A stretch of DNA of 64,000 nucleotides, from positions 62,001 through 126,000 of the forward strand of contig JAPPFM010000041.1 in assembly GCA_028821605.1 (NCBI GenBank), given 5' to 3'. The stretch is from Candidatus Poribacteria bacterium (GTDB lineage Bacteria; Poribacteria; WGA-4E; WGA-3G). The notes under the pieces were generated by a model. The model had not been told where the DNA came from. It saw nothing but the letters and a program-made list of their open reading frames with translations, and did not search any database. Made by a program: the position numbers and the translations under genes. Each line of letters starts with the position of its first letter. The first letter of the stretch is position 1. Below are positions 1-64,000 of this stretch, in pieces.

Positions 1-329
1 ATACATCAGACCGCCTCGCCGCGTCTGTATTTGAGGAATTCCGCTGTAACGGTGATGGACGTTTCATCGCCGTTGAAGCCATTGCGCGGTTAATCCAAGA
101 GACACAAGCGCGTTGGATTCTGCTGTCCTACAGTTCCGGTGGTCGCGCAACTGCTGAGCAACTCAACGAAGTCATGCAAAATAACGGAAAACTCCTTGCC
201 GTCCTCGAACTTGATTACAAAAAGAACGTCATGGCGGGTATGAGATGGACAGACGAATGGATCAGTGACGCTGAAACGCCGAACCGTGAATTCCTCTTCT
301 TACTTGAAAAAACCAAAGTCACAGTTTAA
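1..329 (+). CDS. D12-class DNA adenine methyltransferase, C-terminal part
   Basis: The third reading frame is open from the window edge to TAA at 327-329, about 108 residues, so the N-terminal part with the SAM-binding and DPPY motifs lies outside the window. The visible part contains WILLSYSSGGRATAEQ, a DYKKNVM stretch and NREFLFLLEKTK near the end. These match the C-terminal region of the D12 class of N6-adenine DNA methyltransferases as I know it. The enzyme would methylate adenine in a short DNA target, either as a solitary methylase or as half of a type II restriction system; the partner cannot be seen. Its end overlaps the end of the convergent dehydrogenase gene by 11 bp. Confidence 0.7.
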   Translation, partial: TSDRLAASVFEEFRCNGDGRFIAVEAIARLIQETQARWILLSYSSGGRATAEQLNEVMQNNGKLLAVLELDYKKNVMAGMRWTDEWISDAETPNREFLFLLEKTKVTV

Positions 330-1326
330 GCGGTTGCGAGGTATCCTTGCAAAATGCCTTAACCTTCGGATGCTCCAAGACTTCTGGGTTCAGCATGTAT
401 GCCGGTGCACGCCCCTGAATCGCGTCTGTAACCTGCCCAATCGTCCGAAGATCCAATCGAATACCAGATTCAACAGTCATGCCAGCGTTGTGATTCGTAC
501 AGATGATGCGCGGATGGTCTTTGTGGATCGCCCGCGGTCCGTTAACCGGATCGTCCACGACATAATACCAGAGTCGGTTTTCGCTGACTGCTCGATTGGC
601 GGCTTCATCGTCAACGAGGTTCCCACGCGATGGGTTGATGAGGGACGCGTGCGGTTTCATGGCGCAGAATTCCTCATAGCCGACAACAGTATCCGCGCCC
701 GATAGGTGTAGCGAGACAGTATCACTCTCTTCAAAGAGTTCCAACGGTGTATCAACAGTCTCCGCACCGAATTCCGCTGCGACTTCAGCGATGTCCGGAC
801 GAACATCGTAAACCAGGAGTCGCCCTTGCTCACCGAGTAGCGGACGCGCACGCTGGGCAACCTCTTGCCCAATCCGACCAAATCCGTACAGACCGAGCGT
901 AGAATCCATTACTTCGTGTGTCTTAATAAGCCCGAAATTCCCGCTGTGGGAGGCTCTATTGAGCGTGTAGACCCGTTTCATAGTCGCGAACCACTGTGCA
1001 ATCGCATATTCAGCAACGGTCACCATGTGTTCAGGGGCAATCGTAACAATGACCCCGTATTCTGTTGCCAAGTCTACATTAACGGTTTCGTATCCGACAC
1101 CCCAACGCGCGATAATTCGGAGGGATTCCGCCGCTTGATAGAAACTTTCATGAAAGGGCACGCCGCTTGCGATCACACCAACAACACCATCAGCGTGTTC
1201 CCCAGTTAGTTCTCGGGGGTGAATGCTCAACTCACCCAGTTGCTGCAAATCTGCTAACGCTGCTCGGCGTTCCGCAGTATCAAACTCGGTATTTTCAAAA
1301 ACATGCGAGAGTAAAATTTTTTTCAT
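319..1326 (-). CDS. D-isomer-specific 2-hydroxyacid dehydrogenase
   Basis: A 335-residue NAD-dependent dehydrogenase of the phosphoglycerate/2-hydroxyacid dehydrogenase family, which interconverts 2-keto acids and D-2-hydroxy acids in the cytoplasm. The Rossmann motif GFGRIGQEVAQ lies near residue 150, the substrate-binding arginine is in NPSRGNLVDD, and the catalytic histidine region is TNHNAG. Length and motif order are normal for the family. It starts 12 nt after the PfkB kinase gene ends on the same strand, so the two are probably one operon for sugar-acid or keto-acid use. The exact substrate cannot be read from the sequence. Its last codons overlap the methyltransferase gene on the opposite strand. 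Confidence 0.85.
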   Translation of the reverse strand: MKKILLSHVFENTEFDTAERRAALADLQQLGELSIHPRELTGEHADGVVGVIASGVPFHESFYQAAESLRIIARWGVGYETVNVDLATEYGVIVTIAPEHMVTVAEYAIAQWFATMKRVYTLNRASHSGNFGLIKTHEVMDSTLGLYGFGRIGQEVAQRARPLLGEQGRLLVYDVRPDIAEVAAEFGAETVDTPLELFEESDTVSLHLSGADTVVGYEEFCAMKPHASLINPSRGNLVDDEAANRAVSENRLWYYVVDDPVNGPRAIHKDHPRIICTNHNAGMTVESGIRLDLRTIGQVTDAIQGRAPAYMLNPEVLEHPKVKAFCKDTSQPLKL

Positions 1327-1338
1327 AGGTTTATCCGT

Positions 1339-2382
1339 TTAACGGCTGATACGCACGCCCCCTGCCTGCATCGCTTTCTCTGCCTCTTCTACAGTTGCCC
1401 AATTAAAGTCACCGGGGAAAGTATGTGCCAAGGCGGAATACCCGCCTGCGAAATCGACGGCTTCCTGTGGCGATTTTCCGTTCAAGAGGCTATAGATGAG
1501 TCCCGACGAAAAACTATCACCACCACCCACTCGGTCTACGAGTTCCAAATCCTCATAGATACGGGACAGGTAGAACTCTTCACCATCAAACAGGAGCGTC
1601 CGCCAATCGTTCAACCAACCCGTTTTGGCATCACGCAACGTCGTACCGATCATTTCAACATTCGGGAAAGCTTCCTTGACACGCTCTGCAACTGCTTTGT
1701 AACTTTCAGGTTCAAGGCTGCTATATGCTTCAGTTGTTCCTTCCGCCGCGAAACCGAGGGACTTCTCAAAATCCTCTTCATTACCGATAAGAACGGAGAC
1801 ATGCTCTATCATCGGTCGATTAGCCGCTTGTGCTTCCTCAGCACTCCACAGTTTAGAGCGGAAGTTCAGATCGTAACTTGTTTTGACCCCTGCCGCGCGT
1901 GCCGCTTTGAGTGCTTCCGCCGAGACAGCCGCCGCGGACGCTGACAACGCGGGTGTAATTCCGCTGAGATGGAACCAGCGTGCACCGCTGAAAATAGATG
2001 CCCAATCGATCTCTCCGACCTGCACGTTGGAAATCGCAGAATAACCGCGGTCATAAGTAACACTACTTGCCCGCGGTCCCGCTCCCATTTCGAGGTGATA
2101 AAACCCGTTCCGCTCCAAGCCAACGCCGTCGAAATCCACCCAAACGATGTTCGACATATCCACGCCGAGTTCACGTCCTTTGTTGCGGATATAACGTCCT
2201 GACCAGTTATCCACGAGCCGTGATACCCATGCCGTCCGCAATCCGAGTTGTGCAGCGTTGACAGCGACGTTCATCTCTGCACCACCTGCTGTGATTGCCA
2301 ACGATGATACCTGTTCAAGCCGCATATACTCCGGAGCGGTGAGTCGGATCATCGCTTCCCCAAATGTGACTAAATCGTACAT
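1339..2382 (-). CDS. PfkB-family sugar kinase, 2-keto-3-deoxygluconate kinase-like
   Basis: A 347-residue ribokinase/PfkB kinase. The N-terminus reads VTFGEAMIRL, followed by the GGAEMNVAVNAAQLG substrate-binding signature, and near the C-terminus GGGDSFSSGLIYSLL supplies the anion hole and catalytic Asp of PfkB signature 2. This arrangement is typical of 2-keto-3-deoxygluconate kinases, which phosphorylate KDG to KDPG in sugar-acid breakdown, but other ketose kinases look similar. The ATG lies 3 nt after the stop of the small zinc-ribbon-like gene and is preceded by GGGAGA, so translation is probably coupled. The downstream dehydrogenase and the nearby enolase-superfamily gene support a sugar-acid role. 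Confidence 0.8.
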   Translation of the reverse strand: MYDLVTFGEAMIRLTAPEYMRLEQVSSLAITAGGAEMNVAVNAAQLGLRTAWVSRLVDNWSGRYIRNKGRELGVDMSNIVWVDFDGVGLERNGFYHLEMGAGPRASSVTYDRGYSAISNVQVGEIDWASIFSGARWFHLSGITPALSASAAAVSAEALKAARAAGVKTSYDLNFRSKLWSAEEAQAANRPMIEHVSVLIGNEEDFEKSLGFAAEGTTEAYSSLEPESYKAVAERVKEAFPNVEMIGTTLRDAKTGWLNDWRTLLFDGEEFYLSRIYEDLELVDRVGGGDSFSSGLIYSLLNGKSPQEAVDFAGGYSALAHTFPGDFNWATVEEAEKAMQAGGVRISR

Positions 2383-2385
2383 AGT

Positions 2386-2661
2386 TCATTCTCCCGTTTC
2401 GGTGTCTGTTTTGTTTCTGTTCTGGTATTCGTGATAGAGGTTTTCAATACACTGTCTGCAGAAACAGTAAACTCTACCGTATCCGCCGATCTCTTTTTCA
2501 AGCAATTCGCTCATCATAAATTCGTTTTGGCAGACCGCGCAGACTTCTAAAAGATCTTCCGGTTCAGTCGTTTCTTCTGCGCTGGATTTCCGCCGAGACA
2601 TAAAGTGCAAGATTAACCAAACGGCGATAGGTGTAAGAATTACAAAAATAGCGAATAGCAT
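2386..2661 (-). CDS. Small membrane protein with a cysteine-rich zinc-ribbon-like tail
   Basis: A 91-residue protein of no recognised family. One transmembrane helix occupies about residues 2-20, followed by a basic RRK stop-transfer. The soluble part has a CAVC pair and a second cluster, YCFCRQC, spaced like a treble-clef or zinc-ribbon metal site. It is the first gene of the minus-strand run with the PfkB kinase and the dehydrogenase, 3 nt before the kinase start. It may be a small membrane-anchored metal-binding or scaffold protein; that is inference. Confidence 0.6.
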   Translation of the reverse strand: MLFAIFVILTPIAVWLILHFMSRRKSSAEETTEPEDLLEVCAVCQNEFMMSELLEKEIGGYGRVYCFCRQCIENLYHEYQNRNKTDTETGE

Positions 2662-2807
2662 TTCAGGTTTTCCTCATAACGATATACAGCAACGAATGTT
2701 CCTACTACTATAGCGGATAATTGGGAAGATGTCAACGGAAATTCGTTTGATTCATCAACGGCTTCTGTGCTAAAATACGGGTGTGAACACTTCAGACAAA
2801 TTAACTT

Positions 2808-2865
2808 TCTTGTAGGAGGGAACTCCGATTCCCGACTCTTGTAAGAGGGAACTCTGATTTCCCAC
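2808..2865. repeat. Two tandem 29-bp palindromic units
   Basis: Positions 2808-2836 and 2837-2865 are two tandem copies, differing at a few bases, of a unit containing GAGGGAACTC and ending in CCCAC/CCCGAC. They resemble the GTAGGAGCGATCTCC-type palindromes found elsewhere in the window but with a different core. They sit just upstream of the enolase-superfamily gene. Confidence 0.6.
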
Positions 2866-2904
2866 TCTCTACTGTAAGATAATAACGGAGCACTCTATCT
2901 GTAT

Positions 2905-4035
2905 ATGCGTAAAATAGCACACGTAGACGTTTATCCCACTGCTGTTGGGATGAAAGACATCTTTAATATCGGGACGGGATTTGTCGGAGATGCCAGTTCC
3001 GCAGGCGATCACGTCTTCGTTAAAATTACAACGGACGATGGCTACGTCGGTTGGGGGGAACAGCGCGCACTCCCTTCATGGAGTTACGAGACGACCGAAT
3101 CCATCACGACCACCATTCGACATTACATTGCACCGCTACTACTCGGACGCAATCCTTTGGATCTCAATCAGATCCATCACGCCATCTATGACGCATTGAA
3201 ACCCGCTGTCAGCAACGGACACCCGTTTGCGAAAGCTGCTGTAGACATCGCTTTACATGACCTCAATGGATGTATCCTTGATGTACCGGTACATGCCCTC
3301 TTCGGTGGCAAACGGCACGATGCCCTTCCCCTCTGCTATGCCTTGAGCATTGATACACCCGAAATAATGGGGTTGAAAGCGAAGGCTTTGTCACCCTGTT
3401 CCTGTTTCAAAGTGAAGGTCGCTGGTGTTCCAGCGGAGGATGAAGAACGCTTACGCGCAGTGCACGAAGCGATGCCAGATGCCAAACTCTGGATCGATGC
3501 CAATCAGTCCTATACGCCATCGAATGCCCTTGAATTGCTAAAGCGAGTTTCGGATATTCGTGAGATTTACTGCATGGAGCAGCCCGTGGCGAGTCAAGAT
3601 TGGTTCGGCATGAAGCGGGTGTGTGAGGACGCACCGATTCCAATCGCCATTGACGAGGGATGCTTCACCTACTTTGACTTGGCGAAAATTGCGCGTTTGG
3701 AATGTGCAGATGCTGTTGTGTTGAAAGTGTGTAAATCTGGTGGGTTAGCGGAATGCCTCAAGAGTGTTCACGTTGCCGAAGCCAATGGGCTTGAACTCCT
3801 CGGCAGCGGTTTGACAGAAGCCGGGATCGGTTTCATCGCGAGTGTCCATCTGTTTTCAACTTTGGATTTGGTTCTCCCCGCTGAACTCAACGCACCTGCT
3901 TTTCTGGCAACTATGGCGGTGAGCGGTGTCGAAATCCACGATCATATTGTCACGGTGCCGGAGGGTCCAGGGCTCGGCGTTACACCTGATGAAGACTACA
4001 TCAACGAGAATCTGCTTGATGTTGAGGGTTCTTGA
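2905..4035 (+). CDS. Enolase-superfamily enzyme (mandelate racemase/muconate lactonizing type)
   Basis: A 376-residue enzyme. Members abstract a proton next to a carboxylate with Mg2+ help, giving racemisation, dehydration or cycloisomerisation. Visible catalytic elements are the FKVKV K-x-K motif, the metal ligands in WIDANQSY, MEQPV and AIDEGC, and a C-terminal-barrel lysine in VLKVCKSGG. This fits the muconate-cycloisomerase/dipeptide-epimerase branch better than the His-Asp mandelate racemase branch. The N-terminal capping domain covers about residues 1-125. The gene lies divergent from the PfkB operon, and its 3' end overlaps the convergent MFS gene by 35 bp. The ribosome site before the ATG is weak. 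Confidence 0.82.
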   Translation: MRKIAHVDVYPTAVGMKDIFNIGTGFVGDASSAGDHVFVKITTDDGYVGWGEQRALPSWSYETTESITTTIRHYIAPLLLGRNPLDLNQIHHAIYDALKPAVSNGHPFAKAAVDIALHDLNGCILDVPVHALFGGKRHDALPLCYALSIDTPEIMGLKAKALSPCSCFKVKVAGVPAEDEERLRAVHEAMPDAKLWIDANQSYTPSNALELLKRVSDIREIYCMEQPVASQDWFGMKRVCEDAPIPIAIDEGCFTYFDLAKIARLECADAVVLKVCKSGGLAECLKSVHVAEANGLELLGSGLTEAGIGFIASVHLFSTLDLVLPAELNAPAFLATMAVSGVEIHDHIVTVPEGPGLGVTPDEDYINENLLDVEGS

Positions 4036-5206
4036 GCAGAATAAGAATCTCTATGAGAATCGCGATTCCAATCGCTACTGCACAGAGCAGATAAGGACTC
4101 TGCGTACCCAATGATGAATCTGCGGAGATACCGCCAAGGAACGGACCTAACAGAATTCCAACACCTAATATTGCTTCGTGCCATCCACTCTTATTCCCCT
4201 TATCCGCATGTCGGTCCAGTCCATAGTAGAGGCTACTGAAGTAAGTAAACGCTACAGATACACCGATAACCGCAAAAGCGAAACCCCAGAGAATCGTGTG
4301 CTGTACCAACCCTATACTGAGGAAACTCAAAATTGCCAGCAATTGAATAATCAGTAGCGGGCTAAAACGATAATGCCACCGCGTTGAGTAACCGGTCCCA
4401 AGGATGACGAACGCCAGTGTTTGAACACCACCGAGTATCAGCATCAAATTTCCGTATATTGCCGGACGTATTCCCATCTCTAATGTGAGTTTTGGGGCGA
4501 GTTGGCGGAGCACACCGAGCGCGAACCATGAGACAAAATTCGCACAACGTGCCAGATGGAGATACGTCATCCGAACAGGTAGAGATGGATACAGTATCTC
4601 AGGTGATTCCGAGTCCGATTCATCTGTGTGGTCAGTTATATTTGATGGGTCGGATTTGGAAATACGAGAAGCCCAAATTGTTACTAAGGTGAGTATGGCG
4701 AAAATACCAGCGAGGTAGAAAGGTCTAAACGGGTTTGCGTCGTCGTACAGATAACTTGAGAACGCCGGACCTAAGGTCATGCCGATGCTCCAGAAGAGGT
4801 TGAAGAGCATAATCCGGTGGATTAATTCACCTTCGCCTTCTTGTTCAGCGAGCCATGCCTCGTAAGCGGGAAAGAAGAGTGCCATACTGATGCCGATTCC
4901 CGGAAAAACACTCATCAGATGTTCGCTATTTCGGCATAGGGCAAGGGCAATGCTGACGACACTAAGTAGCAGACACGCGGCGTAAAGAATATACCGACGC
5001 TCAATCCGATCTGAGAGTTTACCAAGTGGGATAGCGAGCAGCGCGAAAAACCCTGTGCTAACTGCCATCAACACGCCAAGAAACGTTGTCGAAAGCCCTA
5101 AATAACTGGTATAAAAAGAGGTATTTGTTAGGACATTGCTAAAGGCAAAGTCAATCAATAGGACGGGTAGATAAACGGTGAGTAGTTGGATCGGTTTTAG
5201 GCGCAT
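4001..5206 (-). CDS. Major facilitator superfamily transporter
   Basis: A 401-residue, very hydrophobic protein with roughly twelve predicted membrane segments in two halves joined by a charged loop rich in Asp, Glu and Ser (SKSDPSNITDHTDESDSES). The loop between helices 2 and 3 reads GKLSDRIERR, the classic MFS motif A. It would be an inner-membrane secondary carrier; the substrate cannot be told. It is convergent with the enolase-superfamily gene, sharing 35 bp at the 3' ends, and its start lies directly beside a dispersed 34-bp repeat. Efflux of a drug-like compound and uptake of a sugar acid are both possible. Confidence 0.8.
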   Translation of the reverse strand: MRLKPIQLLTVYLPVLLIDFAFSNVLTNTSFYTSYLGLSTTFLGVLMAVSTGFFALLAIPLGKLSDRIERRYILYAACLLLSVVSIALALCRNSEHLMSVFPGIGISMALFFPAYEAWLAEQEGEGELIHRIMLFNLFWSIGMTLGPAFSSYLYDDANPFRPFYLAGIFAILTLVTIWASRISKSDPSNITDHTDESDSESPEILYPSLPVRMTYLHLARCANFVSWFALGVLRQLAPKLTLEMGIRPAIYGNLMLILGGVQTLAFVILGTGYSTRWHYRFSPLLIIQLLAILSFLSIGLVQHTILWGFAFAVIGVSVAFTYFSSLYYGLDRHADKGNKSGWHEAILGVGILLGPFLGGISADSSLGTQSPYLLCAVAIGIAILIEILILLKNPQHQADSR

Positions 5207-5361
5207 TAAAGCATCGGGGTTGAAAACCCCTCCTACGTTAGGTCAGGGAACAAACCCGCCCACCGCCGCTGGCGAGGATTGTATCCTCGCCCCTGTGTTG
5301 GTGTATAAATAATTACGGACTTTGCTATAAAGCATCGGGGTTGAAAACCCCTCCTACGTTA
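5207..5361. repeat. Pair of perfect 34-bp direct repeats with internal palindrome
   Basis: The stretches 5207-5240 and 5328-5361 are identical over 34 bp and each holds the palindrome GGGGTTGAAAACCCC. Between them is a second stem-forming element, GGCGAGG..TATCCTCGCC, at about 5270-5291. The distal copy contains the stop codon of the sulfite-oxidase-family gene (TTA at 5359-5361 on the plus strand). These look like mobile or formerly mobile REP-type units. Confidence 0.75.
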
Positions 5362-6348
5362 TGGCATCACAATCGCTGCGTCGATCATGTGATAGCCTGT
5401 CGCGCCAACCGGTTCCACTTCAATTCCGATTTCGTCTTGCGTTACACCACTGTTGCCGGTGGCTCTCGCGTAAATCTCAACAGGTTCTGCCTTTTCAGGT
5501 ACCTGCCACTCCCATTTCCAGAGCACCCACGCAAGCGGGGTATCCTTTGCCCAAATTTCTGCCTCTTCCCATGTCTGTCCGTAGTCGATGCTGACTTCTA
5601 CTTTCTTAATGCCACCGTGGTTGTCCGCATCAAACGCCGCACCGCTCACTGTGTAAACCTTGCCGCCTGGAATTTCCTCACCTTCATTCGGTGTGCCTAT
5701 CATTGTGGCGAGTTTCACGTTCGCGATTGGATCCCAACCCCGTTTTTCCCAATAACTTTCATGTTCCTTCGCCAATTGGATGTTGATGATCCATTTTGGA
5801 TTCTTCGTGCCGTAATGGCCCGGGTTAAGCAATCGGACAGGAAAGCCGTGTTCAGTTGGGAGTGGTTCACCGTTCATCTCATAAGCGAGGAGCGTCTCTT
5901 CCCGCATCGCCTTTTCCAACGGAATCGCTGTGTGATAGCCATCTGCGCAGCGGAAAACGACCACTTTGGCTTCAGGTTTCGGATCGACTTTTTCAAGCAG
6001 CTCGCGCAGCCGAACGCCTTTCCACACCGCGTTGCTCATCTGTTCCGTGCCGATCGGGTCGCCGATACACTTCAGCGTTCGCATCGCCGTGACGGACTCC
6101 ATCGCAGTGATGTCTTCAAGTCGCAACGTGACAAGTTTTTCGGTGAGACCGGTGATCGGCAATCGCCATGTCGCTGCGTTAAGTTCAACAGGATCGCCGA
6201 TCTGTAGGATATAGAAGTCGGCATTCGGGGTTATCAGTGTGTGCGGCTTAAGTTGTGGCACTGCTGCCGCGTTTGCTTCCAATCGAAGGGGCAACACCAT
6301 TCCCGCTGCACTAATCGCGCTCAATTTTATGAACGTTCGTCTCTTCAT
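5359..6348 (-). CDS. Tat-exported sulfite oxidase-family molybdopterin protein
   Basis: The start chosen is the ATG whose product begins MKRRTFIKLSAISAAG, a twin-arginine signal (RRTFIK plus hydrophobic stretch), giving 329 residues; an in-frame upstream ATG at 6423 would bury the signal. The molybdenum-ligating cysteine is Cys94 in TLKCIGDPIG, and FPVRLLNPGHYGTKNPKWI matches the oxidoreductase molybdopterin-binding core. A C-terminal Mo-co dimerisation-like immunoglobulin fold (VYTVSGAAFD, VEVSIDYGQTW) follows. The cofactor is inserted before Tat export, and the enzyme would act in the periplasm on sulfite, methionine sulfoxide or another oxo-acceptor. No haem subunit is encoded beside it. 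The stop codon falls within a dispersed repeat. Confidence 0.82.
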   Translation of the reverse strand: MKRRTFIKLSAISAAGMVLPLRLEANAAAVPQLKPHTLITPNADFYILQIGDPVELNAATWRLPITGLTEKLVTLRLEDITAMESVTAMRTLKCIGDPIGTEQMSNAVWKGVRLRELLEKVDPKPEAKVVVFRCADGYHTAIPLEKAMREETLLAYEMNGEPLPTEHGFPVRLLNPGHYGTKNPKWIINIQLAKEHESYWEKRGWDPIANVKLATMIGTPNEGEEIPGGKVYTVSGAAFDADNHGGIKKVEVSIDYGQTWEEAEIWAKDTPLAWVLWKWEWQVPEKAEPVEIYARATGNSGVTQDEIGIEVEPVGATGYHMIDAAIVMP

Positions 6349-6489
6349 ATTTTTAATTTTCCTTGCGGTTCGGTCAGATGGGCTTGAGGTCTTCGTGTCC
6401 CTCTCCGTATATCCGCTTTCCACTTCGTTTCAAGCTGCGTGTGCTTTGAAAAGCGAGTTATAATATACCGCCTGCCTCTTTGCTGACTG

Positions 6490-6687
6490 CTATTTCTCCT
6501 TGCGTTTTTTTGTGCTGCGCATTCGCATCGTAATTTTTACAACACCTCTCACCATAATTACCGTCCCACCGCCCAGAAATAGAGGCAATCCCCATTTCCA
6601 ATGAAAGAAAAAGTAAGCGATAAAACTGACAGACATCAAAGCGATAAAGGTATTTAAAAGTGTTTTGTTTTCATACCATTTTTGCAT
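6490..6687 (-). CDS. Small two-helix membrane protein
   Basis: A 65-residue protein with two hydrophobic stretches (about residues 11-28 and 32-50) separated by a short turn, and a strongly basic tail RMRSTKKRKEK. No family is recognised. It lies between the sulfite-oxidase-family gene and the PD-(D/E)XK-like gene on the same strand, with 28 bp separating it from the latter. It could be a genuine small inner-membrane protein; support is its composition and its fit between neighbours. Confidence 0.45.
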   Translation of the reverse strand: MQKWYENKTLLNTFIALMSVSFIAYFFFHWKWGLPLFLGGGTVIMVRGVVKITMRMRSTKKRKEK

Positions 6688-6715
6688 CTGTTTATGTTGT
6701 CATTTGTGGTGTGAT

Positions 6716-7321
6716 CTATCGAACTTCAGGTAAACTGTCGCGCATCAGATATCCAATCGCACCGAACACCTTTTTTAGTTCGTTTATCGTAAGTGCCGTT
6801 TCGCTCAACGTAAATAGGTCGCCAGCCAATTTCCCGAATTGCCACAGCGTACCATCGGTTACGATCCCATAAACCCGTTTTAAGTTGTCATTGTTGATTT
6901 TTTGAACAGCAACCAACTCAGCGAGACACTGCCCCCATCCTATTACAAAGTCGTTACGTTTTGCCTCTACAACGATAAGAATAGGTATTCCGGGGACTGT
7001 TTTCCCTAACGGAGATTTTGTTGACACAAGATAGTCAGGGGTCCCACTCAACTCCGCGTCGTAAGAAATAGATTCGTGACTCCATAAGGAAAACCATTCC
7101 ACATAGTTTTTGTAAACATCTCTCAGAATCGGGTAAATTACATTTTCACAACGGGAGGCTTCTGATGAAAATATGTTGATGTGCCGTTGACTGAATTCAA
7201 ATTCCTCTAAAAACGCCTTGGAAGGTTCAAGGTTCTCGTACTGAATATAATCCGCTTCCGTATATTTAATGTCGAAAGCCTCCTGAACTTGCCTAATTGA
7301 TTTGAAGTCAGTAAATGCCAT
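6716..7321 (-). CDS. PD-(D/E)XK nuclease-like protein, HsdR N-terminal type
   Basis: A 201-residue protein starting MAFTDFKSIRQVQEAF. The central part has SGTPDYLVST, then PILIVVEAKRNDF and GWGQCLAELVA. This is the D...E-x-K pattern of the PD-(D/E)XK fold as found in the HsdR N-terminal nuclease domain. It has no helicase domain, so it is a stand-alone module. A minus-strand promoter (TTGACA, 17 bp, TAGCAT) sits at 7425-7453. Possible roles are a small nuclease in defence or a catalytically altered relative. It is not adjacent to the type I restriction genes further downstream. Confidence 0.6.
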   Translation of the reverse strand: MAFTDFKSIRQVQEAFDIKYTEADYIQYENLEPSKAFLEEFEFSQRHINIFSSEASRCENVIYPILRDVYKNYVEWFSLWSHESISYDAELSGTPDYLVSTKSPLGKTVPGIPILIVVEAKRNDFVIGWGQCLAELVAVQKINNDNLKRVYGIVTDGTLWQFGKLAGDLFTLSETALTINELKKVFGAIGYLMRDSLPEVR

Positions 7322-7674
7322 GTTGTCTCTCCTCAAGAATATAAAATCCCTTTCAGTTTCAGGTTGAAAAATCCGAAGCACGAGGGATCACATTAGAAGT
7401 TTGGCCTCACTCCTAACTCTAAAAATGCTATCATATATACTATCGAATGTCAACACAAAATGAAGCACAGCCAATCAGATTATACATAGAGTGAAGCCCG
7501 AAAACATGTGGACATTCCGATGGATAGCAGTACCAAAAATACACGCCCTCGCCAATGTATAGGTCATTGTGGGTTTGCTATAATTTTGTAGTTGCACGCC
7601 GTTTGAAAATCTGGTATGCTGACTGTAATTTACACCTCAACAGAAGTATCTTTTTTAAAGGACCGGAACGCCTC
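7322..7674. promoter_or_regulatory. Divergent promoter region between nuclease-like gene and sulfatase
   Basis: The gap holds no gene I can support. On the minus strand TTGACA (plus coordinates 7448-7453) and TAGCAT (7425-7430) with 17 bp spacing would drive the nuclease-like gene. On the plus strand an extended -10, TGCTATAAT, at 7576-7584 could drive the sulfatase. The ORF can be read upstream to 7555, but an ATG there would lie ahead of the -10. Confidence 0.5.
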
Positions 7675-9165
7675 ATGGCAAAACAACCAAATATAATTTT
7701 CCTCATGACGGATCAACAGCGTTTTGATACTGTTGGCGCACTTGGAAATCCAATTATTCAGACACCGGGATTAGATCGTCTTGTTCGGGAGGGCACAAGT
7801 TTTACGTCGGCGTATTGCCCGTCTGCTGTGTGCGTAGCGTCCCGTTGTAGTTTCCTGCTCGGGCAGTGGCCACACCAGACGGAATGTACGAGCAATTCCG
7901 CAATGCCCCAAGATCGCGTTTCAGTGATGGAGCTGCTCAATGAAGCAGGCTACCAGACGCACGGTATCGGTAAGATGCATTTCACACCACAAGGACGCAA
8001 AATGTGGGGGTTTGAAACGCGAGACTATTCCGAAGAAGGTCCCGGTCCCGATGATTTTACGGAATTTCTGGGTGGAAACGGCTATGACCATATCGTTGCA
8101 CCACACGGCGAGCGGAGTGAATACTACTATATCCCGCAACCCTCACAACTTCCTGCGCGCTTGCACCACACGCAGTGGGTTGGGGACAGAACCCTCCAAT
8201 TCCTGTCTCAACGCGATACGAATCGACCGTTTTTGTGTTGGAGTAGTTTTATCAAACCGCATCCACCGTTTGAATCACCGGTGCCGTGGAATCGGCTCTA
8301 TCGCACAGTCGAAATGCCCCTTCCATTCTTCCCACCAGATTATGAGCATCTGCATACCTACTGGAATCGGCATCAAAATCGCTATAAATACCGTGACCAA
8401 GGACGGGACATGAATCTTCTCCGCACGATGCGGGCGGCTTACTATGCAGCCATCTCTTTCATCGATTATCAGGTGGGTCGAATCCTCGACTACCTTGAAT
8501 CGGAAGGCGAACTTGATAACACGCTAATCTTATACACGTCCGACCACGGCGAATTGCTCGGCGACTATGATTGCTACGGGAAACGCTCTTTCCTTGACGC
8601 TGCCGCTCGGATTCCGCTGCTCGTCCGTTATCCAGAACGTTTCGCTGCAAACACCCAATGCGACGTTCCAACGAGCCTTGTTGATGTGCTGCCGACGAGT
8701 CTTGGCGCAGCGGGGCTATCGCCGGAATCAGATCGAAGCGGTGTTGATCTTGCGGATCTTGCCACAGGACGCGCACAACGGGATGCAATCGTTGGGCAAT
8801 TGGGACAAGAAGGCACAGGACTCTATATGCTCTTGACGGATGAGTATAAATACATCTACTCTGCCGCCGATCGGCAGGAATGGCTCTTCAGGCGTTTGCC
8901 CGGAAGACTTGATGAACGAAGTCTCACTGGCAATCCCGCTTATGGTAGAATTCTCAACGACTATCGGAAACGCTTGATTGGATGGCTCCGCGAGGATGGT
9001 TACGAGTTACCGCTTGATGGCGATAACTGGCGCGAATTCCCCCCACCTGCCGAACCTGAGAATCCGGATGCGGGTCAACTTTTCCAAGATGGACGTTCCG
9101 TGAGTGATCAGTTGCCACCAGGGTATTCGCCGCATATTGATCCCTTGAGACCGCCAAAGGAATAA
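7675..9165 (+). CDS. Sulfatase (alkaline phosphatase superfamily)
   Basis: The start chosen is the ATG giving MAKQPNIIFLMTDQQR, because this is the family's usual N-terminus and an AAAGGA site precedes it; the product is 496 residues. Asp13 in MTDQQR is a metal ligand. The active-site motif is Cys53-Val-Ala-Ser-Arg57, followed by LLGQWPHQ; the Cys would be converted to formylglycine, although Ala replaces the more common Pro of CxPxR. Further metal and sulfate contacts are GIGKMHF, SFIKPHPPFE and YTSDHGELLGDY. No signal peptide is visible, so the enzyme seems cytoplasmic unless exported otherwise. It would cleave a sulfate ester of unknown carbon skeleton. No formylglycine-generating enzyme is encoded nearby. 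Confidence 0.88.
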   Translation: MAKQPNIIFLMTDQQRFDTVGALGNPIIQTPGLDRLVREGTSFTSAYCPSAVCVASRCSFLLGQWPHQTECTSNSAMPQDRVSVMELLNEAGYQTHGIGKMHFTPQGRKMWGFETRDYSEEGPGPDDFTEFLGGNGYDHIVAPHGERSEYYYIPQPSQLPARLHHTQWVGDRTLQFLSQRDTNRPFLCWSSFIKPHPPFESPVPWNRLYRTVEMPLPFFPPDYEHLHTYWNRHQNRYKYRDQGRDMNLLRTMRAAYYAAISFIDYQVGRILDYLESEGELDNTLILYTSDHGELLGDYDCYGKRSFLDAAARIPLLVRYPERFAANTQCDVPTSLVDVLPTSLGAAGLSPESDRSGVDLADLATGRAQRDAIVGQLGQEGTGLYMLLTDEYKYIYSAADRQEWLFRRLPGRLDERSLTGNPAYGRILNDYRKRLIGWLREDGYELPLDGDNWREFPPPAEPENPDAGQLFQDGRSVSDQLPPGYSPHIDPLRPPKE

Positions 9166-9289
9166 GCGGGTGGAAGGCGAGGGGTAGAAAGAGTGGAAGA
9201 ATGGAAAAGTACCTCTCCCGCAATCTTCCGCCTTTTCTTCCAATCCTTAATTTCTACAGAAATGGAAGAGTTCATTACACTCCTAAATC

Positions 9290-10630
9290 ATGCCGATCCG
9301 TCGTTCTGCCAAAATGCTATTCTCAAAGGCGGCGTGGTCCGCCTACAATAGTTACCGCAAAGGCGCGCGTTACCGCTCTCGATTTGCACAGACAGCTGCA
9401 TTGCTCGACGCACCGCGCGAAACCATTATAGTATTCCAGCAGGGACGGTTGGGAAAACTCCTCCAGCACGCATACCACACAACACCTTATTACCGCGAAT
9501 TGCTCGAAACGGAATCACCAGATATTTCGGAGGTTCCACCCCTCGAAAAACAGGACGTTCGAGAACAGTTGGAGCACCTCTGTTCTGAAGCGTTTCTACA
9601 GAAGCAGCGCATCAAAAACGCTACAGGTGGTTCAACAGGCACGCCGCTTACCTTCTATCAGGACAGGAATTATTGGAATCAACGGAACTTGAGCGTATAC
9701 TACTTCGATCGGTGGGCGGGTTGGAATTTCGGTGAACCCCAACTGATTATATGGGGTGCCCCTGCAGACTTAAAAGGCAATGAACACTGGAAGCATCGCC
9801 TCAACAACTTTTGGCGAAATCAGTATTGGCTCAACGGTTTTCACCTCACAGATACAGCGATGCAGGCGGCATTTAACGAGATGGATGGATGCCACCCGCA
9901 AACAATTCTCGCTTACCCGTCATCGCTTTATCAATTTGCCTCATTTCTCTTTGAAAACGGCTTGACACCCAGATGGGGATTGAAGGGAATGATCTCTTCT
10001 GCAGAAATGCTGCATCCGCACTATCGCGCCTTGGCAGAGACCGTTTTCAGCACGAAAGTCTATAATCGCTATGGGGGACGGGAAGTTGGGTTGATCGCAA
10101 TGGAGTGTACAGAGGGACGTATGCATATCAACTGCCACGACCTCTACCTTGAGATAGACAGTATCGACCCCTACACTAAACCCGGTGAAATCTTGATTAC
10201 CCAGTTGAATAACTATGCGATGCCGTTCATTCGATACCGAATCGGGGACATCGGTCGCCTCTCTGATGAAGTTTGTCCATGTGGCAATCAGTTACCTATT
10301 TTGGCGGAATTGCTCGGACGCTCTACTGCAACTTTCCGAACGAAAACTGGGGCACTAATACACGGTGGGTATTTCACGCAACAGTTCTATAACGTCATCG
10401 GTGTGGACCAGTTCCAACTGATTCAGGAAACGTTTGAGCGATGTGTTTTAAAACTGGTTATTAATGCACAGTGGCAGGAAACAACAGGCGATCTTCTGGT
10501 CGGGAAGATTCAGGATACACTCGGTACGGATGTTGCTGTCACGGTAGAATTTGTAGAGGAGATTCCGCTTCCTGCTTCGGGAAAACGGGAATTCACGATT
10601 TCAAAAGTAGACCTGAATACGACTGATTAA
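9290..10630 (+). CDS. CapK/PaaK-like adenylate-forming enzyme
   Basis: A 446-residue protein of the phenylacetate-CoA ligase/CapK branch of the AMP-forming superfamily. The phosphate loop is ATGGSTGTPLTF, the adenylate-binding motif is YNRYGGREVG, the ribose-contact region is FIRYRIGDIG, and the C-terminal lid carries PASGKREF with the conserved lysine. A cysteine pair, CPCGNQLP, in the lid is typical of the CapK branch. Such proteins activate carboxylates and are often found in polysaccharide or secondary-metabolite clusters, but no glycosyltransferases lie nearby. It follows the sulfatase by 124 bp. Its stop overlaps the stop of the convergent fusion gene by 4 bp. Confidence 0.8.
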   Translation: MPIRRSAKMLFSKAAWSAYNSYRKGARYRSRFAQTAALLDAPRETIIVFQQGRLGKLLQHAYHTTPYYRELLETESPDISEVPPLEKQDVREQLEHLCSEAFLQKQRIKNATGGSTGTPLTFYQDRNYWNQRNLSVYYFDRWAGWNFGEPQLIIWGAPADLKGNEHWKHRLNNFWRNQYWLNGFHLTDTAMQAAFNEMDGCHPQTILAYPSSLYQFASFLFENGLTPRWGLKGMISSAEMLHPHYRALAETVFSTKVYNRYGGREVGLIAMECTEGRMHINCHDLYLEIDSIDPYTKPGEILITQLNNYAMPFIRYRIGDIGRLSDEVCPCGNQLPILAELLGRSTATFRTKTGALIHGGYFTQQFYNVIGVDQFQLIQETFERCVLKLVINAQWQETTGDLLVGKIQDTLGTDVAVTVEFVEEIPLPASGKREFTISKVDLNTTD

Positions 10631-13050
10631 GAATCACTGCTGTAACAGAGTTCTCGGAGCGTGGCGACCCGCTTTGTACCACCCGGAAGGTAAGCCAGGA
10701 TTAATCCGTCAATTGTCTGATTTCGATCCGCCACAACGCCAGTACTCTGTTCCGCAGTCAAACCTTTGGAAAGCAGTAAATAGAATGTGTCTTTTAGCCA
10801 ACCCGGGGTCGTAAAGAAGTTCCCTTGCCCTTTTGAAATAACGATGTCTGCCTCTAACAGCGCATTGAAAAATTCTGGGGCTCCACGGTACAGATTTGTC
10901 CCAATCGTCTTTGCCCCTGATGACATGAGTTTAACAACTCCGTCACGCATCGCTGTCTGTAGTTCTTGGAATTGCGAATAGTTCACTATTTCATGCAGAT
11001 CTGCAAGGGTCGCGTCATTGCTGGCGTTGTCCACTTTTCCGACAATAGAGATACGGTGTCCGCATTGAATGAGGTCCTGAACAAACGCTATGTCGAAGAT
11101 TACCTCTCCGTCGTTGTCGGCGAGCCAGAGAATGTTCTGGGAAGTCGTGTCAATTACCTTTTCACAGAACTGTTCATAACAGTCAATAGCGAAAGGTGCT
11201 TCGACCGCAGCACGTAGGACTTCAGAGAAATAATCGGGATTTGCGTTCAATCTCTTCATGACCCGTTCGCTGCTATAGTCGATGATATTTCCCGCAACAA
11301 CGAGTTTCAATCGTCTTAACCAGCTATCTTTCCAAAACTCTGGAAGGAGTTCGAGTGCTGTTTGTCGTGCCTTGCGTTTATCGTAATGGTAAGGGTTCGG
11401 GTTACCGGTATGAAGCGTTACCATCTCGAAGATGCTACCCCATACTTCTTCAGACGTGAGGGACTCAATGAGATAATCCCCATTGACGCGCCGGATATCC
11501 AAGAGTGTTTCTACAGCCTTGTTCGTGATCTGTTGCAATTGTGAATTGCGCGTCGCACGTGGGATCAATTCTGTAGCACTATGTGATGTTACATGCTGCC
11601 GAAGGCCCTCCCAATCCGGTAGTTCTCTTTTTTCACCAAAGGTGAAAACCCCAGGGATATATTCACGGGGCACAACCTGATCGAAAAGCGTCTTCGGTAC
11701 ACCGGGTGGAGTCTGAGCCAGTGGCACACCAAGCGTCCGATTTGACAGGTTGATGTCGGCGGGAATCACTGTTCCATGCGCAGCGACCGCTGAGAGTTGG
11801 ACGTTGTTCCCAACACTCACCGCATCAAAGGTGGAATTTTTGATGGTACTCCGTGTCGCGAGTCCTTGCACCGGTGCCGATAGTGTTTCAGGTAAAGGAT
11901 TTGATTCAAACGTCGTGTCGTTTGCGGTGACACCCTGTAGTCCTACGGAATCACCTACCCTTGTTGATCCGAGTAACGTAACGTTTTCAAGCCGACAATA
12001 GTCCCCAATCTGAACCTTTTCGCCGAGATGCACCCTGCCTATTAAATAACACGCCGTGCCGATCTCAATATCTTCACTGTTCAGGGTTATCTGTGCTGCT
12101 GGATCAACATGGACCCCTTTCTGTGCGAGAGATGCCCGCGTCTGGGCAAACAGTGTATCTTCACCGGATAGGACGTTGGACCAACGGTTGACACCGGATA
12201 ACACCTCGCCGCGATAGATAAAAGCATTCGTTTTCAGTCCGTCTTCATAGCAGTGTCGGATGAGATCAACGTGGTGGAGTTCATCGTTGCGGTTTGTATG
12301 CGGTTGTAACCGGTGTATCCGTTCCATCAACGCGCTTTTCCGAATGAGGGTGATCCCTGTGTTGGTATACGCCTCGCCGTTGTGCCATCGGTCCCACATT
12401 TCCTGCTTTTCTGTCTCCGTCATGTCATACCACTCTTTGGTCCCGGTGAGTCTCCCGTCTGCGTCGAAAAAAAGTCCACCCTTATCCACAACCGTTTCAG
12501 GCACCTTGCCACAGAGGGTAACATCCGCACCAGAGAGGAAGTGGGAAAGCAGTGTCTGTGCGAAAATGTCGCGCGCCAAAAACGGCTCATCACCGAATGC
12601 CACGCCGATCCATTCCGCGTCGGAATCTTGAAGTGTTGGCAGTGCTGCTTGCAACGCGCCTCCTGTGCCGTTCGTCTCTTCTTGAATACAAAAAACGGCA
12701 TTCGGACCCAGCAGTCGCGCGGCGGATCCGCTTTTCTCAACACGTGCTGCCATCTGTGGGTTGATAACGACAATGTCAGGACGGTTCCCCGGTAGGTAAC
12801 GCCGCGAGTGCTGAAGTGTGTTCTGCTCACCGAAGGTGATATCCAGTGTTTTGCTCAAGCGTCCTGTGGCATCAATGCGCGTGCCTTTACCGGCAGCAAG
12901 CACAACCCACTGGGGTGTGAGATAGTTTTCGAGGTTGTCTGTTGGGAGTTTCGCGAGGAAAGTTTCAATTTCAGCAGGATCTGATGAGATCGCCGTGAGT
13001 GTATCTTCCAGTTTGCAACCGAGGAGGTTTTCAAGAAGACGGGTCTTCAT
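10627..13050 (-). CDS. Nucleotidyltransferase / left-handed beta-helix / DUF89 fusion protein
   Basis: An 807-residue three-part protein. Residues 47-265 form a GlmU-like sugar-phosphate nucleotidyltransferase with the signature LAAGKGTR (51-58) and the following LSKTLD. Residues 300-430 look like hexapeptide beta-helix turns (VHLGEKVQIGDYCRLENVTL and similar), as in GlmU acyltransferase domains. From about residue 490 a DUF89 metal-dependent phosphatase domain follows, with LADNDGEVIFD near 643, SNDATLADL, and SKGQGNF near 740. DUF89 proteins are carbohydrate-phosphate or damaged-metabolite phosphatases. The product may make and clear sugar phosphates, which is inference. Its ATG follows the hsdM stop with no gap (TAA then ATG), indicating coupled translation with a restriction gene of apparently unrelated function. 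Confidence 0.75.
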   Translation of the reverse strand: MKTRLLENLLGCKLEDTLTAISSDPAEIETFLAKLPTDNLENYLTPQWVVLAAGKGTRIDATGRLSKTLDITFGEQNTLQHSRRYLPGNRPDIVVINPQMAARVEKSGSAARLLGPNAVFCIQEETNGTGGALQAALPTLQDSDAEWIGVAFGDEPFLARDIFAQTLLSHFLSGADVTLCGKVPETVVDKGGLFFDADGRLTGTKEWYDMTETEKQEMWDRWHNGEAYTNTGITLIRKSALMERIHRLQPHTNRNDELHHVDLIRHCYEDGLKTNAFIYRGEVLSGVNRWSNVLSGEDTLFAQTRASLAQKGVHVDPAAQITLNSEDIEIGTACYLIGRVHLGEKVQIGDYCRLENVTLLGSTRVGDSVGLQGVTANDTTFESNPLPETLSAPVQGLATRSTIKNSTFDAVSVGNNVQLSAVAAHGTVIPADINLSNRTLGVPLAQTPPGVPKTLFDQVVPREYIPGVFTFGEKRELPDWEGLRQHVTSHSATELIPRATRNSQLQQITNKAVETLLDIRRVNGDYLIESLTSEEVWGSIFEMVTLHTGNPNPYHYDKRKARQTALELLPEFWKDSWLRRLKLVVAGNIIDYSSERVMKRLNANPDYFSEVLRAAVEAPFAIDCYEQFCEKVIDTTSQNILWLADNDGEVIFDIAFVQDLIQCGHRISIVGKVDNASNDATLADLHEIVNYSQFQELQTAMRDGVVKLMSSGAKTIGTNLYRGAPEFFNALLEADIVISKGQGNFFTTPGWLKDTFYLLLSKGLTAEQSTGVVADRNQTIDGLILAYLPGGTKRVATLRELCYSSDS

Positions 13051-14517
13051 TTAATCGTTGCCCTCTAATTCTGCTTGGATATTTTGAAATTGTGCTAACG
13101 CGGACTCTAAATTCTCAGTGATTTCCGACACTAATACATCTGGCGTAGGAAGGTCTGCTGCATCTTCAACGGAGTCCTCCTTTAGCCAGAAGATGTCAAG
13201 GTTGACATGCTCGCGTTCGATGAGTTCTTCATAGCTGAAGGCGCGAAATTGCTCGGTCTCAGTCCGATCGTCGCGGTTATCTGATTTGTAAACAGTGATA
13301 AAATCTTGTAGATCGGTGTCTGTCAGCGGATTTGTTTTGAGTGTAAAGTTTTTATTTGTCCGTAGATCGTAGATCCAGAGTTTCTGGGTCCAGGGTTCTT
13401 CACGTGCGGGTCTCTTATCGAAAAAGAGCACATTCGCCTTGACACCTTGGGCATAAAAGATCCCAGTCGGCAGTCGCAAGAGGGTGTGGACATCAAATTG
13501 TTTCAGCAGCTGCTGGCGAATTGTTTCCCCTGCGCCACGTTCAAAAAGTACGTTGTCTGGGAGGACGACAGCGGCGCTTCCATCCGTTTTCAGAGTGGTT
13601 TTGATGTGTTGAAGGAAGTTGAACTGTTTATTTGATGTGGTTGCCCAAAAATCATCGCGCTCATAAGTAAGCAATGTGTTGCTGCGTTTACCGCCATCGG
13701 TGGCAATTGTAATGCTACTCCTATTTCCGAACGGTGGATTGGTAAGCACCATGTCGTAGCGGGCACCAGTGTCTCTGCTAAGGCTATCATCGGTTGTAAT
13801 TGGACTCTCGGTGCCACCGATACCGTGCAAGTATAGATTCATCACACAGAGGCGGACGACGTTATCAACGATGTCTGTGCCAGCGAAGGTGCTAAACCTA
13901 AGGAATTCCTTCTGTTCGCGAGTCATCGTACTGCTATAATTTTCGGAGATATAATCATGCGCAGCGAGAAAGAAGCCACCGGTGCCGCATGCTGGATCAC
14001 AGATCGTTTGCATCGGTTCGGGACGCATCACTGCAACCATCGCCTTGATGAGTGGACGCGGTGTAAAATACTGCCCTGCTCCGCTTTTGGTATCTTCGGC
14101 GTTTTTCTGTAGAAGTCCTTCGTAGATAGTGCCTTTGATGTCGGCTGTCATCCCGCTCCAGTTCTCGGCGTTGATGAGATGGATAAGTCGTTGTAGGTTC
14201 GCGGGCGTTTGGATGCGGTTCTGTGATTTTCGGAAGATTACACCGAGTAAGCCTTGCGCATTACTCAATTCTCGGAGGATTTTGACATATTGCGTTTCTA
14301 ACTCGGTACCGCTTTCGTTGCGTAAACTTTCCCAATCTAAACCTGCAGGAATTGTTGAAGGTTTGTTGTGAGGCGGTTTTGTCTGTTCGTCGGCGAGCTT
14401 GAGGAACAACAGATAGGTGAGTTGTTCGACGTAATCGCCGTAACTAACCCCATCATCTCGAAGGACATTACAGAAATTCCAGAGTTTCTGGACAATTGTT
14501 GCGGATTCGTTTGACAT
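13051..14517 (-). CDS. hsdM: Type I restriction-modification system DNA methyltransferase subunit HsdM
   Basis: A 488-residue N6-adenine methyltransferase. The N-terminal HsdM helical domain spans about residues 5-130. The AdoMet motif DPACGTGG is at 174-181 and the catalytic NPPF is at 260-263. The RLPTGIFYAQGVKANVLFF region is characteristic of type I M subunits. With HsdS it would methylate both strands of a bipartite target; with HsdR it would complete the restriction enzyme. A GAGGTAA site precedes the ATG. It is separated from hsdS by three unrelated genes, an unusual arrangement, and is immediately followed by the DUF89 fusion gene. Confidence 0.93.
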   Translation of the reverse strand: MSNESATIVQKLWNFCNVLRDDGVSYGDYVEQLTYLLFLKLADEQTKPPHNKPSTIPAGLDWESLRNESGTELETQYVKILRELSNAQGLLGVIFRKSQNRIQTPANLQRLIHLINAENWSGMTADIKGTIYEGLLQKNAEDTKSGAGQYFTPRPLIKAMVAVMRPEPMQTICDPACGTGGFFLAAHDYISENYSSTMTREQKEFLRFSTFAGTDIVDNVVRLCVMNLYLHGIGGTESPITTDDSLSRDTGARYDMVLTNPPFGNRSSITIATDGGKRSNTLLTYERDDFWATTSNKQFNFLQHIKTTLKTDGSAAVVLPDNVLFERGAGETIRQQLLKQFDVHTLLRLPTGIFYAQGVKANVLFFDKRPAREEPWTQKLWIYDLRTNKNFTLKTNPLTDTDLQDFITVYKSDNRDDRTETEQFRAFSYEELIEREHVNLDIFWLKEDSVEDAADLPTPDVLVSEITENLESALAQFQNIQAELEGND

Positions 14518-14548
14518 GAATTTACCTCAATTCGGTTAAGGATTGGGA

Positions 14549-14968
14549 TCAATTCTCTTCAGGAGGTATAACCAATTTACTAAGGTTGGCAAGCTTAGTC
14601 GCAAGGGCTCGACGCGTTTTTCTGTTTGCAGGGCTATTATCTACTGGAAGCGGTCTGATATTCGCATGCCTTTCGGGTGGCTCGTCTGGAACCACTTCAA
14701 GATTGCTATCATAAACGTTGATCGCCAAAAGATCAGCTCTTGCTTTTATAGGTCTATCTTCTGTTTGGACATGTTCCTGCCCAATTTCCCAGATATCGTT
14801 TTCTGAGAGTTCCTGACTGTCATTGAGTCCTGAAATGCGAAACACAGATACATCAACACTCTTTTTATGGGGCAGAAATGCGTCGGGTTTAACTCTGTTA
14901 GTGGCAATGGAGAAATGACTACTATAACGAATGAAACGGGTGAGTTTCTCACCCGGTGGAACATTCAT
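14549..14968 (-). CDS. Uncharacterised conserved-looking protein, second gene of a two-gene module
   Basis: A 139-residue soluble protein. It contains RYSSHFSIATNRVKPDAFLP near the start, then VSVFRISGL, a Trp-containing IWEIGQEHV stretch, ARADLLAI and PPERHANIRPLP. I recall similar layouts in short proteins encoded next to a partner like the upstream gene, but no function is known to me. It starts 14 nt after that partner ends and ends 31 nt before hsdM, so all three may be cotranscribed. A toxin-antitoxin or defence-accessory role is possible but only inferred from position. Confidence 0.55.
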   Translation of the reverse strand: MNVPPGEKLTRFIRYSSHFSIATNRVKPDAFLPHKKSVDVSVFRISGLNDSQELSENDIWEIGQEHVQTEDRPIKARADLLAINVYDSNLEVVPDEPPERHANIRPLPVDNSPANRKTRRALATKLANLSKLVIPPEEN

Positions 14969-14982
14969 AACAACAATCCTTA

Positions 14983-15399
14983 TTACATGAGGATATTTGT
15001 CAACATTTTGAGAAAGCCCGACAACATTGGTGTATCTGATAATGCACAGATGCCTTCAAATTGACGTTTTTCTTCAAAAAATGCGGTGTAGATGACGAGA
15101 TTGTCCCCATAAATCCCCATCGTTATAATACCTTCATCCAAATACCATCCGATGCTAAAGCTGCCGTCTTCTGCCCAACTGACTTCTGGCATGGGCAGCT
15201 TGTAATTACAAAGCATCTCTAACAAAACAAGTGTATCATTGTATGCTGAATCCGGGATTGGGTCAATCTCTTTATCCAAGGCATAAGCTTCCTCGGCTTC
15301 TTGTCGGGTTTCGTTTAATTCGTGTTGCAACTGTTTCCGAAACAGGACTTTATCCGTTGGTGGTAGCAGGAGATCGTGTTCCTTTTGTAAGGTTTCCAT
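14983..15399 (-). CDS. Uncharacterised protein, first gene of a two-gene module
   Basis: A 138-residue acidic protein. The N-terminal half is helical and charged (QLQHELNETRQEAEEAYALD), and the C-terminal half looks like a small beta-domain, with SIGWYLDEGIITMGIYGDN and LVIYTAFFEEKRQFEG. No signal peptide or membrane segment is visible. An AAAGGG site precedes the ATG. It is 14 nt upstream of the 139-residue gene and the two probably act together. No named family is recognised. Confidence 0.55.
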   Translation of the reverse strand: METLQKEHDLLLPPTDKVLFRKQLQHELNETRQEAEEAYALDKEIDPIPDSAYNDTLVLLEMLCNYKLPMPEVSWAEDGSFSIGWYLDEGIITMGIYGDNLVIYTAFFEEKRQFEGICALSDTPMLSGFLKMLTNILM

Positions 15400-15529
15400 A
15401 TTACGGCCCTTTGCGATTGTGAGATAAGTTCGTTAATATATCCTGATTTTAGCACAGATTTTCGTCAAACGCAATGCCTATTTCAAAGATAGCATTTTCA
15501 AATAGTAAGTTTAACGATTCATACCAATG

Positions 15530-15820
15530 TTATAGATTCGGTTCATCAAAATCTTTCAAGGCTCTTTTAACTTCAGCGTCTAACGTTTCTACGGTGAGGC
15601 TGTCGTCAAACGGGGAAATTCCGGCTTCATACATCAGTTCCGAGAGATCCCATCGTGAAATATTTAGCAGTCGCGCCGCCCTACCAGCACTAATGTCACC
15701 CTGACGTAGGAGGTCAAGCACAAAAGCCTCTTTCGCCTTGTGCTCCGCGTCCACTTTGTGTTTCAGTAAAACCTCATCAAGCGGTAATCTAAATCGGACT
15801 TCAAGTTCTGTTTTTGCCAT
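15530..15820 (-). CDS. UPF0175-family antitoxin-like protein
   Basis: A 96-residue protein starting MAKTELEVRFRLP; the start is chosen for the GAGGTGA site 6 nt upstream, although an in-frame GTG lies three codons earlier. The centre reads AFVLDLLRQGDISAGRAARLLNISRWDLSELMYEAGI, a helix-turn-helix typical of UPF0175 proteins, which are usually DNA-binding antitoxins paired with a PIN-domain (DUF3368) toxin. No PIN gene lies next to it; the nearest in the window is about 47 kb away with its own partner. It may be an orphan antitoxin or may regulate the restriction locus in which it sits. Confidence 0.7.
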   Translation of the reverse strand: MAKTELEVRFRLPLDEVLLKHKVDAEHKAKEAFVLDLLRQGDISAGRAARLLNISRWDLSELMYEAGISPFDDSLTVETLDAEVKRALKDFDEPNL

Positions 15821-16061
15821 GCAAATCACCTCGCGTTATTCATCCTCATCTCCTCGTAATTTTTTCATAACCTTTCTCCGTTGTTTTATTTAGGCGAATT
15901 AATCATCAATAGATTTTCCTTTGGAGTTCGGACAAATCGGATAACTTCATTCCACATAAATTGTAACTAAGCAGTCTACTATTTGCATACCGCTATTTTA
16001 ACATAAGTCCGCCCCAAATGCAATGTTCACGCTCCGCTCTGATCTTGACGAAAGATGCCTT

Positions 16062-17435
16062 TCAATCAAGTGGAAGAGGTAATTGCTTTGCCAAAGAAGT
16101 ATTTTTCGGTTTCGTTGTGGTCTGTTTTCGTTTCGGTTGCTGAGGTCCTTTTTCTTCTTGAATTTTCTCCAATAGGGTGCTTGCTGGTTCATCGTTGGGG
16201 TCTTGCGGCACAAGTTTACCAGAGAACGCATGCTTGAGGATAGACTGCCGCAAACGTTCCGCGCGTTTAAGTTCGGCATCAATGGTTGCTTCTATTTCAT
16301 CAGCGACTAAAAGGTGCCGCTCAAGTTCAAAAACGATCTGTTCTTGTTCTGGAAGGGATGGAATTGGAACGGTAACCTTTAGTGGAAAATTACGAGAAAT
16401 CCCGCCGACAGTAGCTCCTCGAAAATCCGAGAGAATCTGCTGTTGTCCTTTACTGCTAAAGAGAAAATAAAACACATATTTAGGAAAAGCTACCTTTGGA
16501 TCTACCCTCACAATAAACAGATGTTCATTAACTGCAGCACGGTTATGTGGAAAATCGTTATCAACAAAACTGATTTTTCCGGTTGTTGCCCCATCTTTGA
16601 CAACAATAATATCGTCTGGATAAATGCGTCCTTTGTTCAATGATTCAAAAAACTCTGCAGGAATATATTTGATTTTTTCATAGTTAAAGCCGCCATCTGT
16701 ATTTAAATGTTCGCCTCCGAGACTCGGTATCCCTTCAAGGATGCCCCGGACTCCACCCTTTGGGCGCGAACCACTTTCAAGCGTAATGAATTCATTCAGA
16801 TTCATACTTTTCCAACTGTCTGAATGCCTTTCGCGCCATTCCGTTGTCAACTCCCCTTCAAAAGCAGCTTTGAGGATTGATCGGCGATACCGTTGCAACT
16901 GCACTTGTGCTTTTTTGAGGCTATCAACTGCTGCGTCTAATTGGACAAACAGCGTCTCCAGTTTTGCGACGATACGGTGTTGTTCTACCAGCGGTGGAAG
17001 TGGGATTTCAAATATTTTGAGTTGGTTTCCCGTGATTGCATCAAAGGTTGTTCCTGTTCCTCTGCTTGCAATTTCATTTGCATAGGTACGCATTAGATAA
17101 AGAATGAAAAACGACTCAATTCCGCCTAACCCGCGAATTGCTGCGAGTCCTCTCCCCACGGCTGACTTTTCAGGGCAAATATTTGTAGGTCCGACAGGGG
17201 CGCGAATAGAAATGAAAACGTCTCCTTTCTCAGCGATTTTTTTTGGAGCGGTACACCATTTTCGAGGGGTGGGGTAAAGTTTCCCAAATTCAAGCTTGCC
17301 TTGATAAAACGGAAGTCCTTTGCCATCTGTATTGTAAGTAGAAGATGGGGGTGATTGCCCTAATATGATATGACTGATTTTTTCCAATGATGTCCATACC
17401 CATCCTTTTGGCAAATCAGTTAAATCCGTGTTCAT
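16062..17435 (-). CDS. hsdS: Type I restriction-modification system specificity subunit HsdS
   Basis: The start chosen gives MNTDLTDLPKGWVWTSLEKI, the normal HsdS opening, preceded by AAAGGGA; an upstream in-frame ATG at 17672 would overlap most of a coding stretch of the neighbouring gene. The product has 457 residues. Two target-recognition domains (about 10-150 and 210-360) are each followed by a conserved helical region: PPLVEQHRIVAKLETLFVQ and IPSLPEQEQIVFELERHL. These set the bipartite target and the spacer length between half-sites. The C-terminus ends in a basic tail. It starts 10 nt after the AlbA_2 gene ends. The recognition sequence cannot be predicted. Confidence 0.92.
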   Translation of the reverse strand: MNTDLTDLPKGWVWTSLEKISHIILGQSPPSSTYNTDGKGLPFYQGKLEFGKLYPTPRKWCTAPKKIAEKGDVFISIRAPVGPTNICPEKSAVGRGLAAIRGLGGIESFFILYLMRTYANEIASRGTGTTFDAITGNQLKIFEIPLPPLVEQHRIVAKLETLFVQLDAAVDSLKKAQVQLQRYRRSILKAAFEGELTTEWRERHSDSWKSMNLNEFITLESGSRPKGGVRGILEGIPSLGGEHLNTDGGFNYEKIKYIPAEFFESLNKGRIYPDDIIVVKDGATTGKISFVDNDFPHNRAAVNEHLFIVRVDPKVAFPKYVFYFLFSSKGQQQILSDFRGATVGGISRNFPLKVTVPIPSLPEQEQIVFELERHLLVADEIEATIDAELKRAERLRQSILKHAFSGKLVPQDPNDEPASTLLEKIQEEKGPQQPKRKQTTTKPKNTSLAKQLPLPLD

Positions 17436-17445
17436 GTGTTCCCTT

Positions 17446-18846
17446 TTATTGGATTTTAGCGAGACGTTCGCCAATGGAACGGAGTGCTTTTTTGACGCTG
17501 CCCTGTTCAGGCGGTGTTTCAGACTTGGATGTAGTGGTGTAAGCGGCGTGTGGTGCCAATCGTTCCTCAAAGTGATTGTAGAGTGTGACGCTGGTCCGTT
17601 GATCCGTTTCATAATTGGGTGCCGGTAGACCGAGGTTTTCCATTTCTTGACGCATCTTCCTTGTACCTTCACTTAAAGCACGGACCAAAGGTTCACCGCG
17701 TTCATCTTTCATAAAGCGCATCCAATCAACAATTTTCTGATTTCGCAGCACGGAACGAAGGACTGTATCCGCAAGACTGAAGTGCCGTGGGACTTCCTGA
17801 GGGATACCGCCCGGATTTTCTACCACCAAACCATTCCGATACGCAACGCAATGAATCGCAGAGCTGACCCCATAATCTCTGTGAATAACAGCGTTTAAGA
17901 CTGCCTCATCAACAGCCAGGAGTGGATATTCGGGATCTTCAATAAATCCACCGTTAGAACTCCGTCTTATCATCGTGCGAAAAAGTGCGGAATCTCTGAA
18001 AAAGGTTCGTAGTTTACGGATAATGTTTGGCAGTGCTCCATCAAAATCTTTATCAAAAGTCGTCGCGCCACGGGCACCTGACTCCTCAACATCAACCTCA
18101 AAACGTAAAACTCGAACATACGCACTTGGAAAGTGCTTACGAGGGTATGAAGCGAAAAACAGGTAACCGGCATTGGTGAAAGCGCACTTTTCACCCTCTA
18201 TTTGTCTAATAGCATCTATATTTAAGAGAAATGCCTCTGTGCTATATTCATATTGGGCATCTCTTGTCTCAAGGAACACACTTTTGAATTCTTCAACTAC
18301 CGCTTGATCAAGTTCATCGGGATCGTAGGGACAGCAGTAGGACGTTTCAAAATCAACTATTCTTTTTTCACGTTTAAGTTGTTCACGATCTTGTTCAGTC
18401 AACGGAAGACACTGTGCACCAAACCTTTTCCAGGTTTTTGGGAAATCTGCGAAGGTTTCACAAATCCCATTTGGTGTCCACGGGATGTAAAGAAGGTGTA
18501 GTCTTGTTTCGTTTGAGTTTGGTAGTACGACTTCTTCTAACTGTGTTGCGTGGTTACTTAAATCTCGTGCCACTTGCAGTATCCCGTTGAGTGTCTGTTC
18601 ATCAACATGCTGTGTGCCTTTAATGGTGCCGTCATCCGCGATGCCGAGTATTAATAGACCGCCTGCTCTGTTGCTATTCACGAAAGCAGAAATACACTGT
18701 TTGATCTTGTCCTTCAAAGTGTTAATTTGATTGTTGGTATCAATGCGAACCTCTTTTCGCTCAAAATACTGCCCTTCAAAATCAGCAGACTGAAGAAACT
18801 CCAAATATTGTAATGGATTATCAAAGACTTCTTTTGGCGTTGGCAT
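17446..18846 (-). CDS. AlbA_2 (Schlafen-type) domain protein with ATPase-like C-terminal part
   Basis: A 466-residue protein. Residues about 20-150 form the AlbA_2/divergent AAA-4 domain (FEGQYFERKEV, then SAFVNSNRAGGLLILGIADDGTI). Residues about 300-400 resemble the HATPase_c_4 region (AVDEAVLNAVIHRDYG, then VVENPGGIP). Such proteins are usually annotated as putative transcriptional regulators or DNA/RNA-binding proteins and often sit inside type I restriction loci, as here between hsdR and hsdS. It is 10 nt from hsdS, implying cotranscription. A role in controlling restriction or responding to infection is plausible but inferred. Confidence 0.8.
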   Translation of the reverse strand: MPTPKEVFDNPLQYLEFLQSADFEGQYFERKEVRIDTNNQINTLKDKIKQCISAFVNSNRAGGLLILGIADDGTIKGTQHVDEQTLNGILQVARDLSNHATQLEEVVLPNSNETRLHLLYIPWTPNGICETFADFPKTWKRFGAQCLPLTEQDREQLKREKRIVDFETSYCCPYDPDELDQAVVEEFKSVFLETRDAQYEYSTEAFLLNIDAIRQIEGEKCAFTNAGYLFFASYPRKHFPSAYVRVLRFEVDVEESGARGATTFDKDFDGALPNIIRKLRTFFRDSALFRTMIRRSSNGGFIEDPEYPLLAVDEAVLNAVIHRDYGVSSAIHCVAYRNGLVVENPGGIPQEVPRHFSLADTVLRSVLRNQKIVDWMRFMKDERGEPLVRALSEGTRKMRQEMENLGLPAPNYETDQRTSVTLYNHFEERLAPHAAYTTTSKSETPPEQGSVKKALRSIGERLAKIQ

Positions 18847-19213
18847 TTACGGATCCTCTTTGAAGTGTTTTCCAGAGAATGTGTTGGGTTTCACTCGTTT
18901 CTTGATGATTTTAGATTTCTCAACGAAGTTCAAAAATCGTTTTCTATGTCTGGTTCTTGGTAGATGCCCGTTCAACCCAACCTACATGCTAAAGTCAAAC
19001 TCACGTTATTAAGAAGTTTAGCACAAATTTGACGTGGATGCAAGCCATTTTAATCACTATATATGAAGTATGACTTGACAGGTGGCTTCCCCAAAATCCG
19101 CGAAATTCGTGTCATTCACGATAATCCGCGATTTGCGGCGCACACCTCCAAATGCGATCTGCCTCCAAACAATTGGCAAAATATTGACACAACCATCTTA
19201 CAGCACCCAGAAA
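18847..19213. other. Intergenic region between hsdR and the AlbA_2 gene
   Basis: No gene is supportable. It contains fragments of dispersed repeats: GTTCAACCCAACCTAC at about 18970, which recurs near 54465, and an ATCCGCG-rich stretch near 19095-19138 resembling that at 33447-33478. A clear terminator or promoter was not found. Confidence 0.4.
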
Positions 19214-21637
19214 TTAAGAAACCAATTTCTCTGTAAGTTCGGTTAGAATGTTGTCTAAATCATCACCGAAGAGTTCGTAAACTCTTGCACCATTGCCGTG
19301 TTCCGCGAAGGGGACGGACTCGAAATCGGACATCCGAATATCGAGTGAGGTGGCAATATGGTCACGTATCATTTCGAGCCATTTATGTTGTTCTGTGTTA
19401 AAATCTTTACCCTCTAACCATTCCGCAAAATTTCGGTTGACGGTTGCACTGAACGGCTCCAGGAAAAAATGATAACCCATAGCAAACCGGACGAGCGATA
19501 TGAGGTCTGTACGTTGTTCCATCTGTCCGCGAACTTTCTCTGGTGCCCGTCTTCTGTAAGCGACCCATAATGACTCGCGACTTAGGCTGCTTGAATGCTG
19601 TTGCAAGGCTCCTTCTAATGCTTTCAAGTTATCTTCAGTCAGTGTGTCTTGTGTCCCTTGCACCCTACAAAGAATTTGCAACGCTGATAATTCGTCCGCA
19701 TTTTGATCAATAAACTGCTTAAAGTCGCGAATCACTGTGTTTGCTTGTGTGAAACTTCGATCGTCAAAACGAGTTTCAATAACGCGATCTTCGCTTACAT
19801 CATCAATGAGTTGGTTTGGATCTCTCGTTGGTGCTGGCGATCCATTTGTCTCAGTAGAAGATGGCTCGCCCGGAAGTGATTGTGAATCGGTTTTGACGGA
19901 TTCATAGACCCCGACAGCATCAACAATAATGAAGTGCGTTTTTGCAGTCGCATCGCCGGTAACAGTTTGCAGATCGTTAGGACTGATAGTACGCACGCCG
20001 CGTCCAATCATCTGCTCGAAATAACCGCTGGATCGTACGGCACGCATAAAGAGGAGACACTCAAGGGGTTTTATATCGGTACCGGTAGAAATCATGTCAA
20101 CACTGACTGCGATTCGTGGATTTAATTGTGTGCGAAATCTTTTGATGAGATCTTCCGGTTTATCGCTCTGGTAAGTAATCTTTTGGCAGAAGTCATCGCC
20201 TTTAGCGAATACTTCTCGAACAGTACGGACAATATCCTCCGCATGTGAATCGTCTTTCGCAAAGATAAGCGTTTTCGGGACAATCTCTCTACTGGGAAAG
20301 AGGTCTGTGAAAAGTTTTTCCTTGAAAGTCTGAAGCACCGTCCGAATCTGGTCTTCGGCAACAAAATCCCGATCCAACTGATTTTCCGTATATTCAACAT
20401 CAGCGTCTAATTCGTCCCAATGGAGTCGTCGGGTTTCCCTATCTCGCCTTGCTATATAATGTCCTCCTTCAATACGGCTGCCGCTTTGCGTAATTTCGGT
20501 TTCAATCTTATAGACGTAATAACCGACATTTACATTGTCTTCAACGGCTTGCTCGTGGCGGTATTCATAGACAAGGTTCTGATTGAAAAAATTGCGCGTT
20601 TGCCCATACGGGGTTGCAGTAAGCCCAATAATAAAGGCATCAAAGTATTCCAATACGTGCCGCCACTTACCATAGATAGAGCGGTGACATTCGTCAACGA
20701 TAATAACGTCAAACGTATCAATAGGAATGTTTTGGTTATAGGTGACTTTTTGTGGTGTTGTATCCTCTGCTTCCTTTTCAAAGGTGGAACCTTCCTCATC
20801 ATCTTCCGATTCATAGACAGGTTCACCTTTCAACATAGAATAGAGACGTTGGATAGTGGTAATACAAACCGAACTTGTTTTGTCAATAAGGTTGCTGGAG
20901 AGGTGTTGAACGTTGTAGAGTTTAGTAAATTTCCTATGGTCATCGGGAGTTGTATAAGTTTGAAACTCACGAAGGGCTTGCCTGCCAAGATTATTGCGGT
21001 CTACCAGAAAAAGAACCCGTTTGACATTCGCGAATTTGATGAGTCGGTACACGCTACTTACAGCGAGATACGTTTTCCCACTGCCAGTTGCCATTTGAAC
21101 TAACGCACGCGGACGTGCTTCTTTCAAAGAATCTTCAAGGTTGTTTATTGCTTCAAATTGGCAGTTTCTCAGAGTACCCTTTTCCAAAAATGGAAGATTA
21201 TCCTTGAGTTTCTGCCGAAGCGGGACAGATTGAAGGAGGTCTTGGAGGGTATCCGGGGTATGAAACGCAAAGACAAGGCGAGTACGCGAGTTAGGTTCTC
21301 GTGCGTCCTGAAAGTATGTCTCTATCCCAGTAGATGTATAGACAAATGGACACCCCTGTTGCGTCGGCAAACCCGCTGGTATGTTTGCGCGATACCGTGC
21401 TGCTTGCTGCGCTGCCCCGCTGAGCGTTGTGCCCTCTTTTTTGGCTTCAATAAACCCCACGGCGAGTCGATTGACAAACAGAAGATAGTCTGCTCGCTGT
21501 GCATTTGCCAACGGATATTCACGCACAGCCACACCGAACGCAGCAGCTGTATCACGTTCCGCATAATTTTGGAGGTGCCATCCTGCGTCTTCAAGTATTC
21601 TGTCTATGTTTTGTCTGGCTCTTGCTTCGGGGTTCAT
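19214..21637 (-). CDS. hsdR: Type I restriction enzyme HsdR, nuclease and translocase subunit
   Basis: The start chosen gives MNPEARARQNIDRILEDAGW, the usual HsdR opening, for 807 residues; an in-frame ATG at 21712 adds 25 residues without family resemblance. The N-terminal PD-(D/E)XK nuclease has Asp50 and Glu64-Ala-Lys66. The SF2 motor shows Walker A ATGSGKT (183-189), DECH (315-318), GLTATP, and the motif VI region FEQMIGRGVRTI. A C-terminal helical domain (ELSALQILCRVQGTQDTLTEDNL onward) resembles the EcoEI R C-terminal region. It would translocate DNA and cut unmethylated DNA with HsdM and HsdS. It is first in the minus-strand restriction locus. Confidence 0.92.
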   Translation of the reverse strand: MNPEARARQNIDRILEDAGWHLQNYAERDTAAAFGVAVREYPLANAQRADYLLFVNRLAVGFIEAKKEGTTLSGAAQQAARYRANIPAGLPTQQGCPFVYTSTGIETYFQDAREPNSRTRLVFAFHTPDTLQDLLQSVPLRQKLKDNLPFLEKGTLRNCQFEAINNLEDSLKEARPRALVQMATGSGKTYLAVSSVYRLIKFANVKRVLFLVDRNNLGRQALREFQTYTTPDDHRKFTKLYNVQHLSSNLIDKTSSVCITTIQRLYSMLKGEPVYESEDDEEGSTFEKEAEDTTPQKVTYNQNIPIDTFDVIIVDECHRSIYGKWRHVLEYFDAFIIGLTATPYGQTRNFFNQNLVYEYRHEQAVEDNVNVGYYVYKIETEITQSGSRIEGGHYIARRDRETRRLHWDELDADVEYTENQLDRDFVAEDQIRTVLQTFKEKLFTDLFPSREIVPKTLIFAKDDSHAEDIVRTVREVFAKGDDFCQKITYQSDKPEDLIKRFRTQLNPRIAVSVDMISTGTDIKPLECLLFMRAVRSSGYFEQMIGRGVRTISPNDLQTVTGDATAKTHFIIVDAVGVYESVKTDSQSLPGEPSSTETNGSPAPTRDPNQLIDDVSEDRVIETRFDDRSFTQANTVIRDFKQFIDQNADELSALQILCRVQGTQDTLTEDNLKALEGALQQHSSSLSRESLWVAYRRRAPEKVRGQMEQRTDLISLVRFAMGYHFFLEPFSATVNRNFAEWLEGKDFNTEQHKWLEMIRDHIATSLDIRMSDFESVPFAEHGNGARVYELFGDDLDNILTELTEKLVS

Positions 21638-21715
21638 TTCGGTCAATGTGAAAGATGCCTCGTCTTGATGTGCATTGCATCTGTGTATATGGTAGGCGCG
21701 CTTCGCAAACACGTC

Positions 21716-21899
21716 ATAAGAACAGATGCCGCCCCTACGGGGCTGGATTCTTATTGGATACGCGTTTCTACAGAAATACCGCCCCTACGGGACTAAAGAA
21801 GGTTTGCGTCGTTGGTGATTAAAAAATCGAAATGCTGCTGGTAATGAAATCTATCGTCGTGAAGTTAAAGAAGGTTTGCGTCGTTGGTGATTAAAAAAT
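21716..21899. repeat. Repeat cluster upstream of hsdR, including a 34-bp direct repeat
   Basis: CCGCCCCTACGG occurs at about 21729 and again at 21779. Positions 21794-21827 and 21866-21899 are an identical 34-bp repeat beginning TAAAGAAGGTTTGCG, 72 bp apart. Nothing in this stretch supports a gene. The GCCCCTACGG elements belong to the same style of palindromic unit as those near cas3. Confidence 0.7.
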
Positions 21900-21947
21900 A
21901 GGGACAGGTATAAAGAAACCTGCCCCTATAACCGTTTGTAGACGCGT

Positions 21948-22703
21948 TTAGACGTTACATACATCATAAGCGTGTTGCATCGCATCAAACGCATCGCCTT
22001 TGGGACTAAATTCATGTCCCACGTAGAGTTCGTATCCGGTATTTGCGATGGCGCGCATCACGGCAGGATAGTAGATTTCCTGCTCGTCATCGAGATCGTG
22101 ACGACCCGGATTGCCAGCGGTGTGATAATGACCGATGTATTCGCTGTAATCGGTGATGTTCCGAATGAGGTCGCCTTCCATAATCTGCATGTGATAGATG
22201 TCGTAGAGCAGCTGCGCCCGTGGTGAACCGACACCTTTACAGACCTCAACACCCCACGCCGTCGTGTCGCATTGATAATCTGGATGGTTGACTTTGCTGT
22301 TCAGAAGTTCAACGCAAAGGTTGATGCCCTTCTCCTCAGCATATTTGGTGACACGGGACAATCCCGCTATCGTGTTATCGCGTCCCTCTTCTTCGGATCT
22401 ACCTTCTCGGTTCCCAGAGAAGCAGATGAGTCCGGGAATATCGTTTTCCGCCGCGATGTCGATGTTTTCCAGAAGCTCGTCTTCAATCCGGTCGTGGTTG
22501 CTTGGGTCATTCAAACCGGACGGAAGGGACGAGTGTCCACTGAAAATCGCAACGCGCATCCCGTGGTCTTGGACGACGGACCAGTATTCTGCGGGGAGCA
22601 TCTCAACAGATTTGTAACCGATTTCGGCGGCTTTCTTAATGACATCTACGGGATCCCTGTCACGACTGAAACCGCCAAAACAGATGGATTGATTAATTGG
22701 CAT
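21948..22703 (-). CDS. TIM-barrel sugar isomerase/epimerase, hydroxypyruvate isomerase-like
   Basis: A 251-residue AP-endonuclease-2-fold (xylose isomerase-like TIM barrel) protein. It opens MPINQSICFGGFSRD, and metal-ligand regions are LCVELLNSKVNHPDY (Glu), YDIYHMQIMEGD (Asp/His), IGHYHTAGNPGRHD (His) and YVGHEFSPKG (Glu). The barrel order and the VELLNSK and DIYHMQ motifs resemble hydroxypyruvate isomerases. It follows the Gfo/Idh gene by 52 bp on the same strand and is likely cotranscribed, suggesting a joint role in carbohydrate or inositol-type conversion. The exact substrate is unknown. Confidence 0.82.
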   Translation of the reverse strand: MPINQSICFGGFSRDRDPVDVIKKAAEIGYKSVEMLPAEYWSVVQDHGMRVAIFSGHSSLPSGLNDPSNHDRIEDELLENIDIAAENDIPGLICFSGNREGRSEEEGRDNTIAGLSRVTKYAEEKGINLCVELLNSKVNHPDYQCDTTAWGVEVCKGVGSPRAQLLYDIYHMQIMEGDLIRNITDYSEYIGHYHTAGNPGRHDLDDEQEIYYPAVMRAIANTGYELYVGHEFSPKGDAFDAMQHAYDVCNV

Positions 22704-22755
22704 AATTCTCTCTTTCTTTGTTGTAGGGGCGAAGTTTCCTCGTCCCCGCTATTTT

Positions 22756-23721
22756 CTACAGGTCTATTGCCTTACCCGTGCGGAAGGAGGTACTTGCGGC
22801 GAGCATAATGCGGAGTGTCTCTAATGCGTCGCTGTAAGGCGATAGAATCTCAGAGGTATCTCCACTCTTCACAGCATCAATAAAGACGCGATCTCTGTCC
22901 TGTCCGCCATCTCCTTGAAGGGGTTCTGTCTCTCCGCCTCGGTTTACATTGTTCGGACCCCCGACGGTGACAACGAGTCCACGGGTGAACACTTCGAGGT
23001 GGACGCGACCGAAACCTTCCATCGCACAAGCCGAGACGATGTTCGCAACAGCACCGTTCTTGAATTCGATGTTCACCATGCTGATATCGTCTATGTCATA
23101 GTTTTCGATATGGGTCATACTACCGCTTGCGGCGACACCGTGTACAGTTTTACCGTCGCTACCGACGAGAAACCGTGCCAAATCGAAGATGTGTGTTGTT
23201 TGTTCGACGTGCTGCCCACCGGATTCTGCGCGCACGCGCCACCACGGTGTGCCGGGCATCCCGCCCATCCAATATCCGAGTGCCCCGAGAATTTGGGGTT
23301 GCTCTTCGAGCATCGCCTTCGCATTCTGTGCATTGCCGCCATAACGCCAATGATAACCGACACTCGTGACCACGCCACTCTGTTCAACATATTCATTAAT
23401 AATAATCGCCGGTTCTAATTCGGAATGGATCGGCTTCTCAATAAACATCGCGATGCCTTGTTCACAAGCAATACGTTCCTGTTCGCCGTGGGCAAAGGGT
23501 GGTGTACAAATATAAACCGCGTCCAGTTCCTCTTTATCGTACATGACGCGATAATCGGTGTAAGCGTTGCCCCCGAATTCTTCGGCACGTGCCTTTGCGC
23601 GGTCTTCCGAAATATCGCACATCGCACAAAATTCGACATCCTCAAAGTTATCTTTAAGGTTGTTCATGTGCGCGCCCGCCATACCACCGGTTCCGATAAA
23701 ACCGAGTTTCACTTTATCCAT
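22756..23721 (-). CDS. Gfo/Idh/MocA-family oxidoreductase
   Basis: A 321-residue NAD(P)-dependent sugar oxidoreductase. The N-terminal Rossmann domain begins KLGFIGTGGMAGAHM. The family's AVYICTPPFAHGEQ and FIEKPIHSELEPA motifs follow, with the catalytic lysine in EKP. The C-terminal domain has SGGQHVEQTTHIFDLARFLVG, which carries the usual substrate-site histidine. An AAGGAGA site precedes the ATG. It is the first gene of a pair with the downstream isomerase. It would oxidise or reduce a sugar or inositol; which one is not evident. Confidence 0.87.
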   Translation of the reverse strand: MDKVKLGFIGTGGMAGAHMNNLKDNFEDVEFCAMCDISEDRAKARAEEFGGNAYTDYRVMYDKEELDAVYICTPPFAHGEQERIACEQGIAMFIEKPIHSELEPAIIINEYVEQSGVVTSVGYHWRYGGNAQNAKAMLEEQPQILGALGYWMGGMPGTPWWRVRAESGGQHVEQTTHIFDLARFLVGSDGKTVHGVAASGSMTHIENYDIDDISMVNIEFKNGAVANIVSACAMEGFGRVHLEVFTRGLVVTVGGPNNVNRGGETEPLQGDGGQDRDRVFIDAVKSGDTSEILSPYSDALETLRIMLAASTSFRTGKAIDL

Positions 23722-23821
23722 ATTTTCTCCTTAAAATGGGTAATTACGGAAAATCCCTAAGTTTCACTGCTATAGTTTAACAAATGGCACTGTTATATAG
23801 CAAGAAATTTATTTTCAAATG

Positions 23822-23830
23822 TGCTATAAT
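23822..23830 (+). promoter_or_regulatory. Extended -10 promoter element
   Basis: TGCTATAAT at 23822-23830 is an extended -10 lying 75 bp before the ATG of the heptad-repeat protein gene. The -35 region is weak. Putative only. Confidence 0.4.
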
Positions 23831-23905
23831 ATGTTTGTGCAGGAAAAAAAATACGAGACTATAAAATCTACCGTCAAAATATATCAAAACAAAAGGTGAA
23901 CTATT

Positions 23906-24193
23906 ATGAACGATGCTGAATTCCGCGAACGTGTTTTAACTTGGATGGAGCGCACTGATACTTGGATGGAGCGCACTGATACTTGGATGGAGCGCACTGA
24001 AGAGTGGAAGAATAAGACAGATGAACAGTTTACGGACATCCGCGCCTCTCTCAGCGAACTCCAGATCGGTTTAGGGTGGATCCGTGGTAAGCTTGAGGGT
24101 AGGCAAGAGTCGGATGCCTCGCTGTGGGGCAAAATTGCCGTTTTAACGGCAGTAGGCTCCGCAATTATCGCGCTTCTCGCGTATTTCAAGTAA
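23906..24193 (+). CDS. Small heptad-repeat coiled-coil protein with C-terminal membrane anchor
   Basis: A 95-residue protein with three tandem copies of the heptad TWMERTD near residues 12-31, then a helical, charged middle (TDIRASLSELQIGLGWIRGKLEG) and a C-terminal hydrophobic helix, IAVLTAVGSAIIALLAYFK. The layout suggests an oligomerising coiled coil anchored in the inner membrane by its tail. An AAGGTGA site precedes the ATG. It lies divergent from the Gfo/Idh gene and 50 bp ahead of a sugar isomerase gene. No function is known to me. The perfect DNA repeat makes copy-number change likely. Confidence 0.6.
   Translation: MNDAEFRERVLTWMERTDTWMERTDTWMERTEEWKNKTDEQFTDIRASLSELQIGLGWIRGKLEGRQESDASLWGKIAVLTAVGSAIIALLAYFK
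23940..24000. repeat. Three tandem 21-bp in-frame repeats
   Basis: Units start at 23940, 23961 and 23982, each beginning CTTGGATGGAGCGCACTGA; the first two are identical over 21 bp and the third matches over its first 19. The unit length equals one coiled-coil heptad, so gain or loss of a copy keeps the frame and the helix register. Confidence 0.9.
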
Positions 24194-24243
24194 GGTGAAT
24201 GCTGCCTAAACCTAAACTAAATAGGCCCAGAGGAGGACACACG

Positions 24244-25035
24244 ATGGGTTTCAAATTTGGATATAGTACTTTACGTTGGCAACAACCTGATTTTGAGGAA
24301 TTGTTGACGCAATTGAAGGATGCCGGATGGGACGGTTGGGAGATGCGGCAGTCTTTGGATTGGGTCGGCACACCACAACACATCCGACAGGTATGCAACA
24401 ATGCGGATCTGCCCGTCGCTGCCGTAACAGCACGCGGACTGCCGATCGACAAAAACCCGGAACAGATGGAACTGAATAAACGCCGGATAGACTTCGCCGC
24501 AGAGGTTGAAGCCGACTGCTTCATGTTCATGGGAGCAGGCAAACCGCAAGATCGTCCCGTCAATAACACCGACCTCGCCGCACTTGCTGACGTTTCTGAG
24601 GATTGGGCAGAATACGCCTCGCAATACGGTTTGGATGTCTGTTACCATATCCACACAAACACGACCGTTGATTCGATTGAAGACTGGGCAAAATACATGA
24701 GTCTGCTCCGAAAGTGCAAATTATGTATAGATGTATCGCATTCCGCACTCTGGGGCTACGATCCGATTGAATCAATTCGCCGTTATAGTGATGTCCTCGT
24801 CTACGTCCATCTTCAGGATTATTCGGGCTACACAGGCGGAGATGAAAGTACATACGAGGTGGATTGGGTGGATGTCGGTGCTGGCACTGTCATGGATTTC
24901 CCCGGTATCATGTCCACTTTGGAAGAACTCAATTATGACCGGTGGGTTACGGCGTGTCCCGGACAGGTCGAGGAGCGTTCGGATCTGGAACGTATGTCGG
25001 TGAACCGAGAATATCTGCGACAATTAGGTTATTAG
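24244..25035 (+). CDS. TIM-barrel sugar isomerase/epimerase
   Basis: The start chosen gives MGFKFGYSTLRWQQPDFEEL, preceded by GAGGAGG, for 263 residues; the reading frame is open further upstream to 24199. The fold is the AP-endonuclease-2 type. Regions expected to hold metal ligands are VCYHIHTNTTVDS, LCIDVSHSALWGYD, VYVHLQDYSGY and a closing DRWVTACPGQVEERS. It resembles inosose dehydratase/IolE-like and other xylose-isomerase-like proteins. It probably isomerises or dehydrates a sugar or inositol derivative. The minus-strand isomerase nearby is a separate, only distantly similar gene. Confidence 0.78.
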   Translation: MGFKFGYSTLRWQQPDFEELLTQLKDAGWDGWEMRQSLDWVGTPQHIRQVCNNADLPVAAVTARGLPIDKNPEQMELNKRRIDFAAEVEADCFMFMGAGKPQDRPVNNTDLAALADVSEDWAEYASQYGLDVCYHIHTNTTVDSIEDWAKYMSLLRKCKLCIDVSHSALWGYDPIESIRRYSDVLVYVHLQDYSGYTGGDESTYEVDWVDVGAGTVMDFPGIMSTLEELNYDRWVTACPGQVEERSDLERMSVNREYLRQLGY

Positions 25036-25108
25036 TTGGTAGGAGCGATCTCCGAATCGCGACCCTGTTATTAGCTGGTAGGAGCGATCTCCGAATCGCG
25101 ACGGACCA
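25031..25108. repeat. Two tandem GTAGGAGCGATCTCC-type palindromic units
   Basis: Two near-identical copies with a 39-bp period follow the isomerase stop. Each contains GCGATCTCCGAATCGC, whose ends GCGAT and ATCGC pair into a stem. The same unit recurs near 33790 and 60175. Confidence 0.8.
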
Positions 25109-25156
25109 AATGCTCTGATTGATACGTGTAAAATCTGAAATCTGGAGATGCTGTAT

Positions 25157-26971
25157 ATGAACGAATCAGCGGAGGATATCCGCTCTATTCTTGCTACCGA
25201 TTGTGGTAGCACAACGACGAAAGCAATTCTAATTGAGAAACGGGGAGACGAATATCAACTGATTGTCCGTGGCGAAGCACCTACCACCGTTGAGGCTCCC
25301 GTTGAGGACGTAACGGCTGGTGTTATCAACGCGATCACCGAAGTTGAGGAGTTGGCTGGGCGCAAACTCCTTGATAATGGGGTTATCATCAAACCACAAA
25401 ACGGGGACGCGGGTGTTGACATCTATATATCAACCAGTAGTGCCGGTGGTGGACTCCAGATGATGGTGGCGGGTGTTGTGCGCAACCTGACAGCAGAAAG
25501 CGCGGAGCGTGCAGCATTAGGAGCGGGCGCGATTGTTATGGATGTTATCGCCTCTAACGATAAACGCCTACCACACGAAAAGATTGAGCGTATCCGGCAC
25601 CTCCGTCCTGACATGTTACTCCTTTCCGGTGGTATTGACGGCGGCACGACCTCCCATGTCGTTGAATTGGCTGAGATTATCGCCGCTGCACGTCCCAGAC
25701 CGCGGTTGGGCATCGCCTACGAACTTCCCCTCATTTATGCCGGGAATATAGACGCACGCGAATCCATCAAAGAACGCCTGCAAGACGTGATGGCATTGGA
25801 AATGGTGGACAACCTCCGTCCCGTTTTAGAGCGTGAAGATTTAATGCCGACGCGCCATAAAATTCAGGAACAATTCCTTGAGCACGTTATGGCACACGCC
25901 CCCGGCTACAGAAAACTCATCGACTGGACAGATGCCCCTATCATGCCGACCCCCGGTGCAGTCGGTGAGATAATTCAGACCGTCTCCGCGCAACAGGATA
26001 TTGAAGTCGTCGGGGTTGACATCGGGGGTGCGACGACCGACGTATTCTCCGTTTTTAAGAACCGAGAGGCAGAACCGATCTTCAACCGTACTGTCAGTGC
26101 GAACCTCGGTATGAGTTATAGCGTTTCCAATGTCCTTGCTGAAACTGGCTTAGAGAACGTTCTCCGGTGGGTGCCCTTTGACATTGAAGAGGGCGACCTC
26201 CGCAATCGAATCAAAAATAAAATGATTCGTCCGACAACAATTCCACAAACCCTACAGGAGTTGATCCTTGAGCAGGCGATTGCGCGTGAGGCACTCCGAC
26301 TCGCCTTTGAGCAGCACAAACAACTTGCTGTTGAGTTACGAGGTGTCCAGCAGCAGCGAACTATCTCTGAAGCCTTTGATCAGGCGGAAAGCGGACAAAC
26401 CCTCGTTAATATGCTCTCCTTGGATATGCTTGTCGGTAGCGGTGGTGTTTTATCGCACGCGCCGCGTCGTCAGCAAGCGATGCTCATGATGATAGACGCT
26501 TTTCAACCCGAAGGCATAACCCATCTTGCTGTTGATAGCATCTTTATGATGCCACAACTCGGTGTGCTCGCACAAGTGAACCCTGAAGCCGCGACGCAGG
26601 TCTTTGAACGGGATTGCCTCATCCATTTAGGTACTGCTATTGCCCCTATCGGAGTTGGAAAGACGGGTGAGGCGTGCCTCTCCGTTGAAATTAGCACCGA
26701 TGGCAAGCCACCCATCGCGGAAGATGTGCCTTACGGTGAACTCCGGTTATATCCGCTATCACTCGGTGAAAAGGCATCCTTAAAACTCCATCCCTCGCGA
26801 CGATTTGATATGGGGGCAGGGAGCGGAAACATGGTTGAAGCGGAGGCGATGGGTGGGGTCGTTGGATTGGTTATTGATACCCGTGGCAGACCCCTTGAGA
26901 TACCCACAGATACTGCACAACGCGTCGCGCAGCTAACCGAATGGCAAACCGCTTTAGATGCGTATCCATAG
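25157..26971 (+). CDS. GlmL/MutL-family actin-like ATPase
   Basis: A protein of 604 residues if started at MNESAEDIRSIL, chosen because GGAG at 25144 is well placed; an in-frame ATG three codons earlier is possible. It opens with LATDCGSTTTKAILIEK, the phosphate-1 loop of the actin/Hsp70 ATPase fold, and has a second signature, VVGVDIGGATTDVFSVF, mid-protein. This two-motif plan matches the GlmL/MutL family, known from glutamate (methylaspartate) mutase operons and thought to be a chaperone or reactivase for the B12 enzyme. No mutase subunit gene is nearby, so here it is an orphan and its partner is unknown. Confidence 0.78.
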   Translation: MNESAEDIRSILATDCGSTTTKAILIEKRGDEYQLIVRGEAPTTVEAPVEDVTAGVINAITEVEELAGRKLLDNGVIIKPQNGDAGVDIYISTSSAGGGLQMMVAGVVRNLTAESAERAALGAGAIVMDVIASNDKRLPHEKIERIRHLRPDMLLLSGGIDGGTTSHVVELAEIIAAARPRPRLGIAYELPLIYAGNIDARESIKERLQDVMALEMVDNLRPVLEREDLMPTRHKIQEQFLEHVMAHAPGYRKLIDWTDAPIMPTPGAVGEIIQTVSAQQDIEVVGVDIGGATTDVFSVFKNREAEPIFNRTVSANLGMSYSVSNVLAETGLENVLRWVPFDIEEGDLRNRIKNKMIRPTTIPQTLQELILEQAIAREALRLAFEQHKQLAVELRGVQQQRTISEAFDQAESGQTLVNMLSLDMLVGSGGVLSHAPRRQQAMLMMIDAFQPEGITHLAVDSIFMMPQLGVLAQVNPEAATQVFERDCLIHLGTAIAPIGVGKTGEACLSVEISTDGKPPIAEDVPYGELRLYPLSLGEKASLKLHPSRRFDMGAGSGNMVEAEAMGGVVGLVIDTRGRPLEIPTDTAQRVAQLTEWQTALDAYP

Positions 26972-27012
26972 AAATCCTAAATGAAACGACAATATTTTTC
27001 TTCGTTACGCGC

Positions 27013-27041
27013 TTGACAAATTTTCGTTAAAAATTTACAAT
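27013..27041 (+). promoter_or_regulatory. Promoter upstream of the first secreted paralogue
   Basis: TTGACA at 27013-27018 and TACAAT at 27036-27041 are separated by 17 bp, close to a sigma-70 consensus. They precede the ATG at 27175 by about 130 bp, leaving a long 5' leader. Confidence 0.6.
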
Positions 27042-27174
27042 GTTTGCATAACGTGTAAATTGTCCGATGAACCCGAATTGCATTTAGATTCACGCAACCT
27101 TTTGGTGAAATATGCAGGTTTCCAAAACCTACTATTCCACTGTAAATTGCTATCCAATAAGGAGGAAAATTTCA

Positions 27175-28002
27175 ATGCGGAAATTTTATCAGTTCACGCT
27201 TGCGACAGCAATTATTTTTGCACTGGTTGTGAGCATTTCACACCTTGCACTTGCACAAGGGAAGGTCAATATCAAAGATGGTCCCTTAAAAGAAGCGGAT
27301 TGGTTAAAAGATCCAGCTCCAGAACTGAACGAGGACCATTCAGATAACAAGAACTGGGTCACGAAGTATTACGGACCCGATGGGAACTACGAAAACAACG
27401 GTGGATTCGGTAACTCTGCCCCGAAAGACCTTATCAAGGAAGGGACCGGTGGTAAACTGACTCAACCAAAACTGTCTACCATTGAAGGTTTGAAACTAAC
27501 ACAAACCGTTGATGTCGAGTGGGATAAGGGTCACGGAGGACCGAGAGGATGGGAGGTCTTTGAAATTGATCCCGCGAACTCTCACCACATGAATAGGGGT
27601 GGCCCTGGAGACAGCATTGATACCTACGGTATCCTCGTTATTAAGGCTCCGCAGAATATGAAGGCTGTGATGTCGCCTGCGCACGACGACCACGCCCAAA
27701 TCTGGATTAACGGCGAAAAGTGGTACAATAATTCGCGGTGGACAGGTGCCGTCCAGCAAGTCGACTTCAATATTGAAATTGACTTGCAGAAAGGTGGGAA
27801 TGTCCTCCTTTACCGGTGTGGCGAATCCGGTGGTGATGCGTATATGAACATTCATTTCGATGATAAAACGCATGATGTTGTTGACATCTATCCGGATAAA
27901 GCCGTAGATCAGAAAAGCTTCTTTAGAGAAGCCGCTGGTGCGCTCGCTGTTGATCCCGTTGATAAATTGGCAACAACGTGGGCAGAGATCAAACAGAAGT
28001 AG
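27175..28002 (+). CDS. Secreted beta-sandwich-like protein, paralogue 1 of 3
   Basis: The start at 27175 is fixed by AAGGAGG at 27159-27165 and gives 275 residues. A signal peptide covers about residues 1-29 (FATAIIFALVV-type core, cleavage after ALAQ). The mature part has WVTKYYGPDGNYENNGGFG, a FEIDPANSHHMNRGGPGD stretch and SPAHDDHAQIWINGEKWYNNSRW followed by GGNVLLYRCGESGGDAYMNIHF. The last block resembles the ligand-binding beta-sandwich ('PA14-like' or glycosidase sugar-binding) pattern D-x-A-x-x-W-x-N-G ... G-x-N-x-L-L. It is probably a periplasmic or extracellular carbohydrate-binding protein. It is the first of three tandem copies. Confidence 0.75.
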   Translation: MRKFYQFTLATAIIFALVVSISHLALAQGKVNIKDGPLKEADWLKDPAPELNEDHSDNKNWVTKYYGPDGNYENNGGFGNSAPKDLIKEGTGGKLTQPKLSTIEGLKLTQTVDVEWDKGHGGPRGWEVFEIDPANSHHMNRGGPGDSIDTYGILVIKAPQNMKAVMSPAHDDHAQIWINGEKWYNNSRWTGAVQQVDFNIEIDLQKGGNVLLYRCGESGGDAYMNIHFDDKTHDVVDIYPDKAVDQKSFFREAAGALAVDPVDKLATTWAEIKQK

Positions 28003-28050
28003 AAATTTTTGCTATTTTTGTAGGCGTGTTTGCTAAACACGCTTCGCTCG

Positions 28051-28088
28051 TGGCGGATTGTTGTACAACCGTGTACAGCAATTCGCCA
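28051..28088. repeat. Palindrome after paralogue 1
   Basis: TGGCGGATTG (28051-28060) pairs with CAATTCGCCA (28079-28088) with one mismatch. A closely similar but longer palindrome follows paralogue 3 at 30277-30320. With no T-run directly after it, it is a weaker terminator candidate than that copy. Confidence 0.6.
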
Positions 28089-28144
28089 TATCTTTATAAA
28101 CGAATCTGGGTTATGCTTTAATTTAACCCAGTGCTTTTAAATAC

Positions 28145-28258
28145 AGGACTTACGCAGCACCCTTTGCTGGCGAGGTGTTTTTGCTTGGGTATTTCCCCTA
28201 AAAACCTCGCCAGCGGCGTGTGGAATGTCCGTAGTTATCAGAAAATTGCGTAAGTCCT
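28145..28258. repeat. MITE-like element with nested inverted repeats
   Basis: Outer 12-bp perfect inverted repeats AGGACTTACGCA (28145-28156) and TGCGTAAGTCCT (28247-28258) enclose an inner perfect 10-bp stem, GCTGGCGAGG (28166-28175) and CCTCGCCAGC (28205-28214). The loop contains TTTTGCTTGGG. Part of the inner core recurs near 32711. About 114 bp, non-coding. Confidence 0.8.
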
Positions 28259-28287
28259 AAAATATTTATCTGTAAGAAGGAAACGAA

Positions 28288-29124
28288 ATGAAAATATTTT
28301 GTCAATTTATGCTCACGACGGCGATTATCTTTGCGCTCATTGTGAGCATCTCGCACCTTGCATTCGCACAGGCAAACGATATTGATGGTGGACCTTTGGC
28401 GGAAGGCGAACTCCTAAAAGATCCGGATCCCAACGGTGACAATCTTAGAGAAAATCACAGTAATGTTGACACGTGGATTACCAAGTGGTATGGTCCCGAA
28501 GGGAACTATGAAAACAACGGCACCTTTCAGGTTTCTTCTAAGAGAGATCTTATTGATGAGGGCACCAACGGTAAACTCACAGAAACCAAGCTCTCAACAG
28601 TCGCCGGTTTACAGCTGACACAAACCGTTGATATGGGATGGGATAAGGCTCACGGCGGCACGCGAAAATGGACAGTTTTTGAACTGGATCCGGCAGACGG
28701 AAACAATATGAACCGAGGCGGTCCTATTGATAATATTGATACCTACGGAATGATCGTTATTAATGCACCCGTCGCGAGGAAAGCCATCATGTCTCCAGCA
28801 CATGATGATCACGCCCAAATTTGGATTAACGGCGAAAAATGGTACAACAACTCCAGGTGGACAGGTGCCGCACGAACGATCCTTCACAACGTCGAAGTTG
28901 ATTTAAAAAAAGGTGCTAACGTGCTGCTCTACCGGGTTGGTGAATCCGGCGGTTCCGCGTATATAAACCTCCACTTTGATGATGACACCCACAAAGCCTG
29001 CAAAATTTACCCAGACAAGTCGAAAGACCAGAAAAGCTTCTTCAATGAAATTCGTGGGTTCCTGTCAGTTGATCCGACTGGAAAATTAACAACGCTCTGG
29101 GCAGATATTAAACGGAACCGTTAG
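28288..29124 (+). CDS. Secreted beta-sandwich-like protein, paralogue 2 of 3
   Basis: A 278-residue paralogue of the genes on both sides. The signal peptide is MKIFCQFMLTTAIIFALIV through about residue 27 (AFAQ). It shares DPDPNGDNLRE with paralogue 3, and WITKWYGPEGNYENNG and DDHAQIWINGEKWYNNSRWT with both. Paralogue 1 is the more divergent of the three in the N-terminal mature region. An AAGGAAACG site precedes the ATG. The MITE-like element separates it from paralogue 1. A strong terminator follows it, so paralogue 3 is transcribed independently. Function is unknown beyond probable extracellular ligand binding. Confidence 0.75.
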   Translation: MKIFCQFMLTTAIIFALIVSISHLAFAQANDIDGGPLAEGELLKDPDPNGDNLRENHSNVDTWITKWYGPEGNYENNGTFQVSSKRDLIDEGTNGKLTETKLSTVAGLQLTQTVDMGWDKAHGGTRKWTVFELDPADGNNMNRGGPIDNIDTYGMIVINAPVARKAIMSPAHDDHAQIWINGEKWYNNSRWTGAARTILHNVEVDLKKGANVLLYRVGESGGSAYINLHFDDDTHKACKIYPDKSKDQKSFFNEIRGFLSVDPTGKLTTLWADIKRNR

Positions 29125-29133
29125 TGAAACGAA

Positions 29134-29170
29134 AGCCCTTGTCCAGTCTTTTCAGACAAGGGCTTTTTTT
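29134..29170 (+). terminator. Rho-independent terminator
   Basis: The arms AGCCCTTGTC (29134-29143) and GACAAGGGCT (29155-29164) are a perfect 10-bp stem followed by a run of T ending at 29170. It ends transcription of paralogue 2. Confidence 0.9.
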
Positions 29171-29246
29171 ACGTTCCGAGGGACACTGGACAGAATCGTA
29201 GGTTAACTTGAATGTAGAGAAACTCAACTATTGTTCTATAACTCTC

Positions 29247-29275
29247 TTGACAAATCTCTGTTAAGATGTTATAAT
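29247..29275 (+). promoter_or_regulatory. Promoter upstream of the third secreted paralogue
   Basis: TTGACA at 29247-29252 and TATAAT at 29270-29275, 17 bp apart, match the sigma-70 consensus exactly. Transcription would start near 29282, about 115 bp before the ATG at 29397. Confidence 0.75.
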
Positions 29276-29396
29276 AACTTGTAATGTTGAACGCTGTTTC
29301 AACGTTATATAATTTGTTGATAAAGAAACTCAGGTCGCCTATAGCGCGTCCTGATGACTTTAGTTTTTAATCTCAAAAAAGGATATTGGATATAGA

Positions 29397-30230
29397 ATGA
29401 AAAGATTTTATACGTTAACACTCGCAATTGCGATTATGTTCACACTCATTGTCAGTGGCTCACATCACGTATTTGCGGCTGACCTCATCCAAGGAGGTCC
29501 CTTGGCTGAAGATCAACTCTTAGCAGATCCAGATCCCAACGGTGACGATCTTAGAGAAGATCACAGTGACGTAGAAACGTGGATTACGAAGTGGTACGGA
29601 CCCGACGGCAACTACGAAAATAACGGGACCTTCCAAGTTTCCGGTCCGATGGACTTCATCGACGAAGGAAGCGGCGGTAAACTGACCCAGTCCTCACTTT
29701 CAACGATGGAAGGGCTGCTTATGACACAGGACATCGATATGGAATGGGGCGATGACCACGGCGGTGACCGTGCGTGGACTGTCTTTGAAATTGATCCCGC
29801 TGATGGCAACAATATGAACAGAGGCGGACCCATTGATAATATCGATACCTATGCTCTTATCGTTGTCGATTCTCCGAGTGATATGAAAGCTGTAATGTCG
29901 CCTGCACACGACGACCACGCACAGATCTGGATTAACGGCGAAAAGTGGTACAACAATACAAGATGGACAGGTGCCGCACGAACGATCCTTCACAACGTCG
30001 AAGTCGATTTACAAAAAGGTGCCAACGTGCTGCTCTATCGATGCGGCGAATCTGGCGGTTCCGCGTATTTCAACCTCCACTTTGACGATGCAACCAATGA
30101 TGCCGTTACAATCTATCCCAAAGATTCAACCGATAAAGATGGTTTCTTTGATGAAATCTTGCCGTTGACTGCTGTCGAGCCCACTGGGAAATTGACAACA
30201 ATTTGGGCAGATATTAAGAAACAGAAATAA
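29397..30230 (+). CDS. Secreted beta-sandwich-like protein, paralogue 3 of 3
   Basis: A 277-residue paralogue with signal peptide MKRFYTLTLAIAIMFTLIV (cleavage near HVFAA). The mature protein keeps the family blocks WITKWYGPDGNYENNG, FEIDPADGNNMNRGGPIDN and DDHAQIWINGEKWYNNTRW, and a GANVLLYRCGESGGSAYFNLHF strand pair. It shares the segment AARTILHNVEVDL with paralogue 2, while paralogue 1 differs there. It has its own consensus promoter and is followed by a palindromic terminator. It is the most acidic of the three near the N-terminus. Confidence 0.75.
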   Translation: MKRFYTLTLAIAIMFTLIVSGSHHVFAADLIQGGPLAEDQLLADPDPNGDDLREDHSDVETWITKWYGPDGNYENNGTFQVSGPMDFIDEGSGGKLTQSSLSTMEGLLMTQDIDMEWGDDHGGDRAWTVFEIDPADGNNMNRGGPIDNIDTYALIVVDSPSDMKAVMSPAHDDHAQIWINGEKWYNNTRWTGAARTILHNVEVDLQKGANVLLYRCGESGGSAYFNLHFDDATNDAVTIYPKDSTDKDGFFDEILPLTAVEPTGKLTTIWADIKKQK

Positions 30231-30276
30231 TAACGTTCGATTATTTTTGTCGGTGTGTTTTTTCAGCACGCCTCTG

Positions 30277-30325
30277 ATATGGCGAATTGTCGTACAATTG
30301 TGTATAGCAATTCGCCATATTTTTT
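30277..30325 (+). terminator. Palindromic terminator after paralogue 3
   Basis: ATATGGCGAATTG (30277-30289) pairs perfectly with CAATTCGCCATAT (30308-30320), and a T-run follows to 30325. The palindrome is shared with the element after paralogue 1, so it is a dispersed repeat that can also act as a terminator. Confidence 0.7.
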
Positions 30326-30352
30326 ACATCCCCGAATTCCTGCCACAATTGC

Positions 30353-30381
30353 TTGCAAATCCCAAAAATATCTGTTACAAT
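30353..30381 (+). promoter_or_regulatory. Promoter of the TPR/BatD-like pair
   Basis: TTGCAA at 30353-30358 and TACAAT at 30376-30381 are 17 bp apart, with TG one base before the -10. The predicted start near 30388 coincides with the ATG, so the mRNA may be leaderless or translation may begin at the next ATG at 30400. Confidence 0.5.
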
Positions 30382-30387
30382 AAAACC

Positions 30388-31017
30388 ATGTGGACCAAAA
30401 TGCTCCGTTGCTTATTCATATCTATTTTCGTCTTTGTGTTCATCGGATGGGTAGGGGGTTGGACGCGGACTATGAAAGCAGGGAACGAGGCGTACGCGCG
30501 CCAGAACTATGGCGAGGCAAAAGTCGCTTTCCAACAGGCAACGCTTGACAAACCGGAAAGTCCGACCACACACTATAACCTCGGCGCAGCCCTCTATAAA
30601 CAGGACAAATTTAGAGAGGCGGTGCGGGCATTTCAGGTGTCGCTGCGAAAGCACACTGAGCAAACCAAAAACGTCCCAAATCTGGCGCACATCTATTACA
30701 ACTTGGGAAACGCCCAATTTAAAGCAGGCGATCTTGCAGGGGCAATTGAATCTTACAAACGCACACTCCGCTTGGATCCTCAGGACACCGACGCTCAATA
30801 CAACCTTGCATTAGCACTTCAACTGATGAAGCAGCAGGAAGATCTTGCACAACAGCAGACGAATAAAGACGCTCCACCGAAAACTGAACCTGATGATATT
30901 GGCAGAGCGGAGACACTTCAACTCTTGGAACGTTTTCGTGAGAATGAGAATAGGTTACGGCAAAAATTACTACAGGAACAGCGCAAAAGCGGATATCGAC
31001 GTGAAAAAGATTGGTAA
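30388..31017 (+). CDS. TPR protein, BatC/BatE-like
   Basis: A 209-residue protein starting MWTKMLRCLFISIF, with an N-terminal membrane helix (about residues 5-25) and then tetratricopeptide repeats: GNEAYARQNYGEAKVAFQQA, TTHYNLGAALYKQDKFREAV, and IYYNLGNAQFKAGDLAGAIE. The C-terminus is a charged coil. The pattern of one anchor plus three to four TPRs just before a BatD gene matches BatC-type proteins of aerotolerance (Bat) operons, which work at the inner membrane. Its 3' end overlaps the BatD-like start. The VWA-domain BatA/BatB, MoxR and DUF58 partners of standard Bat operons are absent here. Confidence 0.72.
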   Translation: MWTKMLRCLFISIFVFVFIGWVGGWTRTMKAGNEAYARQNYGEAKVAFQQATLDKPESPTTHYNLGAALYKQDKFREAVRAFQVSLRKHTEQTKNVPNLAHIYYNLGNAQFKAGDLAGAIESYKRTLRLDPQDTDAQYNLALALQLMKQQEDLAQQQTNKDAPPKTEPDDIGRAETLQLLERFRENENRLRQKLLQEQRKSGYRREKDW

Positions 31018-32698
31018 ACTTCTTCTAATCTTTTTTATCGGCATCGTTTTCATTTTTCTTGCAACAGATGCCCAAAGCCAAGAGATTAATGTCGCTGCCG
31101 CGATAAGTCCTCGCCACATCCAATTCGGGGAGAAAGCGAGGTTGGACCTCACGATTTCAGGGGACACTTTCATCAAACATATTGAGGCACCGCAGTTCAA
31201 TTTCCTACCCGCGTTCCTCGCGGTGCCACTCCATTCTGAAACCACACCGCGGTTGGAATCGAACAAGATCGCGGTTTCTATGGCGTGGGCTTATGAATTG
31301 ATTCCGCAAGCAGTCGGGGATTTTGTGTTATCCGATGTCCGTTTTGCCTATCAAGGGAACTCCTATTTTGCAAATCCGGGTTCAATCCGGGTGAGTGGTG
31401 CTGATACCTACGTGGAGGTTTCAACTAACGCTATTCACCAGATTGAAGCAGAGGTCGATACGTCCCAGCCATATCTCAACGCCCCATTTACGTATACCTT
31501 CCGGCATCTCTATACCACAGTTCTTCCGACTCGCGAATCCCCAACCCCACGACTCCCCACATTCCCCGATTTCTTCGTTGAGAAACTTCAAAAGGTTCCG
31601 ACATACACACAGCAAATTCGCGGGCGGACATTTTGGATCGAGGCGTACACACATAAATTATATCCCAAAAAAACTGGGCAGATCGTTCTTGCACCTGCTG
31701 AACTGCTACTACCACTCCCGCGTGGACATAAAACCTTGAAAACTAAACCTTTGACGCTGACAGTGCAACCGATTCCCGAAACGGGCAGACCCCCTTACTT
31801 CAACGGTGCTATCGGTGAATATCAAATTTCTGCTGAAATTGAACGCAGTTGGGTTGAAGTTGGACAGGCACTAACACTTACTGTCCGTATTTCTGGACAT
31901 GGCAACATCCAGACAGCCGTCCCCCCCAAGCTGCCACCAATCGCCGGGGTCATGATAAGCGGACCCAATCTTATGGAAAATACTACGGCGACAAGTCGGA
32001 TTTACGCGTACGTTCTGACGCCTGCTCGAACAGGTACCCTGCGTATCCCCGCGATTAAGTATGCCTACTTCGATCCGAGCCGCGCGGTGTATGCGACGAC
32101 GGAAACAACACCTATTCCGCTCTCTGTGCGTCCGAACCCGAACGATCCTATTGGCGATACCGACGATTCACCGTGGACACTCTGGGTAATTTTATTTGCA
32201 GTTGTGCTTGTCGTATTGGCGGTAGGTGGTTATCTTTGGTATCGCTCCAAATTTGTGAAGCCTGCAAAGACACAGGTAAGCACCGCCGCGGGAACAAGCA
32301 CGCTTGACAGTCGTGGATCCAAAAAGCAAAAAGTGCAGCCTGCCGAAGGAGATCCGGTAACACCGGTTTCACACGCGCGTGAGGCACTTGCAGCCCTCGC
32401 ACGTGGCGACGCAACGGGCAACGCAACGACATTCGCAAATGCCCTCGCGCAGACGCTTTACCAGTATCTTGAGGATACGTTAGCACTATCGGAACGGAAT
32501 ATGGACACGGCACGAGAGGTATGCACACAAGCACAAATCGCCGAATCTGTTGTTGAGGACCTCATTGACATCCTCACGAAGTGTGATTATCATCGTTTCG
32601 CACCTGTACCGCTCAGTTCAGACGAACGGAACAGCCTCATCACCCGCACGGAAGGTGTTATCAACGATATTGAAAACCACTGTAGCATAGCCTGTTAG
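31001..32698 (+). CDS. BatD-like membrane protein
   Basis: The start is taken as GTG at 31001 inside the end of the TPR gene, giving a signal sequence (KKIGKLLLIFFIGIVFIFLA, cleaved near AQSQ) and 565 residues; an in-frame ATG at 30845 would bury it. A long periplasmic part of immunoglobulin-like beta-domains (ISPRHIQFGEKARLDLTISGD; WVEVGQALTLTVRISGHGNI) is followed by one membrane helix (LWVILFAVVLVVLAVGGYLWY, about 385-405 from this start) and a cytoplasmic helical tail. This is the BatD ('oxygen tolerance') layout. It is translationally coupled to the TPR gene. The function of Bat proteins is not settled. Confidence 0.75.
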   Translation: MKKIGKLLLIFFIGIVFIFLATDAQSQEINVAAAISPRHIQFGEKARLDLTISGDTFIKHIEAPQFNFLPAFLAVPLHSETTPRLESNKIAVSMAWAYELIPQAVGDFVLSDVRFAYQGNSYFANPGSIRVSGADTYVEVSTNAIHQIEAEVDTSQPYLNAPFTYTFRHLYTTVLPTRESPTPRLPTFPDFFVEKLQKVPTYTQQIRGRTFWIEAYTHKLYPKKTGQIVLAPAELLLPLPRGHKTLKTKPLTLTVQPIPETGRPPYFNGAIGEYQISAEIERSWVEVGQALTLTVRISGHGNIQTAVPPKLPPIAGVMISGPNLMENTTATSRIYAYVLTPARTGTLRIPAIKYAYFDPSRAVYATTETTPIPLSVRPNPNDPIGDTDDSPWTLWVILFAVVLVVLAVGGYLWYRSKFVKPAKTQVSTAAGTSTLDSRGSKKQKVQPAEGDPVTPVSHAREALAALARGDATGNATTFANALAQTLYQYLEDTLALSERNMDTAREVCTQAQIAESVVEDLIDILTKCDYHRFAPVPLSSDERNSLITRTEGVINDIENHCSIAC

Positions 32699-32710
32699 GC
32701 TGTGCCCGCA

Positions 32711-32760
32711 TCACCGCTGGCGAGGGAGTTTTTGCTTGGGTGTTTCCCCTAGTATCCTCG
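32711..32760. repeat. Partial copy of the MITE inner core, flanked by short direct repeats
   Basis: CGCTGGCGAGG followed by TTTTTGCTTGGGTGTTTCCC closely matches the core of the element at 28145-28258. It is flanked by CATAGCCTGTTAGGCTGTG at about 32686 and 32768, an imperfect palindrome repeated directly on both sides. Confidence 0.7.
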
Positions 32761-32793
32761 CTTGTAACATAGCCTGTTAGGCTGTGTAGAGGA

Positions 32794-32884
32794 GTTATCA
32801 GTTCTCAGTTAAAGAGGTGTGCTGTGGCAGGGATACAAATTCTAACTGCCACAAGGTGTTAACTGAAAACTGACGACTGACAAC
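32794..32884. repeat. MITE-like inverted-repeat element
   Basis: The left end (GTTATCAGTTCTCAGTTAA, 32794-32812) and right end (TTAACTGAAAACTGACGAC, from 32859) are imperfect inverted repeats. An inner TGTGGCAG/CTGCCACA pair is also complementary. A related right end appears near 54515. Non-coding. Confidence 0.65.
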
Positions 32885-32906
32885 TATATAAAAAGGAATA
32901 ATCAAA

Positions 32907-33413
32907 ATGGAAATATTCTCACTTTTCACACTTTGGCTACACGTTATCGCCGCCGTTGTATGGGTCGGTGGCAACCTCATCTTGGCAATGGTGATTGTCC
33001 CTCACTTTAAACAGAGTCTGCCGCCTGTCCAACGCATCCAACTCTTGACACAGATCGGGAAACGCTTTGAACCTGTTGTGTGGGGCTGTATCGGTGTACT
33101 GTTTTTCACTGGCATCGTCAACATCTTTTTCGCTGTAGACCTCACCACGCCAACCCCGATCTCCAATGCGTTTATGCGAACCCTCCTCATCAAAATCGTA
33201 CTTTTCTTCGTGTTGGTTATCCTCACGGTATTACACAGTATGATTTTCGCACCCCGATTGGCAGCAGCAATTGAGACATTGGACCCCGCACTTGAAGAAC
33301 TCCCACCGGAGGTGAAGCCACTTCGTACCCAGATGTCGGTTATATCCAGTCTAATGGGTGTTGTTTCCCTGTTAATCCTACTCGCTGCCGTTGCCCTCCG
33401 TATGGGAATTTAA
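32907..33413 (+). CDS. CopD-like four-helix membrane protein
   Basis: A 168-residue integral membrane protein. The first helix carries LWLHVIAAVVWVGGNLILA, the histidine-containing motif of the CopD/DUF4149-type family, and three further hydrophobic helices follow (WGCIGVLFFTGIVNIFF; IKIVLFFVLVILTVLHSMIF; VISSLMGVVSLLILLAAVAL). A second conserved-type histidine is in LTVLHSM. Members are linked to copper uptake or haem-related electron transfer. AAAAGGA precedes the ATG. It is isolated from other metal genes, so the function is a family-level guess. Confidence 0.7.
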   Translation: MEIFSLFTLWLHVIAAVVWVGGNLILAMVIVPHFKQSLPPVQRIQLLTQIGKRFEPVVWGCIGVLFFTGIVNIFFAVDLTTPTPISNAFMRTLLIKIVLFFVLVILTVLHSMIFAPRLAAAIETLDPALEELPPEVKPLRTQMSVISSLMGVVSLLILLAAVALRMGI

Positions 33414-33862
33414 ATGGCGATCAGCCGTCAGTGGTGAATTGTCTGAATCGCGGATTGTCGCGGATTACGCGGATTTTAAGAGGTTTTTAGTGGTGTTCAT
33501 TGTCTGAATCAGGATTTACAGGATTTTTAGATTTTCAGGATTAGAGACGTTTCTTGACAGCACAGAATTTCCTTTGCTTTTCCCTAAAAATATTGTATAA
33601 TATTAGTTAGATATAGTCTTATAATTTAATAATGAAAATAATAAAGGAAAATTAACCAAATTATAACCGGAGTTGTGGGTTGTAAGTCTAAGTGAAACCC
33701 AACATCTCACTTTTATCAAACTCACGTTTTATTAAACTTCATCTAACCGCTCTTGTAGCAGGGATATCCGAATCCCTATTCCTTCTTCTGTAGGAGCGAT
33801 CTCCCGATAGCGACCTTACTGATTCCTGACCGCCGATAGCCATTCTGAATGGAGGTAATCTT
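33414..33862 (+). promoter_or_regulatory. AT-rich upstream region of the cas operon with dispersed repeats
   Basis: No gene is seen. The first part consists of repeat fragments with ATCCGCG-like and TCAGGATTT motifs. TATAAT at 33596-33601 with a weak TTGCTT at 33574-33579 (16 bp spacing) is a candidate cas promoter, giving a leader of about 260 nt. A GTAGGAGCGATCTCC-type palindrome lies at about 33790-33815, and CCGCCGATAGCCATTC, kin to repeats at 53.6 and 60.2 kb, at about 33831. Confidence 0.45.
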
Positions 33863-34615
33863 ATGCGCATCCAAATCCAAGCCGATGTTGGGGACGGCAT
33901 CACGTTCCCCGTTAATTACAACCATCTACTCGCAGGCGTAATCTACCGATTCCTCGCCGAATCCGACCCTGAATACGCCTCATTTCTACACGAGGAAGGT
34001 TACCGCGCTGCAGAGAAACGTTTCAAACTCTTCACTTTCTCGCAACTCATGGCGGAACGCCGACGCGTTACCGGTGAGAAGATCCATTTCCGTTCAACTT
34101 TAACGTGGTCGGTCTCTTCCCCAGTAGAACGATTCTTATCCCATTTCGCGGATACATTGCTAACGGAAGGTAGCTTATCCTTTGGTCAGCGGCGGTTACC
34201 GATTAGAGATGTCACTATACCACGCATCCCCCGTTTCCGATCAGAAATGCATTTCCGATGCCTCTCCCCGATTGTAATGACCACCACGCGCGAGCGGGAT
34301 GGCAAACAAGCAATGCACTATTGCATGCCCGACGATCCAGCACTCTCCGAACTCATCCGTCAGAACCTAATCCGCAAACACGAAGCAATTCACGCTCGCG
34401 TTCCCCACGACGATACCCTGACCTTCGCGTTTGATAAAAACTATATTGATAGGCGAAAGGGACGCGTCACTCGTCTCGTAGATTACAAAGGTATCAAGAT
34501 AAGAGGCACAATGTGCCCATTCCGTGTCACTGGAAGTCCTGCGTTAATCCAGATCGGTTACGAATGCGGTTTCGGCGACAAAAATAGTGCTGGTTTCGGC
34601 ATGGCAGAAGTATAA
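33863..34615 (+). CDS. cas6: CRISPR-associated endoribonuclease Cas6
   Basis: A 250-residue repeat-specific endoribonuclease that cuts the pre-crRNA inside each repeat. The N-terminal region has the VNYNHLLAGVIYRFL stretch with a histidine in the usual catalytic neighbourhood. The C-terminal glycine-rich loop, GYECGFGDKNSAGFGMAEV, is diagnostic of Cas6. A GGAGG site lies upstream of the ATG. It is the first gene of the locus and is separated from cas8 by a second promoter. Cleavage is expected before the last 8 nt of the repeat (ATCGAAAC), giving a typical 5' handle; that position is inferred from other type I-B systems. Confidence 0.93.
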   Translation: MRIQIQADVGDGITFPVNYNHLLAGVIYRFLAESDPEYASFLHEEGYRAAEKRFKLFTFSQLMAERRRVTGEKIHFRSTLTWSVSSPVERFLSHFADTLLTEGSLSFGQRRLPIRDVTIPRIPRFRSEMHFRCLSPIVMTTTRERDGKQAMHYCMPDDPALSELIRQNLIRKHEAIHARVPHDDTLTFAFDKNYIDRRKGRVTRLVDYKGIKIRGTMCPFRVTGSPALIQIGYECGFGDKNSAGFGMAEV

Positions 34616-34628
34616 ACAAATTTTTAAT

Positions 34629-34658
34629 TTGACTTTAGTTAATATATTTTTGTATACT
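34629..34658 (+). promoter_or_regulatory. Internal promoter between cas6 and cas8
   Basis: TTGACT at 34629-34634 and TATACT at 34653-34658 are 18 bp apart in an AT-rich 77-bp gap. The AAAGGAGGT ribosome site for cas8 follows at 34677-34685. It would let the interference genes be transcribed apart from cas6. Confidence 0.6.
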
Positions 34659-34692
34659 ATATTATGGCGTTTTTTGAAAGGAGGTTAGTACT

Positions 34693-36084
34693 ATGCCAAT
34701 CTATGAAAAACTGATGGGGAATCCGTTTGTCGATGCAGGAGTTTGTGGAATTTGTGAGTGGTTAGGGCGCAGTATGCAACCGGAACAGATTACTACCGAT
34801 GATCTTGAACAAGTTGTTGACGACGTTGCACCGATGATGCAAACGGATGCTGGTTGGAGAAACCTACACGGTGTTTTCCCAAATAGTGTTTTGACAAACG
34901 CTGCGTACCGGAAGCAAGATCAGGTTGAATTGCTCAGGAAAGAGTGTAAAGCGTATTTGGACACAATCGTTGAGTTGGAACAAACTGGAGATTGTATGGG
35001 ATGTGGTAGACGTACTGCAAATGCATGGCTTTCAAGAACAAATATTCCGCTTACTGGTTCTGGAAAGTTACGCAACTTCTACCCGACTTTTGCTGAAGGG
35101 GCTGGTTACTGTTCCGCGTGTGCCTTTGCTATTCAACTATCTCCACTCGCTTTTGTGGCAACTGGTGGTAAATTTCTCACTTTGCACTCCAATTCATGGA
35201 AAGCACTGAGGAGTTGGGCACGCGTTTGTGTGGGTGATGTTCGCCAGCAGCAACTTCAACAAGACATGACAGGGTGTTACAATCCAGGCTACGCAAATCC
35301 ACGAAATGGACTGTTTTATATGGCACGGGAAATGGTTCAGTTTCAGGAAATGCGGACCGATGAGAATATAACGATGCAGGTCTATTGTTTTACAAATTAC
35401 AATCAGGGACCTGAGCTTGAAATCTATTACATGCCTGCCCCCGTGTTTAAATTTTTGCGCATCGTCTATCAAAGTGAATTCAAAACCGCATGGCAAGGAA
35501 TTGTCCAAAGTACTTATGTGGTCAACTGGGATAAAGTTAAGTCCGAGGCAGATTATAAGAATCGCACCAACCTTGTATATGAATTTCTGTTGGAGGATCG
35601 CTCTATTCTTAGGTTCTTTCTATACCGGAACTCTCGAAAGATTCGAGGAAATTGGGAACTACTTTCACTCTACCTAAAGGAGGTCAGAGCTATGGAACAA
35701 ATACAGTTGGATAAAATCAAACAGGTCGGCGACCTAATTGCAAAGTGCATCCAAGAATCTGAGAGCGATAAACGGCTCAAGCAATTAGAACGTGCTAAAA
35801 GTTACGGTGAATGCAGAAATATCCTGAGATACGTTATTCGGGATAGAATTCAACAAGGCGCGCCGGAACCGCTCTTTTCGATTGATGATTATATGGAATA
35901 CCTTTTTCCCACAAGCGATAGTTTTGCTGCTACACCTTGGAGAGAGACTCGCGACCTGTTACTCTTTCGGATTTACGAACAACTTCACGGTTGGCTCAAA
36001 GAACAAGGTTTTGTTGATTTTGATGAAGATAATACATCAGGTGTTGATGATACATCTGAAAACGAATTGAATCAGGAGGATTAA
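34693..36084 (+). CDS. cas8: Type I-B Cascade large subunit Cas8 (Cst1, CXXC-CXXC family)
   Basis: A 463-residue large subunit that recognises the PAM and helps recruit Cas3. Cysteine pairs at 18/21 (CGIC), 101/104 (CMGC) and 140/143 (CSAC) form the zinc-finger pattern that names the Cst1 family of the Tneap-type I-B systems. The ATG has an ideal AAAGGAGGT eight bases upstream. Overall similarity to other Cas8 families is expected to be low, so assignment rests on the CXXC motifs, position and the flanking Cst2-type cas7. An internal translation start at codon 334 probably yields Cas11. Cas7 begins 2 nt after its stop. Confidence 0.88.
   Translation: MPIYEKLMGNPFVDAGVCGICEWLGRSMQPEQITTDDLEQVVDDVAPMMQTDAGWRNLHGVFPNSVLTNAAYRKQDQVELLRKECKAYLDTIVELEQTGDCMGCGRRTANAWLSRTNIPLTGSGKLRNFYPTFAEGAGYCSACAFAIQLSPLAFVATGGKFLTLHSNSWKALRSWARVCVGDVRQQQLQQDMTGCYNPGYANPRNGLFYMAREMVQFQEMRTDENITMQVYCFTNYNQGPELEIYYMPAPVFKFLRIVYQSEFKTAWQGIVQSTYVVNWDKVKSEADYKNRTNLVYEFLLEDRSILRFFLYRNSRKIRGNWELLSLYLKEVRAMEQIQLDKIKQVGDLIAKCIQESESDKRLKQLERAKSYGECRNILRYVIRDRIQQGAPEPLFSIDDYMEYLFPTSDSFAATPWRETRDLLLFRIYEQLHGWLKEQGFVDFDEDNTSGVDDTSENELNQED
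35692..36084 (+). CDS. cas11: Cas11 small subunit translated from within cas8
   Basis: In frame with cas8, codon 334 is ATG at 35692 and is preceded by a perfect AAAGGAGGT at 35676-35684, seven bases away. The product would have 130 residues (MEQIQLDKIKQVGDLIAKCI onward), mostly helical, as expected of a Cascade small subunit. Independent translation of Cas11 from the 3' part of cas8 is established for type I-B, I-C and I-D systems. The start signal here is as strong as the one for cas8 itself. No protein data can be seen from sequence, so the product remains a prediction. Confidence 0.8.
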   Translation: MEQIQLDKIKQVGDLIAKCIQESESDKRLKQLERAKSYGECRNILRYVIRDRIQQGAPEPLFSIDDYMEYLFPTSDSFAATPWRETRDLLLFRIYEQLHGWLKEQGFVDFDEDNTSGVDDTSENELNQED

Positions 36085-36086
36085 TC

Positions 36087-37118
36087 ATGTCTAAACACCT
36101 AATCGGATTAACTCTAATTGACGCGCCGCATTCTGCCCTAAACAACGCTGGGACGGAAGCCTCCCAGGCAACTGAAAACATTGTTGCTGTCAAAAAACTT
36201 CAGAAAGGAGGAAATACCTATCCCTATGTTTCGGGACAAGCATGGCGAAATTGGTGGCGCACTACCCTTGAGCAAGAATTTGATGATTGGAGCAGTTCAC
36301 CCATAGAACGTGAGAAGAAAATCGCTTTTACTGCTGCTGACCCGGTGACTTACGACGATGACGATGTCTTTGGCTATATGCGAGCACAAAGCGAAATGCA
36401 GGGGAAGAAAAAGGTTAATGTAACGGTAACCCGCTTATCCCCTCTCAAGTGTTCACCCCTTATTTCAATTGATCCACAGATCCCAACAAACGATTTTGGT
36501 GTCATGGCACGCCAAGAAGATGATCCTGTGCCTTATGAACATCAATTTTATTCTTGTATCTTACAAGGTATCTTTTCCTTAGACCTCAATGCGGTCGGTA
36601 CTTTTTCGGATATTAATAGGACGGGCTATAAGAACATTGCGTCAAGTTATGTTCAAACTATTGAGGACGCAGGCGGCACACAAGTTAATGATACTTCAGA
36701 GTGGACACTCCCAAAAGAGATTCGGATTAGACGCTGTCAACAGACCCTCGAAGCACTTCCGATTCTCAGTGGCGGTGCAAAACTGACATCACATCTCACG
36801 GATGTTACACCAAAATTAATTGTGCTTTCAGTGCTTGATGGAGGCAATCATCCTTTCATGAATTTAATGGTTGAGCGAAATAGAGTCGGTGAATTATCCG
36901 TAGAGGCGCTGCGCGAAGTTATAGAGGATTACAAAGACCGATTCTGTGACGCGATTTACATCGGTAGACGGAGCGGGTTTATGGATGAATTAGATGAACA
37001 ACTCAACGATTTGGCCACCAATAATAATCTGCCGTGCGAAATTGTTTACGATTCGCCAAATAAAGTGATCGCCCAACTCTCACAAAAGTTAGAAACTCAC
37101 ATCGGAGACGCACCATGA
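36087..37118 (+). CDS. cas7: Cascade backbone protein Cas7 (Cst2/DevR family)
   Basis: A 343-residue RAMP protein that polymerises along the crRNA spacer. The start, MSKHLIGLTLIDAPHSALNNAG, and the following PYVSGQAWRNWWRTTLEQEF are typical of the Cst2/DevR group, once called CRISPR autoregulators. The GGAKLTSHLTDVTPK region is near residue 230. A CAGGAGG site precedes the ATG, which lies 2 nt after the cas8 stop. The cas5 start overlaps its stop (ATGA), so the two are translationally coupled and stoichiometry would be set by ribosome-site strength. Confidence 0.93.
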   Translation: MSKHLIGLTLIDAPHSALNNAGTEASQATENIVAVKKLQKGGNTYPYVSGQAWRNWWRTTLEQEFDDWSSSPIEREKKIAFTAADPVTYDDDDVFGYMRAQSEMQGKKKVNVTVTRLSPLKCSPLISIDPQIPTNDFGVMARQEDDPVPYEHQFYSCILQGIFSLDLNAVGTFSDINRTGYKNIASSYVQTIEDAGGTQVNDTSEWTLPKEIRIRRCQQTLEALPILSGGAKLTSHLTDVTPKLIVLSVLDGGNHPFMNLMVERNRVGELSVEALREVIEDYKDRFCDAIYIGRRSGFMDELDEQLNDLATNNNLPCEIVYDSPNKVIAQLSQKLETHIGDAP

Positions 37119-37843
37119 AGGTCCTTCGGATTCGCATTACTGGATGGGTTTCGTCGTTTCGGAATCCGCTATTCATTAGTGGATTCCAACCGACACTCCC
37201 TTTGCCTCCACTCTCAGCAATATATGGTCTCCTCACTGCTGCGAAAGGGGAATGGGTTACACCGCACGATACCTCAATCGGATTCGTTTTTCGCAGTAAC
37301 GGGAAAGCAGTTGACTTAGAAACTGTCTATGAATTCGCAGGGAAATTAGATGCTAAATCAAATATCAACAGACGCGAATTTCTTGTTGATCCCGAACTCT
37401 ATCTTTATATACCTGAAATGCGGTTGAAGGAAGCATTTGAACGTCCGCGCTATCCCTTGCTCTTAGGACGTTCTTCTGATCTGGCAACTGTGGAATCAAT
37501 AGCGGAAATTGAATTAGAGAGTAGATCGGAAACGACCTATCAAGATACGCTGCTCCCCTTTCCTGATGCACAACTATATGGACAGGTTCAGGCACTCCCA
37601 ACTCATTTCACAGCAGAAATCCCGCGCCGTCCTTGTGGCACTCGTGCCTATTGTCTGATAACAGAAAAAATTGTGTACCATGGCGATGTCTGGCATGATC
37701 CAAAAATGGATTGGGGAGTCTATCTACACGAACGCATCCTTGGAGAATTTACAGTTCCAAACGAGCAAGCCAGGAAACCTACTGACAAAAATTATGAAAT
37801 CCCAGATGTGAAGGGACAACAGGGGCAACTTCCGGGCATCTAA
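37115..37843 (+). CDS. cas5: Cascade subunit Cas5 (Cas5t type)
   Basis: A 242-residue RAMP protein that binds the 5' handle of the crRNA and caps the Cas7 filament. It opens MKVLRIRITGWVSSFRNPLF and continues with TLPLPPLSAIYGLLTAAKGE, matching the conserved Cas5 N-terminal pattern (substitution G-W for the commoner R/A-F-W region), and a later Pro/Leu-rich RYPLLLGRSSDLATVESI block. The start overlaps the end of cas7 by four bases. The gene is followed by palindromes and a transposase remnant rather than directly by cas3. Confidence 0.9.
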   Translation: MKVLRIRITGWVSSFRNPLFISGFQPTLPLPPLSAIYGLLTAAKGEWVTPHDTSIGFVFRSNGKAVDLETVYEFAGKLDAKSNINRREFLVDPELYLYIPEMRLKEAFERPRYPLLLGRSSDLATVESIAEIELESRSETTYQDTLLPFPDAQLYGQVQALPTHFTAEIPRRPCGTRAYCLITEKIVYHGDVWHDPKMDWGVYLHERILGEFTVPNEQARKPTDKNYEIPDVKGQQGQLPGI

Positions 37844-37853
37844 CCCGAATATC

Positions 37854-37878
37854 GTAGGGGCGAGGTCTCCTCGCCCGC
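37854..37878. repeat. REP-like palindrome left of the RAYT remnant
   Basis: GGGCGAGGTCTCCTCGCCC at 37858-37876 forms an 8-bp stem, preceded by GTAGG. It abuts the point where transposase homology begins. Confidence 0.8.
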
Positions 37879-37879
37879 A

Positions 37880-38092
37880 TTAGGCAAGATCGTGGCCTAT
37901 TTCAAATACCAATCCACCAAGCATATTAACCAACACTACAATACACCCGGGACGCGTGTTTGGCAAAGAAATTATCATGATCATGTCATCCGAGACGACC
38001 CAGATTTACAACGACTTCGCCAATATATTCAGGATAATCCGATGAAATGGGAATTAGATCAATTGCATCCTGACAATCCGTCCAGATGGTAA
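37880..38092 (+). pseudogene. REP-associated tyrosine transposase (RAYT) C-terminal remnant
   Basis: An open stretch of about 70 codons ends at TAA 38090-38092. It reads LGKIVAYFKYQST at its start and contains GTRVWQRNYHDHVIRDDPD and IQDNPMKWELDQLHPDN. These blocks are the C-terminal part of RAYT (IS200-like Y1) transposases. The N-terminal part with the histidine pair of the HUH site is missing, so it is inactive. Homology begins directly at the end of a palindrome. It lies between cas5 and cas3 and is flanked by inverted REP-like palindromes. A GTG-initiated small protein is possible but unlikely to be functional. Confidence 0.75.
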
Positions 38093-38112
38093 GGGACATT
38101 TAAACGAAACAG

Positions 38113-38187
38113 AAGCGGACGTGGGGACCACACCCCTACGAAATCATGAAAACACTCATAACGGGCGTGGAGACCACGCCCCTACGG
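38113..38187. repeat. REP-like palindromes right of the RAYT remnant
   Basis: Two units end in CCCCTACG: one at about 38117-38140 (GTGGGGACCACACCCCTACG) and one at about 38164-38186 (GGCGTGG then CCACGCC). They are oriented opposite to the unit at 37854. The right-hand one supplies the GGAG that precedes the cas3 start. Confidence 0.8.
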
Positions 38188-38198
38188 AGAAAAAATCC

Positions 38199-40460
38199 AT
38201 GTCAATATTGCTTGCGAAAAGCGATCCACGGGAAAACCTTCAAGAACATACAGAGAATTGCCTTTCAGTATACGATAGCCTTCGACAACGGATGCCGTTT
38301 TTAGCCGAGATTACCAAAGAGCCAGATTTCTTTGAGCATCTTTTCTACGCTGTCGCACTCCACGATTTTGGAAAAGCAGCAACAGGTTTTCAACAGCAGC
38401 TCACCGATGACACACGATGGAACTATCGTCACGAAATCCTCTCAACTGGATTTGTAGTAACCCTACAATTACCGGAGGAAGCAAAGCAAGCAATCGCACT
38501 TGCCGTTTTAACACATCACAAGGATATTGGGACACTGAATGAGAAATATCCGTGTAGACCCAACAATGAGTATGGCTATCGAGATTGGCAAAAGCATGTT
38601 GATGAACTCACACCAAATTGGGATGCTTTGATGGAAATTCAGGAACAAGTCTCTCATTGGTTTCATAATTGGTTTCCGAACGCAACATGTTTATGGTTAC
38701 CTGTTACCTCACCCGATCAACTCATTAGCGGATACCGAGAATATCTCGATCCCTACTTGATTAACAAAGAAGATGGAGAATTGACCGCCTTACACGGCAC
38801 CTACGGCATGCTTATGCGCGGGTGTATGATTGCCTGTGATCATCTCGCTTCAGCAGGGAAAAACGAAATCCAGACAGCACTTGATAACCTTGCAGCAGAA
38901 CTGACGCAACATGTTAAAGAGAAGGCAAAAGAAAAAGGTCGACAATTTCACGGATGGGAACCCTTTCAAGAAGCCTCTGGTGAAACAATTGGACAGATCA
39001 TGCTCTCTGCACCGACAGGCTCCGGCAAAACCGAAGCGGCTTTGCTCTGGTCAGAAAAAAATCAATGTGAAACACTTGGAAACCGTGTCTTTTATGTTTT
39101 ACCTTATACAGCAAGTATCAATGCAATGTATGAGAGGTTAAAAGGACTCGTATCGGACGACAAAATCGGTATGTTGCACGGAAAAGCGAATTACTTTGTT
39201 TACAAAGATCTTGTGGATAAAGAATATACTTACCAAGAGGCAGCAGTAGGAGTTCGTGAGCAGCAGAATTTGACGAAGAAAATATGTCGTCCTTACAAGG
39301 TACTAACACCTTTTCAACTGCTAAAAGCATTTTTCGGTATACGCGGCTTTGAGATGCAGATGGCAGAGATGTCGCAAGGGCTTTTTATTTTTGACGAAAT
39401 CCACGCCTATGACCCGCACACCACAGCACTCATCCTAACAATGATAAAGAAACTCCGTGAAGATTATGATGCAAAATTCTGCATTATGACTGCTACAATG
39501 CCAAAGTTTCTTAAACAGATGATTAACAACGCACTTGGGCAACTCACACCGGTTGAAATGGATGCCCAAGAACGGAATAGATTCACTCGACACAGAGTGG
39601 TGTTGCTTGATAACAGCATCCACGAGGCAATTCCGTTGATTGAAGAACGTCTCATGCAAGGACAACAGGTCATGGTCGTCTGCAACACCGTCAATCAGGC
39701 ACAAAATGTATTTCAGAAATTGCAAAGTGTAACCGACAATGCTAAACTCCTTCACAGTCGATTTATCCTTCGCGATCGAGAGCGTATTGAACAGGAACTT
39801 GAAAACGCAGATCTCCTTGTCGGTACGCAAGCAGTTGAGGTTTCGCTTGACATTGATTTTGATTGCCTCTTTACAGAACCAGCACCGATAGACGCGCTCA
39901 TCCAACGTTTCGGGAGAATAAACAGGAAAGGCAAGAAGGGCCTCTGTGATGTTCACATAAGCAAAGAGGGTGGCGAATACGACAAATATATCTATTCTAC
40001 CGAAAAGGTTGAGCGCACTATAAAAGTGTTCGCATCTGTAGGTGATGACAACCTCCAAGAATCAGAAATCCAACGTCTAATTGATAAAGTCTATAGCGAA
40101 GGATACGATGAAAAAGAGGAAGATACGTTTATTAAGGCAAAACGGATGTTTGACAGACATCTACAAGACATCGTGCCATTTATTGAAGATGCTAAAGGAC
40201 GTAAAGAGTTTAACGAACTCTTTAAAAGTGTTGAGGTTGTGCCAATGTGCTATGAACAAGAATACTTAGCCGAGATTGACACGCGTAGGTATTATGAGGC
40301 GAGAGCCTATATCGCTCAAATCAGTTACAACCAGTTTGCACGACTAAAAAAAGAAAAGCAAATCAACGAAAATGAACGTATAAATCAGTGTTTCATAAAC
40401 GTGCATTATGATAAGACACTCGGTCTGATATTGGACGAATATAATCCAAATATCCTATAG
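38199..40460 (+). CDS. cas3: CRISPR-associated nuclease-helicase Cas3
   Basis: The start chosen gives MSILLAKSDPRENLQEHTEN, a normal Cas3 opening, for 753 residues; an ATG at 38121 is in frame but lies inside repeat sequence. The N-terminal HD nuclease has AVALHDFGKA (His55, Asp56), WNYRHEI (His78) and LTHHKD. The SF2 helicase shows Walker A APTGSGKTE (271-279), DEIHAYD, MTATMPKF and the motif VI region LIQRFGRINRKGKKG. It is recruited by Cascade after target binding to nick and degrade DNA. A palindrome lies directly before the ribosome site, and it is 355 bp from cas5. Confidence 0.95.
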   Translation: MSILLAKSDPRENLQEHTENCLSVYDSLRQRMPFLAEITKEPDFFEHLFYAVALHDFGKAATGFQQQLTDDTRWNYRHEILSTGFVVTLQLPEEAKQAIALAVLTHHKDIGTLNEKYPCRPNNEYGYRDWQKHVDELTPNWDALMEIQEQVSHWFHNWFPNATCLWLPVTSPDQLISGYREYLDPYLINKEDGELTALHGTYGMLMRGCMIACDHLASAGKNEIQTALDNLAAELTQHVKEKAKEKGRQFHGWEPFQEASGETIGQIMLSAPTGSGKTEAALLWSEKNQCETLGNRVFYVLPYTASINAMYERLKGLVSDDKIGMLHGKANYFVYKDLVDKEYTYQEAAVGVREQQNLTKKICRPYKVLTPFQLLKAFFGIRGFEMQMAEMSQGLFIFDEIHAYDPHTTALILTMIKKLREDYDAKFCIMTATMPKFLKQMINNALGQLTPVEMDAQERNRFTRHRVVLLDNSIHEAIPLIEERLMQGQQVMVVCNTVNQAQNVFQKLQSVTDNAKLLHSRFILRDRERIEQELENADLLVGTQAVEVSLDIDFDCLFTEPAPIDALIQRFGRINRKGKKGLCDVHISKEGGEYDKYIYSTEKVERTIKVFASVGDDNLQESEIQRLIDKVYSEGYDEKEEDTFIKAKRMFDRHLQDIVPFIEDAKGRKEFNELFKSVEVVPMCYEQEYLAEIDTRRYYEARAYIAQISYNQFARLKKEKQINENERINQCFINVHYDKTLGLILDEYNPNIL

Positions 40461-40486
40461 TTCAATCAAAATGGAGTCACCCACAA

Positions 40487-40996
40487 ATGCAAAACCCAGA
40501 CCACCCCAACATCACAGGCACAGCCATCAACTATCTCTATATTTGCACACGCAAACTCTGGTTCTACCGACATCACCTCGACATGGAGCATACCTCCGAA
40601 TCCGTAGACCTCGGCAAACACCTCCACGACGAGAGTTATCCACGCGAAAAACGCAGAGAATTGGACATTGACAGCCTTGTGAAGATAGACTACATTGACA
40701 AACAAGGTATTATACACGACATCAAATACGGCACAACGATGGAAACAGCACACATTATGCAGATATGTTATTACCTCTATCTCCTCAAACAGAAGGGTGT
40801 GTCAAATAAGAAAGGCATCATCAACTACCCGCGCCAACGGCAGACGACCGAAGTAGAACTCACACCCGAAAGAGAAAAAGAGATAGAAAACGCCATTGAA
40901 AAAGTCAACGAAATTACAGCGTTGCCAACACCACCGCATGCCGACTATATGAAAATCTGTAAATCCTGTAGTTATCAAGAACTCTGCTGGAGTTAA
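40487..40996 (+). CDS. cas4: CRISPR-associated exonuclease Cas4
   Basis: A 169-residue RecB-type protein with an iron-sulfur cluster. Cys20 (NYLYIC) and Cys158, Cys161 and Cys167 (CKSCSYQELC) are the four cluster ligands. The nuclease core shows GIIHDIKYG and QICYYLYLL, the family's D/E-x-K and Q-x-x-x-Y motifs. Cas4 trims prespacer ends and helps choose PAM and orientation together with Cas1-Cas2. It follows cas3 by 26 bp. The length is typical. Confidence 0.93.
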   Translation: MQNPDHPNITGTAINYLYICTRKLWFYRHHLDMEHTSESVDLGKHLHDESYPREKRRELDIDSLVKIDYIDKQGIIHDIKYGTTMETAHIMQICYYLYLLKQKGVSNKKGIINYPRQRQTTEVELTPEREKEIENAIEKVNEITALPTPPHADYMKICKSCSYQELCWS

Positions 40997-41051
40997 AGGG
41001 AGCAGGCATGCTCCGCCATGCCGTAAGCCAACCATGGGAGGAAAACCAATT

Positions 41052-42047
41052 ATGTCTCGAAACTACTACATCACCCAACCCGGCAGACTGCGCCGAAAGG
41101 ATAACACCCTTTACTTAGAGCCAGAGGAAGCACCACGGGTACCGATACCGGTTGAGGATATTGACGCACTCTATCTCTACGGCGAACTCGACCTCAACAC
41201 CAGACTCCTCAACTTCCTCACCCAAAAGCACATTCCGTTTCACGTGTTCAACTACTACGGCTACTATGCTGGGAGTTACTACCCCAGGGAATATCTCAAT
41301 TCCGGCTCCCTGCTTGTCAAACAGGTACAACACTATGAAAATCACACCAAACGGATGGCACTTGCACAGGAGTTTGTCGCCTCCGCTGTTTTCAATATGC
41401 TGCGAATTTTGCGGTATCATACGAACCGCGGTAAGGATTGCAGCGCACAAATTGAATCAATTGAGACGATCCTTGCAGAAAGCAGCACAGCAAAAAACAC
41501 AAATGAATTGATGGGTTACGAGGGCATCATCCGAGACACGTATTACACCGCATTCAATACGATTTTAGCGTTAAAAACGCCATTTGAAAAACGTGTTCGT
41601 CGTCCGCCAGACAATCCGATTAATGCCATCATCTCCTTTGGAAACTCGATGATGTATACAGCATGCCTTACGGAAGTCTACCGCACGCAGCTCAACCCGA
41701 CAATCAGTTTCCTCCATGAACCCGGCGACCGGCGATTCTCGTTAAGTCTTGACCTCGCCGAAATTTTCAAACCGCTTATCATTGACCGAATTATTTTCCG
41801 TTTGTTCAACCGTCAGCAACTCAACGAATCAAAACATTTTGAGACGAACATTGATGGGTGTTATCTCAATGAAAAGGGACGGAAATTATTTATTGCTGCA
41901 TTTGATGAACAATTAAAGCAGACCGTTTCGCATCGAAAGTTGAAACGGCATGTCTCTTATCAACGCCTCATCCGTTTGGAATGCTATAAACTCATCAAGC
42001 ACCTCGTTGGAATGGAGACCTATCAGGCACTGCGTCCGTGGTGGTAG
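41052..42047 (+). CDS. cas1: CRISPR integrase Cas1
   Basis: The start chosen gives MSRNYYITQPGRLRRKDNTL and follows GGGAGG at about 41035; an in-frame ATG at 41034 overlaps that site. The product is 331 residues. Metal-binding catalytic residues are Glu157 (GYEGIIRDTYY), His222 and Asp234/Glu237 (FLHEPGDRRFSLSLDLAEIFKP). Length and motifs match the type I-B Cas1 of the Tneap group. It integrates trimmed spacers at the leader side of the array with Cas2. Confidence 0.95.
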   Translation: MSRNYYITQPGRLRRKDNTLYLEPEEAPRVPIPVEDIDALYLYGELDLNTRLLNFLTQKHIPFHVFNYYGYYAGSYYPREYLNSGSLLVKQVQHYENHTKRMALAQEFVASAVFNMLRILRYHTNRGKDCSAQIESIETILAESSTAKNTNELMGYEGIIRDTYYTAFNTILALKTPFEKRVRRPPDNPINAIISFGNSMMYTACLTEVYRTQLNPTISFLHEPGDRRFSLSLDLAEIFKPLIIDRIIFRLFNRQQLNESKHFETNIDGCYLNEKGRKLFIAAFDEQLKQTVSHRKLKRHVSYQRLIRLECYKLIKHLVGMETYQALRPWW

Positions 42048-42086
42048 GTGCCAGTTCCACTCGCCGACTAAAAAGGGAAACTCACA

Positions 42087-42350
42087 ATGTACATCATCCT
42101 CGTCTACGATATCGAAGTTGAACGGGTCGCAAAGGTGTGCAAATACCTCCGACAACATCTCAATTGGATTCAGAACTCAGTTTTTGAGGGGCAATTAACC
42201 AAAGCACAGTTCGCTCGCGTCAAATCTGGATTGGCAGCGATCACCGACCCAGAAAAGGATTCCGTTGTCATCTACCAACTCCGCGATGCACGGTGGATGA
42301 ATAAGGAGGTCATGGGCGTAGATAAAAATCCAGCGACAAACCTATTGTAG
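42087..42350 (+). CDS. cas2: CRISPR-associated protein Cas2
   Basis: An 87-residue ferredoxin-fold dimer partner of Cas1. It opens MYIILVYDIEVERVAKVCKYL with the Asp of the first strand, followed by FEGQLTKAQFARVK. It is the last gene of the operon and is immediately followed by the leader. The spacing of 39 bp from cas1 is consistent with one transcript. Confidence 0.95.
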   Translation: MYIILVYDIEVERVAKVCKYLRQHLNWIQNSVFEGQLTKAQFARVKSGLAAITDPEKDSVVIYQLRDARWMNKEVMGVDKNPATNLL

Positions 42351-42607
42351 GTACGCCTTCCGAGAAAATATAGATTGACGATTTGCTGTCGACCTCACCA
42401 AAATGTCCGTTCTCGGCAGATCCTAAACATGCCAATTTCAAGCAATTATCGCTATAAACCCACATCCTGTCTGATGCTGTCAACCTCCCAGAGAATTTGC
42501 ACGACCAGAGGTTGACAGCAAATCAACCCTGAAAATTGAAAAAAGAGAAATTAACTTGACGCGGATTGAGGGGATCGCGTATAATATTTTCATGGTTATC
42601 GTAGAGC
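42351..42607 (+). promoter_or_regulatory. CRISPR leader with promoter and repeated 12-13 nt motif
   Basis: The 257-bp stretch between cas2 and the first repeat has TTGACG (42556-42561) and TATAAT (42580-42585) 18 bp apart, so the pre-crRNA would start just before the array. TGCTGTCAACCTC at 42475-42487 pairs perfectly with its inverted copy GAGGTTGACAGCA at 42508-42520. A third copy in direct orientation, with one mismatch, is at 42384-42396. Confidence 0.8.
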
Positions 42608-45600
42608 CTTTTAATCGAACCAGTATGGAATCGAAACTTATGTGCGTTCTCATGGGTATTTTTTCAGCGTTGTCTTTTAATCGAACCAGTATGGAATCGA
42701 AACTATCTTCTTCCTCCAACACATCAAAAAACGGGTTGCCTTTTAATCGAACCAGTATGGAATCGAAACAGAAAATGACGTTTACAGAACCTCCAAGCGA
42801 TGACCCTTTTAATCGAACCAGTATGGAATCGAAACTCATTTCGGCGATCGGGTTTCGACGGTGTGTCTCTTCTTTTAATCGAACCAGTATGGAATCGAAA
42901 CTCACGCTAAACATGTGTTTGGAGGCAAATATGTTTATCTTTTAATCGAACCAGTATGGAATCGAAACGTTATTACTATCATTAGAGATGCACAACATTC
43001 CACTTTTAATCGAACCAGTATGGAATCGAAACGGGTAACACCCTGTAAGGACGAATTCAGTTGCTTTTCTTTTAATCGAACCAGTATGGAATCGAAACTT
43101 GCGATACTTCCGTTTCGATTTCACATCAACATCAACTTTTAATCGAACCAGTATGGAATCGAAACAGTCCAAGTCGCCGATCTCACTGTTCCACACATGC
43201 TTCCACTTTTAATCGAACCAGTATGGAATCGAAACAGAATACGGTTCTAAAAACACCCGTCGTGTTCACTTCTTTTAATCGAACCAGTATGGAATCGAAA
43301 CTGCTTTTGATGCTTTGAGAACATACACAGGGTCATCGCCTTTTAATCGAACCAGTATGGAATCGAAACCGTGAAAAAGTTGATGCGTGATCATGGCAAG
43401 GTTAACTTTTAATCGAACCAGTATGGAATCGAAACGTGTTTCCTTACTGGACTCAGACGGGATAATAAACTCTGCTTTTAATCGAACCAGTATGGAATCG
43501 AAACAGTGGTTTATGCGTTGGGTTAGGTAACTCCAAAACGCTTTTAATCGAACCAGTATGGAATCGAAACAACTCTGGAAAGACCACATAGGGCATAACC
43601 TCTTTGGCTTTTAATCGAACCAGTATGGAATCGAAACTTTTCAAGGTGCTTTAGGTAATCGGCATACTTCCTTTCCTTTTAATCGAACCAGTATGGAATC
43701 GAAACTTGCGCGTTGGTTATCGTATTTAAAAGGGAATTACTTTTAATCGAACCAGTATGGAATCGAAACTGTTTTTGGATACGTAGGGATTTCGATATGT
43801 TCGATGACTTTTAATCGAACCAGTATGGAATCGAAACTTGTGTCTTCTGGTATGTGGCGTGGCAATGCGATCTCCCTTTTAATCGAACCAGTATGGAATC
43901 GAAACTATAAACGAGGCAGCACCGCCTTTGCGTTCATCGATCTCTTTTAATCGAACCAGTATGGAATCGAAACCATCGACATTCGTGAACTTTGTCCAGT
44001 CGTGTGTGACTTTTAATCGAACCAGTATGGAATCGAAACACAGGTGCAACTGTTCTGCATGTAGATGAAAGTTTTCTTTTAATCGAACCAGTATGGAATC
44101 GAAACTGATAACACTGCCACCAGTTTGCTCGTTAATTGATTTCCTTTTAATCGAACCAGTATGGAATCGAAACTCGGAAGCGTTACGCCTGTGATGCTAT
44201 CAGCATCCGACACTTTTAATCGAACCAGTATGGAATCGAAACAGCGAACGCAATCAGTGCCGTCTATACCTATACCGCTTTTAATCGAACCAGTATGGAA
44301 TCGAAACAGTATGTAGCCAGTGCTCGCGTCCTCTCTCGCCCACTTTTAATCGAACCAGTATGGAATCGAAACTCCAGTTCTATCTGCTTGTTCTGTAAAA
44401 GTGCTTTCTTTTAATCGAACCAGTATGGAATCGAAACTTGTTCCATTGAAAGATACGGCTGTAAAGTTATACTTTTAATCGAACCAGTATGGAATCGAAA
44501 CCCAGGTTTGGGCGCAACGTGTGAATTCTGATGCTGACTTTTAATCGAACCAGTATGGAATCGAAACTTGCGCCATATCGTAATATCATGGTAGGGAAAA
44601 TAACTTTTAATCGAACCAGTATGGAATCGAAACTGAAACGACGAAGTGCTACATTCGTAGGTGAATCCAAGCTTTTAATCGAACCAGTATGGAATCGAAA
44701 CGTTGCCAGGTAAATGGCATCATCATACGAAATTTCACTTTTAATCGAACCAGTATGGAATCGAAACGGTCTCTGAGGATTTTGATTTTGATGATAAGTT
44801 TGCCTTTTAATCGAACCAGTATGGAATCGAAACGTTGCTGTTTTTGTAGTGCCTGATCTTTACATGGAGCATTCTTTTAATCGAACCAGTATGGAATCGA
44901 AACTATCTACAGGAATTTACGTACATGGATATTGGTGGACCTTTTAATCGAACCAGTATGGAATCGAAACCCAGGTTTGGGCGCAACGTGTGAATTCTGA
45001 TGCTGATACCTTTTAATCGAACCAGTATGGAATCGAAACTGTAGTAAAGGGGGTTATCGTTAATTCGGTCTTGGCTTTTAATCGAACCAGTATGGAATCG
45101 AAACCGTATCGATTCAATGATATTGGGGGTTCTTTCTCAAACTTTTAATCGAACCAGTATGGAATCGAAACTCTATCCTTGCCGTCTTTAGAGATAGGCA
45201 TTAGACTTTTAATCGAACCAGTATGGAATCGAAACTGCAACCGAATGCCCCGACACAGCCGAATGACCCGACTTTTAATCGAACCAGTATGGAATCGAAA
45301 CGCAAGTATGGCTATTATGAGGGATGGGACGTTTGTCTTTTAATCGAACCAGTATGGAATCGAAACTTCTGGTGCGCATGCGGCGATCTCGATAGCGACG
45401 AACCTTTTAATCGAACCAGTATGGAATCGAAACTCAGCAACGGGTGGACTCTCGCCTCGGATGTATGCCTTTTAATCGAACCAGTATGGAATCGAAACCC
45501 GTCTGAATGCGGATTTTACGGCTTGGATAGGCTTTCTTTTAATCGAACCAGTATGGAATCGAAACTCGGCTTGTATCGGAATTACGGGTTGCCTTTCTAA

Positions 45601-48600
45601 CCCTTTTAATCGAACCAGTATGGAATCGAAACTGAGTCGTATATCAAGGCACAGTATGCAATGGGTACACCTTTTAATCGAACCAGTATGGAATCGAAAC
45701 TTTTATCTTCGATCATTGCTTCTTGATCGTAGTTACTTTTAATCGAACCAGTATGGAATCGAAACTTATACGGTACAACCCACAGATTTTTTCGACTATA
45801 TTTCTTTTAATCGAACCAGTATGGAATCGAAACGGAAGCGGAACAGCAAGGGCTTTTGGAGGTTGTTGACTTTTAATCGAACCAGTATGGAATCGAAACC
45901 TCCAGACACAACCCTTCTCATATCTCCACCCCTTACTTTTAATCGAACCAGTATGGAATCGAAACATGCTCACCCATATTTGATCGGCTATCAATTCATC
46001 GTCTTTTAATCGAACCAGTATGGAATCGAAACGCGAGCAAAGACTTACCTGAAGGCGGAACAGTCAGCTTTTAATCGAACCAGTATGGAATCGAAACGAA
46101 GAGGATGAAGTTTTACGCGACGGAGTCGATTGTCTTTTAATCGAACCAGTATGGAATCGAAACCTGAACAAGCACATTCTTTTCGACTGGGGAATCCGAC
46201 TTTTAATCGAACCAGTATGGAATCGAAACGGATTTTTGAAAGGCTTTTTGACTACGAGATCGGTAACTTTTAATCGAACCAGTATGGAATCGAAACGTTC
46301 GCAGTTGATCGCCCACCACACCGACGGGTGAGTGACTTTTAATCGAACCAGTATGGAATCGAAACTGATCTCACCCGACGTGCCGTCTATCGCAAATGTG
46401 CTTCTTTTAATCGAACCAGTATGGAATCGAAACATCCCTTCTGTTCTTGGAGCGTATCAGTTTCATGAACTTTTAATCGAACCAGTATGGAATCGAAACA
46501 CTCGGACATTTTGGCGGTGATGGTGCTATCCGTGCTTTTAATCGAACCAGTATGGAATCGAAACAATCGTTTCCAATACTGCCAATAATGTCTATCGTCT
46601 CTTTTAATCGAACCAGTATGGAATCGAAACAAAGTCATATCTTTGCTTGAATCATAACTGTAATCCGTCTTTTAATCGAACCAGTATGGAATCGAAACTC
46701 TACAGATGTTTTAATTGTCCCCAGTGATGGCTCATCTTTTAATCGAACCAGTATGGAATCGAAACAGCAGCTCCTCACCGATTCGCGCTTGCAGTCTAAA
46801 CGCTTTTAATCGAACCAGTATGGAATCGAAACGATCAAACATCTATGAGTTTGACAGCGAGGACTTTGCTTTTAATCGAACCAGTATGGAATCGAAACTG
46901 ACGAAGCACAACGGCAAGCCGAGCGTGAAGCCTGCCTTTTAATCGAACCAGTATGGAATCGAAACCTTCTTTGTTGGCGAAAGTGTCTATCATGTCAATG
47001 ACTTTTAATCGAACCAGTATGGAATCGAAACGGGTCTTACGATCTCCCCTGGGCGGACGCAATGATGCTTTTAATCGAACCAGTATGGAATCGAAACCCA
47101 CTTATGAAGCAAGAAACGCTCTCACTTCAGTCACTTTTAATCGAACCAGTATGGAATCGAAACGTATTCTTTGAGGGGAGTCTCTTTAAACTGACAAGCT
47201 TTTAATCGAACCAGTATGGAATCGAAACCTTTGACCGCATGTTATCACCCCACATCCGCACAACTTTTAATCGAACCAGTATGGAATCGAAACTTGCTTG
47301 ATTTCTCTACGTCTTTCAAGTGCTACAACTTTTAATCGAACCAGTATGGAATCGAAACACATGCAGATTCGTGCCATCAAACGCCATCGAATTGGCTTTT
47401 AATCGAACCAGTATGGAATCGAAACTCCTGATATGCCGGCAAGTTTGAAACAAAAGGGTACCGCTTTTAATCGAACCAGTATGGAATCGAAACACGGTAT
47501 GGGTGCGTATATCACGCGTGTCACTGCGCTTTTAATCGAACCAGTATGGAATCGAAACTCTGTACTTGCGTAGATGTCTTGTAGGGTTTCAAGGCTTTTA
47601 ATCGAACCAGTATGGAATCGAAACCATCCCAATGATGCATATCACACCGCAACAGGTCACTTTTAATCGAACCAGTATGGAATCGAAACTGCTGTAGACA
47701 ACATCTGCGCGCTTTCTAAAATCTGCTTCTTTTAATCGAACCAGTATGGAATCGAAACTTGATACTCACACCAGAGCGACCGCTCTCAGAGCGTTCTTTT
47801 AATCGAACCAGTATGGAATCGAAACTCGAAAATCACGTTGTATGCCGACGGCACATCTTACCTTTTAATCGAACCAGTATGGAATCGAAACAGATAATCA
47901 TAGACCTCCATATTCGCCGCCTGCGCCTCTCTTTTAATCGAACCAGTATGGAATCGAAACGGTCTTGACGGAAGGTTATCGTGAATATGTGTTCTCGCTT
48001 TTAATCGAACCAGTATGGAATCGAAACATATCGAAGCAAGCGGACGGATAGAAGAGCTTACTGTCTTTTAATCGAACCAGTATGGAATCGAAACGTGATT
48101 TGAAATATACGTCCGTGACGGGAATCTCACTTTTAATCGAACCAGTATGGAATCGAAACTGAACAGCAGAAAATCAAAGCGCGCTTCGATCCTATCAACT
48201 TTTAATCGAACCAGTATGGAATCGAAACTTGGTCTATGATGCGGGTATTACAGATGAGGGACAGCCTTTTAATCGAACCAGTATGGAATCGAAACTCAAC
48301 GAAGAGATGATATTTGATGCTGAAACCTTATTCTTTTAATCGAACCAGTATGGAATCGAAACGTTCTCTTGGGGCGAAGTGGTAGGAACTGGGAATACCT
48401 TTTAATCGAACCAGTATGGAATCGAAACCCTGCATGGGGGGGCAACAGGCGCGACGGCTTTCGCAACTTTTAATCGAACCAGTATGGAATCGAAACCAGA
48501 CTTGCTCAAGATTACCAACTGCTCTAATGACTCACTTTTAATCGAACCAGTATGGAATCGAAACTTTCCTCGGCGGTATGGATATGGCTTGAATCCAAAG

Positions 48601-51600
48601 CGCTTTTAATCGAACCAGTATGGAATCGAAACGTTAGATGAACAAGTATTAGTAGGGCGTGAAGAACCCCGCTTTTAATCGAACCAGTATGGAATCGAAA
48701 CTCCATTTTAGTAAAAAATCACGTGCGGTTGTAAGCGAACTTTTAATCGAACCAGTATGGAATCGAAACAAGCGAAGATCAGGGCTTAGATTCCTTTCAT
48801 ATCCGTCTTTTAATCGAACCAGTATGGAATCGAAACACATTCACAGAATAAGTAACATCATCAGAATCGAGTACTTTTAATCGAACCAGTATGGAATCGA
48901 AACTGATGCTATCGGCTTCTGGATTGGGTGTCAAAGTTGACTTTTAATCGAACCAGTATGGAATCGAAACACCGTATCTGTTCTTTGACATTGGATTTCT
49001 CCTTTTCCTTTTAATCGAACCAGTATGGAATCGAAACACCTTCTCACGATTTAGATCGCTCTGCTGTCCTTCACTTTTAATCGAACCAGTATGGAATCGA
49101 AACGAGGATGCCGAGTTCACGCTTGTTGAATCTGCTTCACTTTTAATCGAACCAGTATGGAATCGAAACGATAAAAGTTTGGATACTGCAAACCTTGTTC
49201 CTCAACTTTTAATCGAACCAGTATGGAATCGAAACGTCTCGTAAGACTCTCACGAGACTCTGTATTGGACCTTTTAATCGAACCAGTATGGAATCGAAAC
49301 ATCCTGAAATACAGTGTATTCCCTTACGAAAACCTGTCTTTTAATCGAACCAGTATGGAATCGAAACGCGTGTAAAGCAACTTTGTTGATAATACGATGT
49401 CCTCTTTTAATCGAACCAGTATGGAATCGAAACAGACGATACGATCACACCTGCGATGTTGGATGCTGACTTTTAATCGAACCAGTATGGAATCGAAACA
49501 CAGATTTTAATTGGCGAAATTGGAAAGCAGAGATTCTTTTAATCGAACCAGTATGGAATCGAAACCATGTTTTACACCTCAATAAAAGCGGGGACTTACA
49601 CCTTTTAATCGAACCAGTATGGAATCGAAACCTATAATCTGTAGAAATCATTGAAAATTGTAGTGTACTTTTAATCGAACCAGTATGGAATCGAAACTTT
49701 ATCTCTGATGAACAGATCATCAAGGCTCTTGAACTTTTAATCGAACCAGTATGGAATCGAAACAGGCGTGGGAGTTTAAGGTTCTGAGCGTTCAAGCAAA
49801 GCAGCAGCTTTTAATCGAACCAGTATGGAATCGAAACTAAGACTATATGATGCTGCGAATGGCAGAAGAACTCTTTTAATCGAACCAGTATGGAATCGAA
49901 ACGCGAACCCTCTTCGCGGTGCATTCGTCGCCGCTTTCTCTTTTAATCGAACCAGTATGGAATCGAAACCGGTTCATCTTTCAACACGACGACAAAAGTG
50001 TTAACCTTTTAATCGAACCAGTATGGAATCGAAACTTAACAAAAGTCATCTGAACATCAGGATCAAAACTTTCTTTTAATCGAACCAGTATGGAATCGAA
50101 ACTTGTTAGTCAAGTATCGGTGAAAAGTTAAGTGTGGGCTTTTAATCGAACCAGTATGGAATCGAAACACAGATAATAACGGACTGCTGTATAGAGTATA
50201 CGGGCTTTTAATCGAACCAGTATGGAATCGAAACATATCTTAACACTCAAGGACCCGATCGAACATACCGACTTTTAATCGAACCAGTATGGAATCGAAA
50301 CGCACGAATATCATTAACGGCACATGGCGAGGCGAGCTTTTAATCGAACCAGTATGGAATCGAAACCACCCTCCAAAATCGCCTTTAAATCGCCTTTCGG
50401 CTTTTAATCGAACCAGTATGGAATCGAAACACAACGCCTCCACAAATACCTTGACAGAACACGTGCCTTTTAATCGAACCAGTATGGAATCGAAACAGCG
50501 TCTGCGAATGTTGTCTACGACACGGATTCTGCCTTTTAATCGAACCAGTATGGAATCGAAACTTCCATAAATTCTTCACGCGTTCCGTCCATGCTTTTCT
50601 TTTAATCGAACCAGTATGGAATCGAAACTCAAAATATCCCAACTTCTCCGTCAACTCAATCGCCTTTTAATCGAACCAGTATGGAATCGAAACCCGCTAA
50701 TCAGAATTTTCATGGGTATCTCCGTAACTTTTAATCGAACCAGTATGGAATCGAAACATAGAAAAAATCCATGCAGCAGCGTATCATTTCGCCTTTTAAT
50801 CGAACCAGTATGGAATCGAAACATAACAGCGATCTTTGGGGAAACAAGTTCTTCAGAACTTTTAATCGAACCAGTATGGAATCGAAACATATCTATCAGC
50901 GTCTCGACAAGGTAATCGGGATCAACCTTTTAATCGAACCAGTATGGAATCGAAACCGTGGAAGGGAAACTGAACTTTGAGTCTTGGGAAGATAACTTTT
51001 AATCGAACCAGTATGGAATCGAAACAACGATAACACAATTATTATTCGTGAGGATGGCGGCCTTTTAATCGAACCAGTATGGAATCGAAACAGCGTTCAG
51101 CACGGAGATCGGATCATCGCTAAACTCCTTTTAATCGAACCAGTATGGAATCGAAACTGATTTCAAGGTCGCACTGGTCAATGAGAGTTGCGACTTTTAA
51201 TCGAACCAGTATGGAATCGAAACGACGAATTCAAAACGGATTGTGCAGTGGAATCGTATAGCTTTTAATCGAACCAGTATGGAATCGAAACCAATGACAA
51301 AATTGTATAAAAACGCAGGCATCTATGTCTTTTAATCGAACCAGTATGGAATCGAAACATTGAGATGTTCAGTGTCCCCGCAGACCCCGCCGTAACCTTT
51401 TAATCGAACCAGTATGGAATCGAAACGTTAAGAAAGGAATTGCTATGACAATCACGCTTGAAACTTTTAATCGAACCAGTATGGAATCGAAACCACGAAG
51501 TTCCACAAGACTGTCAAGTCGTTCCGCTTCCTTTTAATCGAACCAGTATGGAATCGAAACCCACAATAGAGTTCGTATGCTTGGGTTGCGGAGGCGAGCT

Positions 51601-53018
51601 TTTAATCGAACCAGTATGGAATCGAAACGAGTTTATTGAGTTTCAAACGGGTTACCCTCTACGTACTTTTAATCGAACCAGTATGGAATCGAAACTTCGG
51701 TAAAAGCCTATCGCCCTTCAACCTCCAGATCTTTTAATCGAACCAGTATGGAATCGAAACCGCTGCGCATGGGAATACCTCAGCATCCTCGAGAACTTTT
51801 AATCGAACCAGTATGGAATCGAAACAACCAACTCCGACCCCTGAAGAACCTAAATCCAAACTTTTAATCGAACCAGTATGGAATCGAAACTTGCCCATCT
51901 GGTGATTCCTTGGAACGATAGGTTTGACTTTTAATCGAACCAGTATGGAATCGAAACTCTGCTGAACTTTCGCAGTCGGTTGAGCAACGGTACTTTTAAT
52001 CGAACCAGTATGGAATCGAAACTTCATTCGACTGCTCTGAAATCTGCCATGCAGGTTCGTCTTTTAATCGAACCAGTATGGAATCGAAACTGATCTTCAT
52101 AGACGAGATAACGTCCTCGAACCCATCTTTTAATCGAACCAGTATGGAATCGAAACACAACGCACCCTTGACCTAAAAGAGCGTGAACTTGCTTTTAATC
52201 GAACCAGTATGGAATCGAAACCAGTCGTGCCTTCATTTGATAGTGGCTCTCGCCCCCAGCTTTTAATCGAACCAGTATGGAATCGAAACCCTGAAAGACG
52301 CGAAGGCATTTGGACAGCCGATTTCACTTTTAATCGAACCAGTATGGAATCGAAACATGGTTCGGACTGCCCGGATTACAATCGCCCATCACTTTTAATC
52401 GAACCAGTATGGAATCGAAACCTATATGCCTCCATAGCGTGTTATCATACGGCGATGACTTTTAATCGAACCAGTATGGAATCGAAACCGACCCACACAG
52501 CGGACAATGCCACTTGAAAACGTCCCTTTTAATCGAACCAGTATGGAATCGAAACATGTGCATATAGAGGAGCATGCGCGAAATATCATAGACTTTTAAT
52601 CGAACCAGTATGGAATCGAAACCCAGACTCGTCAATTCTACCCGGAAACTTCCCGAATGCTTTTAATCGAACCAGTATGGAATCGAAACTGTGGTTCTGT
52701 ATCATGGCGTGGCGTAATCTTGAGCTTTTAATCGAACCAGTATGGAATCGAAACCAAAGTCTTCAGCTGCATCCAAGCCAATGGCATCGTCTTTTAATCG
52801 AACCAGTATGGAATCGAAACACAAAAAAGGTAGGAACCCCAAGAAACGCTACTATGCTTTTAATCGAACCAGTATGGAATCGAAACATGTGATGCGGTTC
52901 ATAGCCTACAATGTTCGGATGCCTTTTAATCGAACCAATATGGAATCGAAACTGATCTCAGAGATTTCAGGCGGCGAATACCCCTCAAAACTTTTAATCG
53001 AACCAGTATGGAATCGAA
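42608..53018 (+). CRISPR. CRISPR array, 157 repeats counted by eye, type I-B
   Basis: The 30-bp repeat begins CTTTTAATCG and ends ATGGAATCGAAAC, so crRNAs should carry the handle ATCGAAAC, close to the ATTGAAAC of other type I-B arrays. I counted 157 repeats and 156 spacers at an average period of about 66.6 bp. Spacers are mostly 34-40 nt; the longest is 44 nt at 49764-49807. Repeats I checked are identical except for the last two: the one at 52923 has a G-to-A change and the one at 52991 loses its last two bases. Decay there and a promoter at the other end place the leader beside cas2. One spacer sequence is present twice (44502-44537 and 44971-45009). Confidence 0.97.
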
Positions 53019-53145
53019 TTGGTTTTTGGCGGGTATTACTTTGATGATGCGAATAGATCCCAAATGGTTGCTAAGATGTCCATAATCCGCGTGAATATAT
53101 CCGGTTTTTTCTTTTTCATTTCTTTATCCTCGAGGAGTAATATGT
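53019..53145. other. Array-distal flank before the membrane protein gene
   Basis: No repeat or gene is present. A ribosome site, GAGGAG, lies at the end of the stretch. T-rich runs around 53100-53125 are not preceded by a convincing stem. Confidence 0.4.
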
Positions 53146-53529
53146 ATGCGATTTCTCTCACCAAATAAACAGAAACAGGAAACCGCCAGATTTGCTGGAG
53201 GTATTGTCTCCTTTGTCGGTGCTATGCTTGTCATGAGTGGTTACAGAACTGAAGATCTATTTTTGGTTGGCGCACTGCTGCTTATCTGGTATGGTATGTC
53301 GTGGTTTGTCTACCGGACGGATCCAGAGAAAATCACGCATTGGCTACAGCAATTATGGTATTTCCTACTTTTTTTGGTATTCTCGGTTCTCTGTGGCGTT
53401 ATTGCAGCATATCTTCCGGGCTGGATCGCCCATGAGATAGCAGGGATTCTGATTAACCTCGTCGTTTTCTTCTCTTTTCCGATACTTCTTTTCTGCCGCG
53501 GGGGTTCGTCAAAATCGGACACCTCTTGA
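53146..53529 (+). CDS. Small four-helix membrane protein beside the CRISPR array
   Basis: A 127-residue protein with about four hydrophobic helices (GGIVSFVGAMLVMSG; FLVGALLLIWYGMSWFVY; WYFLLFLVFSVLCGVIAAYL; IAGILINLVVFFSFPILLF) and charged ends. A GAGGAG site precedes the ATG. No family is recognised. It sits between the truncated last repeat of the main array and an orphan repeat about 30 bp after its stop, so it is enclosed by array-derived sequence. It may be a CRISPR-adjacent membrane protein, an insertion, or an unrelated gene near a decayed array end. Confidence 0.6.
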   Translation: MRFLSPNKQKQETARFAGGIVSFVGAMLVMSGYRTEDLFLVGALLLIWYGMSWFVYRTDPEKITHWLQQLWYFLLFLVFSVLCGVIAAYLPGWIAHEIAGILINLVVFFSFPILLFCRGGSSKSDTS

Positions 53530-53561
53530 TTTATTTTATCATAAAACCTTGACGGACAGAC

Positions 53562-53709
53562 CTTTTAATCGAACCAGTATGGAATCGAAATTTGTGAAAT
53601 GGTTGTCGGTTATCGGTTGTCGGCACGCTTTCAATCAAACCAGTATGGAATCGAAACATAGTCTCTTTGCCGATAGCCAATAGCCGACAGCCATTCCCCC
53701 TTTTAATCG
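53562..53709. CRISPR. Orphan CRISPR repeats mixed with dispersed repeat sequence
   Basis: A near-full repeat lies at 53562-53590, a second with two mismatches at 53628-53657, and a 10-nt fragment, CTTTTAATCG, at 53700-53709. The intervening 'spacers' (37 and 42 nt) contain GTTGTCGG and CCGATAGCC/GCCGACAGCC sequences, which are roughly complementary to each other and occur as genomic repeats near 60.2 kb. They are therefore not ordinary phage-derived spacers. Confidence 0.8.
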
Positions 53710-53757
53710 TGCCTGAGAGGTCGCTCGTATAAACAACGGAAAGGTGCAATTGAGAAA

Positions 53758-54336
53758 TCACCGTGAACGGAAGAGGAAAAAGAGTAGGTAGGAGCCAAGG
53801 GACAGAACGTTTATTGCTATCAGACTCCATCGCGCGAGTCGGGTTTTCAGTCTCGGAAACAGATAGATAGAGGCGACAAGCGTGACCAATCGTTCTATTG
53901 GTGCGACAATACCACCGTAATGATCCCTGTCCCAATAAGAGATAGGACTTTCAAAGACGAAATCGGAGAGCGGAAAGAAGTGATGATGCCCGTCGTCATT
54001 ATGCGTCAAAAAGTCGAAACCACAGTGGATGAGCATACTCCAAGCAAAGACAGTAACTTTCTCGGAGTTCAATAGATAATACCCAATACCTAACACAATC
54101 AGAATCAATGGAACAGCGTTGAAGAGGTCAAAGAAAGTTTGCCATGCCTCCATAAAGTATCGGGAACCCCAGAGTTCACGCTGTGGTGTTTTATGGATCA
54201 TGCGTTCTACTACGAAGAAGACGAACATTGGTACGTCGGGTAATACCGCACCGAGAAAGGCATAAAAATGAAGGAAGGGTTTGTGTCGCTTCGAGAGGAG
54301 TGCTATATTGAGGATAACGTGTGAGTGGGTTACCAT
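53758..54336 (-). CDS. Integral membrane protein, possible metal-dependent hydrolase-like
   Basis: A 192-residue, histidine-rich membrane protein. It opens THSHVILNIALLSKRHK, then LGAVLPDVPMFVFFVVER, a helix LILIVLGIGYYLL, and a second histidine cluster, HCGFDFLTHNDDGHHHFFPLSDFVF. The HSH, PD and HCGFDFLTHNDDGHHH elements recall membrane-bound hydrolases of the YdjM/DUF457 style, and relatives I recall carry misleading 'CobQ' names. Four or five membrane segments are likely. The function is unproven. Its 3' end lies next to the orphan CRISPR repeats. Confidence 0.6.
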   Translation of the reverse strand: MVTHSHVILNIALLSKRHKPFLHFYAFLGAVLPDVPMFVFFVVERMIHKTPQRELWGSRYFMEAWQTFFDLFNAVPLILIVLGIGYYLLNSEKVTVFAWSMLIHCGFDFLTHNDDGHHHFFPLSDFVFESPISYWDRDHYGGIVAPIERLVTLVASIYLFPRLKTRLARWSLIAINVLSLGSYLLFFLFRSR

Positions 54337-54546
54337 TATAGTTTGTAGATTGTTAGTTTCCGGATCTTGTCCGATAAAGTTGGGTTTTACTCCCTCCTTC
54401 GGTGATATGAGAGTATATTGTGAATTTGAGACGTATTTGGAACATCAGCATTGGACTTCTTAACATCGTTCAACCCAACCTACGAGGCTACTTTCAGCAA
54501 GAAGATTTTCTTACTGAATACTGAAAACTGAGTACTGATAACTACC

Positions 54547-55902
54547 CTAAAGATGCCAGACTTCGCTCTTAAAGGACGGAAACAGACAATCGAGTAGCAC
54601 CGCTGCGGTGCCACTTGCCCAGCAATCAGCATAACTTGATGCCAATTCTTCTGTTCGGCACCGTCCACACAGCAGCTTCAGGAAGGTTAAATCTGGAAAC
54701 TGGGCATCTCCATCCTCAATATCTTCGGGGGTCCAATCTGCTATCTCCGTTAGGTTGCCGTGATGGAATTTCAGATGGATTCCATTCCGAAAGAAGTTGA
54801 GTTTGAGTTCACCGGTGTAGTTTTCCGCGACAGTGCCGATGAGATGTTTTTCGAGAGCAGGTCGGATATGTCGTAAGAGTGCTGTTAAATCTGGTACTCG
54901 AATGTACCACGCATACGGCGGCTCCTTACGGACAAAACCCTTAGGTAGCGTCTTATAAACCGGATGCTCGCGTCCCAACATGAACTGGATACCTACGACT
55001 TCCGAATTCTTGTTCTCAGGTGTCACCGGGGTCGTCTGTGCCTTTTCCCACAATGCTCGTAATAGTGAAGGTATCAAGTGCAGATACCCAATCCCTTGCT
55101 TCAACTCCATTCGCATGACAAGGAAATTAGTGCCGGGGTTCCCTGACTCGCTAAAACCTTCAAAACACCACTGAAGGTGTTGCACATACCCGAGTCGCTC
55201 TCCTTCCATATCTTCAATGAGTAGCCATTCATGTCGTGCGTCGCTCCCGGCTGAGCGTCCATTGAACTCATATTCCCACAGTGCCGATGTGCGCGGGCAT
55301 GCGAAAACATGAGATTGAATTGCATTTGCGTAAAGTTCCTGAATGAAGGCGTTATCTGCTTCCGTTCGCGGTCGAAGACAACACGTTTCGGTCTCCTCTT
55401 TTTTCAATGATGGGATATGCATCCCGTCAATAACCTGCTCCGCTTCCATATCGAGTGCCATTTCATATCCGAACAGTCGGTAATACCATGGAATACCAGT
55501 GATGCCTTGCATCAATTCCCCGTGTGCTTCGCTCAGCGCGTGAATCACTTCAAACTGCTTTCGGACGAAACCTCTTCTGCGGTATTCGGGTTCAGTGGCG
55601 ACAAATTCGGGTTGTCCAAACTTGAAAGGGATACCACTATACGTCCAAGTCTGTGAAATGAGGCACGCGGATGACACAATTTTCTGGGTCTTGGTATCTT
55701 CAACAACGGTGAAATCGCTTGCTTTGCAGGTGGGATGATCTCCCGACATCAAGTCTCGAACACTTGTACCGATATTCACAGCTTCGTGGAGGCGAGCATT
55801 GAATTCAGTGAGTACCTCTATATCATCTGGTGTAGCGAATCGAAGTTTTAAGTTATCACCGAGGTCAATCGGCATCTGCGAGAGAATGTTATCTTTTGAC
55901 AT
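54547..55902 (-). CDS. GNAT-family N-acetyltransferase, two-domain
   Basis: A 451-residue protein. The N-terminal GNAT domain (about 20-155) has LKLRFATPDDIEVL, the beta-4 region GIPFKFGQPEFVATEPEYRRRGFVRKQFEVI with the acetyl-CoA motif (Q/R-x-x-G-x-G/A analogue RRRGFV), and GIPWYYRLFGYEMALD. The length and the presence of a second, GNAT-like C-terminal domain recall Eis-type enhanced acetyltransferases. The ATG has AGGAAA before it. The acceptor substrate is unknown. The 54337-54546 gap beyond it contains dispersed repeats, including GTTCAACCCAACCTAC and TCAGTTTTCAGT-like sequence. Confidence 0.75.
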   Translation of the reverse strand: MSKDNILSQMPIDLGDNLKLRFATPDDIEVLTEFNARLHEAVNIGTSVRDLMSGDHPTCKASDFTVVEDTKTQKIVSSACLISQTWTYSGIPFKFGQPEFVATEPEYRRRGFVRKQFEVIHALSEAHGELMQGITGIPWYYRLFGYEMALDMEAEQVIDGMHIPSLKKEETETCCLRPRTEADNAFIQELYANAIQSHVFACPRTSALWEYEFNGRSAGSDARHEWLLIEDMEGERLGYVQHLQWCFEGFSESGNPGTNFLVMRMELKQGIGYLHLIPSLLRALWEKAQTTPVTPENKNSEVVGIQFMLGREHPVYKTLPKGFVRKEPPYAWYIRVPDLTALLRHIRPALEKHLIGTVAENYTGELKLNFFRNGIHLKFHHGNLTEIADWTPEDIEDGDAQFPDLTFLKLLCGRCRTEELASSYADCWASGTAAVLLDCLFPSFKSEVWHL

Positions 55903-55979
55903 TTGCGTTTCCTGTGAAGTAGTATCTTTATGGATTATATCACAAAGTGGCTAAAAAAGGTGAATGTTTTGACAAATGC

Positions 55980-55988
55980 TGGTATAAT
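55980..55988 (+). promoter_or_regulatory. Extended -10 promoter of comEC
   Basis: TGGTATAAT at 55980-55988 is an extended -10. It lies downstream of the in-frame ATG at 55947 and 36 bp before the ATG at 56025, which favours the later start. Confidence 0.6.
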
Positions 55989-56024
55989 AGTAGGACATTG
56001 AGCAAAACCCCGCATAAAATTCAA

Positions 56025-58511
56025 ATGAAAATCAAACCACGTCCCGCGCTCTTCTTTCTTATCCCATATCTATTGGGTATCATTGCTGGCAGATGGTTAT
56101 CTGTTCCGTTTCTATGGCTTTGGCTCTCTGTGCTGCTCTGTCTTATCGGTAGCATCGTAACGAGGAATCGTCAGCGGTATCTCTGTTATGGACTGCTCCA
56201 TCTCACGGTCTTTGCTGGCGGGATGCTCCGATTGGAAGCTGTCTCGCATTCGCCAGTCTTCGCGCACTTCTATGATGAACCGATCAGTTTTTCAGGTACT
56301 ACAGTGTATCAGCCCGAACGCGGAGAAGCGTGGGATGCCTGTTATGCCGCCGGTGAACTTCAATTGTTGTCAGACCCGGCGCAGCGAGTGAAGGCGAAAT
56401 TCTTGATCAGATTCCAGCAGTTGATGCCGCTTCGCTACGGTAAACACTTAACCCTGACAGGTGTTCTGCGTCAACCGCAAGCCAAACGCAATCCCGGCGG
56501 ATTTGATTACCGCGCTTACCTTACTCGACAAGGTGTGGTTGGGATAATTGATGCCAAGGGGCTTTCCCAGATAGGTGAACAGCGTGGATTTTTACCCTTG
56601 CGGTGGATAGAGGCACTCCGTATCCGCACGGAACGTGTGATTGATACTATCTATACAGAGACTGAAACAGAGGCACCTCCCTCAGAACCTTCATTACATG
56701 CGCAGCTCCTCAAAGGTATCTTACTCGGTAAACGGAGCGAGGTCCCTACAGAGACGTTAGATCTCTTTCGTAACAGTGGAACCTTTCATGTACTTGCTGT
56801 CTCTGGTCTGCACGTTGGGCTGATCGCGATGTTCTGTTATTTCGGTTTTTCACGCTTTCGGCTTCCACAGAAGGTCGTTTGTCTACTAACGATTCTTGCA
56901 GTGCTGGTTTACGCGTGCCTAATCGGTTTCCGTCCCTCCGTTTTTCGGGCATCGCTAATGGCGATTCTATTTCTCTGTGCGATGCTTATTGACCGAGATG
57001 CGGATCTCTTCAATCTGTTAGCGTTTGCGGCGTTGATATTGCTCCTTTTAAACCCGAACCAGCTGTGGGATGTAGGATTTCAGTTATCGTTTGCAGCGGT
57101 GACTTCAATCGTCTATTTCGTTCCGAAAATGGAGAAACCTTTGCGTCGATGGTGGGAAGGATCAGAGGATTCACCTTCAGACAGCAGTGATTCTATCCTA
57201 ACCAGATTCCGCAACACTGCCGTTAAATGGTTGGTGCTCTCCTATCTTGTGACATGCGCTGCACAGATTGGGACGGGACCCTTGATAGCCTACCACTTCT
57301 TCCGTACATATCCGCTTGGTATTATCGTGGGGCCATTTGCAGTTGGGCTTGTGTCAATCATTGTTGCCGTGGGCATGGCATCGGTATGCGTCGGCTTTCT
57401 CTGGATTCCGCTCGCAAAGCTGCTTGGACTTCTCAATCACGCTATTATTTCTGTTTTTCTATCACTCATCGGTGTATTTGGACAGACATGGGGCGTAATG
57501 AAGATAACGCCACCGACGTTTGGTCTGTTCATCTTCTACATTGCCATCTGTTTAGGCATTACGTATTGGCGGTACGTCTATCATCAATGGCGGGTTGCAA
57601 GCCTGATAGGACTCTCAGTTATAGCAATCTGGGTCTGGGATGCTGCGTTCCACGAGAGAGGAAGGCTACTGGAAGTCGTAACGCTGGATGTCGGACAAGG
57701 CGACGCTGCTATCGTTAGATTTCCAGACAATCGGACGATGTTGGTTGATGGCGGCATCCGACGATCATATTACGATGAACGGAAACGGCGGCAGGTTGAC
57801 TACGACGTGGGTAAACGGATTATTGAACCCTATCTTGACTTCCACGGTATTCGGAAACTTGACATGGTTGTGCTGACACATCCAGACATTGACCACGGTG
57901 GTGGACTCGGATATATCTTTCAGCATTTCAAAGTTGCTCGCGTCCTCGGGATATCGGATACACCACTCGCTTCTCAGACGCATCAACGACTACATGAAAT
58001 TGTCAAAATGCGCAACATTCCCTATTCGTTTCCGTCCGCTGGAGAGATTGAACTCACCCGGACAGCTACGTTGAATCTGTTGCATCCCATCAACGCTGCC
58101 TCTACCAACCTATTGGATAAGGACACAAACGACGATTCACTTGTCGTGAAGGTCACTTATGGTGAGATAGACATTCTGTTCACAGGTGACATCGGTAAGA
58201 AGGCAGAATCGCGACTCATTGCGTCTGGACAGGATCTTCGTTCGGAAATCCTGAAGGTACCGCATCACGGGAGTCGGACATCAAGCAGTGCCCCGTTTTT
58301 GGATGCCGTTCAGCCGCGTTATGCGATTTTTTCACTCGGTCAAAGAAATCGGTATCAGTTTCCACATATAGATGTGGTTGCACGGTATCAGGCGCGTGGG
58401 GTTGTGTTGTTACGAACCGACGAAGCGGGCGCAATTACCCTTCGTACCGATGGAACACGGGGTTGGATTGACACTTTTTTTAGAAAGGAGTTTCGCTCAC
58501 AATCTTACTGA
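56025..58511 (+). CDS. comEC: DNA uptake channel protein ComEC/Rec2
   Basis: The start at MKIKPRPALFFLIPYLLGII gives 828 residues and is supported by the promoter position. The N-terminal membrane/OB region (DUF4131) covers about 1-200. The central Competence domain with multiple helices includes FHVLAVSGLHVGLIAMFCYFG. The C-terminal metallo-beta-lactamase domain has LDVGQGDAAIVRFP, LTHPDIDHGGGLGYI and VPHHGSRTSSS. ComEC forms the inner-membrane pore for single-stranded DNA during transformation, and its C-terminal domain may degrade the other strand. All three domains are present, so the gene looks intact. Other competence genes are not in the window. Confidence 0.93.
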   Translation: MKIKPRPALFFLIPYLLGIIAGRWLSVPFLWLWLSVLLCLIGSIVTRNRQRYLCYGLLHLTVFAGGMLRLEAVSHSPVFAHFYDEPISFSGTTVYQPERGEAWDACYAAGELQLLSDPAQRVKAKFLIRFQQLMPLRYGKHLTLTGVLRQPQAKRNPGGFDYRAYLTRQGVVGIIDAKGLSQIGEQRGFLPLRWIEALRIRTERVIDTIYTETETEAPPSEPSLHAQLLKGILLGKRSEVPTETLDLFRNSGTFHVLAVSGLHVGLIAMFCYFGFSRFRLPQKVVCLLTILAVLVYACLIGFRPSVFRASLMAILFLCAMLIDRDADLFNLLAFAALILLLLNPNQLWDVGFQLSFAAVTSIVYFVPKMEKPLRRWWEGSEDSPSDSSDSILTRFRNTAVKWLVLSYLVTCAAQIGTGPLIAYHFFRTYPLGIIVGPFAVGLVSIIVAVGMASVCVGFLWIPLAKLLGLLNHAIISVFLSLIGVFGQTWGVMKITPPTFGLFIFYIAICLGITYWRYVYHQWRVASLIGLSVIAIWVWDAAFHERGRLLEVVTLDVGQGDAAIVRFPDNRTMLVDGGIRRSYYDERKRRQVDYDVGKRIIEPYLDFHGIRKLDMVVLTHPDIDHGGGLGYIFQHFKVARVLGISDTPLASQTHQRLHEIVKMRNIPYSFPSAGEIELTRTATLNLLHPINAASTNLLDKDTNDDSLVVKVTYGEIDILFTGDIGKKAESRLIASGQDLRSEILKVPHHGSRTSSSAPFLDAVQPRYAIFSLGQRNRYQFPHIDVVARYQARGVVLLRTDEAGAITLRTDGTRGWIDTFFRKEFRSQSY

Positions 58512-58565
58512 CTCTTTTTGGTGATTCTGCTATACTATCTCAAAACGACTTTCGCAGGAGGCAAC

Positions 58566-59021
58566 ATGAAATATCGTATATTTTTCGTCGTTGGCATTGC
58601 TGCCTTGATGTTCATGAGTTGTGCAGGGACAACAATACCCGTTCACACAGAGGATGATGTTCAACACCTCGAAAAGGCTAAAGAACTTTTCAAAAACCAG
58701 TTTAAAGATGATATGCATCCGATAATTCAGGATTATCTGTTTGAAGTTCTGCCCGAGCCCGACTCCTTTCGCTTGGATCGTTTTGAATACACCATCGCGA
58801 ATTATCCTACGATGGTTCTAAATAAAAAACGCACCCTCATGCCGGGTAAATCTACCAAAGTGCTTTACAAACAGGTTTTAATTCCAGCGTACCTTATTAA
58901 TATGCATTTTAGAGCAAGAATACCTGACATCGGTACGCGGCCACAAGAAATGCGTTTTTACCTCTTAACGGACAAACAATTAATCCTGCCAAATAATCTC
59001 GCTGTTCCGTTAATTGAGTAA
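58566..59021 (+). CDS. Predicted lipoprotein
   Basis: A 151-residue protein starting MKYRIFFVVGIAALMFMSCAG, with a basic N-terminus, a hydrophobic core and a lipobox ending in Cys19; the start is fixed by GGAGG about ten bases upstream. The mature part is short, with a helical HTEDDVQHLEKAKELFKNQF stretch and a beta-rich remainder. No family is recognised. It would be attached to the inner or outer membrane. It follows comEC by 54 bp in the same direction; cotranscription is possible. Confidence 0.65.
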   Translation: MKYRIFFVVGIAALMFMSCAGTTIPVHTEDDVQHLEKAKELFKNQFKDDMHPIIQDYLFEVLPEPDSFRLDRFEYTIANYPTMVLNKKRTLMPGKSTKVLYKQVLIPAYLINMHFRARIPDIGTRPQEMRFYLLTDKQLILPNNLAVPLIE

Positions 59022-59028
59022 TTTTCTT

Positions 59029-60126
59029 CTATCCCTCTAAAGACGGTGCGATAGCGATGCGGAGTGCCTCCTGACGCATCGCGCGCTCAAAAGCAGTGTT
59101 GATATCCGCCAATTGATATGTTTCCTCGATGAGTTCTGCAAACGGATAGCGCGTCCGACTTTCCTCGACAAAGCGGAGTGCGGTGCCGAGCGCAGAAGGA
59201 TGATAGTTATGAATACCTCGGAGTGTCACACACTTCGTGACGATCTGATGGGCATCGACAGAGATATCCGCGTTTGGGTAAACATAGCCGAGTGTTACAC
59301 ATCTTCCACCGATTGCTAACCAGGTAATTAGGTTCGGAATTCCAATTGTCGCACCGCTGACTTCTACACCGAGATCAGCACCCCGCCCATCTGTTAGTTC
59401 TTTGAGTGCCGCATCAATATCTTCAACAGATGTCTTATCCGGATTGAAAGTATGTGTCGCACCGAAGCTTTTAGCGGTCTGCAAACGATTCTCGTTGATA
59501 TCCACAACGGCGACGTTCTCGTATGCCTTTTCTCGCAGATAGCATGCTGCATAGATGCCCAACATGCCAGCACCATGAATGACAGCGGTCTCACCGGCAT
59601 GTGTGCCGATGTTTAGCAAGCCGTTTACCACAGTTGAAAGCGCGCAGTTGATGGGGACAGCTTCCTCATCCATCATAGCATCAGGAAGGTGGTAGATGGC
59701 TGTTCCGGGACGGAGCAGGATATGTGTGGCGAAACCACCTGAGAAAGCGGTGGCACCTTCACTCCGTGCGTGCCCGTATTTGAACATCGTTTCGCATTTC
59801 TGTGGGAGGTTCCGATTGACACAGTAGTCACATGTACCACAGGCAGTCGTGAGACTCCACGTAATCCGATCGCCTTCGCGTAGTGCTTCTCCAGTTGCGG
59901 AACGGAGTGGTGTGGGTGCTGCAATGGTGCCAACAATTTCGTGTCCGAGTATACACGGCGTTTCCGCACCGCGACGTCCCGATACGGTATGGAGGTCAGA
60001 GCCGCAAATGGTTGAAAGTGAGACGCGAACAAGAACATCGTTTGAAGTGGCGACCACAGGCATCTTGCAAACCTCAAAAGGAGTGTCTACGCCGTGGAAT
60101 CGGGTTATCTGTGCTGATATTTGCAT
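59029..60126 (-). CDS. Zinc-dependent alcohol dehydrogenase family protein
   Basis: The start at MQISAQITRFHGVDTPFEV gives 365 residues; upstream codons to 60267 run through repeat sequence. The catalytic zinc ligands are in STICGSDLHTV and LGHEIVG. The structural zinc site is four cysteines in CGTCDYCVNRNLPQKC. The nucleotide-binding fold shows AVIHGAGMLGIYAACYLREK and a following Asp (VDINE) that favours NAD over NADP. The QIVTKCVTLRGIHNYHP stretch recalls alcohol and phosphonate-catabolism dehydrogenases. The substrate is unknown. It is convergent with the lipoprotein gene. Confidence 0.85.
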   Translation of the reverse strand: MQISAQITRFHGVDTPFEVCKMPVVATSNDVLVRVSLSTICGSDLHTVSGRRGAETPCILGHEIVGTIAAPTPLRSATGEALREGDRITWSLTTACGTCDYCVNRNLPQKCETMFKYGHARSEGATAFSGGFATHILLRPGTAIYHLPDAMMDEEAVPINCALSTVVNGLLNIGTHAGETAVIHGAGMLGIYAACYLREKAYENVAVVDINENRLQTAKSFGATHTFNPDKTSVEDIDAALKELTDGRGADLGVEVSGATIGIPNLITWLAIGGRCVTLGYVYPNADISVDAHQIVTKCVTLRGIHNYHPSALGTALRFVEESRTRYPFAELIEETYQLADINTAFERAMRQEALRIAIAPSLEG

Positions 60127-60334
60127 TATGCTACTATTCCTTTTATGGCTATCGGTCAGAGACCCTCTTTCTGGGTAGGAGCGATCTCCGTATCGCGACA
60201 CTGACAGCCGACAGCCGATAGCCATTCTTGCCGACAGCCAACTACTTTTAATTTGACAAACCCACAAGCTTCACGTATCATATATTATTATACTCCACTT
60301 TCAAAGAAAAAAATAGAGGGCAAAACGAACAGAT
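60127..60334. promoter_or_regulatory. Divergent region with palindromic repeats and the argB promoter
   Basis: A GTAGGAGCGATCTCC-type palindrome lies at 60175-60199, followed by GACAGCCGACAGCCGATAGCC, which resembles the orphan-array spacers at 53.6 kb. TTGACA (60253-60258) and TATCAT (60276-60281), 17 bp apart, form a good promoter for argB. Confidence 0.65.
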
Positions 60335-61210
60335 ATGAACAGAACTGCCGAAGTTCTTATTGAGGCTTTACCTTATATCCGCCGTTTTTATGACCGCCGC
60401 ATTGTTATCAAATATGGCGGTGCCGCAATGGAGGACGAGACACTTATCCACTCCGTGATGGAAGACATCGTTTTGATGAAATATGTCGGTATCCGACCCA
60501 TTATCGTTCACGGCGGCGGACCCCGAATCACCGAATGGATGGACAAGGTCGGGAAAGTTCCGGAATTTGTACAGGGGCTGCGTGTAACCGACACAGAAAC
60601 CGTTGAAATCGCTGAGATGGTGCTCGGCTCAATCAACAAAGAAATTGTGGCACGTATCAATCAACACGGTGGAAAAGCGATTGGACTTTCTGGAAAGGAC
60701 GCGAACCTAATTCTCGCGGAGAAGCAGGAAACACAGGTTACCGATGAAGACGGACATCAAATCGATATTGACTTGGGATACGTTGGGAAAATTATCGGCG
60801 TTAACACCGAGTCGATCACTACACTTGACAACGCCGATTATATCCCTGTTATCGCACCAATTGGTGTTGGTGTTGATGGACAAACTTATAACATTAACGC
60901 CGATACGATGGCTGGTGAGATCGCATCCGCATTCCAAGCAGAGAAATTAATTCTGCTGACCGATACGCGTGGCATTCTCCGGGACCTCTCGGATACCGCG
61001 TCGCTGATGTCAACGATCCATATAAGAAAAGTGGATCAGCTAATCGACGAAGGTTTCATCGCAGGCGGCATGCTCCCTAAAGTAGATGCCTGCACAACGG
61101 CACTCATGGGTGGCGTTTACAAAACGCATATTATTGATGGAAGAATTCCACACTCTCTGTTGCTTGAAATCTTTACAGAGGGTGGAATTGGCACCGAAAT
61201 CGTTAGATAA
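60335..61210 (+). CDS. argB: Acetylglutamate kinase ArgB
   Basis: A 291-residue amino-acid kinase that phosphorylates N-acetylglutamate in the second step of arginine biosynthesis. Signature regions are IVIKYGGAAMED, IIVHGGGPRITEWM, NKEIVARINQHGGKAIGLSGKD and NINADTMAGEIASAFQAEKLILLTD. The C-terminal GGMLPKVDACTTAL and GRIPHSLLLEIFTEGGIGTEI blocks are typical. No N-terminal extension of the arginine-feedback type is evident beyond the first helix. It is preceded by its own promoter and followed by a palindrome. The other arginine genes are not nearby. Confidence 0.95.
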   Translation: MNRTAEVLIEALPYIRRFYDRRIVIKYGGAAMEDETLIHSVMEDIVLMKYVGIRPIIVHGGGPRITEWMDKVGKVPEFVQGLRVTDTETVEIAEMVLGSINKEIVARINQHGGKAIGLSGKDANLILAEKQETQVTDEDGHQIDIDLGYVGKIIGVNTESITTLDNADYIPVIAPIGVGVDGQTYNINADTMAGEIASAFQAEKLILLTDTRGILRDLSDTASLMSTIHIRKVDQLIDEGFIAGGMLPKVDACTTALMGGVYKTHIIDGRIPHSLLLEIFTEGGIGTEIVR

Positions 61211-61263
61211 CCTGAGTTACTACCTAATAGATTTTGGACGTTTATATGTCTATAGAAAACCCG

Positions 61264-61287
61264 TAGGGGTAGGTCTTGTGCCTACCC
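61264..61287. repeat. REP-like palindrome after argB
   Basis: GGGTAGG (61267-61273) pairs with CCTACCC (61281-61287) around a TCTTGTG loop. It is a short dispersed-type palindrome; no T-run follows, so it is not a clear terminator. Confidence 0.6.
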
Positions 61288-61324
61288 TGCCTCCTTGGGT
61301 TAGATAGGTAAACAGGAGAATCAG

Positions 61325-62497
61325 ATGGCGACACCGAAAAAAATTGCTGCAATCATTACGACCTATTTTCAGCACTCGCATGCGGATGTAATCGCTACGA
61401 AATACATGAAGGGTTTCCCAACAGATACGGGACATCAGATGCCTCGTGTCGAGTTAGTGTCTATCTATCTGGATCAGGTAGATGATCGGGACATCGGCGT
61501 TGGTTTAGCGGCGGAACACAATGTCCCTATCTATCCGAGTATCCGGCAGGCGTTGACACTCGGTGGGAATGAACTGGCTGTCGATGGTGTGATATTAATT
61601 GGTGAGCACGGTGATTATCCCTATAACGAGTTTGAACAGCACATGTATCCGCGCCGCTATATGTTTGAACAGATTTGCGGTGTCTTTGCGTCGAGCGGTA
61701 GGTCGGTGCCAGTTTTCTGCGATAAACATCTCTCCTACAATTGGGCAGATGCCCTTTGGATGTATGAGCGAGCGAAAGCACTTGATGTGCCGTTCATGGC
61801 AGGTTCTTCACTACCGCTTGGTTGGCGGAAACCGTTTTTGGAACATCCGCTTGATACCGAGTTGGATTCGGCTGTCGGCATCGGCTATGGTGGTGTGGAA
61901 TCCTATGGCTTCCATGCGCTTGAGACGTTGCAATGTATGATTGAACGTCGGCAAGGCGGCGAGTCGGGAATTGTGGCAATTCAAGGTCTGGAAGGAGAAT
62001 CGGTCTGGGAGGCAGGTGCGTCTGGAAGATGGTCTACGGAATTAGCCGAGGTCGCGTGTGCTCAGATTGAAAATCGTCCAGATAGCACGTTCATGGAAGG
62101 TTGTCCGAATCCAACGGCGTTTCTGTTGGAACATAGCGATGGGTTTCACTCTGCAGTGTTGATGTTGAACGGTTACATCTCTGATTTCGCGTATGCAGGA
62201 AAATCGGAAGATACGCAGTATGCCACAGAGGTTTACTTACAGAACGGACCACCGCACGCCCATTTTAGTTATTTGAGCCTCAATATTGAAGAGATGTTTG
62301 TGACGGGTGAACCGCAGTATCCGGTAGAACGGACGCTGCTCGTGACGGGTGTTCTTGATGCGCTCATGCACTCGCGAGCGGAAGGACACGTCCGAATTGA
62401 GACCCCACATTTAGCAGGACTCGCGTATCAATCCTACCAGAAGATGCCTATCCGACCCGTAGCACCACGTCCTGAAGGCGCAACGTTAGAAGTATAA
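61325..62497 (+). CDS. Uncharacterised protein with an oxidoreductase-like N-terminal fold
   Basis: A 390-residue protein with a GGAGA site before the ATG. The N-terminus (KKIAAIITTYFQHSHADVIATKY) and later DGVILIGEHGDYPYNEFEQHMYPRRYMFEQI suggest an alpha/beta Rossmann-like fold but lack the usual GxGxxG motif. Further blocks are FCDKHLSYNWADALWMYERAKAL, MAGSSLPLGWRKP and GYGGVESYGFHALETLQCM. Relatives in planctomycete-like genomes are commonly called hypothetical or Gfo/Idh-like. A sugar-related role is suggested by neighbours but is not shown. No signal peptide is visible. Confidence 0.6.
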   Translation: MATPKKIAAIITTYFQHSHADVIATKYMKGFPTDTGHQMPRVELVSIYLDQVDDRDIGVGLAAEHNVPIYPSIRQALTLGGNELAVDGVILIGEHGDYPYNEFEQHMYPRRYMFEQICGVFASSGRSVPVFCDKHLSYNWADALWMYERAKALDVPFMAGSSLPLGWRKPFLEHPLDTELDSAVGIGYGGVESYGFHALETLQCMIERRQGGESGIVAIQGLEGESVWEAGASGRWSTELAEVACAQIENRPDSTFMEGCPNPTAFLLEHSDGFHSAVLMLNGYISDFAYAGKSEDTQYATEVYLQNGPPHAHFSYLSLNIEEMFVTGEPQYPVERTLLVTGVLDALMHSRAEGHVRIETPHLAGLAYQSYQKMPIRPVAPRPEGATLEV

Positions 62498-62529
62498 CCA
62501 TGAGGGATGTCTCCGAAATTCGGACAGTG

Positions 62530-62937
62530 TTATCCAAACTGCCGAAGAAAATCAGCCGCTGCTACAATATGAATGCCCTGATAGTACTGCAGTGGTAACA
62601 AGTGTCTCTTGTCACCGGTAACAATGTGAGTAGCACCACCGACAACAGCACATTCTATTACTTTATCATCATCAGGATCTCTGGTGATACCTTCAAGTTT
62701 ATTTCTAATTTTAACCATTCGGAGGAAACCAAGGAGTCTGGTAACGATTCTTGAGGTTCGGAACTCGGAATATTCAAGTTTGGTGGTTAACTTTTCAGCA
62801 AATTCATCAATTATTTCAGCACAGGTTACGCCTTCAATTCTATCTGTCATTGCGAGTTTGATACAGTCGTAAGGAGTTCCACCCCACACCATACCAGATA
62901 TCAAGATATTTGTATCGTAAACGACTATTGGTCGCAT
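62530..62937 (-). CDS. PIN-domain toxin (ribonuclease)
   Basis: A 135-residue PIN-domain protein of the 'putative toxin-antitoxin system toxin component' group. The acidic metal-binding residues are the Asp in YDTNILISG, the Glu in EIIDEFAEKL, the Asp residues in DPDDDKVIECA, and the Asp in TGDKRHLL. These would hydrolyse RNA when free of antitoxin. It is translationally coupled to the upstream small gene, whose end it overlaps by 13 bases. Length is normal. Confidence 0.85.
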   Translation of the reverse strand: MRPIVVYDTNILISGMVWGGTPYDCIKLAMTDRIEGVTCAEIIDEFAEKLTTKLEYSEFRTSRIVTRLLGFLRMVKIRNKLEGITRDPDDDKVIECAVVGGATHIVTGDKRHLLPLQYYQGIHIVAAADFLRQFG

Positions 62938-63182
62938 TCCCTGTCCTCATGAACGAGATCGTCAATAAAATCTATTCGTTCATCTTCAGTCATCGCATCC
63001 CAATCTAATCCTCGCGCTGCGCATATCTTACGGACCTTTGCTTCGCCATACTTTATCTGTTCGGCATGTTCGGCGTGCGCCTGTTCTGCAAGCGTAGTGA
63101 GTACCGCAATTTTCTCTTCAGGTGGAATCTGCTGGATAAAATCAATAATTTGTTCTGTTGTTAAGTTAACAGTAAACTCCAT
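62925..63182 (-). CDS. Antitoxin partner of the PIN toxin
   Basis: An 85-residue acidic, helical protein starting MEFTVNLTTEQIIDFIQQIP, with a central EQAHAEHAEQIKYGEAKVRK and a very acidic C-terminus (MTEDERIDFIDDLVHEDRE). It overlaps the start of the PIN gene by 13 bases. Gene order, coupling and charge fit an antitoxin that neutralises the PIN protein. The DNA-binding fold is not one I can name. An AGGAGG site precedes the ATG. Confidence 0.75.
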   Translation of the reverse strand: MEFTVNLTTEQIIDFIQQIPPEEKIAVLTTLAEQAHAEHAEQIKYGEAKVRKICAARGLDWDAMTEDERIDFIDDLVHEDRECDQ

Positions 63183-63241
63183 TTTAATTCCTCCTTTTAA
63201 TTGAGTGTGGTAAGCGCGGCTGAAAAACCGCGCTTGTAGTT

Positions 63242-64000
63242 TTAGCGTTCTGGACGTGCTGGGATACCTGTCTCCGCGGATTCGTAGATGAGATCCATCA
63301 ATTCGGATTGAATAATCCCGTTCATTGGGCTGGTCCGTGGTTCTGCTCTGCCTAAAAGTGTATCAATGAAATTGTCATCAGGGCTACCGGCGGACATATC
63401 GTCTGAAATCGGAGGTGGATCCAACGCTTCGCCACCTTTCCAAACACGAATCCAACCGCCGCCCCAACCGTCTACCTCGATCCGACCGTTCTCAAAGACT
63501 AACGCCATGTGTGTACCACCCGGGCTTGGGCAATTGCCACTTACTGCCATCGCAGCAAGAACGCCGCTCTCAAACTTGACGTTAATCGAGGAATTGATAT
63601 CAACGTCCCGGTCCTGATTGTCAGTATAGGCGTAGACCTCAGCGACTTTCGACTCGACTGCCCAGCAGAGACTGTTCAAGAGGTGCGCGCCACTATCGTA
63701 GGCTTGTCCACCACCGGAGAGTTTCGGATTCTGCCGCCATGTTCCCGTTGTACCACCTTTCCAGCCTTGCGTAATATAACCGATCACTAATTCCAGCTTG
63801 CCGAATTCCCCACTGCGGATGATTTCTCTGGTATAATAGAAGTTGGGCGTGCAAGGCGTATTGTAGCCGATCGTAAGGGTCAGCCCAGTCTCTTCAACCT
63901 TCTCTGCTATGGTATACGCATCTTTGGAAGACGTGACCATCGGTTTCTCCATCAGAACATGGCAACCTGCTTCGAGTGCTTGCATGCCCTGTTCAAAATG
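63242..64000 (-). CDS. Gfo/Idh/MocA-family oxidoreductase, N-terminus cut by the window edge
   Basis: The visible 253 residues start inside the Rossmann domain; the frame stays open to the window end, so the true start lies beyond it. The catalytic lysine region is VLMEKPMVTSSKDAYTIA. The C-terminal domain contains GGGQAYDSGAHLLNSLCWAV with the usual Asp and His, then the sheet running through VNVKFESGVLAAMAVSGNCP. It is a second member of the family in this window and is not closely similar to the one at 22.8-23.7 kb. Substrate unknown. Confidence 0.85.
   Translation of the reverse strand, partial: HFEQGMQALEAGCHVLMEKPMVTSSKDAYTIAEKVEETGLTLTIGYNTPCTPNFYYTREIIRSGEFGKLELVIGYITQGWKGGTTGTWRQNPKLSGGGQAYDSGAHLLNSLCWAVESKVAEVYAYTDNQDRDVDINSSINVKFESGVLAAMAVSGNCPSPGGTHMALVFENGRIEVDGWGGGWIRVWKGGEALDPPPISDDMSAGSPDDNFIDTLLGRAEPRTSPMNGIIQSELMDLIYESAETGIPARPER

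Follow-up and report, generated by a model that had tools for sequence, protein, structure and literature searches.

Does the cas8 gene of this Candidatus Poribacteria CRISPR-Cas operon carry, within its 3' third, a second gene encoding the Cas11 subunit of Cascade? The window, i.e., the whole 64,000-nucleotide stretch of DNA that was analysed, contains on its forward strand, in this order, cas6 (33863-34615; TIGR01877), cas8b1/cst1 (34693-36084), cas7 of the Cst2/DevR type (36087-37118; TIGR02585), cas5b (37115-37843; TIGR01895), cas3 (38121-40460 as the longest open reading frame, the true start being probably an ATG near 38199; TIGR01587, TIGR01596), cas4 (40487-40996; TIGR00372), cas1b (41034-42047; TIGR03641) and cas2 (42087-42350; TIGR01573, PF09827), followed by a CRISPR array of 159 repeats of 30 bases (42608-53657, same strand). 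The cas8 product, a Cascade large subunit of 463 residues, matches TIGR01908 with E=1e-39 and 136.8 bits (cut-off 19.4) and is also recognised by the PADLOC Cas8b models; its named relatives at 57-93% identity all belong to Candidatus Poribacteria. The system is type I-B with a Cas8b1/Cst1 large subunit, alongside a cst2-type cas7, cas5b, cas3 and cas6.

We did not recognise a standalone cas11 in the operon, whose open reading frames were all accounted for and gave no match to a cas11 family, and no cas11-like frame was found in the gap between cas5 and cas3. This gap (37844-38199, about 280-360 bases) contains a short frame that resembles, by eye and with no Pfam match, the end of a REP-associated transposase, as well as a repeat-like stretch, GTAGGGGCGAGGTCTCCTCGCCC.

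Some features of the array and of the rest of the window deserve mention in their own right. Two spacers (44502-44537 and 44971-45009), of 36 and 39 bases, are identical over their first 36 bases, as if one protospacer had been acquired twice with different trimming. The array is broken at 53021-53561 by 541 non-repeat bases, among them a short frame whose small product apparently spans the membrane, and the flanking repeats carry one or two mismatches. Farther upstream (27112-30230), three tandem paralogous genes encode secreted-looking proteins of 277-296 residues, the first without a Pfam match.

We consider it very likely that the 3' third of cas8b1/cst1 also constitutes a separate gene, cas11b (35692-36084, forward strand, in frame with cas8), produced by an internal translation start. 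The start signal, the conservation of its nucleotides and the helical fold predicted for the separate product form the basis for this gene, while the production of the protein, its position within the complex and the number of copies would follow what is known from other systems.

The signal itself was described accurately in the original prediction. A Shine-Dalgarno sequence, AAAGGAGGT (35676-35684), spans codons 328/329-331 (Lys-Glu-Val) and is followed by a seven-base spacer, CAGAGCT (35685-35691), and by an ATG (35692-35694) that is codon 334 of the 463-codon frame [(35692-34693)/3 = 333], leaving 130 codons before the TAA. Met334 of Cas8 would thus be Met1 of the predicted Cas11. The start of cas8 has the identical nine bases (34677-34685) at the identical spacing, AAAGGAGGT TAGTACT ATG, with the ATG at 34693. 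Over its full nine bases, AAAGGAGGT is complementary to the 3' tail of the 16S rRNA, GGATCACCTCCTTT; this tail was taken from four related genomes, as the 16S rRNA was not found in the organism's own assembly. The duplex energy of the internal site, -12.1 kcal/mol, was reached by only one of the 262 in-frame internal ATGs in the 38 long open reading frames of the 64,000-nucleotide window from which this null was drawn, namely the cas8 site itself, and the 1st percentile of the set lies at about -9.5 kcal/mol. Throughout the 6.0 Mb genome, the pattern AAAGGAGGT-N7-ATG occurs six times, two of them being the cas8 start and the internal cas8 site, against a single occurrence of a reversed control pattern.

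Taken gene by gene, this signal could have another origin. Random synonymous recoding of Lys-Glu-Val with the gene's own codon usage yields a Shine-Dalgarno of equal strength in about 10% of cases (p 0.1, not significant). Therefore, the signal of the single gene is suggestive and not decisive, and the case is carried by the comparison among relatives. Indeed, ordinary codons for these three residues can give GGAGGT, and with a per-gene p of about 0.1 one might suppose that the methionine and the Lys-Glu-Val codons are kept for the sake of Cas8 residues alone, the Shine-Dalgarno being a by-product and no Cas11 being made.

Relatives were drawn from genome collections and by searching whole genomes both inside the phylum and outside it; 31 distinct genes, window gene included, cover the site. 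The codon at the internal start is ATG in all of them, down to approximately 23-26% protein identity (L028, L029, L034 and L102, a Herpetosiphon plasmid gene) and also in L106, from outside the phylum; Met334 is the sole internal methionine among the listed invariant columns. Most of the 31 genes have the Shine-Dalgarno unchanged or with a single differing base; it is weaker in about six (L068, -3.8; L005, -6.6; L025 and L026, -7.7; L004 and L030, -8.0 kcal/mol), and the internal signal is the strongest in-frame internal start in 28 of the 31. The conservation check proposed with the original prediction thus returned no relative lacking the ATG, and nearly all keep the Shine-Dalgarno. In L068 (381 on the + strand), which shares its family with the window genome, the ATG is kept and the Shine-Dalgarno is eroded to AAATAAGGTT, possibly a natural weakening of Cas11 expression.

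The choice of synonymous codons bears directly on the by-product explanation. Where residue 329 is Lys, all 18 genes use AAG (background 31%); where it is Gln, all five use CAG (background 35%); and Glu330 is encoded by GAG in 23 of 23 (background 31%). Conservation of Cas8 residues would leave these wobble bases free, yet they are fixed. Since the counts come from related genes and are not independent trials, two other results are safer. Codons 329-335 rank first of 454 seven-codon windows for synonymous conservation after correction for pairwise gene similarity. Moreover, in the distant genes L028, L034 and L102 the distance between the motif AGGAGG and the ATG is longer by one base, so that the motif is read in a different frame, as Arg-Arg in place of Lys-Glu. 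This frame change is a clean comparative demonstration of selection on the start signal itself: since the motif persists with different residues, selection acts on the nucleotides themselves, beyond any constraint on the protein. We conclude that a Shine-Dalgarno arising merely as a by-product of Cas8 is very unlikely.

Structure prediction agrees with a separable product. As anticipated by the original prediction, which had described a helical protein of 130 residues, AlphaFold2 predicts with confidence that residues 334-463 alone form a helical bundle (mean pLDDT 84.5, pTM 0.76), with helices at 3-23, 27-33, 38-54, 64-71 and 83-105, pLDDT values of 90-98 in most helical blocks and an acidic tail predicted to be disordered from about residue 112. 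In the model of the whole Cas8, Met334 occupies the short stretch that separates helix 321-330 from helix 336-356, where the C-terminal bundle begins, so that the internal methionine falls on a modelled domain boundary.

The top Foldseek match of the whole model was chain I of a type I-C Cascade (E 4e-4); as its TM is only 0.24, the fold string agrees and the relative placement of the domains does not. With the 130-residue model, type I-A Cascade chains of 107-133 residues, whose identity was inferred from their length, appeared in the top ten with TM mostly about 0.5 and E above 1; no match had a significant E-value, the best one to a Cascade being 1.3. A sequence search of the PDB with Cas8 and Cas11 profiles gave no relevant match, Pfam and NCBIfam assigned no family to the 130-residue product, and PADLOC matched it solely as the end of Cas8b.

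The position of the site at a domain boundary is also what one might expect if the internal Shine-Dalgarno served Cas8 itself, as a translational pause aiding domain folding or as an entry site for ribosomes coupling translation to cas7. Pausing at Shine-Dalgarno-like sequences has been proposed in bacteria and is debated. However, a pause would work without an ATG 7-9 bases away, whereas all 31 genes have one, and cas7 has a Shine-Dalgarno of its own, AGGAGG near 36075, where cas8 ends. We thus regard a function confined to Cas8 or to coupling as scarcely credible, less so even than a by-product, and return to the internal start of cas11b as the preferred reading. The central claim of the original prediction, that this locus makes Cas11 from within cas8, is in our opinion well supported by the conservation and by the modelled fold.

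On this reading, ribosomes would bind the internal AAAGGAGGT through pairing with the 16S tail and would start at the ATG at 35692, giving a helical protein of 130 residues with the same sequence as the Cas8 C-terminal domain. Judging from solved Cascades, copies of this protein may line the inner belly of the complex, next to the C-terminal domain of Cas8, where they would hold the DNA strand that is displaced.

The ratio between the two products is a different matter. The internal signal had been claimed to be at least as strong as that of Cas8, and this part holds, as both have the same energy in the window gene (-12.1 kcal/mol). In the relatives, the medians are -11.8 for Cas8 and -12.1 for Cas11; among 29 genes, the Cas11 Shine-Dalgarno exceeds that of Cas8 by over 1 kcal/mol in 11 and is the weaker one in five, and when the cost of unfolding the mRNA is added, the Cas11 start is favoured in 22 of the 29. 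In the window gene, this opening cost is 8.6 for Cas11 vs 6.9 for Cas8. The further claim, that the signal implies several Cas11 copies per Cas8, did not stand: we rejected Shine-Dalgarno strength as proof, since the two signals are equal here and variable in relatives, and the ratio therefore cannot be derived from the sequence. Several Cas11 per Cas8 would nevertheless be plausible by analogy with the solved structures of other systems and compatible with the energies.

Outside the phylum, most of the Cst1-type genes examined have an in-frame start with a Shine-Dalgarno about 100-120 codons from their end: ATG in L102 (119 codons), L109 (102), L110 (109), L111 (99) and L112 (109), and TTG in L107 (112). 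Three others, L103, L104 and L105, have no strong site near that distance from the end. Only L102 and L106 were aligned residue by residue, the remaining genes being placed by distance from the end, so the distant cases other than these two are suggestive. In L106 (1218-2885, reverse complement), the internal start leaves 201 codons, and the predicted Cas11 is longer at its C-terminus by roughly 80 residues. On balance, we lean towards an internal Cas11 start being general to the Cst1 branch of Cas8 across phyla. If true, internal translation would be ancestral in this branch and not an invention scattered over it.

The original prediction also held that standard annotation misses the gene, and the annotated Herpetosiphon record gives only Cst1 over the internal site. 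This Cascade, if rebuilt from annotated genes, would miss a subunit, as with the Thermotoga maritima system.

Internal translation of Cas11 from cas8 in types I-B, I-C and I-D, on which the original prediction relied, is published (PMC11096372, PMC11899642, PMC7684278, PMC10212523). In the type I-B system of Synechocystis PCC 6714, as related in PMC11096372 citing McBride et al. 2020, Cas11b comes from an internal ribosome-binding site at the 3' end of cas8b, and the complex was solved with three Cas11b per Cas8b (PMC11096372). This system (PMC11096372) shares with ours the subtype and a Cas8 C-terminal domain identical to Cas11b, a helical bundle that is predicted here, whereas its Cas8b belongs to the Cmx8/MYXAN family and the Poribacteria Cas8 to Cst1 (TIGR01908). 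In Haloferax volcanii, also type I-B, cas8b has an in-frame internal ATG, as in our gene, and the small product is needed for efficient interference (PMC11899642); the archaeal site has a weak Shine-Dalgarno (GGATG), unlike the full nine bases of the Poribacteria cas8. Thermotoga maritima resembles our case in being type I-B with Cas11 predicted within cas8b1, where it is required for assembly; that the internal site of its Cas8b was silent in E. coli (PMC13199841) speaks against our reading. The TIGR01908 profile had no match in T. maritima, and its Cas8b1, although so named, therefore seems to belong to a different branch.

In type I-C, cas8 makes Cas11 by internal translation (PMC7684278, PMC11899642), with non-canonical small subunits from cas8 described in Desulfovibrio vulgaris (PMC7684278). 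The D. vulgaris Cascade gave the best fold match of our whole Cas8 model, but it is of a different subtype and the PDB search detected no sequence similarity to the Poribacteria Cas8. Internal translation of Cas11 in type I-D is reported in a review (PMC10212523). In the open literature, we found no paper showing Cas11 from a Cst1-type cas8. Altogether, the mechanism is already known for other I-B, I-C and I-D systems, and the Poribacteria case would extend it to the Cst1 branch.

What the first reader, a model, noticed from the sequence alone, without database searches (positions are those of the whole stretch)
44502..45009. Same spacer present twice with different lengths
Spacers at 44502-44537 (36 nt) and 44971-45009 (39 nt) are identical over their first 36 nt; the second has three more bases (TAC) before the next repeat. 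A plain duplication of a repeat-spacer unit would copy the length exactly. The difference fits two independent captures from the same protospacer with different end trimming, with six other spacers acquired in between.
Basis: partly seen in the sequence, partly recalled or inferred. Interest (0 to 1): 0.6.

Follow-up and report, generated by a model that had tools for sequence, protein, structure and literature searches.

The report
Same virus fragment captured twice, differently trimmed
A sponge-symbiont bacterium's CRISPR memory holds the same foreign DNA fragment twice, 36 and 39 bases long, most likely because it was captured on two occasions with the far end trimmed at a different base, which is normal behaviour for this kind of immune system.

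Summary
Spacers 29 (44502-44537, 36 nt) and 36 (44971-45009, 39 nt) of a 156-spacer type I-B array share their first 36 nt. They are the only repeated spacers in the array; the next longest shared string is 13 nt. The leader lies to the left, so the 36-nt copy is the newer one, and the shared end is the leader-facing (5') end. Indirect evidence favours two captures. In related Poribacteria arrays, overlapping spacers show CCN just before the 5' end (5 of 5 overlaps with at most one mismatch; 6 of 10 in all), so the fixed end is the PAM end. The 3' end carries a mild end-anchored base bias whatever the length, as expected if it is trimmed variably. Other repeated spacers in these arrays are exact-length copies, and only one of 39 possible 3-nt deletions would turn one unit into the other. 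Published base rates favour duplication over re-capture, which tempers this. PAM-anchored, variable-end capture is already known for type I-B, so the pair is ordinary; side results on end biases are more interesting.

The parts
33863..34615 (+). cas6
   Evidence: TIGR01877, E 3.7e-41; PF01881
34693..36084 (+). cas8b1/cst1 (type I-B)
   Evidence: TIGR01908, E 1e-39
36087..37118 (+). cas7/cst2/devR (type I-B)
   Evidence: TIGR02585, E 1.4e-63
37115..37843 (+). cas5b
   Evidence: TIGR01895, E 3.8e-41
38121..40460 (+). cas3 (HD + helicase)
   Evidence: TIGR01587 and TIGR01596
40487..40996 (+). cas4
   Evidence: TIGR00372, E 5.8e-25; PF01930 E 7.1e-53
41034..42047 (+). cas1b
   Evidence: TIGR03641 type I-B Cas1b, E 3.3e-138
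42087..42350 (+). cas2
   Evidence: TIGR01573, E 5.8e-13
42351..42607 (+). leader, with a sigma-70-like promoter 42556-42585 and a 13-bp inverted repeat 42475-42487/42508-42520
   Evidence: lies between cas2 and the first repeat; the degenerate repeats are at the other end
42608..53020 (+). CRISPR array, 157 repeats of 30 nt (155 perfect), 156 spacers of 34-40 nt (one of 44)
44502..44537 (+). spacer 29 (36 nt), the newer copy
44538..44970 (+). repeats and the six unrelated spacers 30-35 between the two copies
44971..45009 (+). spacer 36 (39 nt), the older copy, same first 36 nt plus TAC

Best explanation
A type I-B CRISPR-Cas system of a Candidatus Poribacteria symbiont captured the same protospacer on two occasions. 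Cas4-Cas1-Cas2 fixes one end of the fragment at a CCN PAM, so both captures begin at the same base (inferred from relatives). The PAM-distal 3' end is trimmed by a process that is only loosely ruled and mildly sequence-sensitive, here to 39 nt in the older event and 36 nt in the newer. Six other spacers were taken up in between. Shown here: the sequences, the array polarity, the PAM side in relatives, and end-anchored base biases at both ends. Inferred: that the source DNA continues with TAC, and that trimming rather than a later indel made the difference.
For: (1) Polarity: the leader with a TTGACG-18-TATAAT promoter-like site is at the left next to cas2, and degenerate repeats are at the right, so the shared end is the 5', leader-facing end of the spacer. 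(2) PAM: overlapping spacers in related arrays show the source DNA 5' of a spacer. 6 of 10 such flanks are CCN, and 5 of 5 from overlaps with at most one mismatch (CCG, CCT, CCT, CCG, CCA). The chance of CC is 0.052 per flank and 7.6e-6 for the four mismatch-free ones. (3) 3' end: the last bases favour A at -1, disfavour G at -3 and favour T at -4. The cross-validated score is higher at the true end than 1-5 nt inside (p 3e-23). Both observed ends score positive (36: +0.75, 39: +0.11 log2). (4) A length difference of 3 is expected in 13% of independent pairs. (5) Exact copies in relatives keep their length (4 sets). (6) A 3-nt deletion giving the 36-nt unit has 1 possible start of 39. (7) Spacers flanking the two copies are unrelated.
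Against: No protospacer was found in any collection searched, so TAC as source sequence is unproven. In SpacerPlacer's data 695 of 805 repeated-spacer candidates were duplications and only 8 re-acquisitions plus 7 independent insertions (passage read). Related arrays do contain exact copies, so copying happens here. The newer copy is a prefix of the older one, so the array itself cannot be excluded as source by sequence alone, although its 5' flank (AAC) is not CCN. The PAM was read in relatives, mostly G017, not in this genome. The end model ranks 39 low (5-7% of lengths 33-39). Flanks from overlaps with three or more mismatches are CCN in only 1 of 5.
Confidence: 0.83

Rival explanations
1. 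Copying inside the array (slippage or recombination between repeats) made a second copy of the unit, and a 3-nt deletion or insertion at the spacer-repeat border followed.
For: Duplication is the commonest source of repeated spacers in public arrays. Exact copies occur in four sets in related arrays, two of them adjacent and two not.
Against: Needs duplication, loss of the rest of the block and a flush indel. The 155 of 157 perfect repeats, all 30 nt, show almost no mutation. Only 1 of 39 deletion starts gives the observed pair. Other copies keep exact length.
Confidence: 0.1
2. The newer spacer was re-captured from the older spacer's own DNA in the array, with a shorter end.
For: The newer sequence is wholly contained in the older one.
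Against: The older spacer's 5' flank in the array is the repeat end AAC, not the CCN seen before spacers in relatives. No other spacer in the array shows this.
Confidence: 0.04
3. Assembly artefact: two strain variants or a mis-assembled repeat graph merged into one array.
For: The genome is a draft in 60 contigs; reads were not available; the G016 triple copy lies at a contig end.
Against: The shared stretch is only 66 nt, and both junctions (GATGCTGA-repeat and GATGCTGATAC-repeat) must exist in the reads because an assembler does not invent TAC. The contig is 290 kb.
Confidence: 0.03

Closest known systems
Variable spacer size in type I-B adaptation, Haloarcula hispanica (Li et al. 2017, NAR 45:4642; only the title was seen, in reference lists)
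   Same: Type I-B; [quoted passage not shown]
   Different: Archaeal experimental system; here natural arrays of Candidatus Poribacteria. The text was not held, so motifs could not be compared.
Cas4/Cas1 prespacer processing in types I-G and I-C (PMC10504553, abstract and passages)
   Same: PAM end set by Cas4; the non-PAM end is trimmed separately, leaving overhangs of slightly varying length, and integrates at the leader side.
   Different: In the I-G system of that paper Cas4 is fused to Cas1; here they are separate genes. There non-PAM cleavage is sequence-independent; here a mild end bias is seen.
Spacer duplication by repeat misalignment (SpacerPlacer, PMC11472070, passages)
   Same: Produces repeated spacers in one array.
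   Different: Copies whole units, so lengths are expected to stay equal.

Membership tests
Type I-B CRISPR-Cas | Cas8b/Cas7/Cas5/Cas3 effector genes of I-B type | tested here: met
   TIGR01908, TIGR02585, TIGR01895, TIGR01587 above cut-off
Type I-B CRISPR-Cas | Adaptation genes cas4, cas1 (I-B type), cas2 | tested here: met
   TIGR00372, TIGR03641, TIGR01573
Type I-B CRISPR-Cas | Cas6 and 30-nt repeats with a regular array | tested here: met
   TIGR01877; 157 repeats
Independent double capture of one protospacer | Shared end is the PAM end | tested here: met
   CCN 5' flank in relatives, 5 of 5 near-exact overlaps, 6 of 10 in all; not measured in this genome
Independent double capture of one protospacer | The extra bases continue the source sequence | tested here: inconclusive
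   No protospacer found
Array duplication | Copied unit has the same length | tested here: not met
   36 versus 39 nt
Array duplication | Neighbouring units copied too, if a block was copied | tested here: not met
   Neighbours share nothing beyond chance

The most novel reading that the evidence does not exclude
Natural Poribacteria arrays alone record the geometry of the capture complex: a PAM-anchored frame with marks at positions 6 (G avoided) and 29 (C favoured), fitting a 23-bp duplex from 6 to 28, and a 3' overhang trimmed with its own base preference. The 36/39 pair is then one protospacer held in the same frame with an 8-nt and an 11-nt overhang. G avoidance at position 6 would be a capture filter that I did not find described (search, one partial library).
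Probability: 0.3. Interest if true: 0.45.

Novelty: new member of a known kind. Interest (0 to 1): 0.25.

Why it matters
A repeated spacer with one fixed and one variable end is a natural record of two encounters with the same element and of how the capture machinery measures DNA. Here it agrees with known type I-B behaviour in a phylum with no cultured model known to me. It also shows that PAM side and trimming preferences can be read from arrays of uncultured bacteria without any phage genome.

Tried and rejected
Protospacer hunt: the 36-mer with up to 3 mismatches in the own genome found only the two array copies, and in 87 genomes only those two. In viral contigs, an exact 26-mer, two wobble patterns from the open frame QVWAQRVNSDADT, a CCN-led 17-mer and a 20-mer gave nothing. 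blastn of the 39-mer in phages and plasmids gave only chance-level hits at E 6-7. The first 7,993 bases of the array against phages gave no match; the remaining part of the array was not searched there. The whole array against the own genome found no self-target, only repeat-like sequence.

Extra TAC from the leader by a wrong repeat cut: rejected, because the leader ends in AGC before the first repeat.

A second fork mark symmetrical to position 6: not seen. Position 29 shows C up and G down, not the mirror image (C down), and its signal is much weaker (p 9e-6). G at 29 is below background in 15 of 19 larger genomes and above in 4. The window's own array shows it only weakly (39 of 156 C).

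Literature searches: in their listings and in the passages that I opened I saw no description of this pair type in Poribacteria or of G avoidance at spacer position 6. The library is partial and most listed papers were not opened, so this is weak evidence of absence.

Full report
What is there. The window is part of a 6.0-Mb draft genome in 60 contigs. The 9 relatives of its Cas8b1 found in the genome collection are all Candidatus Poribacteria MAGs (57-93% identity). It carries a complete type I-B locus: cas6-cas8b1-cas7-cas5-cas3-cas4-cas1-cas2, then a 257-nt leader and an array of 157 repeats and 156 spacers, followed by degenerate repeats. The leader side is left, so spacer 29 is newer than spacer 36.

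The observation. Spacers 29 and 36 share 36 of 36 nt and then differ by TAC. No other pair in the array shares more than 13 nt. The pair is therefore far beyond chance.

Which end is fixed. No protospacer was found, so I read the PAM from spacers that overlap one another in arrays of related Poribacteria: first 1289 spacers of 18 genomes, later 1458 of 23 genomes. When one spacer covers the start of another, it shows the DNA just before it. Ten such flanks were seen over both scans. Six are CCN: G017 #30 CCG, #70 CCT, #48 CCT, #49 CCG, G034 #30 CCT (seen in #34), G026 #39 CCA. Four are not: G038 #24 GCG, G034 #23 TTT, G034 #30 as seen in #18 TAG, G004 #152 GAA. The five flanks from overlaps with at most one mismatch are all CCN. 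The four misses all come from overlaps with three or more mismatches, where the flank itself may have diverged; the same class also gave one CCN. So the PAM sits on the 5', leader-facing side, which is the end the pair shares. The limit of this evidence is that the four mismatch-free cases all come from G017, whose Cas8b1 is 57% identical to the window's (G017 is taken to be L071 by equal contig length).

How the other end behaves. Over 1453 distinct spacers the 3' terminal bases are biased: A at -1 (35%), G low at -3 (17%), T at -4 (36%). The T at -4 is above background in each length class from 34 to 40, though only slightly at 39 (by length). A simple end score, cross-validated, is higher at the real end than 1 to 5 nt inside. 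For this protospacer the model trained without the pair puts 46% (all arrays) or 69% (this array) on length 36, and 7% or 5% on length 39, among lengths 33-39. So 36 is the favoured end and 39 an allowed minor one. Two independent spacers have equal length with probability 0.20 and differ by three with probability 0.13.

Rivals. Repeated spacers elsewhere in these arrays are exact-length copies: G023 1/4, G063 2/6, G063 8/9 and a G016 triple at a contig end. This shows that copying happens in these bacteria and that it keeps length. A copy plus a 3-nt deletion would need the deletion to start at one place of 39, in an array whose repeats are almost unmutated (155 of 157 perfect). Against this, public arrays have about 46 duplications for each re-acquisition or independent insertion (695 against 15, passage of PMC11472070). 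Weighing these by judgement, not by a formal test, I put independent capture at about 0.83. Re-capture from the array itself is possible in sequence, because the newer copy is a prefix of the older, but the flank there is AAC, not CCN.

Comparison with the known. Variable spacer size set by the protospacer end is the subject of a 2017 paper on Haloarcula hispanica I-B (title seen only). PAM-end cleavage by Cas4 and separate trimming of the non-PAM end, with 22-23-bp duplexes and 5-7-nt overhangs, is described for other Cas4 systems (PMC10504553, abstract and passages) and a 23-bp duplex for E. coli (PMC10011333, passages). Two independently acquired spacers from one protospacer were reported in Legionella I-C priming (PMC5071653, passage). 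The pair is thus a natural example of a known process.

What is less ordinary. Two 5'-anchored marks lie inside the spacers: G is avoided at position 6 (163 of 1453, 11% against 25%; below background in 19 of 19 genomes with at least 20 spacers; p 1e-33) and C is raised at 29 (p 9e-6). Positions 6 to 28 span 23 bp, the duplex length of E. coli Cas1-Cas2. This fits a PAM-anchored frame, but position 29 is weak, the marks are not mirror images, and position 6 is also a base that type I-E Cascade flips out (PMC5904413, passage), so a cause at the interference step is open.

Noticed in passing
spacers of 23 genomes; window array 42608-53020, position 6 of each spacer: G is depleted at spacer position 6 (163 of 1453; 14 of 156 in the window), in all 19 genomes with at least 20 spacers. 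The cause, capture or interference, is unknown.
   Followed up: partly
L088 1480-1536 (own genome C56) and L089-L093: A single CRISPR-repeat-like element sits between tRNA-Lys(TTT) and tRNA-Glu(TTC) genes in 5 of 78 genomes searched, including the window's own; in L091 ARAGORN called only the tRNA-Lys. L089 has two copies with a spacer-like stretch between them. It may be an off-site insertion or a crRNA-like RNA.
   Followed up: partly
window 42475-42487 and 42508-42520: Perfect 13-bp inverted repeat (TGCTGTCAACCTC / GAGGTTGACAGCA) in the leader, with a similar TGCTGTCGACCTC further upstream; possibly a protein-binding site.
   Followed up: no
window 49764-49807: Spacer 108 is 44 nt, outside the 34-40 nt range of the other 155 spacers.
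   Followed up: no
G026 array, spacers 31 and 35 (locus L049): Two spacers match over 36 nt with 4 mismatches on opposite strands with nearly the same ends, as if one fragment from diverged sources was inserted in both orientations.
   Followed up: no
window 53021-53702: After the array, two more repeat-like units (53562, 53628) lie about 540 nt beyond the last degenerate repeat: an old array remnant.
   Followed up: no
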